A stretch of DNA of 64,000 nt, taken from positions 253,130-317,129 of the forward strand of contig NZ_LNQB01000083.1 in the NCBI RefSeq assembly GCF_001651875.1. Reading direction: 5' to 3'. Positions 1-64,000 of this stretch are shown here, piece by piece. The translations under genes and the position numbers were made by a program. Positions within the stretch are counted from its first letter, which is position 1. Each line of letters opens with the position of its first letter. The notes beneath the pieces were generated by a model. The model was not told where the DNA came from. It searched no databases and saw nothing but the letters and a program-made list of their open reading frames with translations. Origin of the DNA: Sinorhizobium saheli (lineage in GTDB: Bacteria; Pseudomonadota; Alphaproteobacteria; Rhizobiales; Rhizobiaceae).

Positions 1-18
1 TTCAGGCCGGCGTGCGGA

Positions 19-312
19 TCAATTGTAGATCGCCTGATAGAGGATGCCGCTCCTGTCGCGAGCGACCGGCACGAGAAACACCTCGATCGATCCGAGCCTG
101 GCATGTTTCAGCCGGTATATCCGCTGGGGCAGCACGATGGGCGAACCGCTGCGGAACAACAGGGAAAAGGGGCTGCGCCTTGCCCTTGAGAGGTTGTGCG
201 CCGGCAAGGGGCTCGCCTCGGCCAAGGTCAGCGCCAGCGACCCCGTACCCATGTCGAGGTCAAATCCCTCTCCCACACACGGCGCAAAGCGATCCAAGCT
301 CACCACATCCAT
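19..312 (-). CDS. DUF6916-family small protein
   Basis: A 97-residue protein with no signal peptide or membrane segment. It has the pattern I associate with the DUF6916 family: an N-terminal F-x-P-C-V-G-E-G-F stretch, a central FSLLFRSGSP segment followed by LPQRIYRLKH, and a C-terminal LGSIEVFLVPV ending in YQAIYN. The function of this family is unknown to me; members often sit near phage-tail-like or collagen-like genes. The start at 312 was preferred to an upstream ATG at 408 because GGAGG lies 7 bases before it and the family similarity begins there. It is transcribed away from the iron permease-like gene to its right. Confidence 0.65.
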   Translation of the reverse strand: MDVVSLDRFAPCVGEGFDLDMGTGSLALTLAEASPLPAHNLSRARRSPFSLLFRSGSPIVLPQRIYRLKHARLGSIEVFLVPVARDRSGILYQAIYN

Positions 313-560
313 GCGCAACCTCCACAGCCACTTTGGACAGATGCCCTGCCGATGACAGGTCATCAGTTTTCCGCACTCGCGTAAAGTGTGCTTCCAAAAA
401 ACTTTCACCGGGACGGTTGCAACATCGTTAACCGCGGAAAAAGCGGAGTGCGCCAGAAGGCAGGGCTTTTGCGCGCCCCGTGCCCGCCAGACAAATACCC
501 CAATCCGAACCAGATCGGCGATTGCGCGTTAATGGAGCGCCGAACTGCGGAGAACTTACA

Positions 561-947
561 GTGAACCACTTTCTTTTTCGAATGGCCGATTTTCTTTCGC
601 GCCCCCCGGGCTTCTACTTCGTGATCATGGCGATGGTGGGCTGTACCGCCCTGGTGCCGTTCGGGCTGACAAATGTGATCACCTACGCTCTCTCGGTCGC
701 GGCGATCGTGATCACCAGCGTCGTTCTGATCCAAGGCTATCGCGACACGGCGGCGATCCACGCCAAGCTCGACGAAATCATCGTGTCGATGCGTGAAACC
801 CGAAACGAGGTGGTCGGCCTGGAGCACGAGCAGCCGGAGCACATCGCGGCCGCCGTCAAGCAGCTCGAACAGGAAGCCGAAAATCAAGATGCGTGCGATC
901 GCGAGAACACGATCCTGAGGCCTCGCGCGGGCACAAAACCGATTTGA
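561..947 (+). CDS. Low-affinity iron permease family membrane protein
   Basis: A roughly 128-residue protein with two membrane segments (about residues 15-35 and 40-60 from the GTG at 561). They are followed by an acidic, helical tail starting Y-R-D-T-A-A-I-H-A-K-L-D-E-I-I, the hallmark of the Fe_permease/low-affinity iron permease family (Pfam PF04120). Bacterial members are small two-helix proteins; iron transport has been shown for yeast Fet4-type proteins and is only inferred here. The GTG at 561 has a GGAG 8 bases upstream; the longer frame from 480 would add an arginine-rich leader with no family match, and the ATG at 582 is a possible alternative. Confidence 0.6.
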   Translation: MNHFLFRMADFLSRPPGFYFVIMAMVGCTALVPFGLTNVITYALSVAAIVITSVVLIQGYRDTAAIHAKLDEIIVSMRETRNEVVGLEHEQPEHIAAAVKQLEQEAENQDACDRENTILRPRAGTKPI

Positions 948-1073
948 TGGGTCGCTTCGATCCCTGGAATTGATAATTCAGGCCTGTATTTCCGCAGAAA
1001 CTGTGCGGAACCAAATCGCGCCGGATGGGTTACTAGGCGGGGGTCAATCCCGGTCCCCGCAAGAGGTAACCAT

Positions 1074-1388
1074 ATGAAAAATCTGACAATTGCCGCAGCA
1101 GCGCTGATCAGCGCTGTGGCTACGGCATCGTTTGCGCAAACGACGCCCTCCGCGGAGGGAGACACTCCTGCGGTAGCAACGCCGGACTCGCAGAATCCCG
1201 CGGCCCCCGTTGCCGGGGCAAACAGCTTTACCGAAGCCCAAGCCAAGGAACGGATCGAGGAAGCCGGATACACAGACGTCAAAGGGCTGAAGCTCGATGA
1301 CAAGGGCGTATGGCAGGCAACCGCAATGAAGGACGGCAAGTCCGTTTCCGTCGCACTCGACTACCAGGGCAATGTGACAGCGCAATAA
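1074..1388 (+). CDS. Exported PepSY-domain protein
   Basis: A 104-residue protein with a clear Sec signal peptide (KNLTIAAAALISAVATASFA, cleavage near residue 21), a proline/alanine-rich linker, then a PepSY-like fold. The fold begins FTEAQAKERIEEAGYTDVKG and ends in a strand with GKSVSVALDYQGNV. PepSY domains are generally extracytoplasmic and some inhibit peptidases; no target can be named here. A strong AGAGG precedes the ATG. It is followed after 33 bases by the general stress protein gene on the same strand, so the two are probably co-transcribed. Confidence 0.7.
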   Translation: MKNLTIAAAALISAVATASFAQTTPSAEGDTPAVATPDSQNPAAPVAGANSFTEAQAKERIEEAGYTDVKGLKLDDKGVWQATAMKDGKSVSVALDYQGNVTAQ

Positions 1389-1421
1389 GTCTGCGCCCTC
1401 CAAACCAAAGGGAGAATGAAT

Positions 1422-2027
1422 ATGAGAACCGTGACAGGTCTCTTCGATGACTATGAGGCCGCCCGAGATGCTGTGAGCGATCTCGAAGCGGCGGGAGTGC
1501 CTTCCGAGGACATCAGCATCGTCGCGAACAATTCGGGTAATCGGTACTCGAACGACGGCTCCGACGCAGCCGAAGGTGCCGGTACGGGCGCTGGCCTCGG
1601 GGCCGCCGGAGGTGGCGTAATCGGGCTTCTTACGGGACTGGGCCTCATGGCCATTCCCGGAGTGGGACCCGTCGTCGCCGCAGGCTGGCTCGCTTCCACC
1701 GCCGCCGGCGCGGCGGCTGGTGCAGTCGCCGGCGGCGCAGCGGGAGGGATCATCGGCGCGCTGACGGACTCGGGTGTCGATGAAGAAGACGCCCATGTCT
1801 ATGCCGAGGGCATCCGCCGCGGAGGCACCCTGGTGACGGCAAGGGTGGACGACAGCCTTGCGCTCAAGGCCGAAGCGATCCTGCAACAACGAAACCGAGT
1901 CGATCTTTCCGGCCGCAAGAGCATCTATGCCCAGGAAGGCTGGTCGCGATTTGACGAAAATGCGGATCCGTACACGCTGGATCAGGTCCAACGCGAGCGC
2001 GAGCGTTACCGCGCCATGATGCCGTAG
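1422..2027 (+). CDS. General stress protein, YflT-like N-terminal domain with glycine-zipper segment
   Basis: About 201 residues. The N-terminus (TVTGLFDDYEAARDAVSDL through DISIVANN) matches the domain of general stress protein 17M / YflT-type proteins. The middle (about residues 50-115) is very rich in glycine and alanine, with repeated GxxxG spacing that could form a membrane-associated glycine zipper. The C-terminus ends with a charged RERERYRAMMP tail. The start at 1422 was chosen over the in-frame ATG at 1416 because the AGGGAG box is 7 bases from 1422. Its role in stress response is inferred from family naming only. Confidence 0.65.
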   Translation: MRTVTGLFDDYEAARDAVSDLEAAGVPSEDISIVANNSGNRYSNDGSDAAEGAGTGAGLGAAGGGVIGLLTGLGLMAIPGVGPVVAAGWLASTAAGAAAGAVAGGAAGGIIGALTDSGVDEEDAHVYAEGIRRGGTLVTARVDDSLALKAEAILQQRNRVDLSGRKSIYAQEGWSRFDENADPYTLDQVQRERERYRAMMP

Positions 2028-2069
2028 CGGTCGAAATCGGTTTCCGCATCCCGCCGACAGGCGCGACGA

Positions 2070-2100
2070 AGGCGGCTTCCCGACGTCGGGGAGCCGCTTC
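2070..2100. terminator. Bidirectional terminator hairpin
   Basis: Between the converging general stress gene and the TssM-like gene lies a hairpin with 13-base arms, GCGGCTTCCCGAC (2072-2084) and GTCGGGGAGCCGC (2085-2097), with one G-T wobble. The arms abut, so the effective loop is formed by the central GACGTC. A short T-rich tract (TTCC) follows. It is well placed to end transcription from both sides. Confidence 0.55.
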
Positions 2101-2115
2101 CTCACGTGCTATCGT

Positions 2116-4638
2116 TCACAGAGCGAGCGGACAGCTCAAACCCCGCAGAAGTGCACGCGCCGCAACCGGATTCGCGGCTTTGGCGAAGGACATTTGAAGA
2201 TAGGCGCGAGCGCCCTTCCCGCGCACGTCAACCAGAAAGCGGCGGCCGCCCTCGCGTGGCCGCAAGCGTGCCCCGTCCAGGAACCGCAGAAAGCCCCATG
2301 GGCCGGGTGCGCTCTTCTTCTCGATCGCCGTGCCGTTGTCGAAGGAAATCTCGAAGCCTCGCGCGGGTGCGGGCCCCGGCCAGTTCAACCTCACGGCGTC
2401 GCCGGACGTGACGACCGGAGCATGAGCACCGCCGATCGAAATGGTAGCCGCTCCTCTTTGAGCGAGCGCCTCCAGCGTGACCGCTACGTCGGGCTTCGCC
2501 CCCTTTTCAAAGAAGGCCTCGCCCACGGCAAGCGCCCTTTGGAAAAAGACCGCGCTTTCCGGTGTGTAGCCGGAAAGGCGCGCTTCCGGCTTCCAGCGCC
2601 ACGGGGTTGTCGACGTGTCCATCAACGGCGTCAGTTGCGCACGATAATAGCTCGCCACAGGGCCGTCCGGCGCGAAGATCCGTGCCACCGCGTGCATATC
2701 CGCGTCGGGGCCATCGAAGAAAGGGTACCGGCCGCTCACGGCCGCCTGGCAGGCGGTCGCGATCTCGGAACCCCATGGCGTCTTCTGCTTCCCCTGTGGC
2801 CTTTCTTGCGCTTTCTCCTGGTCCCTCTCCTGGGCCCTCTCCTGCGGCGCAGGCTCCGCCGTAGCCTCAGGCTCCCTTGGCGCGGCCGTCTGGGCAATCA
2901 CATCCTCGACTATCTGCACCACCAGAAGGGGGGCTTGCTGCAATGCCACGATCGAATTGGCGCGCTCCTGGGCATCCATCAGCGATTTCTTTCCAAGTTC
3001 GGCATCTGCATCGAGAACGGAAAGCGCCACGTTCAACGACACGAAGAGCTGAGAGATGTCCGACATCCGCCCCTGTTCGACAAACTGTATGGCCGGTCCC
3101 AATGCGGCCGCGACGCGGAGCTGGTTGGCGTGGCTTCGGCTGCGGTCGGTGCCCCCCGACTGGCGCCAGGCCTCCCGGATCAGCGCCGAAAGCGGTGAAT
3201 TTCTGGCGCTTAGCGCACCGCTGATGACCACGGCGGTGGGTTGGTCGGAGAACGGCCGGACGCGAAGGTCACCGAGATACTGCGACCATTCCGCCAAAGT
3301 GCGTTTTTGAAGGAGATCCATGACGGCCTCGGTCGTCGTCGTGTCCTTGGCCGCGAGAAGCGCTGCAGCCTCCGTGCTCGCCCGCTGGATCGCCTGCCTT
3401 GCGCCGCCGGAACGCGCATAATTCCATCCAGCCTCCGTATACAGGCCCGATATCGCACGTTCTATCGCCAGGCCCGAACTGTGGATCAGAATCGAGTCAA
3501 GGCCAGGGATCGCCTTGTCGAGGGACCATCCCGGGAGCTCCGCCGTATCCTCGGCTCGGGCGAGCTCCAGCAAGGCGCGCTCGCTCGCCGGGCCTTCGGA
3601 AGCGAACTGCCGTGCCTGGGCGATCGTCTCGGGATCCGGAGATGGAATGGCGGGCAGCGCCCTGGACATAGCCGCGACGTGCGGGGCGAGATAAGCGAGT
3701 TCCGGAAAGGTCTGCGCCCGGTCGGCGACCCAGCCGGCCAGGAAACGCGGCTGCCAATCCGATGTGCCCTTCAGTATCGACCATGCCCGCAGGGAATCGT
3801 AAAGCGCGTTCGCCTCGCCTTCCGTGGCAAGCGCCACCGCGAGTGCCTCGGCGAGAGGTGCTGCAACAAGTGCATTCGCCGCCTCGCTGTAGCGGCGGCG
3901 CGCGGTCCGGCCGGGATCGACGCTCTCGACATGACGAATAATGCCGAGCGGTGAGTTCGACGCACCCTGCTCCACAAGCCGTACCGCCGCGGCAAAGGCG
4001 TCGAGCTGGTCCGCGCGCGCGGCCGGGGTTGCAGCCATGCCCGCTTCGACAACCCGTTCCACGTCTGGCAGTTGCGCCAACAACTGCTCGCGGAACCGCC
4101 ATTCGGCCCATGCCGCCCAGCCCGCCAATATCGCGAAGAAGCACGCGACGCCTAGAAACACCAGGCCGCGATCCGCTCGCATCCTATGCTGCTCACCCGC
4201 CGAATGAGCGACTTGAACCGCTTCGTTGCAGTGACCGAGGAAGCGGGCGAGATCGCGCCGTGACGGACCGCCGCGGGCCGCCTCCGCCGCCCGTTCCGCG
4301 AGACGTCTCGACCCAAGCTCCCGGCTGATCGGCAGCGCGGCCGCAAAAGCACGCTCCCATTGTCGCACGGGCAGCGCCGGATTGTTGCGCGCACGGGCAT
4401 CGAGCAAAATGACGAGCGCGTCGCGTGCGTCGAGAAGCCAGTCCGTCGGAACGTTCTCGCGGCGCGCTTCGATCTCGAAGGCTGCGACGAGCGTGCGCGC
4501 GGTCGCGGCCAACTCATTCGCGTCCGGCCGCTTCTCGCTTTCGGCGCGCTTTGCGAGCGCAAGCAGCGGCTGCGCCAATGCAGGGAGCACGTCCGCCCGC
4601 ATTCCATCCTGACCGGGCGATCGGGCGTGGTCCTTCAC
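2116..4638 (-). CDS. TssM/IcmF-related protein lacking the ATPase domain
   Basis: About 840 residues. The end resembles the C-terminal periplasmic part of TssM (IcmF): a C-Q-A-A-V-S-G-R-Y-P-F motif, then ARIFAPDGP, PWRWKP and a C-terminal beta domain finishing in a conserved Cys-Pro. The same landmarks occur in the full TssM of this cluster. There is one membrane segment near residues 160-182 and a cytoplasmic N-terminal domain of about 155 residues with no Walker A motif. A charged E-R-A-Q-E-R repeat (about residues 610-640) precedes the TssM-like tail. The GTG at 4638 forms a GTGA overlap with the upstream peptidase stop and has GAGG 7 bases before it. It probably joins or replaces TssM in the membrane complex, but this is inference. 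Confidence 0.7.
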   Translation of the reverse strand: MKDHARSPGQDGMRADVLPALAQPLLALAKRAESEKRPDANELAATARTLVAAFEIEARRENVPTDWLLDARDALVILLDARARNNPALPVRQWERAFAAALPISRELGSRRLAERAAEAARGGPSRRDLARFLGHCNEAVQVAHSAGEQHRMRADRGLVFLGVACFFAILAGWAAWAEWRFREQLLAQLPDVERVVEAGMAATPAARADQLDAFAAAVRLVEQGASNSPLGIIRHVESVDPGRTARRRYSEAANALVAAPLAEALAVALATEGEANALYDSLRAWSILKGTSDWQPRFLAGWVADRAQTFPELAYLAPHVAAMSRALPAIPSPDPETIAQARQFASEGPASERALLELARAEDTAELPGWSLDKAIPGLDSILIHSSGLAIERAISGLYTEAGWNYARSGGARQAIQRASTEAAALLAAKDTTTTEAVMDLLQKRTLAEWSQYLGDLRVRPFSDQPTAVVISGALSARNSPLSALIREAWRQSGGTDRSRSHANQLRVAAALGPAIQFVEQGRMSDISQLFVSLNVALSVLDADAELGKKSLMDAQERANSIVALQQAPLLVVQIVEDVIAQTAAPREPEATAEPAPQERAQERDQEKAQERPQGKQKTPWGSEIATACQAAVSGRYPFFDGPDADMHAVARIFAPDGPVASYYRAQLTPLMDTSTTPWRWKPEARLSGYTPESAVFFQRALAVGEAFFEKGAKPDVAVTLEALAQRGAATISIGGAHAPVVTSGDAVRLNWPGPAPARGFEISFDNGTAIEKKSAPGPWGFLRFLDGARLRPREGGRRFLVDVRGKGARAYLQMSFAKAANPVAARALLRGLSCPLAL

Positions 4639-5519
4639 AGCTTGCCCTCTGCGGCCCATTTGCGAAGCAGCGCTTCGCCGACTTCGAAATGCATGGAATC
4701 TTCGCGGCTGTACCCTGCGCCCCAGTACCAGCCGGCGTCATTGAAGAACTCTGCAAGCACGACGAGGCCGAACTGCGTGCTGCCATCTCCCATCCTGTCG
4801 AGGTTCCTCTTGAGGGTCAGGTCGACGGCCGCCCCCCAGGCGTGCGAGGAGACGGATTTGGCAGAACCGCGCACATAACGTGCGCAAAGCGCCCCGGCCG
4901 TTCCGATCGCGGCATAGATGTCCGGCTCCTCCTTTTTCAGGCGCGCCAATACCTGGCCCAAGGAGTCGAGTGCGGGCCGGATCATCGTCAGTCGGAAGTT
5001 GCCAAAATTGCGCGTCGCCAGCGTTTTGACCAGTTTCGGATTGGTCACCGGCTGGCAGGCCGTGGAATAAGCGGTTCGCGGCTCGCCCAGGATTTCGCGC
5101 AGCACCCCAGGCTTCGGACGGATAATGCCGTCATTGAAGCGCTTCTTTGCCAGTTGCATGGGTTCCGTCAGGCCTTCAGTTTCCTGTGGCGGCGCCATGC
5201 CGCCGAACTGATCCAGAGAGAACGACTGCTCGCTCGGCGGCTCTTCCGGTGGCGGCACCGGCGGCGATGGCGGAGCGGGTTCAGGGCGAGGGGCGGCCGC
5301 CAGTTCCGAAAGCTCTCTCTTGAGTGCGCTCAGTTCGGCGCGCAGCGCCTGAATTTCTCCGTCCTGCCGGGCAAGCCGTTCAGTCAGGCGGTCGATCTTT
5401 GCCGCGTTCGGGTCCGGCTCCGTGTTGCGGAGAAGATCAGCGACGAAAGCAAAGGTCGCCGCCGCAAGGACGATGCTCATGCCGATGACGACGGCTGCAA
5501 TCGGGTTCAGTGGCCTCAA
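4635..5519 (-). CDS. T6SS-associated M15-family peptidoglycan peptidase, membrane-anchored
   Basis: A 294-residue protein with an N-terminal membrane anchor (residues 6-28), a coiled coil (about 38-72), a proline/glutamate-rich linker (76-95) and a C-terminal peptidase domain. The M15 zinc motifs are visible: SSHAWGAAVD, with its His and Asp ligands, and the distal MHFEV. The anchor and linker would place the enzyme in the periplasm facing the cell wall. In Acinetobacter the M15-like L,D-endopeptidase TagX opens peptidoglycan for T6SS assembly; an equivalent role is likely here because the gene lies between the phosphatase and TssM-like genes. The start is TTG, overlapping the upstream TGA as TTGA. 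Confidence 0.75.
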   Translation of the reverse strand: MRPLNPIAAVVIGMSIVLAAATFAFVADLLRNTEPDPNAAKIDRLTERLARQDGEIQALRAELSALKRELSELAAAPRPEPAPPSPPVPPPEEPPSEQSFSLDQFGGMAPPQETEGLTEPMQLAKKRFNDGIIRPKPGVLREILGEPRTAYSTACQPVTNPKLVKTLATRNFGNFRLTMIRPALDSLGQVLARLKKEEPDIYAAIGTAGALCARYVRGSAKSVSSHAWGAAVDLTLKRNLDRMGDGSTQFGLVVLAEFFNDAGWYWGAGYSREDSMHFEVGEALLRKWAAEGKL

Positions 5520-6286
5520 GGCGCTGCAGCTCCGTCAATGCGAACCACGACAACGGAGACGTTGTCCGGAGCACCGTGATCGAGCGCGGCGGCGATCAGC
5601 CGACGGCAGGCGGCCTCAGGCGTTGACGCCGCTTTCACGCATGAGGTGATCTCCCCCTCCGCAACGCAGTCGGTCAAACCGTCGGAACAAAGGATCAAGA
5701 CGTCCCCGGGCTCCAGCGCGACCTCGGTCGTTTCCACATCCAGGCGGTCGCCCGCTCCGATTGCCCGCGTTACAACGTGAGCTTGCGGGTGCTGCCATAC
5801 TGCGGCTGCCGTGAGGCGTCCGGCATCGATGAGTTCCTGCACCACCGAATGATCGCGTGTAAGGCGTGAGAGCTCCCCTCCCCGCAAGCGATAGGCGCGG
5901 CTGTCTCCCACCCACGCGATTGTCGCTGCCTGGCCGTCGACGAGTGCCGCCACCGCTGTTGCGCCCATCTGCTCGACATTGGCTGACGCCGCCCATCGCC
6001 GTATCGCGGAATTCGCTGCCTGGAGTGCTCCAACGAGATGAGCGGACGAGATCGGCGCGTGCGGGAGCAATGTCAGCTGCTCGATGACCATGTCGGCAGC
6101 GACATCGCCATGGCCGTATCCGCCCATCCCGTCGGCTACCGCCCAAAGCGCGCCCGAGGGATCGGTGAGAATTGCGTCCTCATTGCTGTCGCGCACCTGA
6201 CCCGTGTGGCTCAGCCCCGCCCCTTCCGGCCTGCCCTGCCGGTTTGGCACACGCGTCGATGAACCGTCGCGCGAATCCTGGGTCAT
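5516..6286 (-). CDS. pppA: PP2C-type Ser/Thr phosphatase of the T6SS (PppA/TagG)
   Basis: A 256-residue soluble PP2C phosphatase. It shows the metal-binding motifs in order: R-D-S-N-E-D-A near residue 33, VADGMGGYGHGD at about 50, WVGDSRAYRL in the middle, LILCSDGLTD, and GAPDNVSVVVVR near the end. In T6SS threonine phosphorylation pathways this enzyme reverses PpkA phosphorylation of the FHA protein and damps firing. It is the first gene of a three-gene minus-strand operon (phosphatase, M15 peptidase, TssM-like) with 4-base overlaps. A divergent OmpA-like gene starts 120 bases away. Confidence 0.85.
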   Translation of the reverse strand: MTQDSRDGSSTRVPNRQGRPEGAGLSHTGQVRDSNEDAILTDPSGALWAVADGMGGYGHGDVAADMVIEQLTLLPHAPISSAHLVGALQAANSAIRRWAASANVEQMGATAVAALVDGQAATIAWVGDSRAYRLRGGELSRLTRDHSVVQELIDAGRLTAAAVWQHPQAHVVTRAIGAGDRLDVETTEVALEPGDVLILCSDGLTDCVAEGEITSCVKAASTPEAACRRLIAAALDHGAPDNVSVVVVRIDGAAAP

Positions 6287-6405
6287 GAGCAGATGAACCC
6301 TCTCGTTCGCTCCATCGCGAAGCCGCTACCTCAAGAGTTGCCCCCCAAGTTATCCTATAGTAATTTTGTAGAAGGCGAAACCTCCTCGCCAAAGGGAGCC
6401 TTAAG

Positions 6406-7149
6406 ATGATGCGCCCGCCGGCAGCGAATCTAACGGTGTTTCTTGCTCTATTCTTCGTCTCACAAAGTGACTTGGCGGCTCAGGAACTCACCGATTCTAC
6501 GTTGAAAGAACGCTTTCAGCGCCAAATCCAGTTGTTCAAGGCGGCAGGGAATTCAAAACTCGGCGCCACGCGCGGCCTGGTTCTTACCAATCCCGGACCC
6601 AATGCCGTCACGCCGCTGGCAATCGATGCGCATGGGGAAGCAACAGCCGCTCCGCCGTCCCCTCCTGCCACGGCGACCCAAAACATCCAGTCCGCTCCCG
6701 ATGAGAGCGAAGTGGCTCAGCCTCCGGCAACGGCAGCAAAGGAGGAGTCGCCTTCATCGGCAGCTTCGGCCGAGACGACCGCCGATCCGCAGACCTATTG
6801 GAAACTGCCGCCTTCCGACCAGATCAATGTGCGCGTGACCTTTGCCTTCGATTCCGCCGCCATCGCCATGGACCAGAAGCCGGCGCTGCGCCAGCTCTGC
6901 AGGATCATGAAGGAGATGGACATCAAGCTCGTTCGCGTCATAGGGCACACCGATGCCGTCGGAGGTGCGGCCTACAATCAGCAGCTGTCTATGCTGCGCG
7001 CGAAGGAAGTTGCGCGGTTTTTCACGGACGAATGCCAGGTCCCCCTCGAACGCCTGGAGGCAGTCGGCGTGGGCGAACAGTTTCTTCTCAACGCCAAAAA
7101 CCCGAAGGCTGACGAAAACAGGCGCGTCGAGTTCCAGGCCGTTAGCTAA
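6406..7149 (+). CDS. OmpA-family peptidoglycan-binding protein
   Basis: A 247-residue protein with a signal peptide (cleavage near residue 25), a long low-complexity Ala/Pro/Ser linker (about 75-125) and a C-terminal OmpA domain. The domain is recognised by VTFAFDSAAI, VRVIGHTDAVGG and the final NRRVEFQ, which are the diaminopimelate-binding elements. It sits alone on the plus strand between the minus-strand tssH and the phosphatase gene. It probably anchors the T6SS membrane complex or envelope to the wall, in addition to the OmpA domain fused to TssL. AGGGAG precedes the tandem ATG codons at 6406 and 6409. Confidence 0.8.
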   Translation: MMRPPAANLTVFLALFFVSQSDLAAQELTDSTLKERFQRQIQLFKAAGNSKLGATRGLVLTNPGPNAVTPLAIDAHGEATAAPPSPPATATQNIQSAPDESEVAQPPATAAKEESPSSAASAETTADPQTYWKLPPSDQINVRVTFAFDSAAIAMDQKPALRQLCRIMKEMDIKLVRVIGHTDAVGGAAYNQQLSMLRAKEVARFFTDECQVPLERLEAVGVGEQFLLNAKNPKADENRRVEFQAVS

Positions 7150-7178
7150 GGGTGCCGGCTCAATAATAATAGCCATCG

Positions 7179-9911
7179 CTATTCGAAGGCGTAGGTGAAG
7201 CCTTCCGCAGATGCGCCGACAGTGACCTTGGTCAGGCGCTTGCCTTCGAGCGCGGAATTCAGAATGCCTTTGCTCAAGGCCGGCAGAAGCGTGTTGGTCA
7301 GGATCGCGTCGATCATGCGACCTCCCGATTCAACCTCGGTGCAACGCGCCTTGACCAATTGCAGGACGCCGTCTTCGATGACGAGCTCGGCGTCGTGGCT
7401 GTCGCGCAGCCGGCGTGCGATCTTGCCGAGGTGATGTCGCGTGATTGCTTCGATCATCGCGTCTGAAAGCGGATAATAGGGCACGACGATAACCCGGCCG
7501 AGGAATGCCGGCGGGAACACCTTCAAGAGTTGCGGTCTCAGTACGGCGTCGAGCTCTTCAGGCGGCGGCCGCATCCGGCCGCCGTCGGTGAGCTTCATGA
7601 TGGCCTCCGAGCCGACGTTCGACGTCAGCAGGATGAGGGTGTTGCGGAAGTCGATCCGCCGACCCTCGCTGTCGTCCATCATGCCCTTGTCGAAAACCTG
7701 GAAAAAAATCTCGTGCACGTCCGGATGCGCCTTCTCGACCTCATCGAGAAGAATGACCGAATAGGGTCGCCGCCTGACGGCTTCCGTCAGAACGCCCCCC
7801 TTGCCATAGCCGACATAGCCGGGAGGCGCGCCTTTGAGCGTTGAGACCGTGTGCGCCTCCTGAAACTCCGACATGTTGATGGTGATCAGATTCTGTTCGC
7901 CGCCGTAGAGCGCCTCGGCGAGGGCCAGGGCCGTTTCCGTCTTGCCGACGCCGGAAGGGCCGCAGAGCAGAAAAACGCCGACGGGCTTTTCGGGAGAGCT
8001 CAGTCCGGCCCGGCTTGTCTGCACGCGCCGGGCGATCGCCTCCATTGCCAGATCCTGCCCGACGACACGCGCTGCCAGGACGCCCGCGAGCTGCAGCGCC
8101 TTTTCAGTCTGGCTGGTCAGCATCCGGCCGACCGGTATGCCCGTCCAGTCCTGCACCACCGAGGCCACGGCATTCCTGTCGACGGAAAGCAGGATCAGCG
8201 GCGTTTCACCCTGCAACTCCGCAAGTTCCGCCATCAGCGTCTTGAGCCGCACGAGATCCGCGTCCCGGTCCGCAACCCCTTCATCGCTGCTTGCCCGCGA
8301 CGGCTGATCCACGGGGACGTTTTCCGCGACGTTTTCGCCTGCCGCGTCGTCGGCCAATGCATGGTCGAGCTCGACGCCCTTCCCGCGCAGCCGCGCCCTG
8401 AGGTCGAGGATTTCCGAGACCATCGACTGTTCTTTTTCCCAGCGAGCCTCTGCTGCGAGCAGGGCGGTTTCGGTTTCGGCGAGAGCGGCCGCAACCTTGG
8501 CCTGGCGGTCCTGAGTGTCGATGCCGATCGCGCGCTCGCGCGCGATGATCCCCTCTTCGATCTCAAGAGACTGCTTGCGCCGCAGAAGGTCTTCCACCTC
8601 CGCCGGTGTGGCGTGCTGCGATACAGCCACGCGAGCGCAGGCGGTATCGAGGAGACTGACCGCCTTGTCGGGCAACTGGCGGGCGGGGATATAGCGATGT
8701 GAAAGGCTGACGGCCGTCTCGATCGCCTCGTCGAGAATCTGAACCTGATGATGCTTCTCCAGCACACCAGCGACGCCGCGCAGCATCAAGACGGCGCCCC
8801 CTTCATCCGGCTCTTCGACTTTGACCACCTGGAAACGTCGCGTCAACGCGGGGTCTTTTTCAATGTATTGCTTGTACTCGGCCCAGGTTGTTGCGGCGAC
8901 CGTGCGAAGCTCGCCGCGCGCCAATGCGGGCTTCAAGAGGTTTGCGGCGTCACCCGTGCCCGCCGCACCGCCAGCCCCGATCAGCGTGTGCGCTTCGTCG
9001 ATGAAGAGGATGATGGGCGTTTCCGATGCCTGGACCTCATCGATAACGGTCTTCAGCCGCCGTTCGAACTCGCCCTTGACGCTCGCCCCCGCCTGCATCA
9101 GGCCGATGTCGAGCATTTGCAGCGACACGCCCTTCAGCGGCGGCGGCACATCGTCCGCTGCAAGGCGCAGAGCGAAGCCTTCGACCACCGCGGTTTTGCC
9201 CACGCCGGCTTCGCCGGTCAGGATCGGATTGCTCTGTCGCCGGCGCATGAGGATGTCGACGATCTGGCGTATTTCCGGATCACGGCCCAGGACCGGGTCG
9301 ATTTTTCCGTCGCGTGCACGTCGCGTGAGATCCACGGCATATTTCGCCAACGCAGAGTCGGCGCCTGCCGGGCGTCTTTTCCTGGATGGCTCCGGCGTCT
9401 CCTCCTTGCGGGCGCTTTCAAGCGAGCCAGCGAGCACGTCGTCGAGCCGAGCGACGACAGAATCCGCATCGATCCGATCGAATTCAGCGCTGATCTTCGA
9501 AAGGAGCCCGTCGAGCACTGGCACCTTCCTGCAGGCTATGAGCACATAGGCGCCACGCACCTCTTCGGATCCGAATTGCAGGCTCGCCAGGCTCCAGGCC
9601 TCCTGGATCGCGTGGAAGATGTGATCGGAAAATTCCTCGATGGAGGTCGCGCCATAGGGCAGCTTGTCTATCGCTCTCGCCATGTCGGCCGCAAGACGGC
9701 CGAGGTCGACGCCGGCGTCCCGGAGGATCGACTGAAAGTCGGCACGGTCGACAAGCGTCAGTTGTTCGATCCAGTGGACGAGTTCGACATAAGGATTGCC
9801 GCGTAGCTTGGCCGCGTCCGCGGCCGCCTTGAAGGCGCGTAGGCATATCGGGTTGAGCTTGCCGACAAGTTCCTTGCGCTTGAAGCTTGGAGAAGACATG
9901 TTCTGCTGCAT
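7179..9911 (-). CDS. tssH: TssH (ClpV) AAA+ ATPase
   Basis: About 910 residues, the usual size of ClpV. An N-terminal ClpN-like domain is followed by AAA+ domain 1 (Walker A GEAGVGKT near 233-240, Walker B ILFIDEAH near 301), a coiled middle domain (about 445-590) and AAA+ domain 2 (Walker A GPSGVGKT near 651). It disassembles the contracted TssB/TssC sheath for recycling. The start at 9911 (MQQNMSSPS) has AGGAG 10 bases upstream; the frame is open further but without family similarity. It is transcribed divergently from the kinase gene and ends 29 bases from the OmpA gene. Confidence 0.93.
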   Translation of the reverse strand: MQQNMSSPSFKRKELVGKLNPICLRAFKAAADAAKLRGNPYVELVHWIEQLTLVDRADFQSILRDAGVDLGRLAADMARAIDKLPYGATSIEEFSDHIFHAIQEAWSLASLQFGSEEVRGAYVLIACRKVPVLDGLLSKISAEFDRIDADSVVARLDDVLAGSLESARKEETPEPSRKRRPAGADSALAKYAVDLTRRARDGKIDPVLGRDPEIRQIVDILMRRRQSNPILTGEAGVGKTAVVEGFALRLAADDVPPPLKGVSLQMLDIGLMQAGASVKGEFERRLKTVIDEVQASETPIILFIDEAHTLIGAGGAAGTGDAANLLKPALARGELRTVAATTWAEYKQYIEKDPALTRRFQVVKVEEPDEGGAVLMLRGVAGVLEKHHQVQILDEAIETAVSLSHRYIPARQLPDKAVSLLDTACARVAVSQHATPAEVEDLLRRKQSLEIEEGIIARERAIGIDTQDRQAKVAAALAETETALLAAEARWEKEQSMVSEILDLRARLRGKGVELDHALADDAAGENVAENVPVDQPSRASSDEGVADRDADLVRLKTLMAELAELQGETPLILLSVDRNAVASVVQDWTGIPVGRMLTSQTEKALQLAGVLAARVVGQDLAMEAIARRVQTSRAGLSSPEKPVGVFLLCGPSGVGKTETALALAEALYGGEQNLITINMSEFQEAHTVSTLKGAPPGYVGYGKGGVLTEAVRRRPYSVILLDEVEKAHPDVHEIFFQVFDKGMMDDSEGRRIDFRNTLILLTSNVGSEAIMKLTDGGRMRPPPEELDAVLRPQLLKVFPPAFLGRVIVVPYYPLSDAMIEAITRHHLGKIARRLRDSHDAELVIEDGVLQLVKARCTEVESGGRMIDAILTNTLLPALSKGILNSALEGKRLTKVTVGASAEGFTYAFE

Positions 9912-9960
9912 GTCGGTCGGGCTCCTGCCGGTCTTTTGGAATAGGCGCCTCTGCTGCTCG

Positions 9961-10055
9961 TCTCCTTCAATCGACCTCAATTTGAGGACAAGGACATGCA
10001 GCATTTCAAAGTGCTACGGCGACTTTGCGGGTCTGCTAAGAGGCGCGGCGCTGTA
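9961..10055 (+). repeat. Rhizobial intergenic repeat, family 2, copy A
   Basis: This 95-base stretch upstream of tssH closely matches 50781-50879. Shared blocks include TCGACCTC, ATTTCAAAGTGCTAC and GCGCGGCGCTGT. The right half can form a hairpin-like structure around GTCTG...AGAGGCGC. It resembles the dispersed palindromic elements common in Sinorhizobium genomes. It occupies most of the divergent tssH/kinase intergenic region, so it could affect promoters there. Confidence 0.65.
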
Positions 10056-10183
10056 ATCTTACATCACTAGTCTCGCTAGTCACAGCGTGCCACATTATAG
10101 TATTCTTGACAAATAATCAGGCGGCGCGTTCTTGGTGAATATTGTGGTAGCTGGTTTCCATTGGGTGCGTTTGGAGACGCCAT

Positions 10184-12277
10184 ATGCTCGATCCACTGCC
10201 CGGGGACATCTTTCGCAAAGGCCAGGTGCTCAACAACACCTACGAGATTGAGGGCGTCCTGGGCCGCGGCGGAACGGGCGAGGTCTATCGGGCAAGCAAC
10301 CGCATCACCGGCCGCGTGGTGGCGATCAAGGCCCTGAAGCGCGAGCTGTCGGCCAATGCCAGCTATCTCGAGCTGATGAAGCGCGAGGAAGAGGTGCGCA
10401 GCATCTCGCATGACGCGGTCGTCCGCTACACCGACTGCAGCCAGACCGGCGACGGCCACGTCTATCTGGTGATGGACTACATAGCAGGCACGCCGCTCAG
10501 CGAATGGCTCGAGCGCGGCGGGGCTTCTCCACGTGATCTGCTGGTGGTGGCGCACAGGGTGGCCGAGGGCCTTGTCGCGACGCATGAGCGCAAGATCGTC
10601 CATCGCGACCTTTCCCCCGACAACATCATCCTGCGTGACGGCAGACCGGAGGAAGCCGTCATTATCGACTTCGGCATCGCCAAGGACAGCACGGCAGGGG
10701 CCCGCACGATCGTCGGCAACGACTTTGCCGGCAAGTACGAATATGCCGCGCCGGAGCAGTTGCACGGCCAGGCGGAGCCGCGCTCCGACCTTTATGCCCT
10801 CGGAGCATCGCTGCTCGCGACGTTTCGCGGGAAGATCCCGGACGTCGGCAGGAGCCCGGGCGAGGTCATACGCCACAAGGAACGCCGGCTCGATACTTCC
10901 GGTGTTCCGGAACCGCTCAAGGCGTTGATCGACGATCTGACCCAGCCCGAGCCTGCCCACCGGCCGCCGGGTGCGGCCGCCGTCGTCAAGGAAATCGCGC
11001 GGTTGCTGCAGCCCGGTGCCGGCGGCGCGGCGCAGAAGGGGCGCTCCGCAAAGGCCGGCTGGAGACCATGGCTTCTGATCCTGCCCCTGGGGGCGCTGGC
11101 AGCAATCGCCGGGCTTTGGCTGTTTGGGGCATTCGAGGACTTGTCGACGACACGGCTGCCGATTGCTACGCCTTACAAGCTGGTTGCCGGAGTGGACGGA
11201 CAAGGGCGCGCCACGCTCACCGGCTTTGCTCCTGATGCCGACCAGCAAGAGGCAATCCTTTCGAAATTCACCCAAGAGGTCGGGCACGCACCACCCGACG
11301 GCACCCTCACTCTTGCCGACGGTGCCCCGTCTCAACGATGGGCCGAGGACATGGCCGCCTTTTTCGCGCTCGCCGCTTCGCTCGACGAGTGGAAGCTGGA
11401 AGTCGCTGATCGAACGGTTCGCCTGACCGGACTTGCGGGCGATGTCAAAGGACGCGAAGCTGCGGTCGCCCGATTTGCCGAGGCTGCCAAAGCGGCCGGC
11501 TATCAGCCCGTCCTACGAATTGCCGCCGGTCCGCGCGATCTGTCGCCGGATCAATTGAATTCGCTGCTGGCGCCGCTCGAGACCTGCGGGCCACTCGTCA
11601 TTCCGCCTCCGCAGACGGGGTCCTATCCTCTTGGAGCGATGGTCGCGATCCGGGGAAACGTCGCCTCGAGCAAGGACATCGAGGCCGTCCGACAGGCGCT
11701 TGCGCCGCATCTCGGGGATCGCGAGCTCCGCTTCGACGCCACGGTGCTCAACAGCCAGCTCTGCGTCGTTCAGGAGCTGCTGCCCGATGCGAGGCAGGGT
11801 CCGATGACAATCGTGCTCGGCTACGGGGACAAGTCCGAACCGAATATGTCCGGCATCTATTCGGTCGGCGACAACCCGGTCATCGACGTGCTGGCGCCCG
11901 CCGCGCTCGACGAGGGCTACCTGTGGGTCGCGATCGCCGACGTAACCGGCAATCTCTTCAACGTCCTTCCGAACATCAAGAGACCCGACCATGCGCTTGC
12001 CGACCTCGGAACGGTGTCCGAGGGAATGCGCACCATCCGGGTCGCCTATCCGACGGCCGAAGGTGCGGTCGACCCGGCGAAGCTCTCCTTCGCCGTCGAC
12101 AGTACATTCGGCAGAAGCCTGATCATCGTCTTGCAGACGGATAAACCGCTTTTCACCGAGCTTCGGCCTACAACCGAGTCCACCAAGTCTTTCGCCGAAG
12201 ACTTGCGTGCGGTGATCGCCGCAGGGCGTGTTTCGGTCCTCTCGATCGCTACGAGGCTGATCGATACCAGGAACTAG
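10184..12277 (+). CDS. ppkA: T6SS Ser/Thr protein kinase with periplasmic domain (PpkA/TagE)
   Basis: A 697-residue transmembrane kinase. The N-terminal kinase domain shows the glycine loop GRGGTGEVYRA (about 27-37), catalytic lysine in VAIK (49), HRDLSPDNI (140-148) and DFGIAK (162-167). A single membrane segment lies at about 295-317, and the remaining 380 residues are periplasmic with repeated alpha/beta segments. The kinase should phosphorylate the FHA protein of this cluster and so activate the T6SS, opposing the PP2C phosphatase. The ATG has GGAG upstream. It heads the long plus-strand operon, 101 bases before tssA. Confidence 0.88.
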   Translation: MLDPLPGDIFRKGQVLNNTYEIEGVLGRGGTGEVYRASNRITGRVVAIKALKRELSANASYLELMKREEEVRSISHDAVVRYTDCSQTGDGHVYLVMDYIAGTPLSEWLERGGASPRDLLVVAHRVAEGLVATHERKIVHRDLSPDNIILRDGRPEEAVIIDFGIAKDSTAGARTIVGNDFAGKYEYAAPEQLHGQAEPRSDLYALGASLLATFRGKIPDVGRSPGEVIRHKERRLDTSGVPEPLKALIDDLTQPEPAHRPPGAAAVVKEIARLLQPGAGGAAQKGRSAKAGWRPWLLILPLGALAAIAGLWLFGAFEDLSTTRLPIATPYKLVAGVDGQGRATLTGFAPDADQQEAILSKFTQEVGHAPPDGTLTLADGAPSQRWAEDMAAFFALAASLDEWKLEVADRTVRLTGLAGDVKGREAAVARFAEAAKAAGYQPVLRIAAGPRDLSPDQLNSLLAPLETCGPLVIPPPQTGSYPLGAMVAIRGNVASSKDIEAVRQALAPHLGDRELRFDATVLNSQLCVVQELLPDARQGPMTIVLGYGDKSEPNMSGIYSVGDNPVIDVLAPAALDEGYLWVAIADVTGNLFNVLPNIKRPDHALADLGTVSEGMRTIRVAYPTAEGAVDPAKLSFAVDSTFGRSLIIVLQTDKPLFTELRPTTESTKSFAEDLRAVIAAGRVSVLSIATRLIDTRN

Positions 12278-12378
12278 AAATTCAGTCGCCATCCAGTGAC
12301 GTTGAAATAGAACAGCTTGAAAAACTGTGGTAAAAGTACAGTCGTGAGGAGAACATTAGTTGGTTACGGGGGGATCTG

Positions 12379-13527
12379 TTGTTCGACTCCGCTCTCTGGC
12401 TAAGTCCGCTGAATGGCAACAACCCCTCTGGCGAAAGCTTGCGGAACGACGGGCGATTCCATGAACTGGAACGCCTCATGCAACCTCAAATCGAGATCAG
12501 CCGAGACGAGCGGAACAATCCCGTAGCCAGGGCCGAAGTGCCTGTCGACTGGACAACCGTCCTTCGCAAATCGGAGGAGCTGCGCCAGCACGGGCGGGAT
12601 CTGCGGCTGCTGGTGATCGTCACGCGCGCCCTTGCGAATGAACAGGGTTTTGCCGGCCTCGCCTCGGGGCTCGGCCTGATCGCCCGGACCTTCGACTTGC
12701 ATTGGGAGACGATGCATCCGGAACTTCGGCCGGACTCCACGCCCCGGGATGCGGCGCTGCGCCGGACCAACGCGCTTCTCCAGCTTCAAAACGACAAGGA
12801 CGGGCTGTTGGGCGATCTTCGGAAGATGACCTTTTTCGCGCCCCACGGTGTCGGCCCATTTACCGGCCGGGATCTGGAGCGCGGATCGGTCGACACCCGA
12901 ACCGCTCTTGCCGAGGCGGCACCCGGACTGAGCGAGGCCGAGAAATCGTCACTCGTCGGCGAGCATGACCGCTTGTTGGATCGCATGAGAATTGGCTGCG
13001 CGGCATTTGCGGAGCAATCCTCGGCGGAAGCGGTCGAACTTATCGCCAACGCCCGTGCGGCGGCGGCGGCACTGGGGGACCTCGAAGCATCGCTCAACCG
13101 GCAGATGGGCGGCGATGTGCGCTTCACGCTGTCGGATTTGGGCCGGTTCCTCCAACGCGTGATTTCGACGCTCGAGCGGGCGCAACCGGGCTCGCGGCAG
13201 GAGGTCGCAAGCGAGGAGCCCATGGTTCGCGACACGACGCCCCCGAAAGCGAACTCCGGCGCGGATGCGACCTACAACGGACCTGCGGCAGCCTTCCCGT
13301 CGCGGCTCGCCTCGCGCGAGGAGGTGACGAGATGCATCGACCTTGTGATCGACTTCTACGACCGTACCGAACCGTCGAGCCCTATCCCTCATCTGGCGCG
13401 CAGGATCAAACGCATGGTGCCGATGAATTTTCTGGAACTGATGGAGGATCTGGCGCCCTCCGGCCTGAAAGAGTTCCGGCTCTTGGCCGGTGTGCCAGAA
13501 AACAAGAAATCCCGGGACGAGAGGTGA
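12379..13527 (+). CDS. tssA: TssA (ImpA), sheath/tail assembly cap protein
   Basis: A 382-residue protein with an ImpA N-terminal domain near its start (LWLSPLNGNNPSGESLRND, an essential signature) and a C-terminal region (RCIDLVIDFYDRTEPSSPI, then RIKRMVPMNFLELMEDLAP). TssA coordinates baseplate and tail tube/sheath polymerisation. The start appears to be TTG with a G-rich box 6 bases upstream; no in-frame ATG lies before the conserved region. It is followed by tssB after three bases. Confidence 0.88.
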   Translation: MFDSALWLSPLNGNNPSGESLRNDGRFHELERLMQPQIEISRDERNNPVARAEVPVDWTTVLRKSEELRQHGRDLRLLVIVTRALANEQGFAGLASGLGLIARTFDLHWETMHPELRPDSTPRDAALRRTNALLQLQNDKDGLLGDLRKMTFFAPHGVGPFTGRDLERGSVDTRTALAEAAPGLSEAEKSSLVGEHDRLLDRMRIGCAAFAEQSSAEAVELIANARAAAAALGDLEASLNRQMGGDVRFTLSDLGRFLQRVISTLERAQPGSRQEVASEEPMVRDTTPPKANSGADATYNGPAAAFPSRLASREEVTRCIDLVIDFYDRTEPSSPIPHLARRIKRMVPMNFLELMEDLAPSGLKEFRLLAGVPENKKSRDER

Positions 13528-13530
13528 CCT

Positions 13531-14067
13531 ATGAGCGAAACTAAGGCGAAGGTAATTGAACGAAACCGGGCGCCTCGCGTCCAGATCGCCTATGAGGTGG
13601 AAACATACGGCAGCCCGACGACGATCGAACTGCCGTTCGTGATGGGCGTGATGGCCGATCTCGCCGGCGCCTCCGAGACGCCGGAGGCGCGGAAATCGAT
13701 ACGCGACCGTGCTTTCGTCGAGACGGACGCAAACCGGTTCGGCCGTTTCATGGAAGCCCTCAGCCCACGCGTCAAGGCGCGGGTGAAGAACACGCTTCCC
13801 CAGCCTCCCGGCGAAGAGCGCGATGAAGAGCTCGCGGTAGACCTGACCTTCACGAGCATGGCCGATTTCGCGCCGGATCGTGTTGCGGAACAAGTCCCCC
13901 AGCTTGCCGAACTCCTGAGGATGCGCCGCCAGCTCGAGGAACTGCTCGGCTTCATGGACGGCCGCATCGACGCGGAAAAGCGCATCGCCCAGCTTTTGAA
14001 CAATGAGCCCCTCCTGGGAAAGATCGCCGACCAGGCGATCGAAGACAGCAGCAAGTCGGAGGTCTGA
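13531..14067 (+). CDS. tssB: TssB (ImpB/VipA) sheath small subunit
   Basis: A 178-residue protein beginning MSETKAKVIERNRAPRVQIA, with the typical ELPFVMGVMADLAG segment of TssB/VipA. TssB and TssC form the contractile sheath that drives the Hcp tube outward and is later broken down by ClpV. An AGAGG box precedes the ATG. The gene lies 3 bases after tssA and 3 bases before tssC, so the order and stoichiometric coupling are as in other imp-type loci. Confidence 0.95.
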   Translation: MSETKAKVIERNRAPRVQIAYEVETYGSPTTIELPFVMGVMADLAGASETPEARKSIRDRAFVETDANRFGRFMEALSPRVKARVKNTLPQPPGEERDEELAVDLTFTSMADFAPDRVAEQVPQLAELLRMRRQLEELLGFMDGRIDAEKRIAQLLNNEPLLGKIADQAIEDSSKSEV

Positions 14068-14070
14068 GCC

Positions 14071-15579
14071 ATGGCCGAACAGGAAAAAGCCGTCGCTGCC
14101 GGTGTCGCGGAAGCGGAAGGAGTCGACCTCGGCGAATTCAGCGAGCTTTTGGAAAAGGACTTCAAGGTCAAGAAGGATGACAGCGAGAAGCTTCAGGCCC
14201 TCGTTCGAAATCTCGCCCTTGCCGCCCGGTCGCGCTCGGAATCGGCGGTCATCTCGTCGAACGCGATCAAGTCGATCAAGTCCTTGATCTCCGGCATCGA
14301 CAAGCTTCTGACCGAGCAGGTCAATGAGATCCTCCATGCGCCCGAAGTGCTGCAGATGGAAGGGACGTGGCGCGGATTGTGGTACCTCGTCAACAACACG
14401 GAGACGGATCAGAAGCTGAAGATCCGCGTCATGAACATTTCGAAGGAGGAACTGGCCGATACGCTTGAGGATTACGAGGGCCAGATGTGGGATCAAAGCC
14501 CCATCTTCAAGAAGGTCTACACCGACGAATACTCGATGCTTGGCGGCAACCCGTATGGATGCCTGATCGGCGCCTACGAGTTCTCAAATCACCCGAAGGA
14601 TGTCGCTCTCCTTCGCAACATGTCGGGCATCTGCGCGTCGGCGCATACGCCCTTCATAGCAGCCGCCTCCCCGCGCCTGTTCCGGATGGAGAGCTGGCAG
14701 GAACTGCCGAACCCGCAGGACCTGCAACAGATCGTGTCGTCCCCGGCCTATGCGTCATGGCAGTCGCTGCGCGAGAGCGAGGACGCGCGCTATATCGGGC
14801 TGACGATGCCCCGGGTGCTCGCGAGACTGCCTTATGGAGCAGAAACGGTCCCGGTGAAGGGGTTTGCCTTCGAAGAAGAGGTCCAGGGCGACCATCACCG
14901 CTATGTCTGGATGAACGCGGCCTTCCCGATGGGCGTGAACATAAACCGCAGCCACAAGCTCTTCGGCTGGGGCACGCAGATCCGCGGCGTCGAAAACGGC
15001 GGCGCCGTCATCAATCTCCCGGTCCACACCTTCCCGACCGACGACGGCACGGTGGCGATGAAGTGCCCGACCGAGGTCGCAATCGACGATCGGCGCGAGG
15101 CCGAGCTCGCCAAGCTCGGGCTGATGCCGATCCTGCATCGCAAGAACACCGATATTGCCGCCTTCATCGGTGCCCATTCGCTGCAGGACGATGAGACGCG
15201 AGCGGGCCGGCTGGTCGATCCGGACGCCCAGGCCAATGAAAGGTTGAGCGCGAACCTGCCCTATCTGTTCCCGGTTTCCCGCTTCGCCCATTACCTGAAG
15301 GCGATCGCCAGGGACAAGATCGGCTCATTCAAGGAACGCGCCGACATGCAGATCTGGCTGACGGAGTGGATCAACCGCTACGTGCTCGCCAATCCTGCCT
15401 TTGCCGATGAAAAGGCCCGCGCGAAGCGGCCGCTTGCGGCCGCCGAAGTCCAGGTTGACAGCGTGGAGGGCCGGCCGGGCTGGTACAATGCCCGGTTCTA
15501 TCTCAGGCCACATTACCAGTTGGAGGGCATCAATGCCTCCCTCCGGCTCGTTTCGGAACTGCCGTCTATGAAGTCGTGA
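14071..15579 (+). CDS. tssC: TssC (ImpC/VipB) sheath large subunit
   Basis: A 502-residue sheath protein. Diagnostic segments are EGTWRGLWYLVNNTE (about 93), RYIGLTMPRVLARLPYG near residue 247, the FGWGTQIRGVE loop, and HYLKAIARDKIGS near the C-terminus. It pairs with TssB to make the sheath handshake structure. Length and order are normal for the family. It is followed directly by hcp. Confidence 0.95.
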   Translation: MAEQEKAVAAGVAEAEGVDLGEFSELLEKDFKVKKDDSEKLQALVRNLALAARSRSESAVISSNAIKSIKSLISGIDKLLTEQVNEILHAPEVLQMEGTWRGLWYLVNNTETDQKLKIRVMNISKEELADTLEDYEGQMWDQSPIFKKVYTDEYSMLGGNPYGCLIGAYEFSNHPKDVALLRNMSGICASAHTPFIAAASPRLFRMESWQELPNPQDLQQIVSSPAYASWQSLRESEDARYIGLTMPRVLARLPYGAETVPVKGFAFEEEVQGDHHRYVWMNAAFPMGVNINRSHKLFGWGTQIRGVENGGAVINLPVHTFPTDDGTVAMKCPTEVAIDDRREAELAKLGLMPILHRKNTDIAAFIGAHSLQDDETRAGRLVDPDAQANERLSANLPYLFPVSRFAHYLKAIARDKIGSFKERADMQIWLTEWINRYVLANPAFADEKARAKRPLAAAEVQVDSVEGRPGWYNARFYLRPHYQLEGINASLRLVSELPSMKS

Positions 15580-15608
15580 ATACACCAGAGAGCCGATGGA
15601 GGTTGTTC

Positions 15609-16058
15609 ATGAAAATTGATGGATTTCTCAAGGTCCCCGACATTACCGGGCCGAGCATTCGCGATGGCCACGAAGAAGAGATTGAAGTGCATGGCGTAGA
15701 GTTTGAAATGCAGGCCCCCTTCGATCCCAATTCGTTGTCGAGGCGGGGCCGCGTCAGCCTGGGCATGGTGAATTTCATCAAACACTACGACAAGTCTTCG
15801 CCGTATCTGAAGAAGGCTCTCTTCGACAACACGCTCCTCGACGAGGTCAAGTTTTCGGCGAGAAGAACGATCGAAGGCGAGACGAGCGACTACCTGGTCA
15901 TCACCTTAAAAGACGCATCGGTGACCAGCTACATCATGAAGCCGAGTGAGGAAGAGCCGGACCTCATCGAGGAGCGCGTCGGCTTCGCTTACAAGAACAT
16001 CAATTTCAACTACGACGACAAGGACGAGGTCGAGATGGATGTCTATGTCGGCAAGTGA
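15609..16058 (+). CDS. hcp: Hcp (TssD) tube protein
   Basis: A 149-residue Hcp: MKIDGFLKVPDITGPSI at the start, then beta strands ending NFNYDDKDEVEMDVYVG, as in Hcp1-type proteins. Hexameric Hcp rings stack into the inner tube and carry or chaperone effectors. The frame is open upstream to 15576, but the ATG at 15609 has GGAGG 6 bases before it and begins the conserved region. This is the only hcp in the window. Confidence 0.93.
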   Translation: MKIDGFLKVPDITGPSIRDGHEEEIEVHGVEFEMQAPFDPNSLSRRGRVSLGMVNFIKHYDKSSPYLKKALFDNTLLDEVKFSARRTIEGETSDYLVITLKDASVTSYIMKPSEEEPDLIEERVGFAYKNINFNYDDKDEVEMDVYVGK

Positions 16059-16809
16059 AGGCTGGCAGAAGAAAGGATTTGGAAGGGAAGCGAGACCGCC
16101 CGGGGGGAACCTGCGGGCGACGCGCGAGGCGATCCAGCCATCCTTGTGGGATCGGCTGGTCAACGACCTGCCGGGGCTAAGCTCGGAAATCAAGCAGCTT
16201 CGGCAGGCCTTGCAGAACGAAATAGACGTCGAACGCCTCGACGCGCTGATTGCCGGCGGCATTCGCCAGATCGACGCAGCGACGGATCTGAGCGCCGAGC
16301 GGAAGAAGAGCCTGCACCGGCTGGTCTCGCTCGACCGGCGCCGGGCGGAACTGGAAAGCCGCGGCGTCGTCGTCTCGGCCGATGTGCTGCGTGAAGCGGT
16401 TCGGCGGGACATCGAGGCGCTCTTCAATGCGCAGCGCTTCGAATCCTCGCCGCTGCTGACGGACTTCGAGGTGGACCAGGCCGGGGACAACCCGCCCTCG
16501 CTCGAGGATTTTCCGGAGGTCCGCCGCAGCGTGGTCAATTATGGCGTGCCGCCCTTTTCCGGCCGATCGTCTCGCGATTTCGATCGCGACGAATTAGCCA
16601 AAGAAATCAGGAACGTGCTCGCGGCTTTTGAACCTAGACTTAAGGAAAGCGCGACGAAGGTGACCGTCAGTCTCGGCGACAGGTCCATTGGACTGAGGAT
16701 CGACATCGACGCGCTGCTCCTCACCTCGCCAGCGCCCGAACGGCTCCGGCTTCGAACCGTGCTCGATCTCGAGAACGGTTCGGCCCGCACCGAGCTCAAG
16801 GACGCCTGA
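16039..16809 (+). CDS. tssE: TssE (ImpF), gp25-like baseplate protein
   Basis: About 256 residues. The core carries QPSLWDRLVNDLP near residue 34 and a C-terminal gp25-like half with RSVVNYGVPPFSGRSSRDF and strands ending in RTELKDA. TssE joins TssF, TssG and TssK in the baseplate. It is longer than typical TssE (about 140-180 residues) because of a helical insert at about 50-140. The likely starts (16039 or 16045) overlap the end of hcp by about 20 bases. The longer frame from 15946 gives only serine/arginine-rich shadow sequence. Confidence 0.85.
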   Translation: MSMSASEGWQKKGFGREARPPGGNLRATREAIQPSLWDRLVNDLPGLSSEIKQLRQALQNEIDVERLDALIAGGIRQIDAATDLSAERKKSLHRLVSLDRRRAELESRGVVVSADVLREAVRRDIEALFNAQRFESSPLLTDFEVDQAGDNPPSLEDFPEVRRSVVNYGVPPFSGRSSRDFDRDELAKEIRNVLAAFEPRLKESATKVTVSLGDRSIGLRIDIDALLLTSPAPERLRLRTVLDLENGSARTELKDA

Positions 16810-16810
16810 G

Positions 16811-18685
16811 ATGGACCGGGTCTTCCTGGAATATTATGAGGAAGAACTCACACATATCCGCGCCCTCGCCGCCGAGTTTGCGGCCATGCATCCCTCGATC
16901 GCCCGCAATCTTTCCCTCGATACGGTGCCCTGCCCCGATCCCTATGTCGAGCGCCTGCTCGACGGTGTGGCCTATCTCGCCGCCCGCACCCGCCAGAAGG
17001 TGGACGCGGAGAGCGCCCGTTTCTCAAGAAGCGTGCTCGAGAATTTCTATCCCGATCTCGTCTGCCCCGCGCCGGCGATCGGCATGGCTTTGCTGAAGCC
17101 CGGCCAGCAGGTTCAAACGATGGCTGCGGGGCATCTCGTCAACCGTGGGACGCGGCTGGTTTCGAGCGCCCGGCCCGGGATTTCGACACGCTGCATCTAT
17201 ACCACTGCGCAGGACGTGACGCTCTGGCCGCTCACGATCAGCTCGGCCACCTACATCCAGGATCGAAGCGCGCTCGCAGCAGCGGGAATAGGTCCGATCG
17301 ACGGACAATCCGGCGTGGCCGCGTTGAGCATCGTCTTCAGCCGCACCGGCAAGGGCAGGCTCGGCGATCTGGCGCTCGATCGCCTCGATCTCTATTTCGC
17401 CGAGAAGAGCAAGGCGGCCTCGCTCTTCGATACGCTCTTCGGCGGCTGTTGTGCCACGGGCGCTCGCCCGGAAGGCCGCGATCATCCGCTGAGCGCACTC
17501 GCCGGGCCGGAGATGGTCGGGATTTCGGACGACGAGGCCTTGCTGCCGCGCACGCGCGAGACTTTCGAGGGCTACAGGCTCTTGCGCGAATACTTCGTCG
17601 CGCCGGAGAGGTTCCACTACGTGCGGGTCAGAGGGCTGCAGCCGGTCGTCCGCCGCTGTGAGGCCGGGCTCGAACTGGTGTTTCTCCTGCGGCGTCCCGC
17701 CCCCGAGCTCGCCAATATGGCAGCACCCGACGTCGCGCTTTTCGCAACGCCGATCATCAATCTGTTCGAGCGGAGCTGTAACGTCATCGAACTCGACCCG
17801 CGGCGCACGCGGCAGGTGCTCCATGCCGATCGGACCCGCCCGAGCGATTTCGAAATCTATCGCCCGATCCGGGTCGAAGATGCTGACGTCGGGGGGCCGG
17901 ACGCCGAGATACCGGCGCTCTTCAGCCTGGGTCAGGATCGTGGGAACGGCCATGTCTATTTCACCGAACGCCGCCCGCGGCGGCCGAACGAGGACGAACT
18001 GCGCCAGGGACAAACCCGGACCTCCTATACTGGCGACGATGTCTTCGTGACGCTTTCGCGTCCCGCCCATTCGAAGGCGGCGCGGCAACCGAAACGAATT
18101 GAGGTTACGGCGCTCTGCACAAATCGCGACCTGCCCATATTGGACGACACACCGTCGCTCTCTCTCGAAAGCGGCGATCCGGTCGAGACGATCCGGCTTC
18201 TCGGAGCCGTGCGGCCGCCGGTGCCGTCGATACCGGCGACGCTGCCGGCTGGCGCCGTGGATGCGACGCGCGCCGATGAGCTGGCCTGGAGGCTTGTGGC
18301 GCAGCTCTCGCTCAACTTTCTCAGCCTGGCAGAGGAAGGCCGAGGGGTGGACCCGCTTCACGCCATTCTCGAGCTTTACGCGCATCGCGGAGATCCGAGC
18401 CTCGGCCGGCATGTACGCGCGATTGAAAGGGTCGAGTCGCGGCCGATGATCGAACGCCTCCCCATACCGGGGCCGATGTGCTTCGGACGGGGCACCGAGG
18501 TTACCCTCCACATCGACCAGTCTGTGCTTGCCGGGCACAGCGCGTTGTTACTCTCAGGCCTGCTGTCGAAGCTTTTTTCCCGCTATGCGTCGATCAATGC
18601 GTTCGTGCGAACCCGCGCCCGCGTGATCCAGAAGCAGGAGGATGTGCCATGGCCAATGACGCCGGGCAATCGCAGCCTGATCTGA
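16811..18685 (+). CDS. tssF: TssF (ImpG) baseplate protein
   Basis: A 624-residue protein of normal TssF length. It starts MDRVFLEYYEEELTHIRALA followed by FAAMHPSIARNLSL, then PYVERLLDGVAYLAAR, which are the family's N-terminal signatures; further along are PVVRRCEAGLELVFLL and ELDPRRTRQVL. TssF forms the wedge of the baseplate with TssE, TssG and TssK. The ATG lies one base after the tssE stop, and tssG begins inside the 3' end of this gene. Confidence 0.93.
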   Translation: MDRVFLEYYEEELTHIRALAAEFAAMHPSIARNLSLDTVPCPDPYVERLLDGVAYLAARTRQKVDAESARFSRSVLENFYPDLVCPAPAIGMALLKPGQQVQTMAAGHLVNRGTRLVSSARPGISTRCIYTTAQDVTLWPLTISSATYIQDRSALAAAGIGPIDGQSGVAALSIVFSRTGKGRLGDLALDRLDLYFAEKSKAASLFDTLFGGCCATGARPEGRDHPLSALAGPEMVGISDDEALLPRTRETFEGYRLLREYFVAPERFHYVRVRGLQPVVRRCEAGLELVFLLRRPAPELANMAAPDVALFATPIINLFERSCNVIELDPRRTRQVLHADRTRPSDFEIYRPIRVEDADVGGPDAEIPALFSLGQDRGNGHVYFTERRPRRPNEDELRQGQTRTSYTGDDVFVTLSRPAHSKAARQPKRIEVTALCTNRDLPILDDTPSLSLESGDPVETIRLLGAVRPPVPSIPATLPAGAVDATRADELAWRLVAQLSLNFLSLAEEGRGVDPLHAILELYAHRGDPSLGRHVRAIERVESRPMIERLPIPGPMCFGRGTEVTLHIDQSVLAGHSALLLSGLLSKLFSRYASINAFVRTRARVIQKQEDVPWPMTPGNRSLI

Positions 18686-19716
18686 GCAAGGACGCCAATC
18701 CGCTCCCGACGGAGTTCGACTTTTTCGAGCTTCTGAGGCGCCTGGAAGAGGGCGGAAGGCTGTTCGGCCAGGCCGGTCGACCGGATCGGGAGCCGGCGCG
18801 CCTTGGACAGCATGTGCGGCTCGGTTTCGCGGTGCAGGACGTCGCAAGCGTCGAAATGGCGACCGACGAGGCGCCGGCCCGGGTTACCGTCACGAATATC
18901 GGGCTCCTCGGACCGGAAGGTCCGATGCCCCTCTACCTGACCCGCTGGGTGCTGGATCGCCTTTCACAACGCTGGTTCGCGACGGCCGACATGCGTGAAA
19001 TCAGCGATACGACCTTCATCGACTTCGTGAATGTTCTTCAGCATCGAATGATCGCGCTCTTTTACCGCGCCTGGGCGGATGCTCATCCGGCGGTGCAGGT
19101 CGGGCGTTCGGGCGGCGGTCGCATCCGCGCATTGCGGGCGGCGTTGGCAGGGCTTGGGCTCAGTGGACAAGGACACAAGACGCCCTCCTTGATCGATGAA
19201 ACCAAGCTGCGCCATGCGCCGGCGCTCGCCCATCAGATAGAAGGGCCCGAGAGGCTCACGCGATTTCTCGCCGACCTTTTAAAGGTGCCGGTTCGCCTGC
19301 GGGAATTTGTCGGCAGCTGGAACCCGATACCGGCAAGACTCCAGTCGCGGCTTGCCGACGCCCATGTTCGACTTGGCCGAAGTGCCACGATCGGCCCGCG
19401 CATATTCCAGCGCCAGCAGAGAATAGAGCTCGCCTTGGGGCCGCTGACGATTAGCGACTACATGGCCTTTCTCCCCGGCAGCGAACGGCGCGAAACCTTG
19501 AAGAGGGCAATCGGCGACCTGGTGGGATACGGGCTCGATGTCGACGTCAGGCTCGTGCTCAAGCGAGACGAAGTCCCTTCGGCACGGCTGGGAGAAGCGC
19601 GCGTCGGGCACACGGCATGGGTCGCTCCAGGGAAAGATCGGAGTGACGCGGACGATCTGTGCATGCGCACGGTCAATGGCTGGCGGCCCGAACTGCTGGA
19701 GGCTGCCGAATGCTGA
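18649..19716 (+). CDS. tssG: TssG (ImpH) baseplate protein
   Basis: A 355-residue TssG, recognised by PTEFDFFELLRRLEEGGRLF near residue 20, GPEGPMPLYLTRWVLDRL and the C-terminal domain with FLPGSERRETLKRAI. It completes the TssE-TssF-TssG-TssK wedge. The ATG at 18649 has AGGAGG 7 bases upstream and overlaps the tssF end by 37 bases; the longer frame from 18478 is only the out-of-frame shadow of tssF. Confidence 0.92.
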   Translation: MANDAGQSQPDLSKDANPLPTEFDFFELLRRLEEGGRLFGQAGRPDREPARLGQHVRLGFAVQDVASVEMATDEAPARVTVTNIGLLGPEGPMPLYLTRWVLDRLSQRWFATADMREISDTTFIDFVNVLQHRMIALFYRAWADAHPAVQVGRSGGGRIRALRAALAGLGLSGQGHKTPSLIDETKLRHAPALAHQIEGPERLTRFLADLLKVPVRLREFVGSWNPIPARLQSRLADAHVRLGRSATIGPRIFQRQQRIELALGPLTISDYMAFLPGSERRETLKRAIGDLVGYGLDVDVRLVLKRDEVPSARLGEARVGHTAWVAPGKDRSDADDLCMRTVNGWRPELLEAAEC

Positions 19717-20957
19717 TCCTCACTCTCGAGCAGTCCCCGCAAATGCAAGCCGTTCGCCAGATGAGCCTCGTCGAGGGCGCGCTTGTCATCGGCCGCAGCG
19801 CCGAGGCCGATTGGCGGCTCGACGATCCCGACATGTATGTCTCGCGGGCTCATTGCACGATCGCCTGCGTCGGCGGTCAGTATCGCGTGACCGACACCTC
19901 GAGCGGCGGGCTGTTCATCGACGGCTCGCGAACACCGCTCGGGGCCGGAAATTCCGCCCCGCTGCACGATGGCGCCCGGCTGCAACTCGGCAATTACGTC
20001 ATCCGCGTCGACTTCCAAACCGTCCCCGCAGAACGGGTTCCCGAACAACGGGCGTCGCCCCCCATCGGCTTCGAGAAGGACGCTTTCTTTTCCGAGCGCA
20101 GCGAGCCGCCGCCGTCTCCCCAACGACCGGCCGGGCTGCCGGATCCATTCGAACAACCGGCCGATACACCAGACGAAAGGGATGCGGCGAAACACCCGCC
20201 GATGTTTGACGATCCTTTCAGCCTCGACCCGGTACCGACATCGGGCCAGCACGAGCAATCCTGGGATTTTCCCTGGCCCGCTCCTTCACCGCAGCCGCTG
20301 GTCCCGGAACCCCGGGCGGCGGCGACGCCCGTCGCGCAAGAGCCGGCGAAGCCGGCACCGACGGTGGCGGGACCTTCCGAAGCCGACCTGCGCGAAGCCT
20401 TCCTGCGCGGGCTGGGGTTGAGCGCCGGCGAGTTTCCGGCCGCCGACCCGGTCGCCCAGATGGAGAATTTCGGCCGGGAATATCGGATGATGCTTGAGGG
20501 ACTGATGCATCTCCTGCGCAAGCGTGCCGAGGAAAAGAATGAGGCGCGGGTCGTCCAGACGGTGGTCGGAGCATCCGACGTCAACCCTCTCAAGTTCCTG
20601 CCCACGGTGGACGATGTTATCGCGACCTTCCTGGCCCAACGCAGTGTCGGCTTTCTTCCTCCGCAGGCCGCGATCAGCGGTTCCATCCGCGACCTCGCCC
20701 ACCACCATGTGAGAACGTGGCGCGGCGTCCAGGCGGCGCTTGCGAGAATGATCGAGCGCTTCGATCCGGCGACCCTCGAAGGCGAACTGAAGTCGCACTC
20801 TGCATTGGATGCGCTGCTCGCCGGTGGACGGCGGGCAAAACTCTGGGAGCTCTATGAGAACCGCTATCGAGAAATTGCCAAGAGCGCGACGACGCGCTTC
20901 CTCGGCGAGATCGGCAGCGACTTCCGGGACGGTTATGAAGAGAGGGAGAACGACTGA
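19710..20957 (+). CDS. tagH: T6SS FHA-domain protein (Fha1/TagH)
   Basis: About 415 residues. The N-terminal FHA domain (about 1-95) shows the phosphothreonine-binding motifs VIGRSAEADWRLDDPD and VSRAHC. A proline-rich disordered linker follows (about 100-225), then the conserved TagH C-terminal domain with NPLKFLPTVDDVIATFL and FLPPQAAI. It should be the substrate and reader of the PpkA kinase, transmitting the signal to the secretion machine. The ATG at 19710 has GGAGG 7 bases upstream and overlaps tssG by 7 bases. Confidence 0.9.
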   Translation: MLILTLEQSPQMQAVRQMSLVEGALVIGRSAEADWRLDDPDMYVSRAHCTIACVGGQYRVTDTSSGGLFIDGSRTPLGAGNSAPLHDGARLQLGNYVIRVDFQTVPAERVPEQRASPPIGFEKDAFFSERSEPPPSPQRPAGLPDPFEQPADTPDERDAAKHPPMFDDPFSLDPVPTSGQHEQSWDFPWPAPSPQPLVPEPRAAATPVAQEPAKPAPTVAGPSEADLREAFLRGLGLSAGEFPAADPVAQMENFGREYRMMLEGLMHLLRKRAEEKNEARVVQTVVGASDVNPLKFLPTVDDVIATFLAQRSVGFLPPQAAISGSIRDLAHHHVRTWRGVQAALARMIERFDPATLEGELKSHSALDALLAGGRRAKLWELYENRYREIAKSATTRFLGEIGSDFRDGYEEREND

Positions 20958-21415
20958 TGCTGCATCGACGCGACTTTCTCATGGTGATCGGCGCGACAGG
21001 CCTGATATCGGGCTGCATGGGCGGTCCGCCGAAATCCTCGAACGTGACCGTCGCGGCGGTGGGACAGGCGGGCATGAACCTTGCCGCCGACGGCGGGGAG
21101 CGTCCGGTGACCCTGTTGATCCTCAGGCTCAAGGATGTCGGGAAGTTCAACGCGGCGGATAGCTTCGCGCTTCAAGACCCGGCGACCGCACTCGGCGCGG
21201 ACCTCGTGGGGTCCGATCAACTGACGATCGCTCCCGGCAAGACCGCCTCGAAGACAATCGTCTTTCCGCCCGAGGCCACCTACCTCGGCGTCGTCGCTCT
21301 GTTTCGCGAACCGGGTGGTCGCACCTGGCGAAGGACCGCCCCGATCAAACCCGAATCGACCGTGACGGCGCAAGTGATCCTCAACCGCGGCGGTATGGCG
21401 CTCGCGCTCGCCTGA
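20957..21415 (+). CDS. tssJ: TssJ outer-membrane lipoprotein
   Basis: A 152-residue lipoprotein. The signal peptide ends in a lipobox GLISGC (Cys about residue 20). The mature part is a small beta-sandwich with RPVTLLILRLKD and YLGVVALFREP, as in TssJ. It anchors the TssJ-TssL-TssM membrane complex to the outer membrane. It overlaps the FHA gene stop as TGATG. The Tat-like RRDF near the N-terminus is probably coincidental. Confidence 0.9.
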   Translation: MLHRRDFLMVIGATGLISGCMGGPPKSSNVTVAAVGQAGMNLAADGGERPVTLLILRLKDVGKFNAADSFALQDPATALGADLVGSDQLTIAPGKTASKTIVFPPEATYLGVVALFREPGGRTWRRTAPIKPESTVTAQVILNRGGMALALA

Positions 21416-21430
21416 ATGGAGGCGTTCAGC

Positions 21431-22765
21431 ATGACGGACGCGAACAAGGTGGTATGGCTGGAGGGGCTCTTCCTCCGCACGCAGCATTTCCAGCAGCAGG
21501 ATCGATATACCGAAGCGCTGATGCGCGGGGCGCTGCAGGCCGGCCGGCTCCAGACCTTCGGCTTCAGGTCTCTGACGCTCGATGCCACACAGCTCGAAGC
21601 CGGACGGGTTGCCGTGTCATCGGCGCGGGGCATCTTTCCGGACGGCACACCCTTCGCGATCCCTGAAACGATGGACGCCCCGACACCCTTGGCGATAACG
21701 CGCGACATGGGCGCCGGCGCGGTGCAGCTCGCTCTGCCGGTGGAACCTCCCGGCGAAGCCAGCTTCGACCCTGCTCACCGGGAACCGACCGGAGCGCGAT
21801 ATCGAGGGCGGATCGAATGGATCCGCGACGCCGTCCATGGCGGCGCCGATCCCGAAGAGATCGAGATCGCCCGGCCGCAAGCGCTGCTTCTGTCGCCGGC
21901 CCAGCCGACGGGCGGCTATACGGCAATGCCCGTAACGAGCGTCAATGGACTGCTCGCCGATGGCAGCGTTGCGGTCGCCGAGAACTTCCTGCCGCCGGCG
22001 CTGACGACCGGTGCCGTGCCCTTCTACGGCAAGCTCCTGCAGGAGGTCATTACCGGGCTCGACCGCATTGCGGAAGCGCATGGAAAGATGGTGCTCGGCG
22101 GCGCCGGCCGCAGCGTGGAAAATCTGCTGGTGCTCGATCTCGCCAATACGGCTCGACCCCGATTGGCACACATGCTGCCACAGGAGGTCTTTCATCCGGC
22201 CGAGCTCTTTCTCGAGCTCAGCGGCCTCGCTGGCCGGATGGCGACATACGGCTCAGGCTCCAGGCGACTGACGGAGCTTCCCACTTACGAGCACATGGCG
22301 CCCGGGCCGGCCTTTGCCGCGCTGGCGGACACGTTGCGCTCCCTCATCCTGAGCCTGCGTTACGTCGAGCCGAAGTCGAGGGCGCTGCCCGTGGTGAAGC
22401 ATGCGACCAATGTATGGAAGGTGCGCATCGACAACCCAGAACTCTTGACGTCGAGCCGCATCGTTGTCCGCGTCGGATGCGATGTCTCCGAGGATACGCT
22501 CCGCAAGATCTTCGTCGACCAGGTGACCGTCGGCGCCGCGGACGAATTCGAGGCGCTGTGGAAGTCTCGGCTCCCCGGCATTCGCCTCAAGCCCCTTCAC
22601 TCGCAGCCGCGGGAAATTCCCTATGACGGGGACCGCCTCTGCCTGGAGCTGGACCAGCGCAGCGAGCATTGGGAGTCCCTTCTGCGCTCGCCCGGCTTCG
22701 TGATTGGCGTCTCCGGCATTTTGCCCAGCGAGCCGCAGGTAGACTGCTATTCGGTCAGCAGGTAG
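21431..22765 (+). CDS. tssK: TssK (ImpJ) baseplate-membrane complex linker
   Basis: About 444 residues. The N-terminus NKVVWLEGLFLRTQHFQQQD is the strongest TssK signature; the C-terminal part includes RSEHWESLLRSPGFVIGV. TssK trimers connect the baseplate to TssL and TssM. The ATG at 21431 has GGAGG 7 bases upstream; the alternative ATG at 21416 lies immediately behind the tssJ stop without a binding site. Confidence 0.93.
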   Translation: MTDANKVVWLEGLFLRTQHFQQQDRYTEALMRGALQAGRLQTFGFRSLTLDATQLEAGRVAVSSARGIFPDGTPFAIPETMDAPTPLAITRDMGAGAVQLALPVEPPGEASFDPAHREPTGARYRGRIEWIRDAVHGGADPEEIEIARPQALLLSPAQPTGGYTAMPVTSVNGLLADGSVAVAENFLPPALTTGAVPFYGKLLQEVITGLDRIAEAHGKMVLGGAGRSVENLLVLDLANTARPRLAHMLPQEVFHPAELFLELSGLAGRMATYGSGSRRLTELPTYEHMAPGPAFAALADTLRSLILSLRYVEPKSRALPVVKHATNVWKVRIDNPELLTSSRIVVRVGCDVSEDTLRKIFVDQVTVGAADEFEALWKSRLPGIRLKPLHSQPREIPYDGDRLCLELDQRSEHWESLLRSPGFVIGVSGILPSEPQVDCYSVSR

Positions 22766-22769
22766 TGCC

Positions 22770-24089
22770 ATGGCCAGTGAGGACCCATTCGGCCTTTCGG
22801 AAGATCAGGGCCGCACGCGCATCCGCCCGCCGCCGGGCGCAATGCGGAGCGTTCCGAACGGCCCATTGACGAGGCGCGCGCGCTACCATCCCAATGCGTT
22901 GATCAACGCCTTCGCCATGCTGCTGGAATTTGCGCCGGAACTCGAGAATGCCCTGCCGCCGGGCAACCCCGAAGCGCTCAGGACAAGGCTGATGGAGGAA
23001 CTGGTCACCGCACGCGATGCCGCCGTCGCCTCCGGGGCGAACCTTGCACGGGCGGACGCGGCCGCGTGGGCCGTCGCCTCGCTTCTCGACGATCTGGCGC
23101 TCAACACGCCCTGGGGCGGCTCCAGCGCATGGCCCCGCCAGCCGCTCGTCGTCATGCTTCGCGGCGACGTGGATGCAGGCGCACAGTTCTTCGCCCGGTT
23201 GGAGGAACTGGAACGTCATCCCGGCCGCGACCGTGAACTGCTCGAGCTGCACTACTTCTGCCTGGCGCTCGGCTTCCGGGGCAAATATCGCGTGCCGGGG
23301 CGTGCCGGTGATCGTTCCCTGAACGCCGTGCGCGCCGCGGCTGCCCGCTTCCTGCGGGACGCGGACGGCGAAAGTTCGAAGCTCTCGCCGCGGTGGGAGG
23401 GCGTCATCGCAGCCGACGAACCTTCCCGCTTTGCCGTTCCGATCTGGGTGCTCGCGGTCGTCGCGGTGATGCTCGCGACCGCGATTTACGTGCCGCTGTC
23501 GATGCGGCTGGGTTCCAAGGCGGAGGAGCTGGCAACCCTCGTTCGAGCGCTGCCGCCGCCCGAACGGGCCGAAATCTACCGGCCGAACAAGCGCACGCCG
23601 GCGCCGGATGCGCCGCCCGTGCAACCGGTCATCTTCGAGCTCTTGCCCGAGTTTCGGACCGCGGCGCCCGCCGCGCTGCGGCCTGCCTTGAAGGGAAACG
23701 AAACCGCCTCCTCCGTGACACTCCTGCTGCAATCGAGCAATCCGGAGCTTTTTCAGTCGGCGCGGGCCGAATTGACGAAAAACTTCGAACCGCTCGTCGC
23801 CTCGATCGCTGCGGTTCTCAAGGACAATGCCGAACTGATCGGCAGCGTCACCATCGTCGGCCACACCGATAATGTTCCATTGCAGGCTACCAATCCGCTC
23901 GCAAACAACCAGCGCCTGTCCGAGGCTCGCGCCGCGACGATTGCCGCCTTGCTGGTGGCCAGCGGCGTGCCGGCCCAAAGCCTGCGCTCGGAAGGACGTG
24001 CGGCGACGCAGCCCCTGGCGAAGAACAATACGCGCGAAGGTCGAGCCGCCAATCGCAGGATCGAGCTGCTAATCACAAAGAGGCTCTGA
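22770..24089 (+). CDS. tssL: TssL (ImpK/DotU) with C-terminal OmpA domain
   Basis: A 439-residue extended TssL. The cytoplasmic DotU domain (about 35-200) includes LDDLALNTPWGGSS and FYCLALGFRGKY-type sequence, followed by one membrane helix (about 222-244). The periplasmic OmpA-like domain carries VGHTDNVPL and GRAANRRIELLI near the end. The OmpA domain binds peptidoglycan and fixes the membrane complex, so the separate OmpA gene near 6.4-7.1 kb is probably additional rather than a replacement. It sits 1 base before tssM. Confidence 0.92.
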   Translation: MASEDPFGLSEDQGRTRIRPPPGAMRSVPNGPLTRRARYHPNALINAFAMLLEFAPELENALPPGNPEALRTRLMEELVTARDAAVASGANLARADAAAWAVASLLDDLALNTPWGGSSAWPRQPLVVMLRGDVDAGAQFFARLEELERHPGRDRELLELHYFCLALGFRGKYRVPGRAGDRSLNAVRAAAARFLRDADGESSKLSPRWEGVIAADEPSRFAVPIWVLAVVAVMLATAIYVPLSMRLGSKAEELATLVRALPPPERAEIYRPNKRTPAPDAPPVQPVIFELLPEFRTAAPAALRPALKGNETASSVTLLLQSSNPELFQSARAELTKNFEPLVASIAAVLKDNAELIGSVTIVGHTDNVPLQATNPLANNQRLSEARAATIAALLVASGVPAQSLRSEGRAATQPLAKNNTREGRAANRRIELLITKRL

Positions 24090-24090
24090 G

Positions 24091-27000
24091 ATGAAGTTCT
24101 TCCGGTTCCTCTGGGCTATCCTTACCTCGCGCTGGCTCTGGACTTTCATCGGCCTGGTCCTGCTCTCCCTGATGATCTGGATATTCGGCCCGATCGTCAG
24201 TGTCGGGGAGAGCGCGCCGTTGGCATCGGAAACGGTGCGGCTGGTCGTGATCGGCGTTCTGCTCCTTCTGTTTCTCATCTGGTGGATCGCGGCGCAGCGC
24301 CGGGCAATCCGCGCCAATCGCATCTTCGTATCGGAGATCGCCGCGCAACCGGAAGCGGCCCCGAGCCCGGCGGAAGAGGGCGTCGCCGCCGTGGGTGCGA
24401 GATTTCGGGAGGTGATGGGCGAACTGAAGCGTAGCAAAGTGGGCGGCCGGAAGTTTCTGAGGGAAATGCCCTGGTACGTGATCATCGGCCCGCCGGCGAC
24501 CGGCAAGACCACGGCGCTGCGGCAGTCGGGACTAAGCTTCCCCATCGACCTCACCGACGATCTGCACGGGGTCGGCGGGACGCGCAACTGCGACTGGTTC
24601 TTCTCGGAAGAGGCCGTACTGATCGATACCGCCGGGCGCTACGTTCAACAGGAGAGCCAGCCCGAGGTCGACGCAGCCGAATGGCTGGGGTTCCTCGATC
24701 TTTTGAAGAAGCACCGGGGTCGCCGCGCCCTGAACGGCGTCATCGTGGCGCTCTCCATCGAGACGCTTTCGGAAGGCGATGCGGCCATCCGCGCCCATGG
24801 TCGCCAGATCCGCAAGCGGCTGACCGAGCTTCAGGAACACCTGAAGATCCGCTTGCCCGTCTATCTGATGCTGACCAAGGCCGATCTGATCAAGGGCTTC
24901 GAGACCTTCTTCGGAGGGCTCTCGACCTCCGATCGCGAGCAGGTCTGGGGGGCGACCTTCCCACCCGGGGCACGCATCGACGGCAGTGACGTCTCACGGG
25001 AATTCGCGGCGCTGACCGGCGTGCTCGAGCGGCGTCTCATTCCGCTTCTCGAAGACGAGGACAACCTCGCCGCCCGGGCGGAGATCTTCCGTTTCCCTGC
25101 CCAGGTCGAGACCCTTTCCGAGCCGGTTCGCGTTCTGGTCGAGACCGTGTTCGGTGAGAGCCGCTATGCGGAAAGCGCCTGGTTGCGCGGTATCTATCTT
25201 ACCTCCGCAACGCAGGAAGGCACGGCAATCGATCGACTGACGGCCGCCCTCGCATCGTCCTTCGGCCTGCCGGCACAACCGGTCACCCCCATGCCGCGGG
25301 TGGAAAAGCGCAGCTTTTTCCTCAAGGGCTTGCTTTCGAAAGTCATCTTCAAGGAAGCCGGCCTCGGGACTTTCGATCCCGCCGCGGAAGAACGGCGCAT
25401 CTGGATATGGCGCGGCGCCGTTGTGGCCGCAGCCGGATTGGTGCTCGTCGCCGGTCTGGTCTTCACGATCTCCTATCGCAAGAACTACGCGGCGCTGGCT
25501 GCCCAGGCAGAACAGCTCGAGGCCTTGCAGCTGCCGCTCACCCCGGTTGCTGCCCGTCAGGCGCCCCTCGAACCACTCGATCTCGACATGGCGCTCGAGG
25601 CCGTCACCGAGGTTGCGAATGCCCGCAGCGCGCCGCCGGCCGGAGTTGCGGCGCTGATCGGCCCTTCCGCAGCGACAGAGATCCGGCAGGCTCAGGCTGA
25701 CGCCTATGACCGCGCCTTACGCAACATACTGGAACCACGCATGGTCGCGCTGCTCGAGGCAACGATGTGGCGCCAGATCCGCGACCCGGAATTCCAGCTC
25801 GGCGCGCTCAAGACGTATCGCATGATGACCGGGCTGTCGCCGATGGACCCGGACTTCGCCGGACAATGGTGGACGGAGCAGCTGCCTGAATTCGCGCCGG
25901 TGCCGCCATTCCGGACCGAGACGGCTGCCGATCATCAACTCGCGGCGATCGCCAACATGGCTTCGGATCAGAGCCTGATCTCTCCCGACGAGGCGTTGGT
26001 CGGCGAGGCATTGCGCAGCATCTGCTCAATTCCGCTGCCGGTTCGCGCCTATAACGCCCTGCTCTCCGATCCGGAAGTCAGGGCGCTGAAGGAATGGATT
26101 CCCGCGGACCATGTCGGCCCGAACGGGCCGAAGGTCCTTGCTCGCCGATCGGAGAAGACCTTCCGGGTGGGGATCAGCGGCGCATTCACCTTTGAGGGCT
26201 TCCATAACGTGATCCTTGCCAGGCTTGAGGACGTCGCCGCGCAGGCAGCACTCGATCGTTCCGTCTTTGCGGGCGGCTGCTCGGAAAGCGCCAGCCCGTC
26301 GGTCGCTTCGCTCGCCCAGGACATTCTCAAGCTCTATTACGACGACTACGTCTCGCAGTGGGACAGCTTCCTGCGCGATGTCCGCCTCGCGCCGCTCAAG
26401 GACCTGCAGACGGCAAGCGAGAATCTCAAGGATCTCTCCAGCGCCGATTCTTCCATGAAGCGACTGCTGGACGCCATCGTGCATGAGACGGAACTCACCC
26501 GTTCCGAGGCCGACGGCGGCGGCAAGCCTCCGGCCGGAGCATCCAAGCTCCTGTCGAAGCTCGGCAAGATCGGCAAGCTCGCAAAAAAAGGCGTCAAGCT
26601 GATGCCCATCGCCGGCTCGAAGTCGGAAGTGGATCTCACGGGCGCAGTGGTCGCCGAGCATTTCAAACCTATCCGGGGCGCGATCGCCGAGGTCGACGGC
26701 CAACCGCCGGCACTCAATGATGCAGTCGCGGCGCTGACCGCGCTTTCGAACATGCTGCGGACCGTATCGGCGAGCCCCGATGCTCAGGATGCAATCAAGC
26801 GGCAAGGTGGCCTCGCCGAACTGACGGGTGCCGTCGCAAAGCAGGCCTCGACCCTGCCCGACCCGCTCGACGATTGGCTGGCGGGCATCGCCGGGGACAC
26901 GAGCGGCCTCACGACGGAAGCGGTGACCTCGGAGCTCAACGCCATCTGGCGCGCCGACGTACTGCCCTTCTGCCAGGCTGCGCTCACGAACCGCTATCCG

Positions 27001-27618
27001 TTCGTTCCGGAGAGCGCAATCGATGTCAACGTCGTCGACTTTGCGCGTATCTTCAGTCCGGGCGGACTGATCGACAGCTTCATAAACAATCACCTGATCG
27101 GCTACATCGACGTGACGCGACACCCCTGGAAGTGGCGCTCGGATATCCGGCTCGATTCGTCGGCCCTGGCGGCGCTGGAGCAGAGTCGACTGATCCGCGA
27201 CAGCCTCTTCCCGGGAGGCGCCGGGCCAATCCTGACCTTTACGCTCGAGGCCAAGGACCTTTCGCCGACCGTCGGCCGCGTCACGCTGAACGTCGACGGC
27301 CAAAGTCTCTCCTATTACAACAACCCGACCCGACCCCAGCCGATGACCTGGCCAGGCAAGGATGGCACCGGCGTGATCACCCTTGCCTTCCAGCCGGTCG
27401 ACGGATCGCCCGAGGTCATGGTCAGCGAGACGGGAAGCTGGGCACTGCTCAGGATGCTGCGTGCCGGGCGCCTAACCAAAACCGAGCTTCCGGAACTCTA
27501 CCGGCTGCGGCTTGCCGCTCAGGGTCATTACGCGGACTTCGAGCTTCGGGCCGCGAGCGTTGCCAATCCATATGACCTGAAAATGTTCGCGAGGTTCACG
27601 TGTCCGACGCGGCTTTGA
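24091..27618 (+). CDS. tssM: TssM (ImpL/IcmF) inner-membrane complex protein
   Basis: A full-length TssM of 1175 residues. Two N-terminal membrane helices (about 14-36 and 50-68) come before a cytoplasmic NTPase domain with Walker A GPPATGKT (133-140). A third helix follows at about 435-458, then a large periplasmic part with the C-terminal motif CQAALTNRYPF, ARIFSPGG, HPWKWR and a final beta domain ending in Cys-Pro-Thr. TssM spans the periplasm to TssJ. It overlaps tagF by 19 bases. The TssM-like gene at 2.1-4.6 kb repeats only the C-terminal features. Confidence 0.94.
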   Translation: MKFFRFLWAILTSRWLWTFIGLVLLSLMIWIFGPIVSVGESAPLASETVRLVVIGVLLLLFLIWWIAAQRRAIRANRIFVSEIAAQPEAAPSPAEEGVAAVGARFREVMGELKRSKVGGRKFLREMPWYVIIGPPATGKTTALRQSGLSFPIDLTDDLHGVGGTRNCDWFFSEEAVLIDTAGRYVQQESQPEVDAAEWLGFLDLLKKHRGRRALNGVIVALSIETLSEGDAAIRAHGRQIRKRLTELQEHLKIRLPVYLMLTKADLIKGFETFFGGLSTSDREQVWGATFPPGARIDGSDVSREFAALTGVLERRLIPLLEDEDNLAARAEIFRFPAQVETLSEPVRVLVETVFGESRYAESAWLRGIYLTSATQEGTAIDRLTAALASSFGLPAQPVTPMPRVEKRSFFLKGLLSKVIFKEAGLGTFDPAAEERRIWIWRGAVVAAAGLVLVAGLVFTISYRKNYAALAAQAEQLEALQLPLTPVAARQAPLEPLDLDMALEAVTEVANARSAPPAGVAALIGPSAATEIRQAQADAYDRALRNILEPRMVALLEATMWRQIRDPEFQLGALKTYRMMTGLSPMDPDFAGQWWTEQLPEFAPVPPFRTETAADHQLAAIANMASDQSLISPDEALVGEALRSICSIPLPVRAYNALLSDPEVRALKEWIPADHVGPNGPKVLARRSEKTFRVGISGAFTFEGFHNVILARLEDVAAQAALDRSVFAGGCSESASPSVASLAQDILKLYYDDYVSQWDSFLRDVRLAPLKDLQTASENLKDLSSADSSMKRLLDAIVHETELTRSEADGGGKPPAGASKLLSKLGKIGKLAKKGVKLMPIAGSKSEVDLTGAVVAEHFKPIRGAIAEVDGQPPALNDAVAALTALSNMLRTVSASPDAQDAIKRQGGLAELTGAVAKQASTLPDPLDDWLAGIAGDTSGLTTEAVTSELNAIWRADVLPFCQAALTNRYPFVPESAIDVNVVDFARIFSPGGLIDSFINNHLIGYIDVTRHPWKWRSDIRLDSSALAALEQSRLIRDSLFPGGAGPILTFTLEAKDLSPTVGRVTLNVDGQSLSYYNNPTRPQPMTWPGKDGTGVITLAFQPVDGSPEVMVSETGSWALLRMLRAGRLTKTELPELYRLRLAAQGHYADFELRAASVANPYDLKMFARFTCPTRL

Positions 27619-28145
27619 TCCTGCCGGGATTCTTCGGAAAGCTGCCGGCGACCGGAGATTTCGTCACGCGCGGACTGCCTGCCTCGTTTGTCGGCGCGTG
27701 GGATCGCTGGATCAGCCGGCATCTGGTTCACCGGTTTTCACCGAGTTCACCCCAGGAGCATCCCGTTCTGCGTTTCATCACCGGGCGCGAGGCCTTCGGG
27801 CCCATGACGGGCGTTGTGATGGCCAGTGCCGATCGTGCGGGCCGGCCGTTTCCGCTGACGATTGCTGCCCCGCCTCCGGTTGCAGCGAGCGACATTGCGA
27901 CTGCGGCCAGGGAGTGGTTCGACGCGTTGGAGACCGCTGGAGCATCGGCGTGCGAGGGTAAACTCGACGGCGACGGCCTCGCCGCGCAGCTGCGCTCGCT
28001 ACCCTTTCCGGCGGTCGCAGCCAAGGGCAGCCTCGTCCGGCGCATGGTGTTCTGGCTTCGGAGGTCCGAGCCGATCGAGGTTGATCCGGAGGAACCCGAA
28101 CTGGTGCTCCGCGAGCTCCTTTGCGAAGATCTGAGGTCCGGCTGA
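27600..28145 (+). CDS. tagF: TagF (ImpM) T6SS post-translational regulator
   Basis: A 181-residue protein with the defining N-terminus PGFFGKLPATGDFVTRGLP followed by WDRWISRHL. TagF restrains T6SS firing independently of or together with PppA by acting on the FHA protein. Here it is a stand-alone TagF, not fused to a phosphatase, consistent with the separate PP2C gene. The start is GTG within the tssM 3' end, and the stop overlaps the next start as TGATG. Confidence 0.9.
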   Translation: MSDAALILPGFFGKLPATGDFVTRGLPASFVGAWDRWISRHLVHRFSPSSPQEHPVLRFITGREAFGPMTGVVMASADRAGRPFPLTIAAPPPVAASDIATAAREWFDALETAGASACEGKLDGDGLAAQLRSLPFPAVAAKGSLVRRMVFWLRRSEPIEVDPEEPELVLRELLCEDLRSG

Positions 28146-29242
28146 TGCAGATCTGGAACCAGACTGGCTTCCCGACCGAATTCACCATGGCCATGGACAA
28201 GGCCGGGCACGAATACGTCCTCGTCGTCGTCAAGGGGACGTTCGATTTTCCCGAGACGCCGGGCGGTCCTGTGTGCAAATCATCCGAGCAGGTGCCGCTG
28301 GTCATGGCCGATACGCATACCGGCAAACCGGGTTTTTCGGCCACGCTCTGGGAGACGGACTTTGCCTTCCGCAAGCCGCGCTGCGACGTGATCGCCAATG
28401 GGTGCGCCTATGCACCGGGCGGACGTCCCGCCGAGCGCGTCCGGGTCGGAGTAAAGCTCGGTGACTGGTCGAAGGCCTTCGACGTCGTTGGTCATCGCGA
28501 ATGGCGCGCCCGCGGGCCGCTCTTTGCCGCAACGGCGCCGCAGCCCTTCCTTCGCCAGCCGTTCTCCTACGATACGGCCTGGGGCGGCACCGACCGCCTC
28601 GATCCCGATGATTTTCCGGCGAGCTATCAGCTCAACCCCGTTGGCACGGGATGGGCGCGGCCGAAAAACCAGCATCTGATCCCCGGGCTGAAGTTGCCCA
28701 ACACGCAAGCCATCGGCGAGGAGATCCGCTCGCCTTTCGGCGACTACCGGCCAATGAGCTTCGGGCCCTATGGGCGCGGCTGGCCTGGCCGCATCGAACA
28801 TGGCGGAACCTATGACGACAACTGGACCGAACATATCTTTCCCTTCCTGCCGCCGGATTTCGACGAACGCTATTTCCAGATGGCGCCGGCGGATCAGCAA
28901 ACAGACTCACCGAAAGGTGGGGAAGAGGTGGTGCTCATGAACCTCACCCCGGCGGGCCGCGAGAGCTTTCGCCTCCCGAGCACCAGCCTGCCGATGACGT
29001 TGTTCAAGGGATCCGAGGCAGCCTTCGAGGGCGCGATACTGCCGGACACCGTCCTGTTCGATCCGGAGCAGCGGCGCTTCTCGCTCGTGTGGCGGGTCTC
29101 CCAGTGCATCCATCGGACGATCCTGGACTTTAGCGAATGCTGGGTCGGGCCGCCGACACAATCCATGCTGCGCGCGCGCGCCACGGGTCGACGCTACATC
29201 CGCGCCAATGGGATAGAGGAAATAGAGGACGAAACGGTTTGA
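28145..29242 (+). CDS. DUF2169-family T6SS effector adaptor
   Basis: A 365-residue protein beginning QIWNQTGFPTEFTMAMDK, with VVVKGTFDFPE near residue 30, then FSYDTAWGGTDR and FLPPDFDERYF. These are features of DUF2169 proteins. In Agrobacterium a DUF2169 protein is needed to load a DUF4150-type nuclease effector onto VgrG, so an adaptor or chaperone role for the toxin two genes downstream is well supported by position. ATG overlaps the tagF stop by one base; the stop overlaps the next TTG start. Confidence 0.82.
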   Translation: MQIWNQTGFPTEFTMAMDKAGHEYVLVVVKGTFDFPETPGGPVCKSSEQVPLVMADTHTGKPGFSATLWETDFAFRKPRCDVIANGCAYAPGGRPAERVRVGVKLGDWSKAFDVVGHREWRARGPLFAATAPQPFLRQPFSYDTAWGGTDRLDPDDFPASYQLNPVGTGWARPKNQHLIPGLKLPNTQAIGEEIRSPFGDYRPMSFGPYGRGWPGRIEHGGTYDDNWTEHIFPFLPPDFDERYFQMAPADQQTDSPKGGEEVVLMNLTPAGRESFRLPSTSLPMTLFKGSEAAFEGAILPDTVLFDPEQRRFSLVWRVSQCIHRTILDFSECWVGPPTQSMLRARATGRRYIRANGIEEIEDETV

Positions 29243-30279
29243 GCATCCCGATCGACATCGTCTCTATCGGCATGGTGACCGCCGTCGGCCTCGACGCTCC
29301 TTCCGCTTGCGCGGCAATGCGGGCGCGTCTGGACGGCTTTCAGGAGACGCGCTTTCATGGATCTGGCAGCGAGTGGCTGGTCGGTGCGCCGGTGCCCCTG
29401 CCGCGCAACTGGATCGGTGAAAAGCGCATTGCCCATCTGGCGGCAGGTGCCATCTGCGAAGCCTTCGAGGCCGTGCCTGAAGCCCGCGGTAGGACCGCGC
29501 TCATTCTCTGCCTTGCCGAGGAGGTACGGCCCGGCCGCCCGACCGCCGACGGGACGCGCCTTCTCAACTTGATTGCGGAGATAGCGGAATGTCCACCGCA
29601 CGGACGCTCGAGGATCGTTGCCCACGGGCGTCCATCGGGACATGTCGCCCTCGAGCAGGCGCGGCGGATGCTCGCGGCCGGCGAGGCTCCTTACGTGATG
29701 ATCGCCGGCGTCGACAGCTATCTGACGGCAGGGGCAGTTACGCACTACCTCGCCGACAATCGCCTGCTGACCCCGGACAATCCGAACGGCTTTATTCCAG
29801 GCGAGGCTGCCGCCGCGGTCCTCTGCGCGCGCCACGGCGCCGGTCCCATCCGCCTCCTCGGCCTTGGCCTTTCCCGTGAAGCCGCCTACCTCTACAACCA
29901 CGCCGACCTGCCCTTTCGCGGCGATGGCATGACGAGCGCCTACCGTGCCGCCCTCGCCGAGGCAGGCATCGAGATGAACGGCATCGGCTACCGGATATCC
30001 GACGTCATCGGCGAAAGCTACTTCTTTAAACAATCTGCACTTGCATCGCTGCGGCTCGTCAGGGGCCATCACGGCTTCCAGGATTTCTGGAGCCCGACCG
30101 AGAGCGTCGGCAATGTCGGGGCCGCCGTCGTCCCGTTGATGGCCGGAATGGCGATGACGGCCGCGCGCAAGGGCTATGATGCGGGCGACCCGGTCCTGAT
30201 CGAAGCCTCGGGCGACGATGGCGCCTGCGGCGCGGCCGTGTTCACCACCGGCAAGGCCAGACGGAGATCGAATAGATGA
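29239..30279 (+). CDS. Ketosynthase/thiolase-fold protein without visible catalytic residues, effector-linked
   Basis: About 346 residues with a beta-ketoacyl synthase-like layout: SIGMVTAVGLDAPS at the N-terminus, EQARRMLAAGEAPYVMIAGV in the middle, NGFIPGEAAAAVLC, and SPTESVGNVGAA near residue 285. By eye, the position of the nucleophilic Cys is occupied by HGRPSGHVAL (129-138), with no Cys, and the usual G-H motif is G-N. It may therefore be a non-enzymatic scaffold. It lies between the DUF2169 adaptor and the DUF4150 toxin, a neighbourhood also seen in Agrobacterium-type effector loci. TTG start, overlapping the previous TGA. Confidence 0.72.
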   Translation: MSIPIDIVSIGMVTAVGLDAPSACAAMRARLDGFQETRFHGSGSEWLVGAPVPLPRNWIGEKRIAHLAAGAICEAFEAVPEARGRTALILCLAEEVRPGRPTADGTRLLNLIAEIAECPPHGRSRIVAHGRPSGHVALEQARRMLAAGEAPYVMIAGVDSYLTAGAVTHYLADNRLLTPDNPNGFIPGEAAAAVLCARHGAGPIRLLGLGLSREAAYLYNHADLPFRGDGMTSAYRAALAEAGIEMNGIGYRISDVIGESYFFKQSALASLRLVRGHHGFQDFWSPTESVGNVGAAVVPLMAGMAMTAARKGYDAGDPVLIEASGDDGACGAAVFTTGKARRRSNR

Positions 30280-31250
30280 CGGTGTTCGCGAACGGGCTGG
30301 AGGTGTCCTGCAAGGCGCAAGCGAACAAGGTGATCGCAGCGTTTCCCTATGTCGCTTTCACGCCGCCGCAGACACCGGCCACCCCCCCCGGCGTGCCCGT
30401 GCCCTACCCGACATTCGGCATGGATTCGGACACCGACAAGGGTACGAGCACGGTCAAGATCGGGGGACAAACCGTCAACCAGAAGAACAAGTCCTACTAT
30501 TCGAGGTGCACTGGAGACGAGGCCGGCTGTGCGCCGAAAAAGAACATCATAACTTCAAAGATAACAGGCAAGGAATACGCGCACGCCTGGTCGAGTGACG
30601 TGAAGATGGATGGGGAGCCGGTCAACCGCTTCTCGGACATCGCCTCGAACGACCACACCTCCCCGCAGGGTGGCGGACCACCCATGATCCGCGCAGGAAG
30701 GCCGGGCACGAAGGCCAACGCCGGCATAGAATGCATGGTCGGCAGCTACGACGACATCGCCGACAAATGCAACGAGGCCGGCGGCGAGGCCCATCACATC
30801 GTGCCCGACAAAGCCTACCGGACGGGCACACGGGACCAGGCCGACGACCCGAAGAAGCGCGTTGCCGGCGCGCCGACACTGGGCGAAGGTGTGTGCATCT
30901 GTCTGTCGCCGAAGAACCACGACAAGATCCATGAAGCGGAACGCGAGGGCATGGACGCGATCGGCAAGGCGGGGGCGGTCGACGCCAAGGGCAAGCCGCT
31001 CAAGGGCGAAGCGCTGAAGAAGAAAAAGCAGCAACTGAAGAAATCCGGCGAGTGGGGCACCGGCAGCTCGGAGGAGGTCCACGACGTAGCCAAGTCAACG
31101 CTCGACGAGCTCGATCTCTCGCCTGAATGCATCCGCAAGGCAAAGCGGGCCGTCACCAAGCAATCCAAGATGCTCGACGGCGACCAGACATTGCGGACGT
31201 CTAACGCGCTACCCAGCCGGGCCGCCAAAGGCCGGATGATGAATCGCTAG
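30276..31250 (+). CDS. T6SS effector: DUF4150 PAAR-like domain fused to HNH-type nuclease
   Basis: A 324-residue toxin. Residues 1-130 form a DUF4150 (PAAR-like) tip domain: VFANGLEVSCKAQANKVIAA at the start and an SDVKMDGEPVNRFSD block near 107-121. The C-terminal half has an HNH-like nuclease signature, EAHHIVPDKAY (171-181), then CICLSPKNHDKIHE (207-220), giving paired His, Asn and distal His. The tail is Lys-rich, as in DNA-acting toxins. It would sit on the VgrG tip and degrade DNA in target cells. The TAG stop comes from the edge of the repeat element that follows. Confidence 0.85.
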   Translation: MTVFANGLEVSCKAQANKVIAAFPYVAFTPPQTPATPPGVPVPYPTFGMDSDTDKGTSTVKIGGQTVNQKNKSYYSRCTGDEAGCAPKKNIITSKITGKEYAHAWSSDVKMDGEPVNRFSDIASNDHTSPQGGGPPMIRAGRPGTKANAGIECMVGSYDDIADKCNEAGGEAHHIVPDKAYRTGTRDQADDPKKRVAGAPTLGEGVCICLSPKNHDKIHEAEREGMDAIGKAGAVDAKGKPLKGEALKKKKQQLKKSGEWGTGSSEEVHDVAKSTLDELDLSPECIRKAKRAVTKQSKMLDGDQTLRTSNALPSRAAKGRMMNR

Positions 31251-31352
31251 AGCATTTTGCAGCCAGGTGGATTCACCCTGACGTCGCTCGAATGCGGCAA
31301 AAACAAACAGATAGAGCGGTGGCGCGAACGCCTGTGAGTGCGTCCCGCTCCA
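31248..31352 (+). repeat. RIME-like intergenic palindromic repeat, copy 1
   Basis: A roughly 105-base element closely matching 47434-47539. It begins TAGAGCATTTTGCAG, has a small palindrome around CAGGTGGATTCACCCTG, a middle block AAACAAACAGATAGAGCG and a right end GCGCGAACGCCTGTGAGTGCG. It lies between the toxin gene and its likely immunity gene and provides the toxin stop codon. Confidence 0.75.
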
Positions 31353-31384
31353 GAGCATCTTAAAACGAGGAGGCAGCGAAGCTG

Positions 31385-32440
31385 ATGATCAGGATATGGG
31401 CGGGGCATGCCGTGTCGCGACAACAGTTCGCGATCTCGATTGGCGAGCTCAGGGACGAAGACCCTCAGAGCATCGTCCTCATGTACAACGAGGGCCACGA
31501 GATCTTGTGGGGTTATGCGGAACTGCCGCGTACGATCAAGTCGATCACCTCGATCGTCGACCCCGGCGACGGCAAGCCGGTCTTCGTTCCGATGAGCAAC
31601 GAGGGAGACGTATATTTCCTGATCGGCGACATCCCGGTCGAAAAGATCGCGGGCGCCGGCGTGCTCAGCGACGACGCCGAAGGCTATGGCGCCATGTCGC
31701 GGATCGCAAGCGACAATGGCCGTCTCTATGCCTGCGGTTATGGTTCGCAGCTTTATGAGCGCCGGCACGAGGACGACTGGGTGCGCTTGTGCGCTTCCGA
31801 CATGCCGGGGGTTGAGGATTGCGCCTTCTTCGGAATGGCAATCCGCCCTGGCAGCGGTCCTCTGGCGCTTTGCGGCCAGAAGCGGGTCCAGTACAACGAT
31901 CCTACGCCGGAGCAACAGGCACAGATCGACCGCGCGCGCAGGAGCGGCGATGCCGAGGGCGCCGATGCGCTCCAACAACGGTTCCGGACGATCCGCGTGC
32001 CGCCGTCAACGGCGCTGTACCTTCGCGATGGTGGCTGGACCGAGGCTCCGACGGACGCACGCGGCGGTCTGAACGACTGTATCGTCATGCCCGGCGGTGA
32101 CATCGTTGCCGTGGGTGACCACGGGATCATCGTGCGCGCGGGCGGTGTCGCCGCAACGGAGGACCTCTCCTCCATCGGCCTGACCGACGATTTCTACACC
32201 ATCAGCCCCTGGCAGGGCGAAATCGCCATCCTGGGTGAGGCGGGAATTCATGTCTTCGACACGGCATTCGCCTACAGGCGGTCGATAGAGCTGCCCGCCG
32301 ATCTTACGACCCCGAACCGGATGGACGTAGTCGGACGCGATATCATCCTCTTCGACTATGGCGGCGTCGCTGTATTCAAGGAGGATCAATGGGAGCGCAT
32401 CCCGATCCCGGACGACATGTGGCGCCTCGCCAGCGAGTAG
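31385..32440 (+). CDS. Putative immunity protein to the HNH effector, beta-propeller-like
   Basis: A 351-residue protein with no signal peptide, placed directly downstream of the nuclease toxin on the same strand. It is rich in short strands ending in Gly-Asp turns (for example FVPMSNEGDVYFLIGD, IVMPGGDIVAVGDHGII, WQGEIAILGEAGIHVFD), suggesting blades of a beta-propeller. I do not recognise a named family. Cytoplasmic location and position fit an immunity protein neutralising the DNase; this is inferred from context only. GGAGG lies 11 bases before the ATG. Confidence 0.6.
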   Translation: MIRIWAGHAVSRQQFAISIGELRDEDPQSIVLMYNEGHEILWGYAELPRTIKSITSIVDPGDGKPVFVPMSNEGDVYFLIGDIPVEKIAGAGVLSDDAEGYGAMSRIASDNGRLYACGYGSQLYERRHEDDWVRLCASDMPGVEDCAFFGMAIRPGSGPLALCGQKRVQYNDPTPEQQAQIDRARRSGDAEGADALQQRFRTIRVPPSTALYLRDGGWTEAPTDARGGLNDCIVMPGGDIVAVGDHGIIVRAGGVAATEDLSSIGLTDDFYTISPWQGEIAILGEAGIHVFDTAFAYRRSIELPADLTTPNRMDVVGRDIILFDYGGVAVFKEDQWERIPIPDDMWRLASE

Positions 32441-32452
32441 CACCCGCTGCCC

Positions 32453-32800
32453 TCAGCGCGGCAAAGCCCCGTTCACCCTGAGATATTCCCTGACTTTCTC
32501 CAGGTCCAGTTGCCTGATCGGAATAGGCTGCGCAGCCTTGAGCATCCGGATCACGAACAACTCGCCAGCCTCCGGGTATTCGGCGTAGCGCTCGCTGGCG
32601 ATTTCCAGCCCGGCCTCCCCCGCCACGCGCAGACCGTCGAGATGCGCCTCCAATCGCTCGATCAGCCGGTCGAGCCGCTCCTCGTCCATGTCCGGGTTCT
32701 CGTCCGGATGCAGCAGATGCCAGTCGTAAACGGTCCATAGGAATGCGGCCATTTCGGCATGCTGCCGGACAATTTCGCGAAGAACGGGTGCAGCGGGCAT
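32453..32800 (-). CDS. Truncated TIGR02270-like T6SS-associated protein
   Basis: A 115-residue protein whose N-terminal part (QHAEMAAFLWTVYDWHLLHP, then LEAHLDGLRVAGEAG) matches the start of TIGR02270-family proteins found beside VgrG genes. That family is usually around 400 residues with a HEAT-repeat-like remainder, which is absent: the frame ends at PIPIRQLDLEKVREYLRVNG. It may be a remnant cut during exchange of the toxin/immunity module that ends 12 bases away, or a reduced functional form. The ATG overlaps the DUF6484 stop as TGATG. Confidence 0.6.
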   Translation of the reverse strand: MPAAPVLREIVRQHAEMAAFLWTVYDWHLLHPDENPDMDEERLDRLIERLEAHLDGLRVAGEAGLEIASERYAEYPEAGELFVIRMLKAAQPIPIRQLDLEKVREYLRVNGALPR

Positions 32801-33225
32801 CAGTTGAGGTTCACCGATCCGCCACGAATGCGGTTTGCGGCGCTGGCGTGGCTGGTCACATAGGTGCCGCGGATGGTGATATGACCATCCTTTTCCATGA
32901 TGATCGTCGCCTTGCCGCAACGAAGCTCAATGCGCTCCTCGCCGGTGATGCGCACGCGCTCGCCGTCCCGGACGATATTCGGTGTCGAAGCCTTGCGCGC
33001 CGGCTCGACGATCCGGCCTACGACGAGCGGCCGTGTCGGGTCGCCGCCTTCGAAGAGCAGCGCGACCTCGGCTCCGATCGTCACCGACGTCAGGTCGGCA
33101 AGGCTGCGCGCAGGCATCGCGGTTTCGCGGGGATTGCCGGGAAAGACCACCAGCGCCGCGCCCGCCTCGAAGCCGAGCAAAATCCCGATCACAACGCCCT
33201 CAATACGTTCCCGAGTGTCGGACAT
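32800..33225 (-). CDS. DUF6484 protein, mini-spike with VgrG-like OB fold and tail
   Basis: A 141-residue protein in the vgrG operon, 12 bases after vgrG. Residues 51-72 (GAEVALLFEGGDPTRPLVVG, then RI) closely parallel the end of the VgrG OB-fold domain (GQEVIIDFLEGDPDRPIITG). Residues 106-120 (ATIIMEKDGHITIRG) parallel the VgrG tail (AMIVMKKDGTITIEG). It lacks the gp27-like part. DUF6484 proteins accompany VgrG in several T6SS clusters; a role as an accessory spike or tip connector is inferred from this shared sequence. Confidence 0.72.
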   Translation of the reverse strand: MSDTRERIEGVVIGILLGFEAGAALVVFPGNPRETAMPARSLADLTSVTIGAEVALLFEGGDPTRPLVVGRIVEPARKASTPNIVRDGERVRITGEERIELRCGKATIIMEKDGHITIRGTYVTSHASAANRIRGGSVNLN

Positions 33226-33237
33226 CTGATTGCCCCT

Positions 33238-35544
33238 CTAGTTCTGATTGATCTTGCTGCCCTTCCAGGTGACCTCGCCCGAGGCCTTGCCGACAAATTT
33301 TCCCTTGGCGTTGACCGAAACATCCTTGCCTTCGATCGTGATCGTGCCGTCCTTCTTCATCACGATCATCGCCGAGCCGGTCTTGATGGTAATTGCTTCG
33401 CCTGCTTCGATCACCAGCTTCTTCCCGACGTTCACACCACCATCCTGGCCGATTTCGACCAGGCTGCTCTTGGCAACCTTTACCGATCTCGCACCCCCGA
33501 TCTCGGTCGCATCGTCATTGCCGATCTTGGCGCTACGGCCCTTGCCGATCTCGCTCGTCTGCCCGCCGCCGATCTGAACACTCTGGTCACTGCCGATTTC
33601 CCAGCTGTCGGAGGTTCCGATGTCATGGCTTTGGCTGCTGCCCACACTCACCGACCGCGTCGCGCCGATGGTGTTCATCTGTGCCGCCCCGACCGATCTG
33701 GTTTCCGCCGCCCCGACCGTGTCGACGCGGGACGCGCCCACGGTCACGGTCTGGACGATGCCGACGGTCTGGGTGTGGTTGGAGCCGATCGTCTCGGTGG
33801 AATTCGAGCCGATGCTGATCGTCTCATCGACTCCCACGGTGAGCGAGCGGTTGAGCCCGACCGTCTCGGTATCGTTGGAGCCGATATCGACCGTGCGGTC
33901 GACGCCGACCTTCGTCGTCTTGTCGTTGCCGACATCCTCGTCGAGGTTCACGCCAACGGAATGCTTGGCATTGTTGTCGATGCGGTCCGACTGGTCGTGC
34001 TGGACGAGCTTGCTGCGGTCGTTCTTGATCAGGAGGTTGTGGTCCTTCTGGGCCTGGAAGTAGACTTCCTCCGCTCCCGCCTTGTCCTCAAAGCGCAGCT
34101 CGTTCCAGCCCCCGCCGCCGGGTGAGGAATTCGTTTTCAGTCCGGATTGCGTGGCGTTTCCCGGCAGCTCGTAGGGAGGCATCTCCTTGCCGTTATAGAC
34201 CCTGCCGGTGATGATCGGCCGGTCGGGGTCTCCCTCGAGGAAGTCGATGATCACCTCCTGGCCAATGCGTGGGATCTGGATGAAGCCCCAGCCCGCGCCC
34301 GCCCAGGTCTGGGAGACGCGCACGAAGCAGGAACTGTTCTGGTCTTTCTTGCCGAGGCGATCCCAGTGGAACTGCACCTTCACCCGAGCATATTTGTCGG
34401 TGAAGATTTCCTCACCCTTCGGACCGACGACGGTGGCTGTCTGCGGGCCACGCATGATCGGCCGAGGCGTGATGCGCGGCGGCCGGTAAGTCAGCGACGT
34501 CGGCGCGACCTTCAGGCTGGCGCGGAAGGTCTCCTCTTCCGCATAGGCGGCGGGGCGGTAGCCTGGGTCAAAGAGGCGGTAGTCGGCGCGAAGCACGAGA
34601 TATTCGGCGTTCTGGTCCTTGCGAGGGAAGTCTTCCAGTTTGAACGTGCACCCCGAAGCGAGCCCGCGCACGGTGCCGGCGGCTGCGATCCGCTTGTGCG
34701 CAGCCTGAATTTCCTCGCGCCTTACGACGGCGACGGCATCGCCCCGACCGACGGTTAGGTGCGCGCCGGGATGACGGTAGTACTCGCCTTGCGATTCCGA
34801 GTGACTGAAGGGCTGCGCCGATTGCGCCATCAGATCGGCGGCGGGCTTTGTGAAATCGTAGTCCGTGTGGGCATAGGTGCCCGGGTGGACGGAGGCTGTT
34901 GCCACCCACTCGGTGATATATTCCTGGTCCCGCCGCATCGGCTCGCCTTCCGCGCGGAACTTGACCGTCGCATAGCCGGACGCAGGCTTCAGCTTGTTCA
35001 TGGCATCGGCAAGGACAAGGGTGTGTTCGCCGTCGCCATATTCGAAGAAATACATGATGCCTTCATGCTCGAGCAGTCGTTGCACGAAGTCCAGGTCGGT
35101 TTCGTCATACTGAACGCAGTATTCCCGCGCCTCGTAGGACCCCTGCAGCCGCTTCTCGAACTTGGCAGGCTTGTATTTCGAGAAGATCTCCTCGGCGATT
35201 TCCGGAACGCTCATGTTCTGGAAGATTCGACAATCGGTTGTATTCCCCAGCAGCCAAAGCCACGGCCGTACCTCGGCTTCGTAGTAGGCGAAGCCTTCCT
35301 GTATCCGGACCAGGCGAAAATCCGTCACCAGCCCACTGAACCACCGCTTCGGATCCCCGGACTCGCCCTCGACCGAAACCGGTTTTCCGAGAAGTTTCAA
35401 CGGGTCGACGTTCTCATCGGGGCTGACAAATCCAACGGTGAAGGCAAAGCAGCGGCTGATTTCGTCATGGCCGATGAGATGGGTGAAGGTCAGCGCCGCA
35501 GGGTCTAGTGGCGTCCGGACGATTGTCTTGCGGTCTTCGGCCAT
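33238..35544 (-). CDS. vgrG: VgrG (TssI) spike protein
   Basis: A 768-residue VgrG. A gp27-like N-terminal region (FTHLIGHDEISRCFAFTVGF; later DLDFVQRLLEHEGIMYFFEY) is followed by a gp5-like OB fold ending around residue 450 (EGDPDRPIITGRVYNG). The needle (about 535-715) is built of 8-residue repeats with V-G or I-G at each turn. A short tail (AMIVMKKDGTITIEG) ends the protein, so there is no C-terminal effector domain. It pierces target membranes and carries the DUF4150 tip/effector. It is transcribed divergently from the caspase gene, with a 328-base shared upstream region. Confidence 0.94.
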   Translation of the reverse strand: MAEDRKTIVRTPLDPAALTFTHLIGHDEISRCFAFTVGFVSPDENVDPLKLLGKPVSVEGESGDPKRWFSGLVTDFRLVRIQEGFAYYEAEVRPWLWLLGNTTDCRIFQNMSVPEIAEEIFSKYKPAKFEKRLQGSYEAREYCVQYDETDLDFVQRLLEHEGIMYFFEYGDGEHTLVLADAMNKLKPASGYATVKFRAEGEPMRRDQEYITEWVATASVHPGTYAHTDYDFTKPAADLMAQSAQPFSHSESQGEYYRHPGAHLTVGRGDAVAVVRREEIQAAHKRIAAAGTVRGLASGCTFKLEDFPRKDQNAEYLVLRADYRLFDPGYRPAAYAEEETFRASLKVAPTSLTYRPPRITPRPIMRGPQTATVVGPKGEEIFTDKYARVKVQFHWDRLGKKDQNSSCFVRVSQTWAGAGWGFIQIPRIGQEVIIDFLEGDPDRPIITGRVYNGKEMPPYELPGNATQSGLKTNSSPGGGGWNELRFEDKAGAEEVYFQAQKDHNLLIKNDRSKLVQHDQSDRIDNNAKHSVGVNLDEDVGNDKTTKVGVDRTVDIGSNDTETVGLNRSLTVGVDETISIGSNSTETIGSNHTQTVGIVQTVTVGASRVDTVGAAETRSVGAAQMNTIGATRSVSVGSSQSHDIGTSDSWEIGSDQSVQIGGGQTSEIGKGRSAKIGNDDATEIGGARSVKVAKSSLVEIGQDGGVNVGKKLVIEAGEAITIKTGSAMIVMKKDGTITIEGKDVSVNAKGKFVGKASGEVTWKGSKINQN

Positions 35545-35872
35545 GCGGAGAGTGCCCCCTGTCCTCGTGACGCCGGCAGTCTTCGATGATCAACCTATCA
35601 TAAACACCAGCCGCCTCGAAAGTCGCATGTCGTTGCATGGCTCTATACTCCCCGGCTGAAGTATCGAGCTCGAATTTCCGCTGCCAGTACTGAGGTCGGG
35701 CTACGAATTCATTTACCTTCGACATCCACCCGGAAATGCGGCGGGAGCAACCAGGCACATTGGAAACGCCCCCTCTTTTCCCGGCTGCGAAATTCGAAAA
35801 TCTGCATTACTATGGCCATGCAAATATTCTCGCTAATCAATCCAACGAAGCAGCAATCAGGCTGACCGGCCA
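35545..35872. other. Divergent intergenic region vgrG / caspase gene
   Basis: This 328-base stretch separates the divergent vgrG and caspase-like genes and must hold both promoters. I found no clear sigma-70 pair, palindrome or repeat in it. It is more AT-rich towards the caspase gene (around 35805-35860), the likeliest place for that promoter. Confidence 0.4.
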
Positions 35873-38011
35873 ATGGCACAGGATATTTCTTCCTTTCGGC
35901 TGAAATGGATTTTCCTGATCCCGCTGGTGGCACTTTTCGTTGCCGCGTTCTCATCGACGGCCTATGCGGAACGGCGAGCAGCGATCGTCGTTGGGAACGG
36001 CGAATACGAGTTTGCGCCCCTTCCAAACCCCAAAAACGATTCCAAGCTGATTGCTGCGACGCTGACGGAGCTTGGGTTCGATGTCCTGCTCTTCTACGAC
36101 ATCAGGAAAGCAGCAGTCGACGACCTCCAAAGTGCCATCCGTACGCATCTCATCGGTGCCGACATGGCGATTTTCTACTATGCGGGACACGCCTTGCAGC
36201 ATGAAGGGCGGAACCTGCTGCTACCCGTCGACGTGAGAACTGGATCGGCCAAGGAGGTTATCGATGACGCCATTGCGCTCAATTCCCTCATCGACATCGT
36301 CAAGGACGATCCGGTCGGCGTCAAACTGATCATCCTCGACGCCTGCCGCAACAATCCGCTCACCGCCCAGAAAGGACTGGAGGAAGGCCTGGCGAATATA
36401 GAGGCCGGCGCAGGCCAGGTTCTCATCGCCTTCGCTACAGGCGCCGGCGAAGTTGCATATGACGGCACGGGCGTGAACAGCCCCTATTCGTCGGCGCTCG
36501 CGAATGCGCTGCAGCAGCCGGGGCTCGACGTCTACGACACATTCAGGACAGTGCGCGGAGACGTCCGCCTCGCCACGAACGGATCTCAGATACCCTGGAT
36601 CACCGGCTCGATCGAGACCAGGTTCGTCTTTCGCCCGGGAGACGGCAAATCGCCAGCGGGGAGCTCGGGCGAAAATGGGGAGCTGACACTCGATCGGGTG
36701 CTCTGGCACTTCATTCAGGACAGTTCCGACCCGAAAGATTTCGAACGCTTCGTCAAGGCGTTTCCCAAGAGCGAGCTTGCGGCGGAAGCACTTGACCGCA
36801 GCAAACTCCAGATTGCTGCCCTGCATGAGCGTGGGCTCTTTGTCACCGGCGCTCTCGCTGCCACGCCGATTTCCACCGAGGCGCCGTTGAGCGCGGAGAC
36901 TGCAGCGGCCGATAAGGAGTTTGTATTTCAGCAAGCGGGCGAGCGCGCCGTAAGCGAGACTTTTCGTATCTGGCCGCGCGAAATGCCGGCGACCCAAAGC
37001 GGAATGAAAATGCTGGTGACGGATTGCGACCTCTACGCGGCCGATCCGAACGACCCGCAACGCGTTGTACCCGGTGTCACGAACGGGCTCGTCAATGTCC
37101 GCGATGGGCTGCGCGCCTGTGGCTTCGCGCTTGCTGCAGATTCCACAAATCCGCGCCTGCAGTACCAGTTCGGCCGGGTTCTGGAAATTGCCCGGCGCTA
37201 TGACTGGGCCGAACACTTTTACGAACTCTCCGGCGAGCAAGAATACAGCGCCGCACTTGTCAATCTCGGATATATGGCGCGCGTCGGGATGGGCCGCGAG
37301 GTCGATTACAAGCGCGCCTTCGATCTGTACATGAAGGCGGCGTCTCTTGGAAATCTCAGAGCAAGGACGAACATCGGATCAGCCTACATTCGCGGCCAGG
37401 GCGTGCCGAAAATCCCCGAGGAAGGGATTCTCTGGTACAAACTTGCAGCATCAAGCGGGTGGTCGAATGCAATCAATGCATTGGGGGACAGCTTCCGCCG
37501 CGGCACAGGTGTGAAGCGGGATGATGTCGAAGCGGCAAAGCTTTATGCCGCCGCGGCCGATGCCGGGCAAATCGATGCGATCAATAATCTCGGTCGTGCC
37601 TATGTCAGCGGCCAGGGCGTGCCGAAGGACGTCAAACGGGGTCTTGATCTGATGCTCCGCGCAACGGAGATGGGCAACCAGTATGCACCGTTCTACGCTG
37701 CTCGCCTGCTCCTGAAGGGCGATGGCAAGGTGTCCCGCGATAGCAGTCGCGCGCTTTCTCTGTTCGAATTGTCCGCGCGCCGCGGCTTTGAAGACGCCTA
37801 TCTTGAACTTGCGAAAGGCTACGCGCAGGGTTCCTTCGCCCGTGGAAAGCCGGACCTGCGACGGGCCTATTTCAACGCATTGCTGGCGACCCGTTTCAAG
37901 GTCGAAAAAGCGGAACAGACAATGACCTCAGTTGGCGAGAAACTTGATGCCGCCGCGCGAACAGCGGTCGAGGGAGAGGTCGAGTTGTTTGTTCAGCAAA
38001 ACGGCCTCTGA
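35873..38011 (+). CDS. Secreted caspase-like (peptidase C14) protein with SEL1 repeats
   Basis: A 712-residue protein with a signal peptide or anchor (about 11-32). A caspase-fold domain follows: AAIVVGNGEYE near 36, catalytic His in FYYAGHALQ (H106) and catalytic Cys in ILDACRNNP (C158). A short helical motif W-H-F-I-Q-D...F-V-K-A-F-P-K-S-E-L lies near 280, and SEL1/TPR repeats occupy about 455-690 (GYMARVGMGREVDYKRAFDL and similar). It is probably periplasmic or cell-surface. Target and pathway are unknown; both catalytic residues are intact, so it is likely active. It lies divergent to vgrG, but a T6SS role is not shown by the sequence. Confidence 0.8.
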   Translation: MAQDISSFRLKWIFLIPLVALFVAAFSSTAYAERRAAIVVGNGEYEFAPLPNPKNDSKLIAATLTELGFDVLLFYDIRKAAVDDLQSAIRTHLIGADMAIFYYAGHALQHEGRNLLLPVDVRTGSAKEVIDDAIALNSLIDIVKDDPVGVKLIILDACRNNPLTAQKGLEEGLANIEAGAGQVLIAFATGAGEVAYDGTGVNSPYSSALANALQQPGLDVYDTFRTVRGDVRLATNGSQIPWITGSIETRFVFRPGDGKSPAGSSGENGELTLDRVLWHFIQDSSDPKDFERFVKAFPKSELAAEALDRSKLQIAALHERGLFVTGALAATPISTEAPLSAETAAADKEFVFQQAGERAVSETFRIWPREMPATQSGMKMLVTDCDLYAADPNDPQRVVPGVTNGLVNVRDGLRACGFALAADSTNPRLQYQFGRVLEIARRYDWAEHFYELSGEQEYSAALVNLGYMARVGMGREVDYKRAFDLYMKAASLGNLRARTNIGSAYIRGQGVPKIPEEGILWYKLAASSGWSNAINALGDSFRRGTGVKRDDVEAAKLYAAAADAGQIDAINNLGRAYVSGQGVPKDVKRGLDLMLRATEMGNQYAPFYAARLLLKGDGKVSRDSSRALSLFELSARRGFEDAYLELAKGYAQGSFARGKPDLRRAYFNALLATRFKVEKAEQTMTSVGEKLDAAARTAVEGEVELFVQQNGL

Positions 38012-38049
38012 GATTGAGATTAATCAGCAGGTACACCGAGGGGGTGACA

Positions 38050-38568
38050 GTGCGCGGGATTGTCGACGGAGCGCGATGGTACTTTTCGCTAGTCCGGCCT
38101 AAACCAAACACGAGCCTCATCGATGGGACCGCCGAAGAGACGAGCCTGAATTATGTCTTCGACGACGCGACCCTCCAGGCAAAACCAAGAAGCCTGATCT
38201 CGGTCCTCGGCACGATGCCCGCCAATCTTGCCGAGGTTCTTGACACGGCGGTGCAGGCTTGTCGGGCCAATGCCGAATTGCCGGTGGTCGTCCTGTCCGA
38301 GCTGCGCCTGGATCTGATGGCGGCACGTTCCGCTCCACTGGAATTCATCCCGACGCGCCGGCACCTGCCGTCGCTCCCGGAGGAAAGCTACGGCAGGTAT
38401 GTTCGCCAGCGCTGGTCGCTGATCATGACAAAATGGGACATATCCCATGAAATCGCGCTGTCGCTGAGGATCGATGAATTTCTTGCAGAACAGGTCGGCG
38501 CCGAGATCACGCAGCAGCTTACGTGCGAGCAATCGAGGCATGCAAAGGACGGTCAGCCCGAATACTGA
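38050..38568 (+). CDS. Hypothetical protein downstream of the caspase gene
   Basis: About 172 residues, no signal peptide or membrane helix, no family recognised. Features include LIDGTAEETSLNYVFDD and a C-terminal charged region YGRYVRQRWSLIMTKWD. The GTG at 38050 has GAGGGGG about 5 bases upstream; a TTG at 38014 is possible but has no binding site. It follows the caspase gene by 38 bases on the same strand, suggesting one transcript. Its last 50 bases overlap the 3' end of the convergent glycosyltransferase gene. The opposite-strand frame here looks like a shadow. Confidence 0.5.
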   Translation: MRGIVDGARWYFSLVRPKPNTSLIDGTAEETSLNYVFDDATLQAKPRSLISVLGTMPANLAEVLDTAVQACRANAELPVVVLSELRLDLMAARSAPLEFIPTRRHLPSLPEESYGRYVRQRWSLIMTKWDISHEIALSLRIDEFLAEQVGAEITQQLTCEQSRHAKDGQPEY

Positions 38569-40780
38569 AGACGAGCTGCTCGATCGCCTTCGCGGCATCG
38601 ACGGCGCCATTGACGAATCCTAACCTCTTTGATCGCCGGCGAACCTCGGCCTGGAAGGGTTCAGACAGCGCCAGGTCGAGGCTCGCCTCCACCCTGTTCA
38701 GTTCGGAGTGTCGCAAGCACAGGCCCAAACCCGCCGACTGGGCATAGACAGCGCGAAGGTGCTGGTCGTCCATTTCCGGGGCCTCATTGGGCACGAAAAT
38801 CGAGGGCACTCCCCCAAAGATGCTTTCGTGGAAGCTGTTATATCCGGCATTGGTCACCAGCAGATCGATCGCCGAGAAACACTCCGCGAGTGGGTAAAGG
38901 CTCCTGCTTTGAACCCTCCACCTATCCTCCCTGCGGGGCCTGGCAAGCGGATTGAGGATCTGCACCGTCTGCACGCCCCGCCTTTCCAACCCGGCGAAAA
39001 TGAGTTCGGGCAGGGCTGCAAAGTCGAAGTTGCGCTGCGAGCCCAATTGTACCGCCACAGTGAAGCGGTTTGGATCGACGCCCAGCTTGGCCGCGGCTTC
39101 GCTCCGGGGCAAGCCCGAGCCCGGCTCCAGGAGGAGCAAGGGCGAGACGGCAACCGCGCCGGGCAGTTCGCGTGTCGGCCCGTGGTCCTCGTCATGAGCA
39201 AATTCGCCCGGCTCTATCACCATGTCGAATGCGCCTTGGGCGTCCGGATTGAACGCATGATCGACACGCCACAAGGCACGGCGTACCCAAACCCAGGCAA
39301 TATCAGGCCGGCTTTGGGCAACGGCGATCAGTCCCGGAAACGGCTTGTTCCCATCAAACACCACCGCCGAAACATCGAAAGCCTCCACCGCGCTCAGCAG
39401 CTCTTGCGCATACGCCTTGTTCCAGCTTTGGTCGGTAACGCCCAAGGCCAGGCCGCAAGGAATATAGTCCACGGCGTGACCGCGCGCAAAAACCAGGGCG
39501 GCTCCTGCTGATCTCGTGAAGAAAATAGGGTCGACGTCTTCGGACATACGCTCGGCGATGGCCATCAGGCGCGTGATGTGTCCCAGTCCTATGCCGTTCG
39601 TTGCAACGAAAAGTATCCGTCGCCTTTGGCCCAGACGCCTCGCCGGTGATCGGACCGCCCTGTCGTCGGCGTCGCTCCCATTCGAAAAACCAGTGACTGT
39701 CGTCCGGCTGTTTTTGAAGGCCGAAGGCGCGGGCAACTCCAGATCATCATAGAGGCGCCCCATGCGCTCCGGATATCGATCGATCGCAAATTTCCTCCGA
39801 ACAAGTTCTCTCGCGGCATTCGATTGCTCGACATAAGCGTGAGGCGAGGCCATGAAGCGTTCGATGACGTCCGCCGTTTCAGCAATATCGCAGTAGGCCG
39901 CACCCTCTTCGAAGAGATCCTTGAATGAGGGATCGAGCACCGTCACCAGACCGCTGGCCATTGCTTCCGCGGCGCACAGCCCGAACGCCTCCACCCAATG
40001 CCTGCTGTGGAAATAGACGTAAAAGTCCAGGCGACTGAGAAAGTCGGGCACGTTGCTTGCCCCAAAGGCACGGATTTCCCAGTTCGAACCGATCCACTGC
40101 TGGACTGCGTCGGGAACACCGCCCAAGACTTTGATATTGAAATCCGCCCTCTCGGGATAGGCCGCGCGGAGGTCGCCTGCGCTATCCGGCCATTTCATCG
40201 CGTCGGCTCTCGTGTGACGCCCCAGGGTGATTGCGCCTGCTGGCGCCTTTCTCCGGTGTTGCGTCCATTCGGCGAGGTCGACCATGTTCCACAGATCGTG
40301 CCGAAGAAGCTTGGGCCCGTGAGGGCCAAGGCCCTCATACTGAGATCTGACCTTTGGACCGACGGGAGCAAACACGACTGGCGCGCCAAAAAGGCGATCC
40401 AGAACACGCTCGATCACAGCGGGATCGTATTGCTGAACGTGTTGACCGTTGAACAGAGGATGATGAACCACGCATACGACACGACGGGGTCTCAACCGCA
40501 CCGGCGACTGCGGCATCCGCTCGAAGACGGCAGGATGGTGCGCCAGAAGAATGTCGCAGGTCGCCTGTTCTGATCCGGCCAGCCAATCGATGTTTGATTG
40601 CTCGATTGCCGCTGCCGTACGGCTGTCGAAGGCGCCTACCGGCGATCGTTGAGGTCCAAGAAACGGCAGCAGACCGCAGTTCAACTCCCAACGTCGCGCC
40701 GCCTTCAGTTCGGCTCTCAGTGCGCTCGACGTGCCGCCCTGAAATCGTGGATCGGCCGCATGGACAATGTCAAAGTGCAT
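38519..40780 (-). CDS. Two-domain glycosyltransferase (GT4-like plus MurG/GT28-like)
   Basis: About 753 residues in two glycosyltransferase halves. The N-terminal half starts HFDIVHAADPRFQGGTSSAL and ends with the GT-B donor-site type sequence EAMASGLVTVLDPSFKDLFE (about 310-335). The C-terminal half begins LFVATNGIGLGHITRLMAIA (about 415) and contains DLLVTNAGYNSFHESIFGG, as in MurG-type transferases. It is cytoplasmic, and the acceptor is unknown. The start is uncertain: 40780 begins the conserved region but lacks a good binding site; 40852 is the next in-frame ATG upstream. It converges on and overlaps the unknown ORF to its left. Confidence 0.65.
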   Translation of the reverse strand: MHFDIVHAADPRFQGGTSSALRAELKAARRWELNCGLLPFLGPQRSPVGAFDSRTAAAIEQSNIDWLAGSEQATCDILLAHHPAVFERMPQSPVRLRPRRVVCVVHHPLFNGQHVQQYDPAVIERVLDRLFGAPVVFAPVGPKVRSQYEGLGPHGPKLLRHDLWNMVDLAEWTQHRRKAPAGAITLGRHTRADAMKWPDSAGDLRAAYPERADFNIKVLGGVPDAVQQWIGSNWEIRAFGASNVPDFLSRLDFYVYFHSRHWVEAFGLCAAEAMASGLVTVLDPSFKDLFEEGAAYCDIAETADVIERFMASPHAYVEQSNAARELVRRKFAIDRYPERMGRLYDDLELPAPSAFKNSRTTVTGFSNGSDADDRAVRSPARRLGQRRRILFVATNGIGLGHITRLMAIAERMSEDVDPIFFTRSAGAALVFARGHAVDYIPCGLALGVTDQSWNKAYAQELLSAVEAFDVSAVVFDGNKPFPGLIAVAQSRPDIAWVWVRRALWRVDHAFNPDAQGAFDMVIEPGEFAHDEDHGPTRELPGAVAVSPLLLLEPGSGLPRSEAAAKLGVDPNRFTVAVQLGSQRNFDFAALPELIFAGLERRGVQTVQILNPLARPRREDRWRVQSRSLYPLAECFSAIDLLVTNAGYNSFHESIFGGVPSIFVPNEAPEMDDQHLRAVYAQSAGLGLCLRHSELNRVEASLDLALSEPFQAEVRRRSKRLGFVNGAVDAAKAIEQLVFSIRADRPLHASIART

Positions 40781-40890
40781 CAGCCAATCCGAAGGATGAT
40801 TTGAACTCCTGAGGCAACCATGCGCTCCCTGTTGCCGCTCGGCATCGCTCATATTGAAGCAATCCGGTGAAGGGCACCGATCGCCGAATG

Positions 40891-41211
40891 CTAATAGGCC
40901 GTTTGTCCGGACAAAGTCCGCCGATATTGAACCGGCAATTTGCGTACGGCGACAGGTTTCTTTTGGACCGTCGTCTTCAACCGGCTCACGGCCGAAGCTG
41001 CGTAGCAACTGCGCGGATACCTGCCGAGGAACGCTCTGTAGGACTCGCGCGTATTCAGCCTTTGGGCACTACGCCAGGCCGCAGATTCGGCGGCAGTGGG
41101 AGGCGTGTTTTGACAGTTGGTGCTTTCGGGTAGCGGTGGTGTCGAAGGCCGCCAGGACGGCACGCAGGCCGTCAGAAAGACCGAGAGGAGGACGGAAACA
41201 CGTTTCAACAT
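40891..41211 (-). CDS. Small lipoprotein
   Basis: A 106-residue protein with a lipoprotein signal (lipobox FLTAC, Cys about residue 16), then a proline-rich segment. A helical motif WRSAQRLNTRESYRAFLGRY is followed by PRSCYAASAVSRL. A similar motif (F-E-R-F-V-K-A-F-P-K-S-E-L-A-A-E-A-L) occurs in the caspase-like protein 4.5 kb away. The C-terminus is basic. AGGAG lies 10 bases before the ATG. Function unknown. Confidence 0.55.
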   Translation of the reverse strand: MLKRVSVLLSVFLTACVPSWRPSTPPLPESTNCQNTPPTAAESAAWRSAQRLNTRESYRAFLGRYPRSCYAASAVSRLKTTVQKKPVAVRKLPVQYRRTLSGQTAY

Positions 41212-41611
41212 ACGAGAACGTCTCCTACCGACAATAGTAAAGCACAGGTGCTAAAACTTGAAGTCTAACAGTATAGAAAATGCCTTCGCAAAACAAGCGC
41301 CAACCCATAAGTAATGCCGCGACAGACGTCTTTATCCCGGCTGAGCATAGCGCAGTTGAACCCGGATCACCACCGGTGCTGGCAAGGTTATCCCGCTCCG
41401 GATGTCAAGCGCCGCAATTCGAATGGCGACCATAAAAAGAATACACCAAAATATACCGGGCGCGCAGCTCGCCGGGATCAGCGGCGACAACGTGCCAAGG
41501 GATGACGTTGCAGGCGGCGCGCTCCAACTTTCCCCTCTCTCAGGAAAGCCGCCGGAGCGGCGCCTCGGGCCGCGCCGCCGAATGTCCACGAGCGGAATTG
41601 AATCCCGGGGG
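41212..41611. other. Intergenic region with no supported gene
   Basis: About 400 bases between two minus-strand genes. Reading frames here are short, overlapping and arginine- or serine-rich without a binding site or family match. The stretch around 41225-41290 is AT-rich and is the likely promoter of the small lipoprotein gene. I see no RNA gene or repeat in it. Confidence 0.4.
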
Positions 41612-42550
41612 TTATACGCTTTGAACCGTGCAGGCGTGACTCTCTTTCGCGCCCTTTAGCCGGGTGGCGAGACGCAGGATGTGCGACGCACCAACGCCGC
41701 AGCATCCGCCGATGATCGTCGCCCCGCTTTGAGCCCACTCGCAAGCGAAGTGGGAATAACGGTCGGCCGACAGGTCGTCGCGGATCGTGTGCAGGGTCTC
41801 ATTGGCCGCGCCATCTTCTTCGGCCGCGAAGGCATTGGCATAGACACCGATCTCGATGCGGCGCCCTTCCTTCGCAAAGGCGGCGCTGGCCGCCTCGAGG
41901 GCGCGCCGCATCACCTCCGGCCGGCTGCAGTTGAAGAGCAGCGCCGATGCTTCCGATCCGGCGATCCAGCGCGCGGCATCTGCAACGCTTTCGCCGGAAC
42001 GCAGCGACGCGGGCCGCATCTCCGCATCCGGGGCGTCCTCGAGCGTGAAGGAAATCCAGAACGGTTTGCCGCTTCCAGCCACCGCATTCTGCACCGCCTC
42101 GGCCTCGGCCACGAGGCTCAGCGTCTCCCCGACCCATAGATCGACGAAAGGGGCGAGTTCCTCGACCAGGACGCTGAGGTAATCCTGCACCAGATCCGGT
42201 TTGAACAGTTGCGGCTCATAGGAGCCGAAGACCGGCGGCAACGATCCGGCGACGAGCACCTTGCGGTCTGTCGCCGCGTCGGCGGCTTCGCGTGCCAGGC
42301 GACCGGCAAGGGCGATCAGCCTGCGTCCGTCGGTGCGAAAGCGCTCCTCGCCGATGTGGAACGGCACCAGCGCATAGCTGTTCGTGGTGACGACGTCCGC
42401 CCCTGCCGTGATGAATTCTTCATGCACCCGCCTGACGATCTGCGGGCTCTCCATCAGCGCAAGCGCCGACCATTCCGGCTGCCTGAGTTCTGCGCCGAGC
42501 CGGACAAGTTCGCGGCTCATGCCGCCGTCGAGGATTCTGATGGGGTTCAT
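41612..42550 (-). CDS. mmuM: Homocysteine S-methyltransferase family protein
   Basis: A 312-residue zinc enzyme. ILDGGMSREL opens the barrel, and the zinc-ligand cysteines appear in LLFNCSRPE (Cys about 205) and GGCCGVGASH near the C-terminus. Such enzymes move a methyl group from S-methylmethionine or similar donors to homocysteine, giving methionine. It is the last gene of the minus-strand transporter/PLP operon, 113 bases after the PLP enzyme gene. The symbol is by family resemblance; the true methyl donor cannot be read from sequence. Confidence 0.8.
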   Translation of the reverse strand: MNPIRILDGGMSRELVRLGAELRQPEWSALALMESPQIVRRVHEEFITAGADVVTTNSYALVPFHIGEERFRTDGRRLIALAGRLAREAADAATDRKVLVAGSLPPVFGSYEPQLFKPDLVQDYLSVLVEELAPFVDLWVGETLSLVAEAEAVQNAVAGSGKPFWISFTLEDAPDAEMRPASLRSGESVADAARWIAGSEASALLFNCSRPEVMRRALEAASAAFAKEGRRIEIGVYANAFAAEEDGAANETLHTIRDDLSADRYSHFACEWAQSGATIIGGCCGVGASHILRLATRLKGAKESHACTVQSV

Positions 42551-50957: not shown

Positions 50958-52904
50958 GTGATGGCCGGTAACGGTGCCGCCATGGCCGTCCGGCAGGGTG
51001 ATCCTGACGTTCTGCATCATTCCCTGGTCCTCATGGTCGAGAATGTGGCAATGCAGAACGAACTCGCCGATGTAGCGCTGGTAGCGTGTCCGCACGGTGA
51101 TCGTGTAGCGCGTCGAAGGATCGGTGCCGGGATTCTTGATCCACAGCGTGTCCTTCCAGACATTCTTCAGCCCTGGATATTGCGGATCGCCGTCGTCGTC
51201 CGCCCCGAGGGCGCTGACATCATTGCCGGCCGCATCGACGATCTTGATGATCTGGAACGGATTGACATGGATATGGAAAGGATGGCTGACGAAATCCGAC
51301 CTCAGCGTCCACTCGTCCAAGCCGTTCAACGGCAGCGTCCGGTCGATGCGGTTGGCATCATAGGGCTGGCCGTTGATCTCGAAGAAGGTGCCGCCCGGCT
51401 GCTTCACATCGATATTGAACACCAGTTGCTGCTGGCCCGTGACCTCGCCCGCTTCGATGTCCGGATGCGGAACAAAGCTTGAAAGCCGCATATCGTTCTT
51501 GAGGTCGTCGATGACCTTGCCGGCAACATCCGGCGCCATCGTGCGCTCGGCCGCCGAAATCAGCCAATCCTGCAGATATTTGGCAATCTCGCCATTGACG
51601 GCATCGCCGTCCACTGCCGTGACTATGCCGAGAAGTCGGCGGCTCGGAGCCTGCTGGTTGACGCTCGCCGCTGCCGGCGCGGCGGCATCGACGAGGCAGT
51701 AGTCACCGGCTGCGGGCAGCACCACCAACGCATCAACCCTGTAGCCCGGCTGCAGCACCGCCTGCTTCCGCATCTGCACCTGCGCCATTGTCAGCCCGTC
51801 CTGAGCCACCACGCCGTAGGGAATGACATCCTTGCCGCAATTCTGGTCGATCCATCGATCGGTGTCCGCCGCGGCAAGCGTGCCTAACGCGGCCGTGCCG
51901 ATCTTCCGCCGGATCTCGAAATTGATGGTGTCGCGAACGCCGGCATGGACCATCCGCCAGCGTTCGACCGATCCCGCCACCGCCGGCGCCAACTGGCCCA
52001 GCACCTGGCCGTTGATGCTGGTAAAGCGGCCCGAGGCCGGCCAAGTGCCAGGTCCGAACTGATCGTAGCTTTCGATGCCCCCCACCTGCCCTGGCTGGCA
52101 ATCATAGGTAATGTTGCCGTTGCTGTCGGTGCAGGCATATTGGATCTGCTGCAGCACCAGGACCCGCTCGGCGATATCGGAGCCGTCCGGCTGCTTCAGC
52201 AGGCGGTCGATGTCGCCGGTCTCCGTCGGGGTCGGCATGCGGTCGCCACGGATGATCAGCGCCCCGGACATGCCGCTCGATACCTGCAAAGCGGTCGATC
52301 CGTGCAGGTGCGGGTGATACCAGAAGGTGCCCGCCGGATGGTCGGCGGGAATGTTGTATTCATATTGGAAATCGATGCCGGGGCGGATCGAAACGAGCAC
52401 ATTGTCGCCATTGCCCGACGGATTCACCCAGAGACCGTGGGAATGCAGGTTCGTACCGTTGAAGCAATGGGGGGTGTTGGCACTGCCGCCGCCGATGCCG
52501 CAGGTCGAATCCTGAGGGAGCTTGTTGTTCAGCGTTACCCGCACCGTCTCGCCCGGGCGCACATCGATGGTCGGCCCAACCAGCGGCGTGTCGGCGCCGG
52601 ATGGGTCCGTTTGGCGGGCGTCCTGATAGCCGCGGAGCCTCACCCGGTCATAGCGCGCGGTGGCCGGATTGTAGATCTGGCGGTCGAGATATGTGACGTT
52701 CATGTCGAGCAGAACCTCGCCCGGAAAAGCCGCCCGGTCCTGCGCGAAGCTTTCCAGTTGCGCCCGCCCCTTGGCGACCGGCTCCAATATGTAGGCCGGC
52801 GGGTTGCTCACGGCCCTCGCCTCTTGAGCGGCCGCCGATAGCACATGGGTGGCCGAAAGAATGCTCGCCACGCCGAAGAGCGCGATTTTGTGAGATGCAA
52901 ACAA
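50955..52904 (-). CDS. Multicopper oxidase (laccase-like), exported
   Basis: About 649 residues. The signal peptide (FASHKIALFGVASILSATHV, then LSAAAQEA) directly follows a TTG at 52904 that has GGGGAGG 5 bases upstream; the frame is open to 53045 but without a better start. All copper motifs are visible: NLHSHGLW, FWYHPHLHG, HPFHIHVNPFQI and the C-terminal HCHILDHEDQGMM with type-1 ligands. It oxidises phenols, metals or similar electron donors with oxygen in the periplasm. It heads the cassette that includes the tyrosinase. Confidence 0.88.
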   Translation of the reverse strand: MFASHKIALFGVASILSATHVLSAAAQEARAVSNPPAYILEPVAKGRAQLESFAQDRAAFPGEVLLDMNVTYLDRQIYNPATARYDRVRLRGYQDARQTDPSGADTPLVGPTIDVRPGETVRVTLNNKLPQDSTCGIGGGSANTPHCFNGTNLHSHGLWVNPSGNGDNVLVSIRPGIDFQYEYNIPADHPAGTFWYHPHLHGSTALQVSSGMSGALIIRGDRMPTPTETGDIDRLLKQPDGSDIAERVLVLQQIQYACTDSNGNITYDCQPGQVGGIESYDQFGPGTWPASGRFTSINGQVLGQLAPAVAGSVERWRMVHAGVRDTINFEIRRKIGTAALGTLAAADTDRWIDQNCGKDVIPYGVVAQDGLTMAQVQMRKQAVLQPGYRVDALVVLPAAGDYCLVDAAAPAAASVNQQAPSRRLLGIVTAVDGDAVNGEIAKYLQDWLISAAERTMAPDVAGKVIDDLKNDMRLSSFVPHPDIEAGEVTGQQQLVFNIDVKQPGGTFFEINGQPYDANRIDRTLPLNGLDEWTLRSDFVSHPFHIHVNPFQIIKIVDAAGNDVSALGADDDGDPQYPGLKNVWKDTLWIKNPGTDPSTRYTITVRTRYQRYIGEFVLHCHILDHEDQGMMQNVRITLPDGHGGTVTGHH

Positions 52905-53375
52905 ACAAACCTCCCCAAGCCTCTGCGTATAATGCGAGAGCGAGACGGGCAGCCTTGACCAAGACATCAGTGATACCGGCAGACCTTCCGCTCGAAGTCC
53001 GAATATCACTTGATATCTGCCTGTTTGCAGAAGGTGTTGCCCCACCTATATTCTCGCCGCGGAAAATGTTAGCCGCGAAACCATGGATGGTTACAGGCGC
53101 GTTTACTTTTCAGCCTCGCAAACTACATAGCGCAAAGCGGTGTCTGGCGCATCCCTGCAAAACTACTGGTTGCGTCAAAATCCGGCCTGCACATCTTTTA
53201 GGATTGGAATTGAGGCAAAGCGAGCTGCGCGGGAGCGGATGCCGGTTCTTCCTGGAACAGCGGTCGATTCAAGCAGACTTGCGGTCGAAGAACGCGCTCA
53301 GCGATGGGCCCGAACCTGGCATTTGGAAGGGCGCCGGATTGCCCGTCCGGCGCGTCGCCGGACGGGCGTCGTCGA
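52905..53375. other. Intergenic region upstream of the multicopper oxidase gene
   Basis: About 470 bases. It holds the probable promoter of the multicopper oxidase gene, a small palindrome AACCAT-GG-ATGGTT (53079-53092) and, at its right end, the hairpin that ends the acetyltransferase gene. Frames present here are short and unsupported. Confidence 0.4.
53341..53367 (-). terminator. Hairpin terminator of the catB-type gene
   Basis: A perfect 12-base stem, GCCCGTCCGGCG (53341-53352) and CGCCGGACGGGC (53356-53367), with a 3-base loop, begins 9 bases after the acetyltransferase stop. There is no U-run, as is common for GC-rich alphaproteobacterial hairpins. Confidence 0.55.
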
Positions 53376-54011
53376 TCAGCCGCTTCGGCCGAATGAAGAC
53401 CAATGGCGGTAAAGTGCCTCCACGTCACCGCTCGTCAGAATCGGCATCGACGCCTTCAGCTGTTCGTCGGACCAATTCCACCATTTCATCTCCAGGAGCC
53501 GGCCGACTGCATGTTCATCGAACCGTTTGCGGATCGTCTTTGCGGGGTTTCCGCCGACGATGGCATAGGGTTCGACATCCCGTGTCACCAAGGCCCGTGT
53601 GCCGATCACCGCGCCGTCGCCGATCTTGATGCCCGGCATGATGATCGCTTCCGAACCGATCCAGACGTCGTTTCCAATCACCGTATCCCCGGCCGGTTGG
53701 TACCCGTTTTGCGCGCCCGCGAACTCAGGCACTTCGGACATCCAGTAAAATGGAAAGGTGCTGACCCAATCATTCCGGTGGCCCTGGTTGCCTGCCATGA
53801 TGAACGCCGCCCCTGACCCGATCGAGCAGAAGCTGCCAATGTAAAGCTTATCCGCATCCTCATCGGGGAGCAGATACCGGGCGCAATCGTCGAAGCTGTG
53901 TCCGTGGTAATAGCCCGAATAGTAGCTGTAGCGTCCAACGATGATGTTGGGGTTCGTAACCTGCTTGTCGAGCGTCATGCCCCTGAAGGGGCTTTCGAAA
54001 TAGTTCTCCAT
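53376..54011 (-). CDS. catB: Hexapeptide-repeat acetyltransferase, CatB/XAT family
   Basis: A 211-residue left-handed beta-helix acetyltransferase starting [20 protein letters not shown]. It contains [20 protein letters not shown], the catalytic-type His in [10 protein letters not shown], and hexapeptide repeats [20 protein letters not shown]. This is the xenobiotic acetyltransferase (type B chloramphenicol acetyltransferase) family and the length is exact for it. Many chromosomal rhizobial copies exist, and real antibiotic resistance is not certain. AGGAAG precedes the ATG at 54011. Confidence 0.88.
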
Positions 54012-54493
54012 CGAGTTTCTTCCTGCATGATCCCGTTGCCGCTCGCATCTGCGCAAGCGGAAGGAAGGCCAGAAGCCTTAAGCTCCTGACCGATGCTCCT
54101 CGCGTCAGCGCGGGAGCGAAATGCAGGTGGTACTCGGTGTCGATTTCATACCGTCCCAATAACCGACAATTGGCAAAAAGCCAACGGCCGTCGCGGCATT
54201 TTCGGGCTGCGACGCATGCGCCGGTTAGAGATGCGATCGCCGTCGGCTCTCGGTATAGAATGTTACAATGGAAGAAGGGGACGACGTGAAGCGTGGCTGA
54301 GCGGTGCCTCACGGGCCGGAGCCGGTTCTTGAAACGGCCCCCACTCGGGACGTCAAGTGCCCGCCACGCCGGGCAATCGCGCATTGAAGGCGCTCTTGAC
54401 GGTACAATCGCAGCTGGCTATAGCAGCAATATCTTGAGTCTATTACTCAAGATTATATCCGATGCAAAGAGCGAGCGCGAGGCCGGGACCCTT
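54012..54493. other. Intergenic region upstream of the siderophore operon
   Basis: A 482-base region between the divergent catB-type gene and the siderophore operon. It becomes AT-rich around 54415-54475 and there contains a perfect iron-responsive palindrome (54431-54453). No convincing small gene was found; the frame open from 54293 runs into the SbnI-like gene but lacks a good start before 54494. Confidence 0.5.
54431..54453. promoter_or_regulatory. Iron-responsive operator (RirA-type IRO box)
   Basis: A perfect inverted repeat with 9-base arms, ATCTTGAGT and ACTCAAGAT, around CTATT. It contains the exact TGA-N9-TCA pattern (TGA 54435-54437, TCA 54447-54449) described for the rhizobial iron regulator RirA. 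It lies 41 bases before the first siderophore gene, so it probably represses the operon when iron is plentiful. A Fur- or Irr-type use is less likely from the sequence. Confidence 0.72.
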
Positions 54494-54925
54494 ATGGAAT
54501 ATTGCCTTCTCTCACCAGCACGACTAACCCCCACGGAAGAGGTGAGCCTCGACAGGGTCGATGCATTGCAGGCCCAAATCCTGCGAGCGGGCTCATGGAC
54601 CGCGCCAATAGCGGTCGAGAAACACGCCCTGTTCGTGATGGACGGCCATCACCGGCTGACGGTTGCGCAGCGTCTCAGGCTCGCGATGGTGCCGGTCGTC
54701 CTCCTCGACTACGGTTCCGTGCGGGTGGAAGCTTGGCGCCCGGGCGAGAGCGTCTCGCCTGCGGAAATCTTTGCGATGGCCCGCAGCGGCCGCAAGTTTC
54801 CCTACAAGACGACCCGGCACATCTTCGCCGACGGCGCGCCGGCCTGCGATGTGCCGCTCGAGCTGTTGACCAGTCCCGCGCCGATGGACGTGGCGCCGCT
54901 CCGTTCCGCGGGGGCGCTCTCATGA
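54494..54925 (+). CDS. SbnI/SerK-like ParB-fold protein, probable free L-serine kinase
   Basis: A 143-residue ParB/Srx-fold protein with the motif [15 protein letters not shown] (about 49-63) and a C-terminal [12 protein letters not shown]. Both are features of SbnI and archaeal SerK, which make O-phospho-L-serine. It is shorter than SbnI (about 250 residues), lacking the C-terminal part. In staphyloferrin B synthesis O-phosphoserine feeds SbnA; the same use here is strongly suggested by the SbnA-like gene two places downstream. The binding site before 54494 is weak, and the stop overlaps the next start as ATGA. Confidence 0.7.
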
Positions 54926-56295
54926 CGCTGCATCCCCACAAGATCGACTCGGGCCTGCCACCGATCCTGCGCGCGGCGACGGCGGACCTTCTCACCCGGC
55001 ACGCGCCGCGTCTTCTCGACTGGGTCGCCCGCCACGGCTCGCCGCTCAATCTGGTCTGGCCGGACGCGCTCGAGGATAATCTTGCCGCCCTGAAAGACGT
55101 GCTGACCGGGCACCGTGTCGAGCACGTGATCTATTACGGGGCGAAGGTCAACAAATCGCCGGGTCTCATGCAGGCAGCGCTCAGAGCGGGCGCCGGCCTC
55201 GACGTCTCCAGCCTTTACGAACTCCGGGACGCAAGGAGGCTCGGGGCCGATGGCGCCCGGCTCGTGGCGACGGGGCCCGCGAAGACGAGCGAATTTCATC
55301 AGGAGCTGATCGCCTGCAACGCATTGATATCGGTGGACTCGCCGGAAGAGCTTGAGGACCTCATCGAAGGCCTGCCGGCAGACGCCCGCCCGCAGCCGAT
55401 ATTCCTGCGCCTGCGACCGCGGGACCAGAGGAAGAGCCGCTTCGGCATGCCGGCAGATGCGGTCGTTCATTGCCTCACGCGCCTTGCCGGCGAAAACAGG
55501 CTGCGCTTCGCCGGGCTGCATTTCCACGTCAGTGGCTATCGCTGGGAGACCCGCGTTGCCGCGCTGAGCGAGGCCGCCGACCTCGTCGCCGAAGCCCGGC
55601 GGATGGGATTTTCTCCGCGCATGATCGATATTGGCGGTGGCCTGCCCGTCCAATATGTCGACCAGGCGAGCTACGAAGCGCATCTCGCGGCGCAGGCGCC
55701 TGAGGACTACCGCACGGGGAAAAAACCGGACTCCTTCTATCCCTATGGCGGCCCTCTCTCGCCGGCCGATTGGCTGCACCGGCTCCTCGAGGCGGAGCTG
55801 CGCCAGGGGCGAAGCGTAGCCGACTATCTGAGGCGCGAAGGCCTCACGCTCGCGATGGAGCCCGGCCGGGCCCTCGCCGACCAGGCGGCGATCACCGTCT
55901 TCCGGATCTCGCGGGTGAAGGCGCTCGGCCCGGATTCGCACGTCATCTTTGTCGAAGGCAGCAGCTTCAGCGCCTGCGAAACCTGGTTCGCCTCCGAATT
56001 CCTGGTCGATCCGATCCTGGTGCCGGCCACGAGGCCGGCCGCCCAATCGCCGCCGATCCGCGCCTATCTCGCCGGCCACAGCTGCCTGGACGAGGACGTT
56101 CTCAGCAACAGATGGCTGCGCTTCCCCGCCGCACCAAACGCCGGTGACCTACTGGTCTATGCCAATACCGGCGGCTACCAGATGGATCTCCTTGAAAACG
56201 AATTCCATCGCCACCCCATGCCTGCCCGCCTCTGCGTCATGAAGGACGCGGAAGGTCAACCCATTCTCGTTCGCGACACAATTGGAGAGGTTTAG
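54922..56295 (+). CDS. SbnH-like PLP decarboxylase (alanine racemase / DapDC fold)
   Basis: A 457-residue fold-type III PLP decarboxylase. The PLP lysine is in [14 protein letters not shown] (about 73), followed by [36 protein letters not shown], the dimer-interface Cys in HSCLDEDVL and the substrate Tyr in [10 protein letters not shown]. SbnH decarboxylates a citryl-Dap intermediate; in this locus it could remove the carboxyl of a Dap-type adduct to leave an ethylenediamine unit. It is fused by overlap to the kinase gene and abuts the SbnA-like gene. Confidence 0.82.
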
Positions 56296-57306
56296 ATGCT
56301 GCACACGACCGTAACGCAACTGATCGGCCAGACGCCGGTCATGTCGATCGACGTACCGGGCCGCAACGCCACCCTGGTCTTGAAGATCGAGAAGAACAAT
56401 CCCGGCGGCTCCATGAAGGACCGCATGGCGCGCAGCATGGTGGTTGCGGCGCTTGAGGACGGGCGCCTCGCACCGGGCGGCACGATCGTTGAATCATCGT
56501 CCGGAAATACCGGCACGGGGCTGGCGCTGGCGGCGCTGGAATTCGGCCTGCGCTTCATTGCGGTGGTGGATCACCATGCGGCGCCCGACAAGATCCGAAT
56601 GATGCGGGCGCTGGGGGCCGAGATCCGCTATGTCGAAGGCGACTTTCGCGAGGATGAGGTCGCCGTCGTCGAGCGCCAGCGCCTGGCCGCGCAGCTCGGG
56701 GCGCAGCTTCCGGGCGCGCTGTTCATGAACCAGTCCGACAACCCGGCAAATCCCGAAGGCTATGCCGGCCTCGTGGACGAACTCCTCGCCCAGCTTCCGA
56801 ACGGCATCGACGCCTTTGTCGGCTGCGTCGGGACCGGCGGCTCGATGACCGGGATTTCCCAGCGCCTCAAGCGCCACAATCCGGCGGTGCGCACCATTGC
56901 CGTCGAACCGGCGGGCTCCATCGTCTTCGGCAAACCGGGGCACCCCTATTACCAGTCCGGAACGGGCACGCCAGCCGGCGACGAGGTCGGCAAGGTGCTC
57001 GACTATGGCTGCATCGACGAAGGCGTGCAGGTGACCGACACGCAAGCCTTCGAGACGGCACGGTATATCGCCCGGCGCAAGGGGCTGCTCGTCGGCGGCT
57101 CGACCGGCGGCGCCATCTACAAGGCACTGGAATTCATTGCTGCGGGCAAGCTCACCGGCACGGTCGTCACCACGGTCGCCGATGGCGGCGAGAAATATCT
57201 GGGCACGATCTTCGACGAGGAGTGGATGGCGAAGCGCCGCCTGCTCGATCCGGCAATCGCTGCCCAGCTGGATGGCTGGCTCCTCGCAGAGGCGCGGGCC
57301 GCATGA
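56296..57306 (+). CDS. SbnA-like PLP-dependent beta-replacement synthase
   Basis: A 336-residue cysteine-synthase-fold enzyme. The PLP lysine is in NNPGGSMKDRMAR (about 41), the phosphate loop in ESSSGNTGTGLAL (about 72) and GCVGTGGSMTGI binds PLP phosphate. SbnA joins O-phosphoserine with the amine of glutamate; here another amino acid such as lysine may be the nucleophile. GGAGAGG precedes the ATG, and the stop overlaps the next ATG as ATGA. Confidence 0.82.
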   Translation: MLHTTVTQLIGQTPVMSIDVPGRNATLVLKIEKNNPGGSMKDRMARSMVVAALEDGRLAPGGTIVESSSGNTGTGLALAALEFGLRFIAVVDHHAAPDKIRMMRALGAEIRYVEGDFREDEVAVVERQRLAAQLGAQLPGALFMNQSDNPANPEGYAGLVDELLAQLPNGIDAFVGCVGTGGSMTGISQRLKRHNPAVRTIAVEPAGSIVFGKPGHPYYQSGTGTPAGDEVGKVLDYGCIDEGVQVTDTQAFETARYIARRKGLLVGGSTGGAIYKALEFIAAGKLTGTVVTTVADGGEKYLGTIFDEEWMAKRRLLDPAIAAQLDGWLLAEARAA

Positions 57307-58442
57307 AGGTGACCATTTGCGGCGCGGGCCGCACCGGACATTTGAATGCGGTCCTGTTCAAGCAGGCCCTGGGGATCGAGGTTTCTGTCCTGACCACCTC
57401 CACTGCGGTCGCCTCGCGGTGGGCAAGCGGGGACGATCCCTGGCAAGCGGAGACGCGGGACGGCTGCGTCCTGAGTGCCAGGCCGGACTACGTCGGAACC
57501 GATCCGAGCGAGGCCCTCGTCAACGCCGACATGGTCCTCATAACGCAACCCGCCCAGGCAAGACCGGCGCTCTTGCAGCGCATGGCACCGTATTTGCCGA
57601 CGGACAAAAGCGTCTATGTCGGCGCAATTCCCGGCTTTTGCGGCTTCGACTGGCTGGCGGCAAAGGCGCTGTCGGGGCGTGACAACGCGGTGATCTGGGG
57701 CATGAAGGACGTGCCCCATATCGCCTATGACCTGGTTGCAGGCCGGCGCGTGCGAATGGGCGGCGCCAAGGCGGAACTCTTCGTTGCCCTGCATCGCCGC
57801 GAAAGCGCGGCGAGCGGTGCCGCGCTCGTGGCGATGCTGAACCGCCTCTACGAGGCGCCCGTCACCCTGCTCAGGGACTATCTCGAAATCACGCTGACGC
57901 CGGGCAACGCGCTGATGCACCCGGCCGTGCTCTACGCGCTGATCGGCCCCGGCGCGCCTTTTGAAAAGAAACCGTTTGACGAACCCCTGTGCTGGTGGAC
58001 CGACTGCCCGCAGGCGGGCGCCGAGCTCCTGGAAGCGTGCGACGCGGAAAACCAGGCGATCCGCCGGGCAAGCGAGGCGCGGCTCGGCATTGATCTCAGC
58101 TCCGTCAAGCCGCTTCGGCAGGAACTGATCGAGGCCTATGGCGACCAGATCGAGGATGACCGAACCATGTACACGCTTCTGCGCACCAATCGCGCCTATG
58201 CGGGCATTCTTGCCCCCCTCGTTCCGAACCCGAATGGCCAGGGGCTCGTCATCGATCGGGAAAGCCGCGCCTTCCATGAGGATATCGCTTTCGGGCAGGC
58301 GCTGCTCGTCGCGATGGCGGAGCGGCTCGACGTGGCAGTACCGGCGATCGCAAAGACCTATCGCTGGGCGCGCGACTACCACGGCCAGTTGGCCACGGGC
58401 ACACCGGACTATGTGCCTGCCCGCTGGCCGGAGGCCGCGTGA
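57303..58442 (+). CDS. Opine/octopine-type NAD(P)-dependent dehydrogenase
   Basis: A 379-residue enzyme with an N-terminal Rossmann domain (KVTICGAGRTGHLNAV) and a C-terminal opine-dehydrogenase domain containing the catalytic-type His in TPGNALMHPAVLYALIG. Opine dehydrogenases join an amine and a 2-oxo acid by reductive amination, as in octopine or staphylopine formation. Its presence instead of SbnB suggests that the amine from the previous steps is coupled to pyruvate or 2-oxoglutarate. It overlaps both neighbours by a few bases. Confidence 0.83.
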   Translation: MKVTICGAGRTGHLNAVLFKQALGIEVSVLTTSTAVASRWASGDDPWQAETRDGCVLSARPDYVGTDPSEALVNADMVLITQPAQARPALLQRMAPYLPTDKSVYVGAIPGFCGFDWLAAKALSGRDNAVIWGMKDVPHIAYDLVAGRRVRMGGAKAELFVALHRRESAASGAALVAMLNRLYEAPVTLLRDYLEITLTPGNALMHPAVLYALIGPGAPFEKKPFDEPLCWWTDCPQAGAELLEACDAENQAIRRASEARLGIDLSSVKPLRQELIEAYGDQIEDDRTMYTLLRTNRAYAGILAPLVPNPNGQGLVIDRESRAFHEDIAFGQALLVAMAERLDVAVPAIAKTYRWARDYHGQLATGTPDYVPARWPEAA

Positions 58443-60328
58443 TGGACGAGAGGACTCCTTCCGTGACGACCCCCGTCGAGGGCGAAGAGCTTGCGCTTTT
58501 CAACCGGGCATCACGCAACGCGATCAACCGGTTGGTGCGCTGCCTCTTCGCCGAGCGCCTGCTCGAGCCGGAGGCATTGCTGTGGGCGCGGGACGGCCGC
58601 CAGGCCTGGTTCCCGCTCTGGGCCTCGCGGCGTGTGCTGCACTTCACCGATCTCAACCTCGCGCCCGCCGGAACCTTGCGGAACCGCGGGCAGATCGAAG
58701 TGTTTGACGGTACCGCAAGGCGGCAAAGGATCGATGGCCCCGCCGCCCTGATGCGCGAGGTCGCCCCCTCGCTTGCGATCATGCCTGCTCCCGATGGTTT
58801 GGAGCACCTGTTGCGCGACGTGGATGACAGCATCCGCAACGACATGCTGGCTCGCCGCGAGCGCGAGTGCTGGAGCGCCGCGCTGCGCGACAAGATCGCA
58901 GAAGCAGGTGCGTCCGGCTTCCTCGCCTATCTCCAAGTAAGCATGCGGCCGCATCTGGCCGCGATGACCCTCGACCAGTGGGGCGCCCTCGAAGGCCATC
59001 CCTTCTACCCGACCTGGAAGGCCAAGCCCGGCTTGCCGCCGCAGGAGGTCGCCGCACTCTCGCCCGAGTTCGGCGCGCGCGTGCGCCTGCGGATCGCGGC
59101 GCTGCGCAGTGACTGGGCTTACGTCGAGAAGATGCCGCATGTGCCAAGCTATTCGCACTGGTTCGCCGAGAACTTCCCGGACCTCTGGAGCGATTGGGCG
59201 GAGCGCCTGAAGGCGCGGGGCCGGTCGCCCGAGGGCTGGCTGCCGCTGCCCGTGCACGCCTGGCATCTGGAGAACTTCGTGCGGCGCGAATTCGCGGCAG
59301 AGATCGCGGCCGGCATCTTCGATCCGGACGGACCGGAGATCGTGACGTTGCCGTCCATGTCGTTCCGGACGATGCTGCCGGAGACCGAAGCGCCGCGCCC
59401 CTTCATCAAGCTGCCGGTTGCGATCTGGATGACGAGCGAGCAGCGCACGCTGCAGGCGAAGTCGATCCATATGGGGCCGCGCCTCAGCACGCTGATTTCC
59501 GACATTCTCTCGAAGGAGGATGATATTGGAAGCGGGCTGGAGATCTTCACCGAAGAGGTGGGCGCGATCCTGCACCATCCGGAGACGGGCGACGAGCATC
59601 CCGGCCGCTTCCTGTCGGTGGTCTATCGCCACACGGATGCTCTCGCCCGCGAGGACGGCCTGCTGCCGGTGACCGTCGCGGCGCTGCTGACGGCGGGCCC
59701 GCTCGACGGCCGACCGCTCGTTTGCGAGCTCATCGCCCGAAACGGCGATGAAAGCGAAGCGGCCGTCGCGGCCTTCTTCCGCGCCTATGCGCAGATCGTC
59801 GTCCGGCCGGTGATGGCCATGTATCTGCTCTACGGCATTGCCTTCGAGGCGCATCAGCAGAACAGCACGATCCTCTTCGACGATCGCGGCCTGCCGCGCA
59901 AGCTGCTGATCCGCGACTTCGGCGACGGCCGCAGTTTCGCGCCGCTCTTCAAGGAGCGCGGCTACGAGCTGAAGCCCTTCAGTCGCAAGGGCATTCTGCC
60001 GACCACCTTCGACGACGATATCAGCCTCGTGCGCTCCTTCGTCATCGATGCCTGCTACGTCTGCCACCTTCACGAGGTCGCGCTTTGCCTCACCGAGGAA
60101 TACACGTTGGCCGGCGACACCCTGTGGGGCATCCTGCGAGAAGAGACGGAAGCGGCCTTCGAGGCGCTGCGGCCGCGCATGCTGTCGGATGCGTTCTGGA
60201 CCGAGGAGCGCGAGGCCTTCCTCGAACGGCCCTGGCCGACGCGCTCGGTCCTGACCATGCATCTGGAGCGCTATCGCGATTACCGGGTGGAGCATCACCT
60301 GCCCAATCCGCTGGCGAGCGCGCAATGA
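58442..60328 (+). CDS. IucA/IucC-family NIS siderophore synthetase
   Basis: About 628 residues, the usual length. NIS motifs: [18 protein letters not shown] (about 279-296), [35 protein letters not shown], and [19 protein letters not shown], then IRDFGDG. These enzymes adenylate a carboxylate such as citrate or malate and form an amide with an amine or hydroxylamine. It is the only NIS synthetase in the operon, so one carboxylate is probably added. ATG at 58442 has GGAGG 7 bases upstream; GTG at 58439 is possible. Confidence 0.9.
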
Positions 60329-61554
60329 CGGGCACAGTCGCCGTCCTGCGCGGCTTCGGACCGGTCTTCGCGCTGCTTTTCGGCCTGCAGTTCATCTCCA
60401 TGGGCGCGATGGAGATGAGCGGCCCGTTCTGGCCGATCCAGGTCAGGGCCTTGAGCCCCTCCGAAAGCGTCTTCGCCCTCGCCGGCATCGGCGTCTATGT
60501 CTGCCCCATGCTCGGCGTGTCGCTGACCAGCGCCTTCTGGGGCCGCATGGGCGACCGCTACGGCAACCGCCTGATGATGGTGCGGGCCCTGGCGGGATTG
60601 GCGGTCACGCAACTGCTCGTCGCCCTTGCGCAGGACGTCTGGACCATCCTGGCGTTGCGCTTTCTGCAAGGCGCCTGCGCCGGCTATATCGCCCCGGCCC
60701 AGGCCTACGGCGTCGAGGTCACCGCCGGGCGCGATCGGGCCGGCCTCTTCGCCTGGCTCCAGGTGGCGACCAATGTCGGATCTCTCGGCGGCGCCTTCCT
60801 CGGCGGCCTCATCCTCGATGCCCTGCCATTCGCGGCCGTCAATCTCACCGCGGGCGTGATCTGCGCCCTCTGCGCCGGCGTCGCCTGGACACGCCTTCCG
60901 GTTCCGCCACAAGGAGCAAGCGGCGCCGGACCGAGAAAGGCTGCGGCAGCATCCCGCGCCGCTTCGCCCGGCATATCCGTGCCCGGGATTCTCCTGCTGA
61001 TGGGATTGCTGCTCATGAGCCGGATGGTGCTGCAGGTGCCGTTCGCCCTCTACATGACCGAGGTCTATGGCGCTCGGCATTGGATCACGGGCCTGAGCTA
61101 CGGGCTCCTTGCCTTCGGCTTCGTGGTCGGCGCGCCGGTCTGGGCACGGCTGTTTTCGGGACGCGCCCCGGCCTTCGTGCTCGGGTGGAGCGTGCTGATC
61201 GCCGCCGCCTGCCTTCTGGTCACGGGCCTCGCCGGCGCGACCCGCGACCTTGGCCTCTTCGCCGCGCTTTATCTTGCCTGGGGCGCGCTTCTGGGGGGAA
61301 CGACCCCAGTCCTCCTGTCGCTCGTTTCGGCCGCGACGCCGAGCGACCGGCAGGGCTCGATGCTCGGGCTCGCGCAAACCTGCCAGCAAGGCGCTTCCGT
61401 GGCGGGGATCATCACCGGCGTCGTCGCGACCCAGCATTTCGGGCTCGAGGTCGCATTCCCGCTCGTTTCAAGCCTCTACGGCCTGTCGGTTCCGGTGGCG
61501 CTCGCCCTTTGGCTCAACGCGCGCCGGTCAATAAACAAAGGAGAACAATCGTGA
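60325..61554 (+). CDS. MFS exporter, siderophore efflux type
   Basis: A 409-residue MFS transporter with about 12 helices and the cytoplasmic-loop motif [13 protein letters not shown] near residue 76. Its place between the NIS synthetase and binding-protein genes fits export of the finished siderophore (compare SbnD-type exporters). It overlaps the synthetase gene as ATGA and the next gene as GTGA. Confidence 0.85.
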
Positions 61555-62699
61555 GGAGAATACGCGCGGCGTTTACAGCTGTGATCGCCGTCCTGGTCCT
61601 ATGGGTCCCCATGGCCCTCGCCGACGAAAGCCAGGCCCCCATCACCGTTACCGACATCGCCGGCCGCGAGGTGACGATAAACGCGCCGGTCAAGCGCATC
61701 CTTCTTGGCGAGGGGCGGCAACTCTATCTGATCGCCTCGCTTGACAAGGAAGATCCGTTGTCGCGCGTCGTCGCCTGGCGCAATGACCTGATCGAGGCCG
61801 ATCCGGCCACCTATACCCAATATCTCCAGGCCTTTCCCAAGCTCGCCAAGCTGCCGGCCTTTCCCGGGCAGGAGAACGGGTTGATCGAAATCGAGTCGAC
61901 GATCGTCCACAAGCCCGACGTCGTCCTTCTCAATCTCGAGGCCATGCGCGCCAACGAGGATGCCAACTATATCGAGAAGCTGGCGGAGCTGAAGATACCC
62001 GTCCTCTACATCGACTTTCGGCATTACCCGCTGAAGAACACGGAACCAACGATCCGCCTGCTCGGCAAGATCATGGGGCGCGAGGCGCGCGCCGAGGAAA
62101 TCATCGCATTTCGCCACGCGGCGATGGCCCGCGTCACCGACGTCATCGCCCGGGCGAAACCGGAGCGACCCAGGGTTTTCATCGAAAGGATCGGCGGCTA
62201 TGCCGATGATTGCTGCCTTTCCTTCGGCGCGGAGAACTTCGGCAAATATGTCGAGCTCGCCGGCGGCCACAATATCGGCAGCGACGTCCTTCCCTCGACC
62301 TTCGGGCAACTCAACCCGGAGCAGGTGATCGCCGTCAATCCCGAGCATGTCGTCGTCACCAGCGCCGACTGGGAGGCCTATGTGCCCGGCGGCCATTGGA
62401 TCCCGCTCGGCCCCGGCGCCGACCCGAAGGAGACGCACCGGAAGCTGGAATGGTTCACCACCCGCGACGCCTATACCGACATCGCGGCACAGAAAGCGCG
62501 GAATTTCCACGGTATCTGGCACCAGTTCTACAACAGCCCCTACGAGTTCTTCGCCGTCCAGCAACTGGCGAAATGGTTTCACCCGGAGCTTTTTGCCGAT
62601 CTCAATCCGGACGCAACCTTTGCCGAGTATCACCGCCGCTTCCTGCCGATCCCCTACAGGCCCGGTTACGCCGTCAGCCTTTCCGGCAGCGCCGATTGA
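61551..62699 (+). CDS. Periplasmic ferric-siderophore binding protein (FecB/BtuF family)
   Basis: A 382-residue binding protein with signal peptide ([20 protein letters not shown]; cleavage around residue 25) and the metal-chelate-binding domain: [20 protein letters not shown], then [12 protein letters not shown] and [17 protein letters not shown]. It hands the ferric siderophore to an inner-membrane ABC transporter, but no permease or ATPase gene for it is in the window. The GTG at 61551 has AAAGGAG 7 bases upstream. It ends the siderophore operon. Confidence 0.88.
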
Positions 62700-62888
62700 C
62701 GGCATAGGCAAAGCCGAGCCAGCCCTGGTCAAACCCGGTGGGGATCGGGGTTGGGTACAAGCGGACACAACGGTCGCCAACGGGCGAGGTTCTCAATTCC
62801 GAGAGCCTCGCCCTTGCTTTGTGCGGCGGCGAGGCAGCGGCACTTTCAGGAAGTCGATGGCCTTCGATTCCCCGTCCATCAAACAGCA

Positions 62889-62917
62889 GGAAGCGCCGGC
62901 CACAGGCCGGCGCTTCC
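62889..62917. terminator. Bidirectional terminator of the siderophore operon and receptor gene
   Basis: A perfect 13-base stem, GGAAGCGCCGGCC (62889-62901) and GGCCGGCGCTTCC (62905-62917), with loop ACA, lies in the 260-base gap between the converging binding-protein and receptor genes. Confidence 0.75.
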
Positions 62918-62959
62918 ATGGAGATCACCAATAGGGGCCGGTCGCGGCGACCCCCACGA

Positions 62960-64000
62960 TCAGAAATCAGTCGTCATCGATACCTTCACGGTCAGCGGCG
63001 CACCTTGCGATATCGTCCCGAAGCTCGCGACGCCGGACCAATAGTCGAGGTCGAAGACATTCTCGACCGACGCGCGGAAGGTGACGGGCTTCTCATGGAT
63101 CTCGGTCAGGTAACGCGCGCCGAGGTCAAGCCGCGTCCAGGAAGGGATTTCCTGGGTATTCGCGGTGTTCACGAACTGCTCGTCCGTGTGGATGACATTG
63201 CCGGTGAGCGTCAGGCCCGGCATGAAGGGCGTATCCCACTCCGCACCCAAATTGACCTGCAGCGCCGGCACGCCGATCGGCGTATTGCCGCGCTCTGTAT
63301 CGACATTCGTTTTCGTGATCTCGCCATGAATGAGGGTCACGCCGCCGAGTACCCGAACCTCCGGAGTTACTTCGCCGAACAGGTTCAACTCCACCCCGCG
63401 GTTGCGCTGTTCGCCGCCTTCGACGAAGACCAGACCGCCGCCGCGCGCCTCGAGCACGCCGAAGGGCTTTTCGATCTGGAAGGCGCTGACGGTCACCGCC
63501 ACCCGGCCGAGATCGACCTTGGTGCCGATCTCGTACTGCCTGGACCGGTAAGGCGCAAGCGTTTCGCCTGAATTGATCGCCGTCGTCGGTGCGGTATCGC
63601 CGACGCTCAAGCCCTCGACGTAGTTGGCGTACAGCGCAACATTGTCCCACGGCTTGACGACAATGCCGGCGAGCGGCGTCAACGCGCTTTCGTCGGAGGA
63701 GGAGGAAACGGCGCCGGTGGCCGGGTTGTAGTTTTCGGTGTCGATGTGCTGCCAGCGGCCACCGAGCGTCAGTTGCACCCGCTCGTCGAGCATCGACATC
63801 GTGTCGGACAGCGCGAAACCATGGAACATGTTTTCCGATATCCTCGGCACATGCGTCGGCTCCGGCACGTCCTGCTCGGGGCGCGGGAGCGGATCGAAGA
63901 TATTGGTCAGCTGCGCGGTTCCTGAATTCGAGCCGCGAGCGAGGCGCTGCTGAAGCCCGCTGACCTGGAATGTGACCGAATGGTCTATGGCCGCCGTCTC
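62960..64000 (-). CDS. TonB-dependent siderophore receptor, C-terminal part (runs off the right edge)
   Basis: The frame is open from 64000 to the stop at 62960, giving about 346 residues of the beta-barrel of a TonB-dependent siderophore receptor. Recognisable strands are ERVQLTLGGRWQHIDTE, LTPLAGIVVKPWDNVALYAN, YRSRQYEIGTKVD and RASVENVFDLDYW, ending in V-S-M-T-T-D-F with a terminal Phe, the outer-membrane assembly signal. Signal peptide and plug domain lie outside the window. It converges on the siderophore operon and is its likely cognate receptor. Confidence 0.9.
   Translation of the reverse strand, partial: ETAAIDHSVTFQVSGLQQRLARGSNSGTAQLTNIFDPLPRPEQDVPEPTHVPRISENMFHGFALSDTMSMLDERVQLTLGGRWQHIDTENYNPATGAVSSSSDESALTPLAGIVVKPWDNVALYANYVEGLSVGDTAPTTAINSGETLAPYRSRQYEIGTKVDLGRVAVTVSAFQIEKPFGVLEARGGGLVFVEGGEQRNRGVELNLFGEVTPEVRVLGGVTLIHGEITKTNVDTERGNTPIGVPALQVNLGAEWDTPFMPGLTLTGNVIHTDEQFVNTANTQEIPSWTRLDLGARYLTEIHEKPVTFRASVENVFDLDYWSGVASFGTISQGAPLTVKVSMTTDF

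Follow-up and report, generated by a model that had tools for sequence, protein, structure and literature searches.

A siderophore operon at one end of a 64,000-nt stretch of Sinorhizobium saheli DNA (contig NZ_LNQB01000083.1; hereafter the window) raises the question of which molecule its enzymes assemble. Seven tightly packed plus-strand genes, whose neighbours touch or overlap by a few bases, occupy 54494–62699 and are faced by the gene for a TonB-dependent receptor (Table 1). An earlier note on this DNA had listed the eight genes in this order and predicted from them a rhizobactin-type aminopolycarboxylate; all eight, including the facing receptor, are present in the order claimed, and their ends could be mapped. 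We consider it probable that rhizobactin is made, secreted and taken up again through this operon, an assignment that rests on correlation.

Table 1. Features of the siderophore operon, in window positions.
Feature	Position	Strand	Length or match
Mini free-serine kinase, SerK/SbnI type	54494..54925	+	143 aa
Fold-III PLP decarboxylase, Y4yA family, relative of diaminopimelate decarboxylase	54922..56295	+	
Beta-replacement PLP synthase, SbnA/cystathionine synthase/cysteine synthase family (Y4xP family)	56296..57306	+	
Octopine-type opine dehydrogenase, Y4xO family	57303..58442	+	PF02317
Single NIS (IucA/IucC) siderophore synthetase, Y4xN/PbtA family	58442 (or GTG 58439)..60328	+	PF04183 + PF06276
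MFS transporter, predicted exporter	60325..61554	+	
Periplasmic siderophore-binding protein	~61527..62699, start codon uncertain	+	PF01497, 4.9e-10
TonB-dependent siderophore receptor, convergent	62960..64000, on to window-equivalent 65101	-	PF00593
Palindromic iron-box candidate TTGA-N9-TCAA	54434..54450	.	presumed RirA/IRO-type

Linkage of the genes was assessed in genome loci found by a search with the dehydrogenase alone, taking the 80 best of 92 relatives. Genes for the decarboxylase, the SbnA-like synthase and an IucA/IucC synthetase adjoin the dehydrogenase gene in all 80 of these loci and an MFS gene in 79, the exception (L065) ending at a contig edge, while a SerK-like gene (77/80), a TonB receptor (75/80) and a binding-protein gene (69/80) lie nearby in most. 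The association of the eight genes exceeds chance. Rhizobactin is known from Sinorhizobium meliloti strain DM4 and not from strain 1021, and the gene set is also carried by S. meliloti accessory plasmids, which would fit a product known from the one strain only.

In the proposed pathway, the mini-SerK protein would convert serine to O-phosphoserine, which the SbnA-like enzyme would join to the alpha-amine of lysine to give N-(2-amino-2-carboxyethyl)lysine. The PLP decarboxylase would strip the serine-derived carboxylate, leaving N2-(2-aminoethyl)lysine and with it the ethylenediamine unit, whose new amine the octopine-type dehydrogenase would couple reductively with pyruvate to form the alanine unit, and the single NIS synthetase would attach malate to lysine's epsilon-amine. 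Export of the finished rhizobactin would fall to the MFS protein and uptake of its ferric complex to the TonB receptor and the binding protein, and the RirA-type box would turn the operon on at low iron. With each operon enzyme used once, this route accounts for all units of the molecule and gives C15H27N3O8 (computed MH+ 378.1871).

The chemistry predicted in the earlier note gains support from a known producer. Pseudomonas sp. FEN produces both rhizobactin, identified as C15H27N3O8 by HR-MS and MS/MS (378.1866 reported) and thus agreeing with the computed formula, and rhizobactin B, C16H29N3O8, whose citramalate and alanine units come from 2D NMR (PMC7676072). Every biosynthetic gene of the operon is contained in the FEN cluster (L076), with identities of 51% for the decarboxylase, 71% for the SbnA-like synthase, 54% for the dehydrogenase, 52% for the NIS synthetase, 50% for the MFS protein and 43% for the SerK-like protein. 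The sole IucA/IucC gene of the FEN genome lies within this shared enzyme set; the same draft genome also has 31 condensation-domain matches, and no NRPS condensation domain was found genome-wide in the strain of the window. The FEN study (PMC7676072) had pointed to rhbA/rhbB homologues and suggested a cluster like that of rhizobactin 1021; this is not supported, as the one NIS gene of FEN is in the shared set. The FEN cluster differs from the operon in an added RipC-like lyase, a class-V aminotransferase-fold gene and an ECF sigma/FecR pair.

As the FEN proteins are just 43–71% identical to those of the operon, the substrates of the two sets may differ, and sequence does not reveal substrate choice. 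A rhizobactin-like siderophore with a different amino acid (e.g., ornithine) or keto acid has to be weighed for this reason, all the more as 840 substrate sets (one amino acid, one keto acid and one carboxylate each) passed through the route include nine that yield the rhizobactin formula. Once alanine (from pyruvate) and citramalate are fixed by NMR in FEN, however, lysine alone among 24 amino acids yields the formula of rhizobactin B, and catalytic and most pocket positions are conserved throughout the family, so that we regard such a variant as quite unlikely.

The SerK-like protein resembles SerK at both ends and lacks its middle part; the catalytic Glu30 of SerK corresponds to E15, kept in 80 of 81 alignment rows, and all nine structure matches (E≤0.001) of its AlphaFold model (pLDDT 87.8) are SerK or SbnI. 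It is a compact SerK/SbnI form with the fold and the catalytic Glu present and with kinase activity predicted. The decarboxylase retains its PLP lysine K74 in 85/85 rows and C351/E352 in 84/85, and scores 106 bits against a LysA cut-off of 297.9; like the NIS protein, it stays far under all curated cut-offs of the NCBIfam models. In the dehydrogenase (PF02317, 4.9e-27), whose nearest solved relative is the octopine dehydrogenase 3c7a (E 3e-37), the catalytic pair H212/D329 of that enzyme is found as H206/D327 in 85/85 rows.

In the SbnA-like synthase, K41, N71 and R127 occur in 85/85 rows. Its 239.8 bits against the SbnA model TIGR03945 fall below the equivalog cut-off of 349.95, the cystathionine synthase model is nearly as close (235.9 bits), and a profile search against solved structures puts cystathionine synthases on top, not SbnA. 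Of R132, Y152 and S185, to which the preference of SbnA for O-phosphoserine has been ascribed (PMC12414870), the arginine alone is kept, the others being Ser and Gly, and its close relative Y4xP has been published as a cysteine synthase (PMC3973906). Together with the octopine-type dehydrogenase, this published role could suggest that the genes serve sulfur/cysteine metabolism or a zinc-binding opine rather than iron. We judge that reading very improbable, as an NIS synthetase, an exporter, a siderophore receptor and a binding protein are joined in the same unit, an iron-type box lies upstream, and the pbt relatives are described as iron-regulated. An opine zincophore of the staphylopine type finds no counterpart either: the eight proteins give no Pfam match to a nicotianamine-synthase-like protein or to a staphylopine-type dehydrogenase, the operon's dehydrogenase being of the PF02317 octopine type.

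The NIS synthetase, the sole PF04183 match genome-wide, is placed by identity comparison in the PbtA/Y4xN group, with 85% identity to Y4xN and 48% to the Proteus mirabilis NIS over 98% of the length. In a protein search at E≤1e-30, 45 of 72,556 plasmid records matched, and the listed matches beyond the group, of other NIS types, are 22–27% identical. A staphyloferrin B-type siderophore is extremely improbable, even though the staphyloferrin B (sbn) clusters, among them the sbn-like one of Methylobacterium aquaticum 22A (PMC9301485), share in kind a serine kinase, an SbnA-type coupling step and a PLP-dependent decarboxylation. Besides SbnB and SbnG, those clusters hold two or three NIS genes, whereas the operon pairs an opine dehydrogenase with one NIS gene in a genome that has this one and not three (or two with a fusion); no protein of the SbnB type (ornithine cyclodeaminase family) or of the SbnG type appears in the Pfam matches of the eight cluster proteins, and the synthetase is nearest to FslA (273 bits), not to SbnF (103) or SbnC (66). 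With one synthetase, none of the eight proteins in the SbnB family and no lyase nearby, the glutamate-and-citrate logic of staphyloferrin B, which the earlier note had set against its own proposal, fits poorly.

Which carboxylate completes the backbone can be approached through the lyase. The best NCBIfam model for the added FEN lyase is RipC (citramalyl-CoA lyase; 160.8 bits, cut-off 375), which agrees with the citramalate in rhizobactin B. A RipC-like gene lies beside the cluster in 30 of the 80 loci (best 80 of 92 relatives), among them the 21 of Pseudomonas, the 8 of Pectobacterium/Samsonia and one of Bosea (L069). It was found near none of the 31 rhizobial-type loci, nor in the window, its 20-kb neighbourhood or L094. 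For the window and the rhizobial-type loci, this absence predicts malate and hence rhizobactin itself. A product that keeps the lysine-ethylenediamine-alanine backbone and carries citramalate (the unit found in rhizobactin B), citrate or 2-oxoglutarate in place of malate nevertheless has points in its favour. Two distant lyase homologues elsewhere in the genome (33% and 32% identity) could still supply citramalate, the published classification lists PbtA among the type B synthetases, for which 2-oxoglutarate is the recognised substrate (review PMC11026637), and the main FEN product contains citramalate. As FEN makes the malate form too (PMC7676072), its synthetase can take both. On balance we hold another carboxylate to be unlikely, and infer that lysine and malate are the substrates in the source strain.

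For the MFS protein the best NCBIfam model is the rhizoferrin exporter FslB (132.9 bits, cut-off 600), the binding protein scores 249 bits (cut-off 374) against a ferrichrome/ferrioxamine B binding-protein model, and the full receptor from the same contig has 713 aa with a Plug domain. The operon is without an ABC permease gene; three strong FecCD permeases are encoded on other contigs of the genome. The TTGA-N9-TCAA palindrome, a candidate RirA/IRO-type box, has its core TGA-N9-TCA starting 59 nt upstream of the SerK-like start. This core sits 53–67 nt upstream of the SerK-like gene in 19 of the 31 rhizobial-type loci, against a background of 244 in 3411 stretches of 250 nt (7.2%); in the other 12 of the 31, no iron box occurs at the corresponding place. 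S. meliloti AK83 has the core at a distance of 54 nt.

Rhizobactin was first described decades ago, and if our reading is true, genes can now be assigned to this aminopolycarboxylate siderophore. The NIS logic would be wired in a new way, with SbnA-type coupling and decarboxylation producing an ethylenediamine unit and an opine dehydrogenase finishing instead of SbnB. If the whole gene family is the rhizobactin pathway, it follows that proteobactin would be rhizobactin B or a close analogue and so gain a testable structure, that the RipC-like lyase (PbtI) would set citramalate versus malate, and that y4yB-y4xM would direct flavonoid-induced rhizobactin in the S. fredii symbiosis, which would explain enigmatic genes in a nodulation-linked secretion locus. 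This joint reading we hold with somewhat better than even confidence. Ferric rhizobactin-type ligands are also relevant to how iron is freed from soil and peat organic matter.

Among known systems, rhizobactin 1021 (rhb) is likewise an NIS siderophore of Sinorhizobium with a similar name. It is a citrate hydroxamate made by two NIS enzymes, and its assignment to the operon was rejected, the genome having one NIS gene where two are needed. Triabactin was ruled out as well, its operon being described as NIS, MFS and receptor genes only (PMC10080011). On sequence, the operon is best classed as an NIS cluster of the pbt/y4yA-y4xN type, the linked decarboxylase, PLP synthase, dehydrogenase and NIS being 47–97% identical to the named relatives.

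The gene set of P. mirabilis was published as pbt (proteobactin; Himpsl 2010, via review PMC11026637) and encodes the same enzymes (decarboxylase, PLP synthase, octopine-type dehydrogenase and NIS) along with a ParB/SerK-like protein, an MFS protein, a binding protein and a TonB receptor, the five core proteins being 47–67% identical to those of the operon. It differs in that NIS and receptor come first, in the lyase PbtI, absent from the window, and in the ABC transporter genes that adjoin it according to the review (PMC11026637), where proteobactin appears as a predicted hydroxycarboxylate only, without a structure. In Sinorhizobium fredii NGR234, the six genes y4yB-y4yA-y4xP-y4xO-y4xN-y4xM (pNGR234a, L095) stand in an order identical to that of the operon, with 88% identity for the dehydrogenase. 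Unlike the operon, they are flanked by nopX and nopL within a type III secretion locus, and no binding protein, receptor or iron box is found there; a copy of y4xN is carried on pNGR234b. Apigenin induces them 53–83-fold (PMC10970691, Table 4), and their role has been termed enigmatic (PMC3973906). The comparison with published clusters that the earlier note had called for thus finds the set in print under these two names, neither with a structure in the open-access literature searched, which mostly leaves out subscription papers and in which no link of the set to rhizobactin was found. The gene set itself is already known; the value lies in the proposed link from genes to molecule.

The earlier note's gene set and order at this locus are borne out by Pfam and NCBIfam family assignments, which recover the families it had named, and by seven genes whose ends abut or overlap in the window, encoding in order a SerK-like kinase, a PLP decarboxylase, an SbnA-like synthase, an octopine-type dehydrogenase, a single NIS synthetase, an MFS exporter and a binding protein. 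A convergent TonB receptor gene extends to window-equivalent 65101. All NCBIfam scores of the cluster proteins lie under the curated cut-offs, so that each is a relative rather than a member of the named equivalog. The closest relatives are from Sinorhizobium. In the source genome, a 99.88% complete assembly of 5.99 Mb in 102 contigs, PF04183 is matched just once, inside the operon, and a domain search found no NRPS condensation domain.

Several other features surround the operon (see table). A tyrosinase with a TAT signal and an adjacent multicopper oxidase lie upstream, and a hexapeptide-repeat acyltransferase gene immediately upstream diverges from the operon. Further out, one region resembles part of a Sinorhizobium americanum plasmid (half of the query aligned, at ~87% DNA identity) where VgrG of type VI secretion, PAAR-like and caspase-family proteins are annotated. 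Downstream of the receptor is an AI-2E family transporter about twice as long as its Pfam domain.

Features at the operon and at related loci (window positions unless a locus or accession is named)
Feature	Position	Strand	Remark
Operon	54494-62699		seven genes
Iron-box candidate TTGA-N9-TCAA	54434-54450		motif search
Hexapeptide-repeat acyltransferase	53376-54005	-	
Tyrosinase; multicopper oxidase	48678-50291; 50955-53045	-	
Region similar to S. americanum plasmid	~30000-47500		
AI-2E family transporter, 700 aa	L094:16581-18683 (window-equivalent ~69951-72053)	-	L094, own contig, reaching past window end
Class-V aminotransferase-fold gene	L076:12834-14498; L093:12495-13679		L076, Pseudomonas sp. 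FEN (also 20 other loci); L093, Serratia plasmid
NGR234 biosynthetic genes	L095:10053-17098		L095, NC_000914.2 77281-107164
Octopine-type dehydrogenase, 37% identity	L096:7992-9203		L096, Rhizobium plasmid
Match to final 35 NIS residues only	CP146241.1 522539-522643		Agrobacterium vitis

Genome contigs were searched with the dehydrogenase only, and neighbours were counted for the best 80 of 92 relatives. Decarboxylase, SbnA-like and NIS genes each accompany it in 80/80, MFS in 79, SerK-like in 77, TonB receptor in 75 and binding protein in 69. One of these 80 loci belongs to Pseudomonas sp. FEN, in whose supernatant rhizobactin (C15H27N3O8, m/z 378.1866, by HR-MS and MS/MS) is reported to occur with rhizobactin B, which is the more abundant (C16H29N3O8, m/z 392.2020) and whose units of citramalate and alanine are covered by 2D NMR (PMC7676072). 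That report calls the biosynthesis open and, in the passages covered, names no candidate genes other than rhbA/rhbB homologues (PMC7676072). FEN has exactly one IucA/IucC gene, adjoining the dehydrogenase within the same gene set. The 31 condensation-domain matches in its draft genome imply that FEN also has NRPS systems; rhizobactin is not a peptide product. Rhizobactin as the predicted product of the operon is well supported by correlation.

The computed mass balance of lysine plus a serine unit minus CO2, with reductive addition of pyruvate and then malate, gives C15H27N3O8 (MH+ 378.1871), and citramalate instead of malate gives MH+ 392.2027. Among 840 substrate combinations computed, nine match C15H27N3O8 and eight C16H29N3O8; if the NMR evidence is used to set pyruvate and citramalate, lysine alone fits out of 24 amino acids tried.

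The 143-aa kinase aligns with the two ends of the free serine kinase SerK and lacks its middle part. The SerK residue altered in the E30Q and E30A structures corresponds to E15, kept in 80 of 81 aligned family proteins, and residues of the DGHHR and KTTRH regions are nearly invariant; the AlphaFold model (pLDDT 87.8) has nine PDB matches at E<=0.001, all SerK or SbnI. Octopine dehydrogenase, which uses pyruvate, is the closest solved relative of the dehydrogenase (E 3e-37), and its H212, R324 and D329 correspond to H206, R322 and D327, kept in 85/85 aligned proteins. The PLP lysine is conserved in both the decarboxylase, together with a C-E pair, and the SbnA-like enzyme. The SbnA-like step is the weakest of the pathway assignment: of three named O-phosphoserine-selectivity residues of SbnA, the arginine alone is kept, and the relative Y4xP is described as a cysteine synthase (PMC3973906). 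The NIS protein scores best with FslA (273 bits, cut-off 1000), then SbnF (103) and SbnC (66); AsbB is its best solved relative.

RipC is a citramalyl-CoA lyase. The FEN and Proteus mirabilis clusters contain an HpcH/HpaI lyase (PbtI in the latter) whose best NCBIfam model, ahead of CitE, is RipC, described there as the C-C lyase of itaconate degradation; the scores are 160.8 and 154.6 bits, respectively, against a cut-off of 375. A RipC-like lyase lies beside the cluster in 30/80 loci, including the 21 of Pseudomonas, the eight of Pectobacterium/Samsonia and one of Bosea (L069). It was found in none of the 31 rhizobial-type loci, in neither the window nor L094, and not with the Sinorhizobium meliloti AK83 plasmid copy; contig ends truncate some of the loci counted. 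Because of this distribution, we predict that lyase-bearing clusters would make the citramalate form and lyase-free ones the malate form, with the caveat for malate that the source genome has two distant lyase homologues elsewhere (33% and 32% identity). Two chemical data points agree with this rule, namely FEN and Rhizobium meliloti DM4, which reportedly makes the malate form.

The iron-box candidate, which we take to be the RirA motif, has a core (TGA-N9-TCA) that recurs 53-67 nt ahead of the kinase gene in 19 of the 31 rhizobial-type loci, against a background frequency of 7.2% per 250 nt. It is missing at that place in seven Bradyrhizobium, two Leisingera, L026, and L004/L005, the last being the type III locus copy with 98.6% DNA identity to NGR234. 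RirA is an Rrf2-family protein, and the source genome encodes three Rrf2 proteins above cut-off.

The distribution of the gene set is patchy and often plasmid-borne: the dehydrogenase occurs at E<=1e-60 in 9 of 297 genomes drawn from the family, the window's own included, and 46 plasmid records match it, 43 at >=48% identity. The class-V aminotransferase-fold gene, perhaps for tailoring, accompanies the cluster in 21/80 loci and on the Serratia plasmid. Three plasmid records (NZ_CP017104, NZ_CP006879 and NZ_CP080528) carry the NIS gene at 74-77% identity, are absent from the dehydrogenase match list and are possible partial copies; the Agrobacterium vitis match, under a gene annotated as a ParB N-terminal domain protein, is a possible remnant. 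On the Rhizobium plasmid, the dehydrogenase neighbours aminotransferases, a phosphocholine cytidylyltransferase and a CDP-alcohol phosphatidyltransferase, which may represent another, non-siderophore use of this family.

Joint mention of proteobactin and rhizobactin, or of rhizobactin and opine dehydrogenase, was not found in the open-access literature searched, nor was an assignment of the gene set to rhizobactin, which may exist elsewhere in print. Compared with published siderophore clusters, as the earlier note had proposed, the gene set matches both pbt of P. mirabilis (proteobactin) and y4yB-y4xM of Sinorhizobium fredii; a review classes PbtA beside Y4xN as type B (PMC11026637). In NGR234, nopX and nopL flank the biosynthetic genes within the type III secretion locus, and this copy is without receptor or binding protein there. 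The y4yB-y4xM genes have been called a curious group whose role is enigmatic (PMC3973906); they lie downstream of tts box 8 and are reported as 53-83-fold apigenin-induced (PMC10970691, Table 4). A siderophore made on a plant signal would be a new idea for these S. fredii genes.
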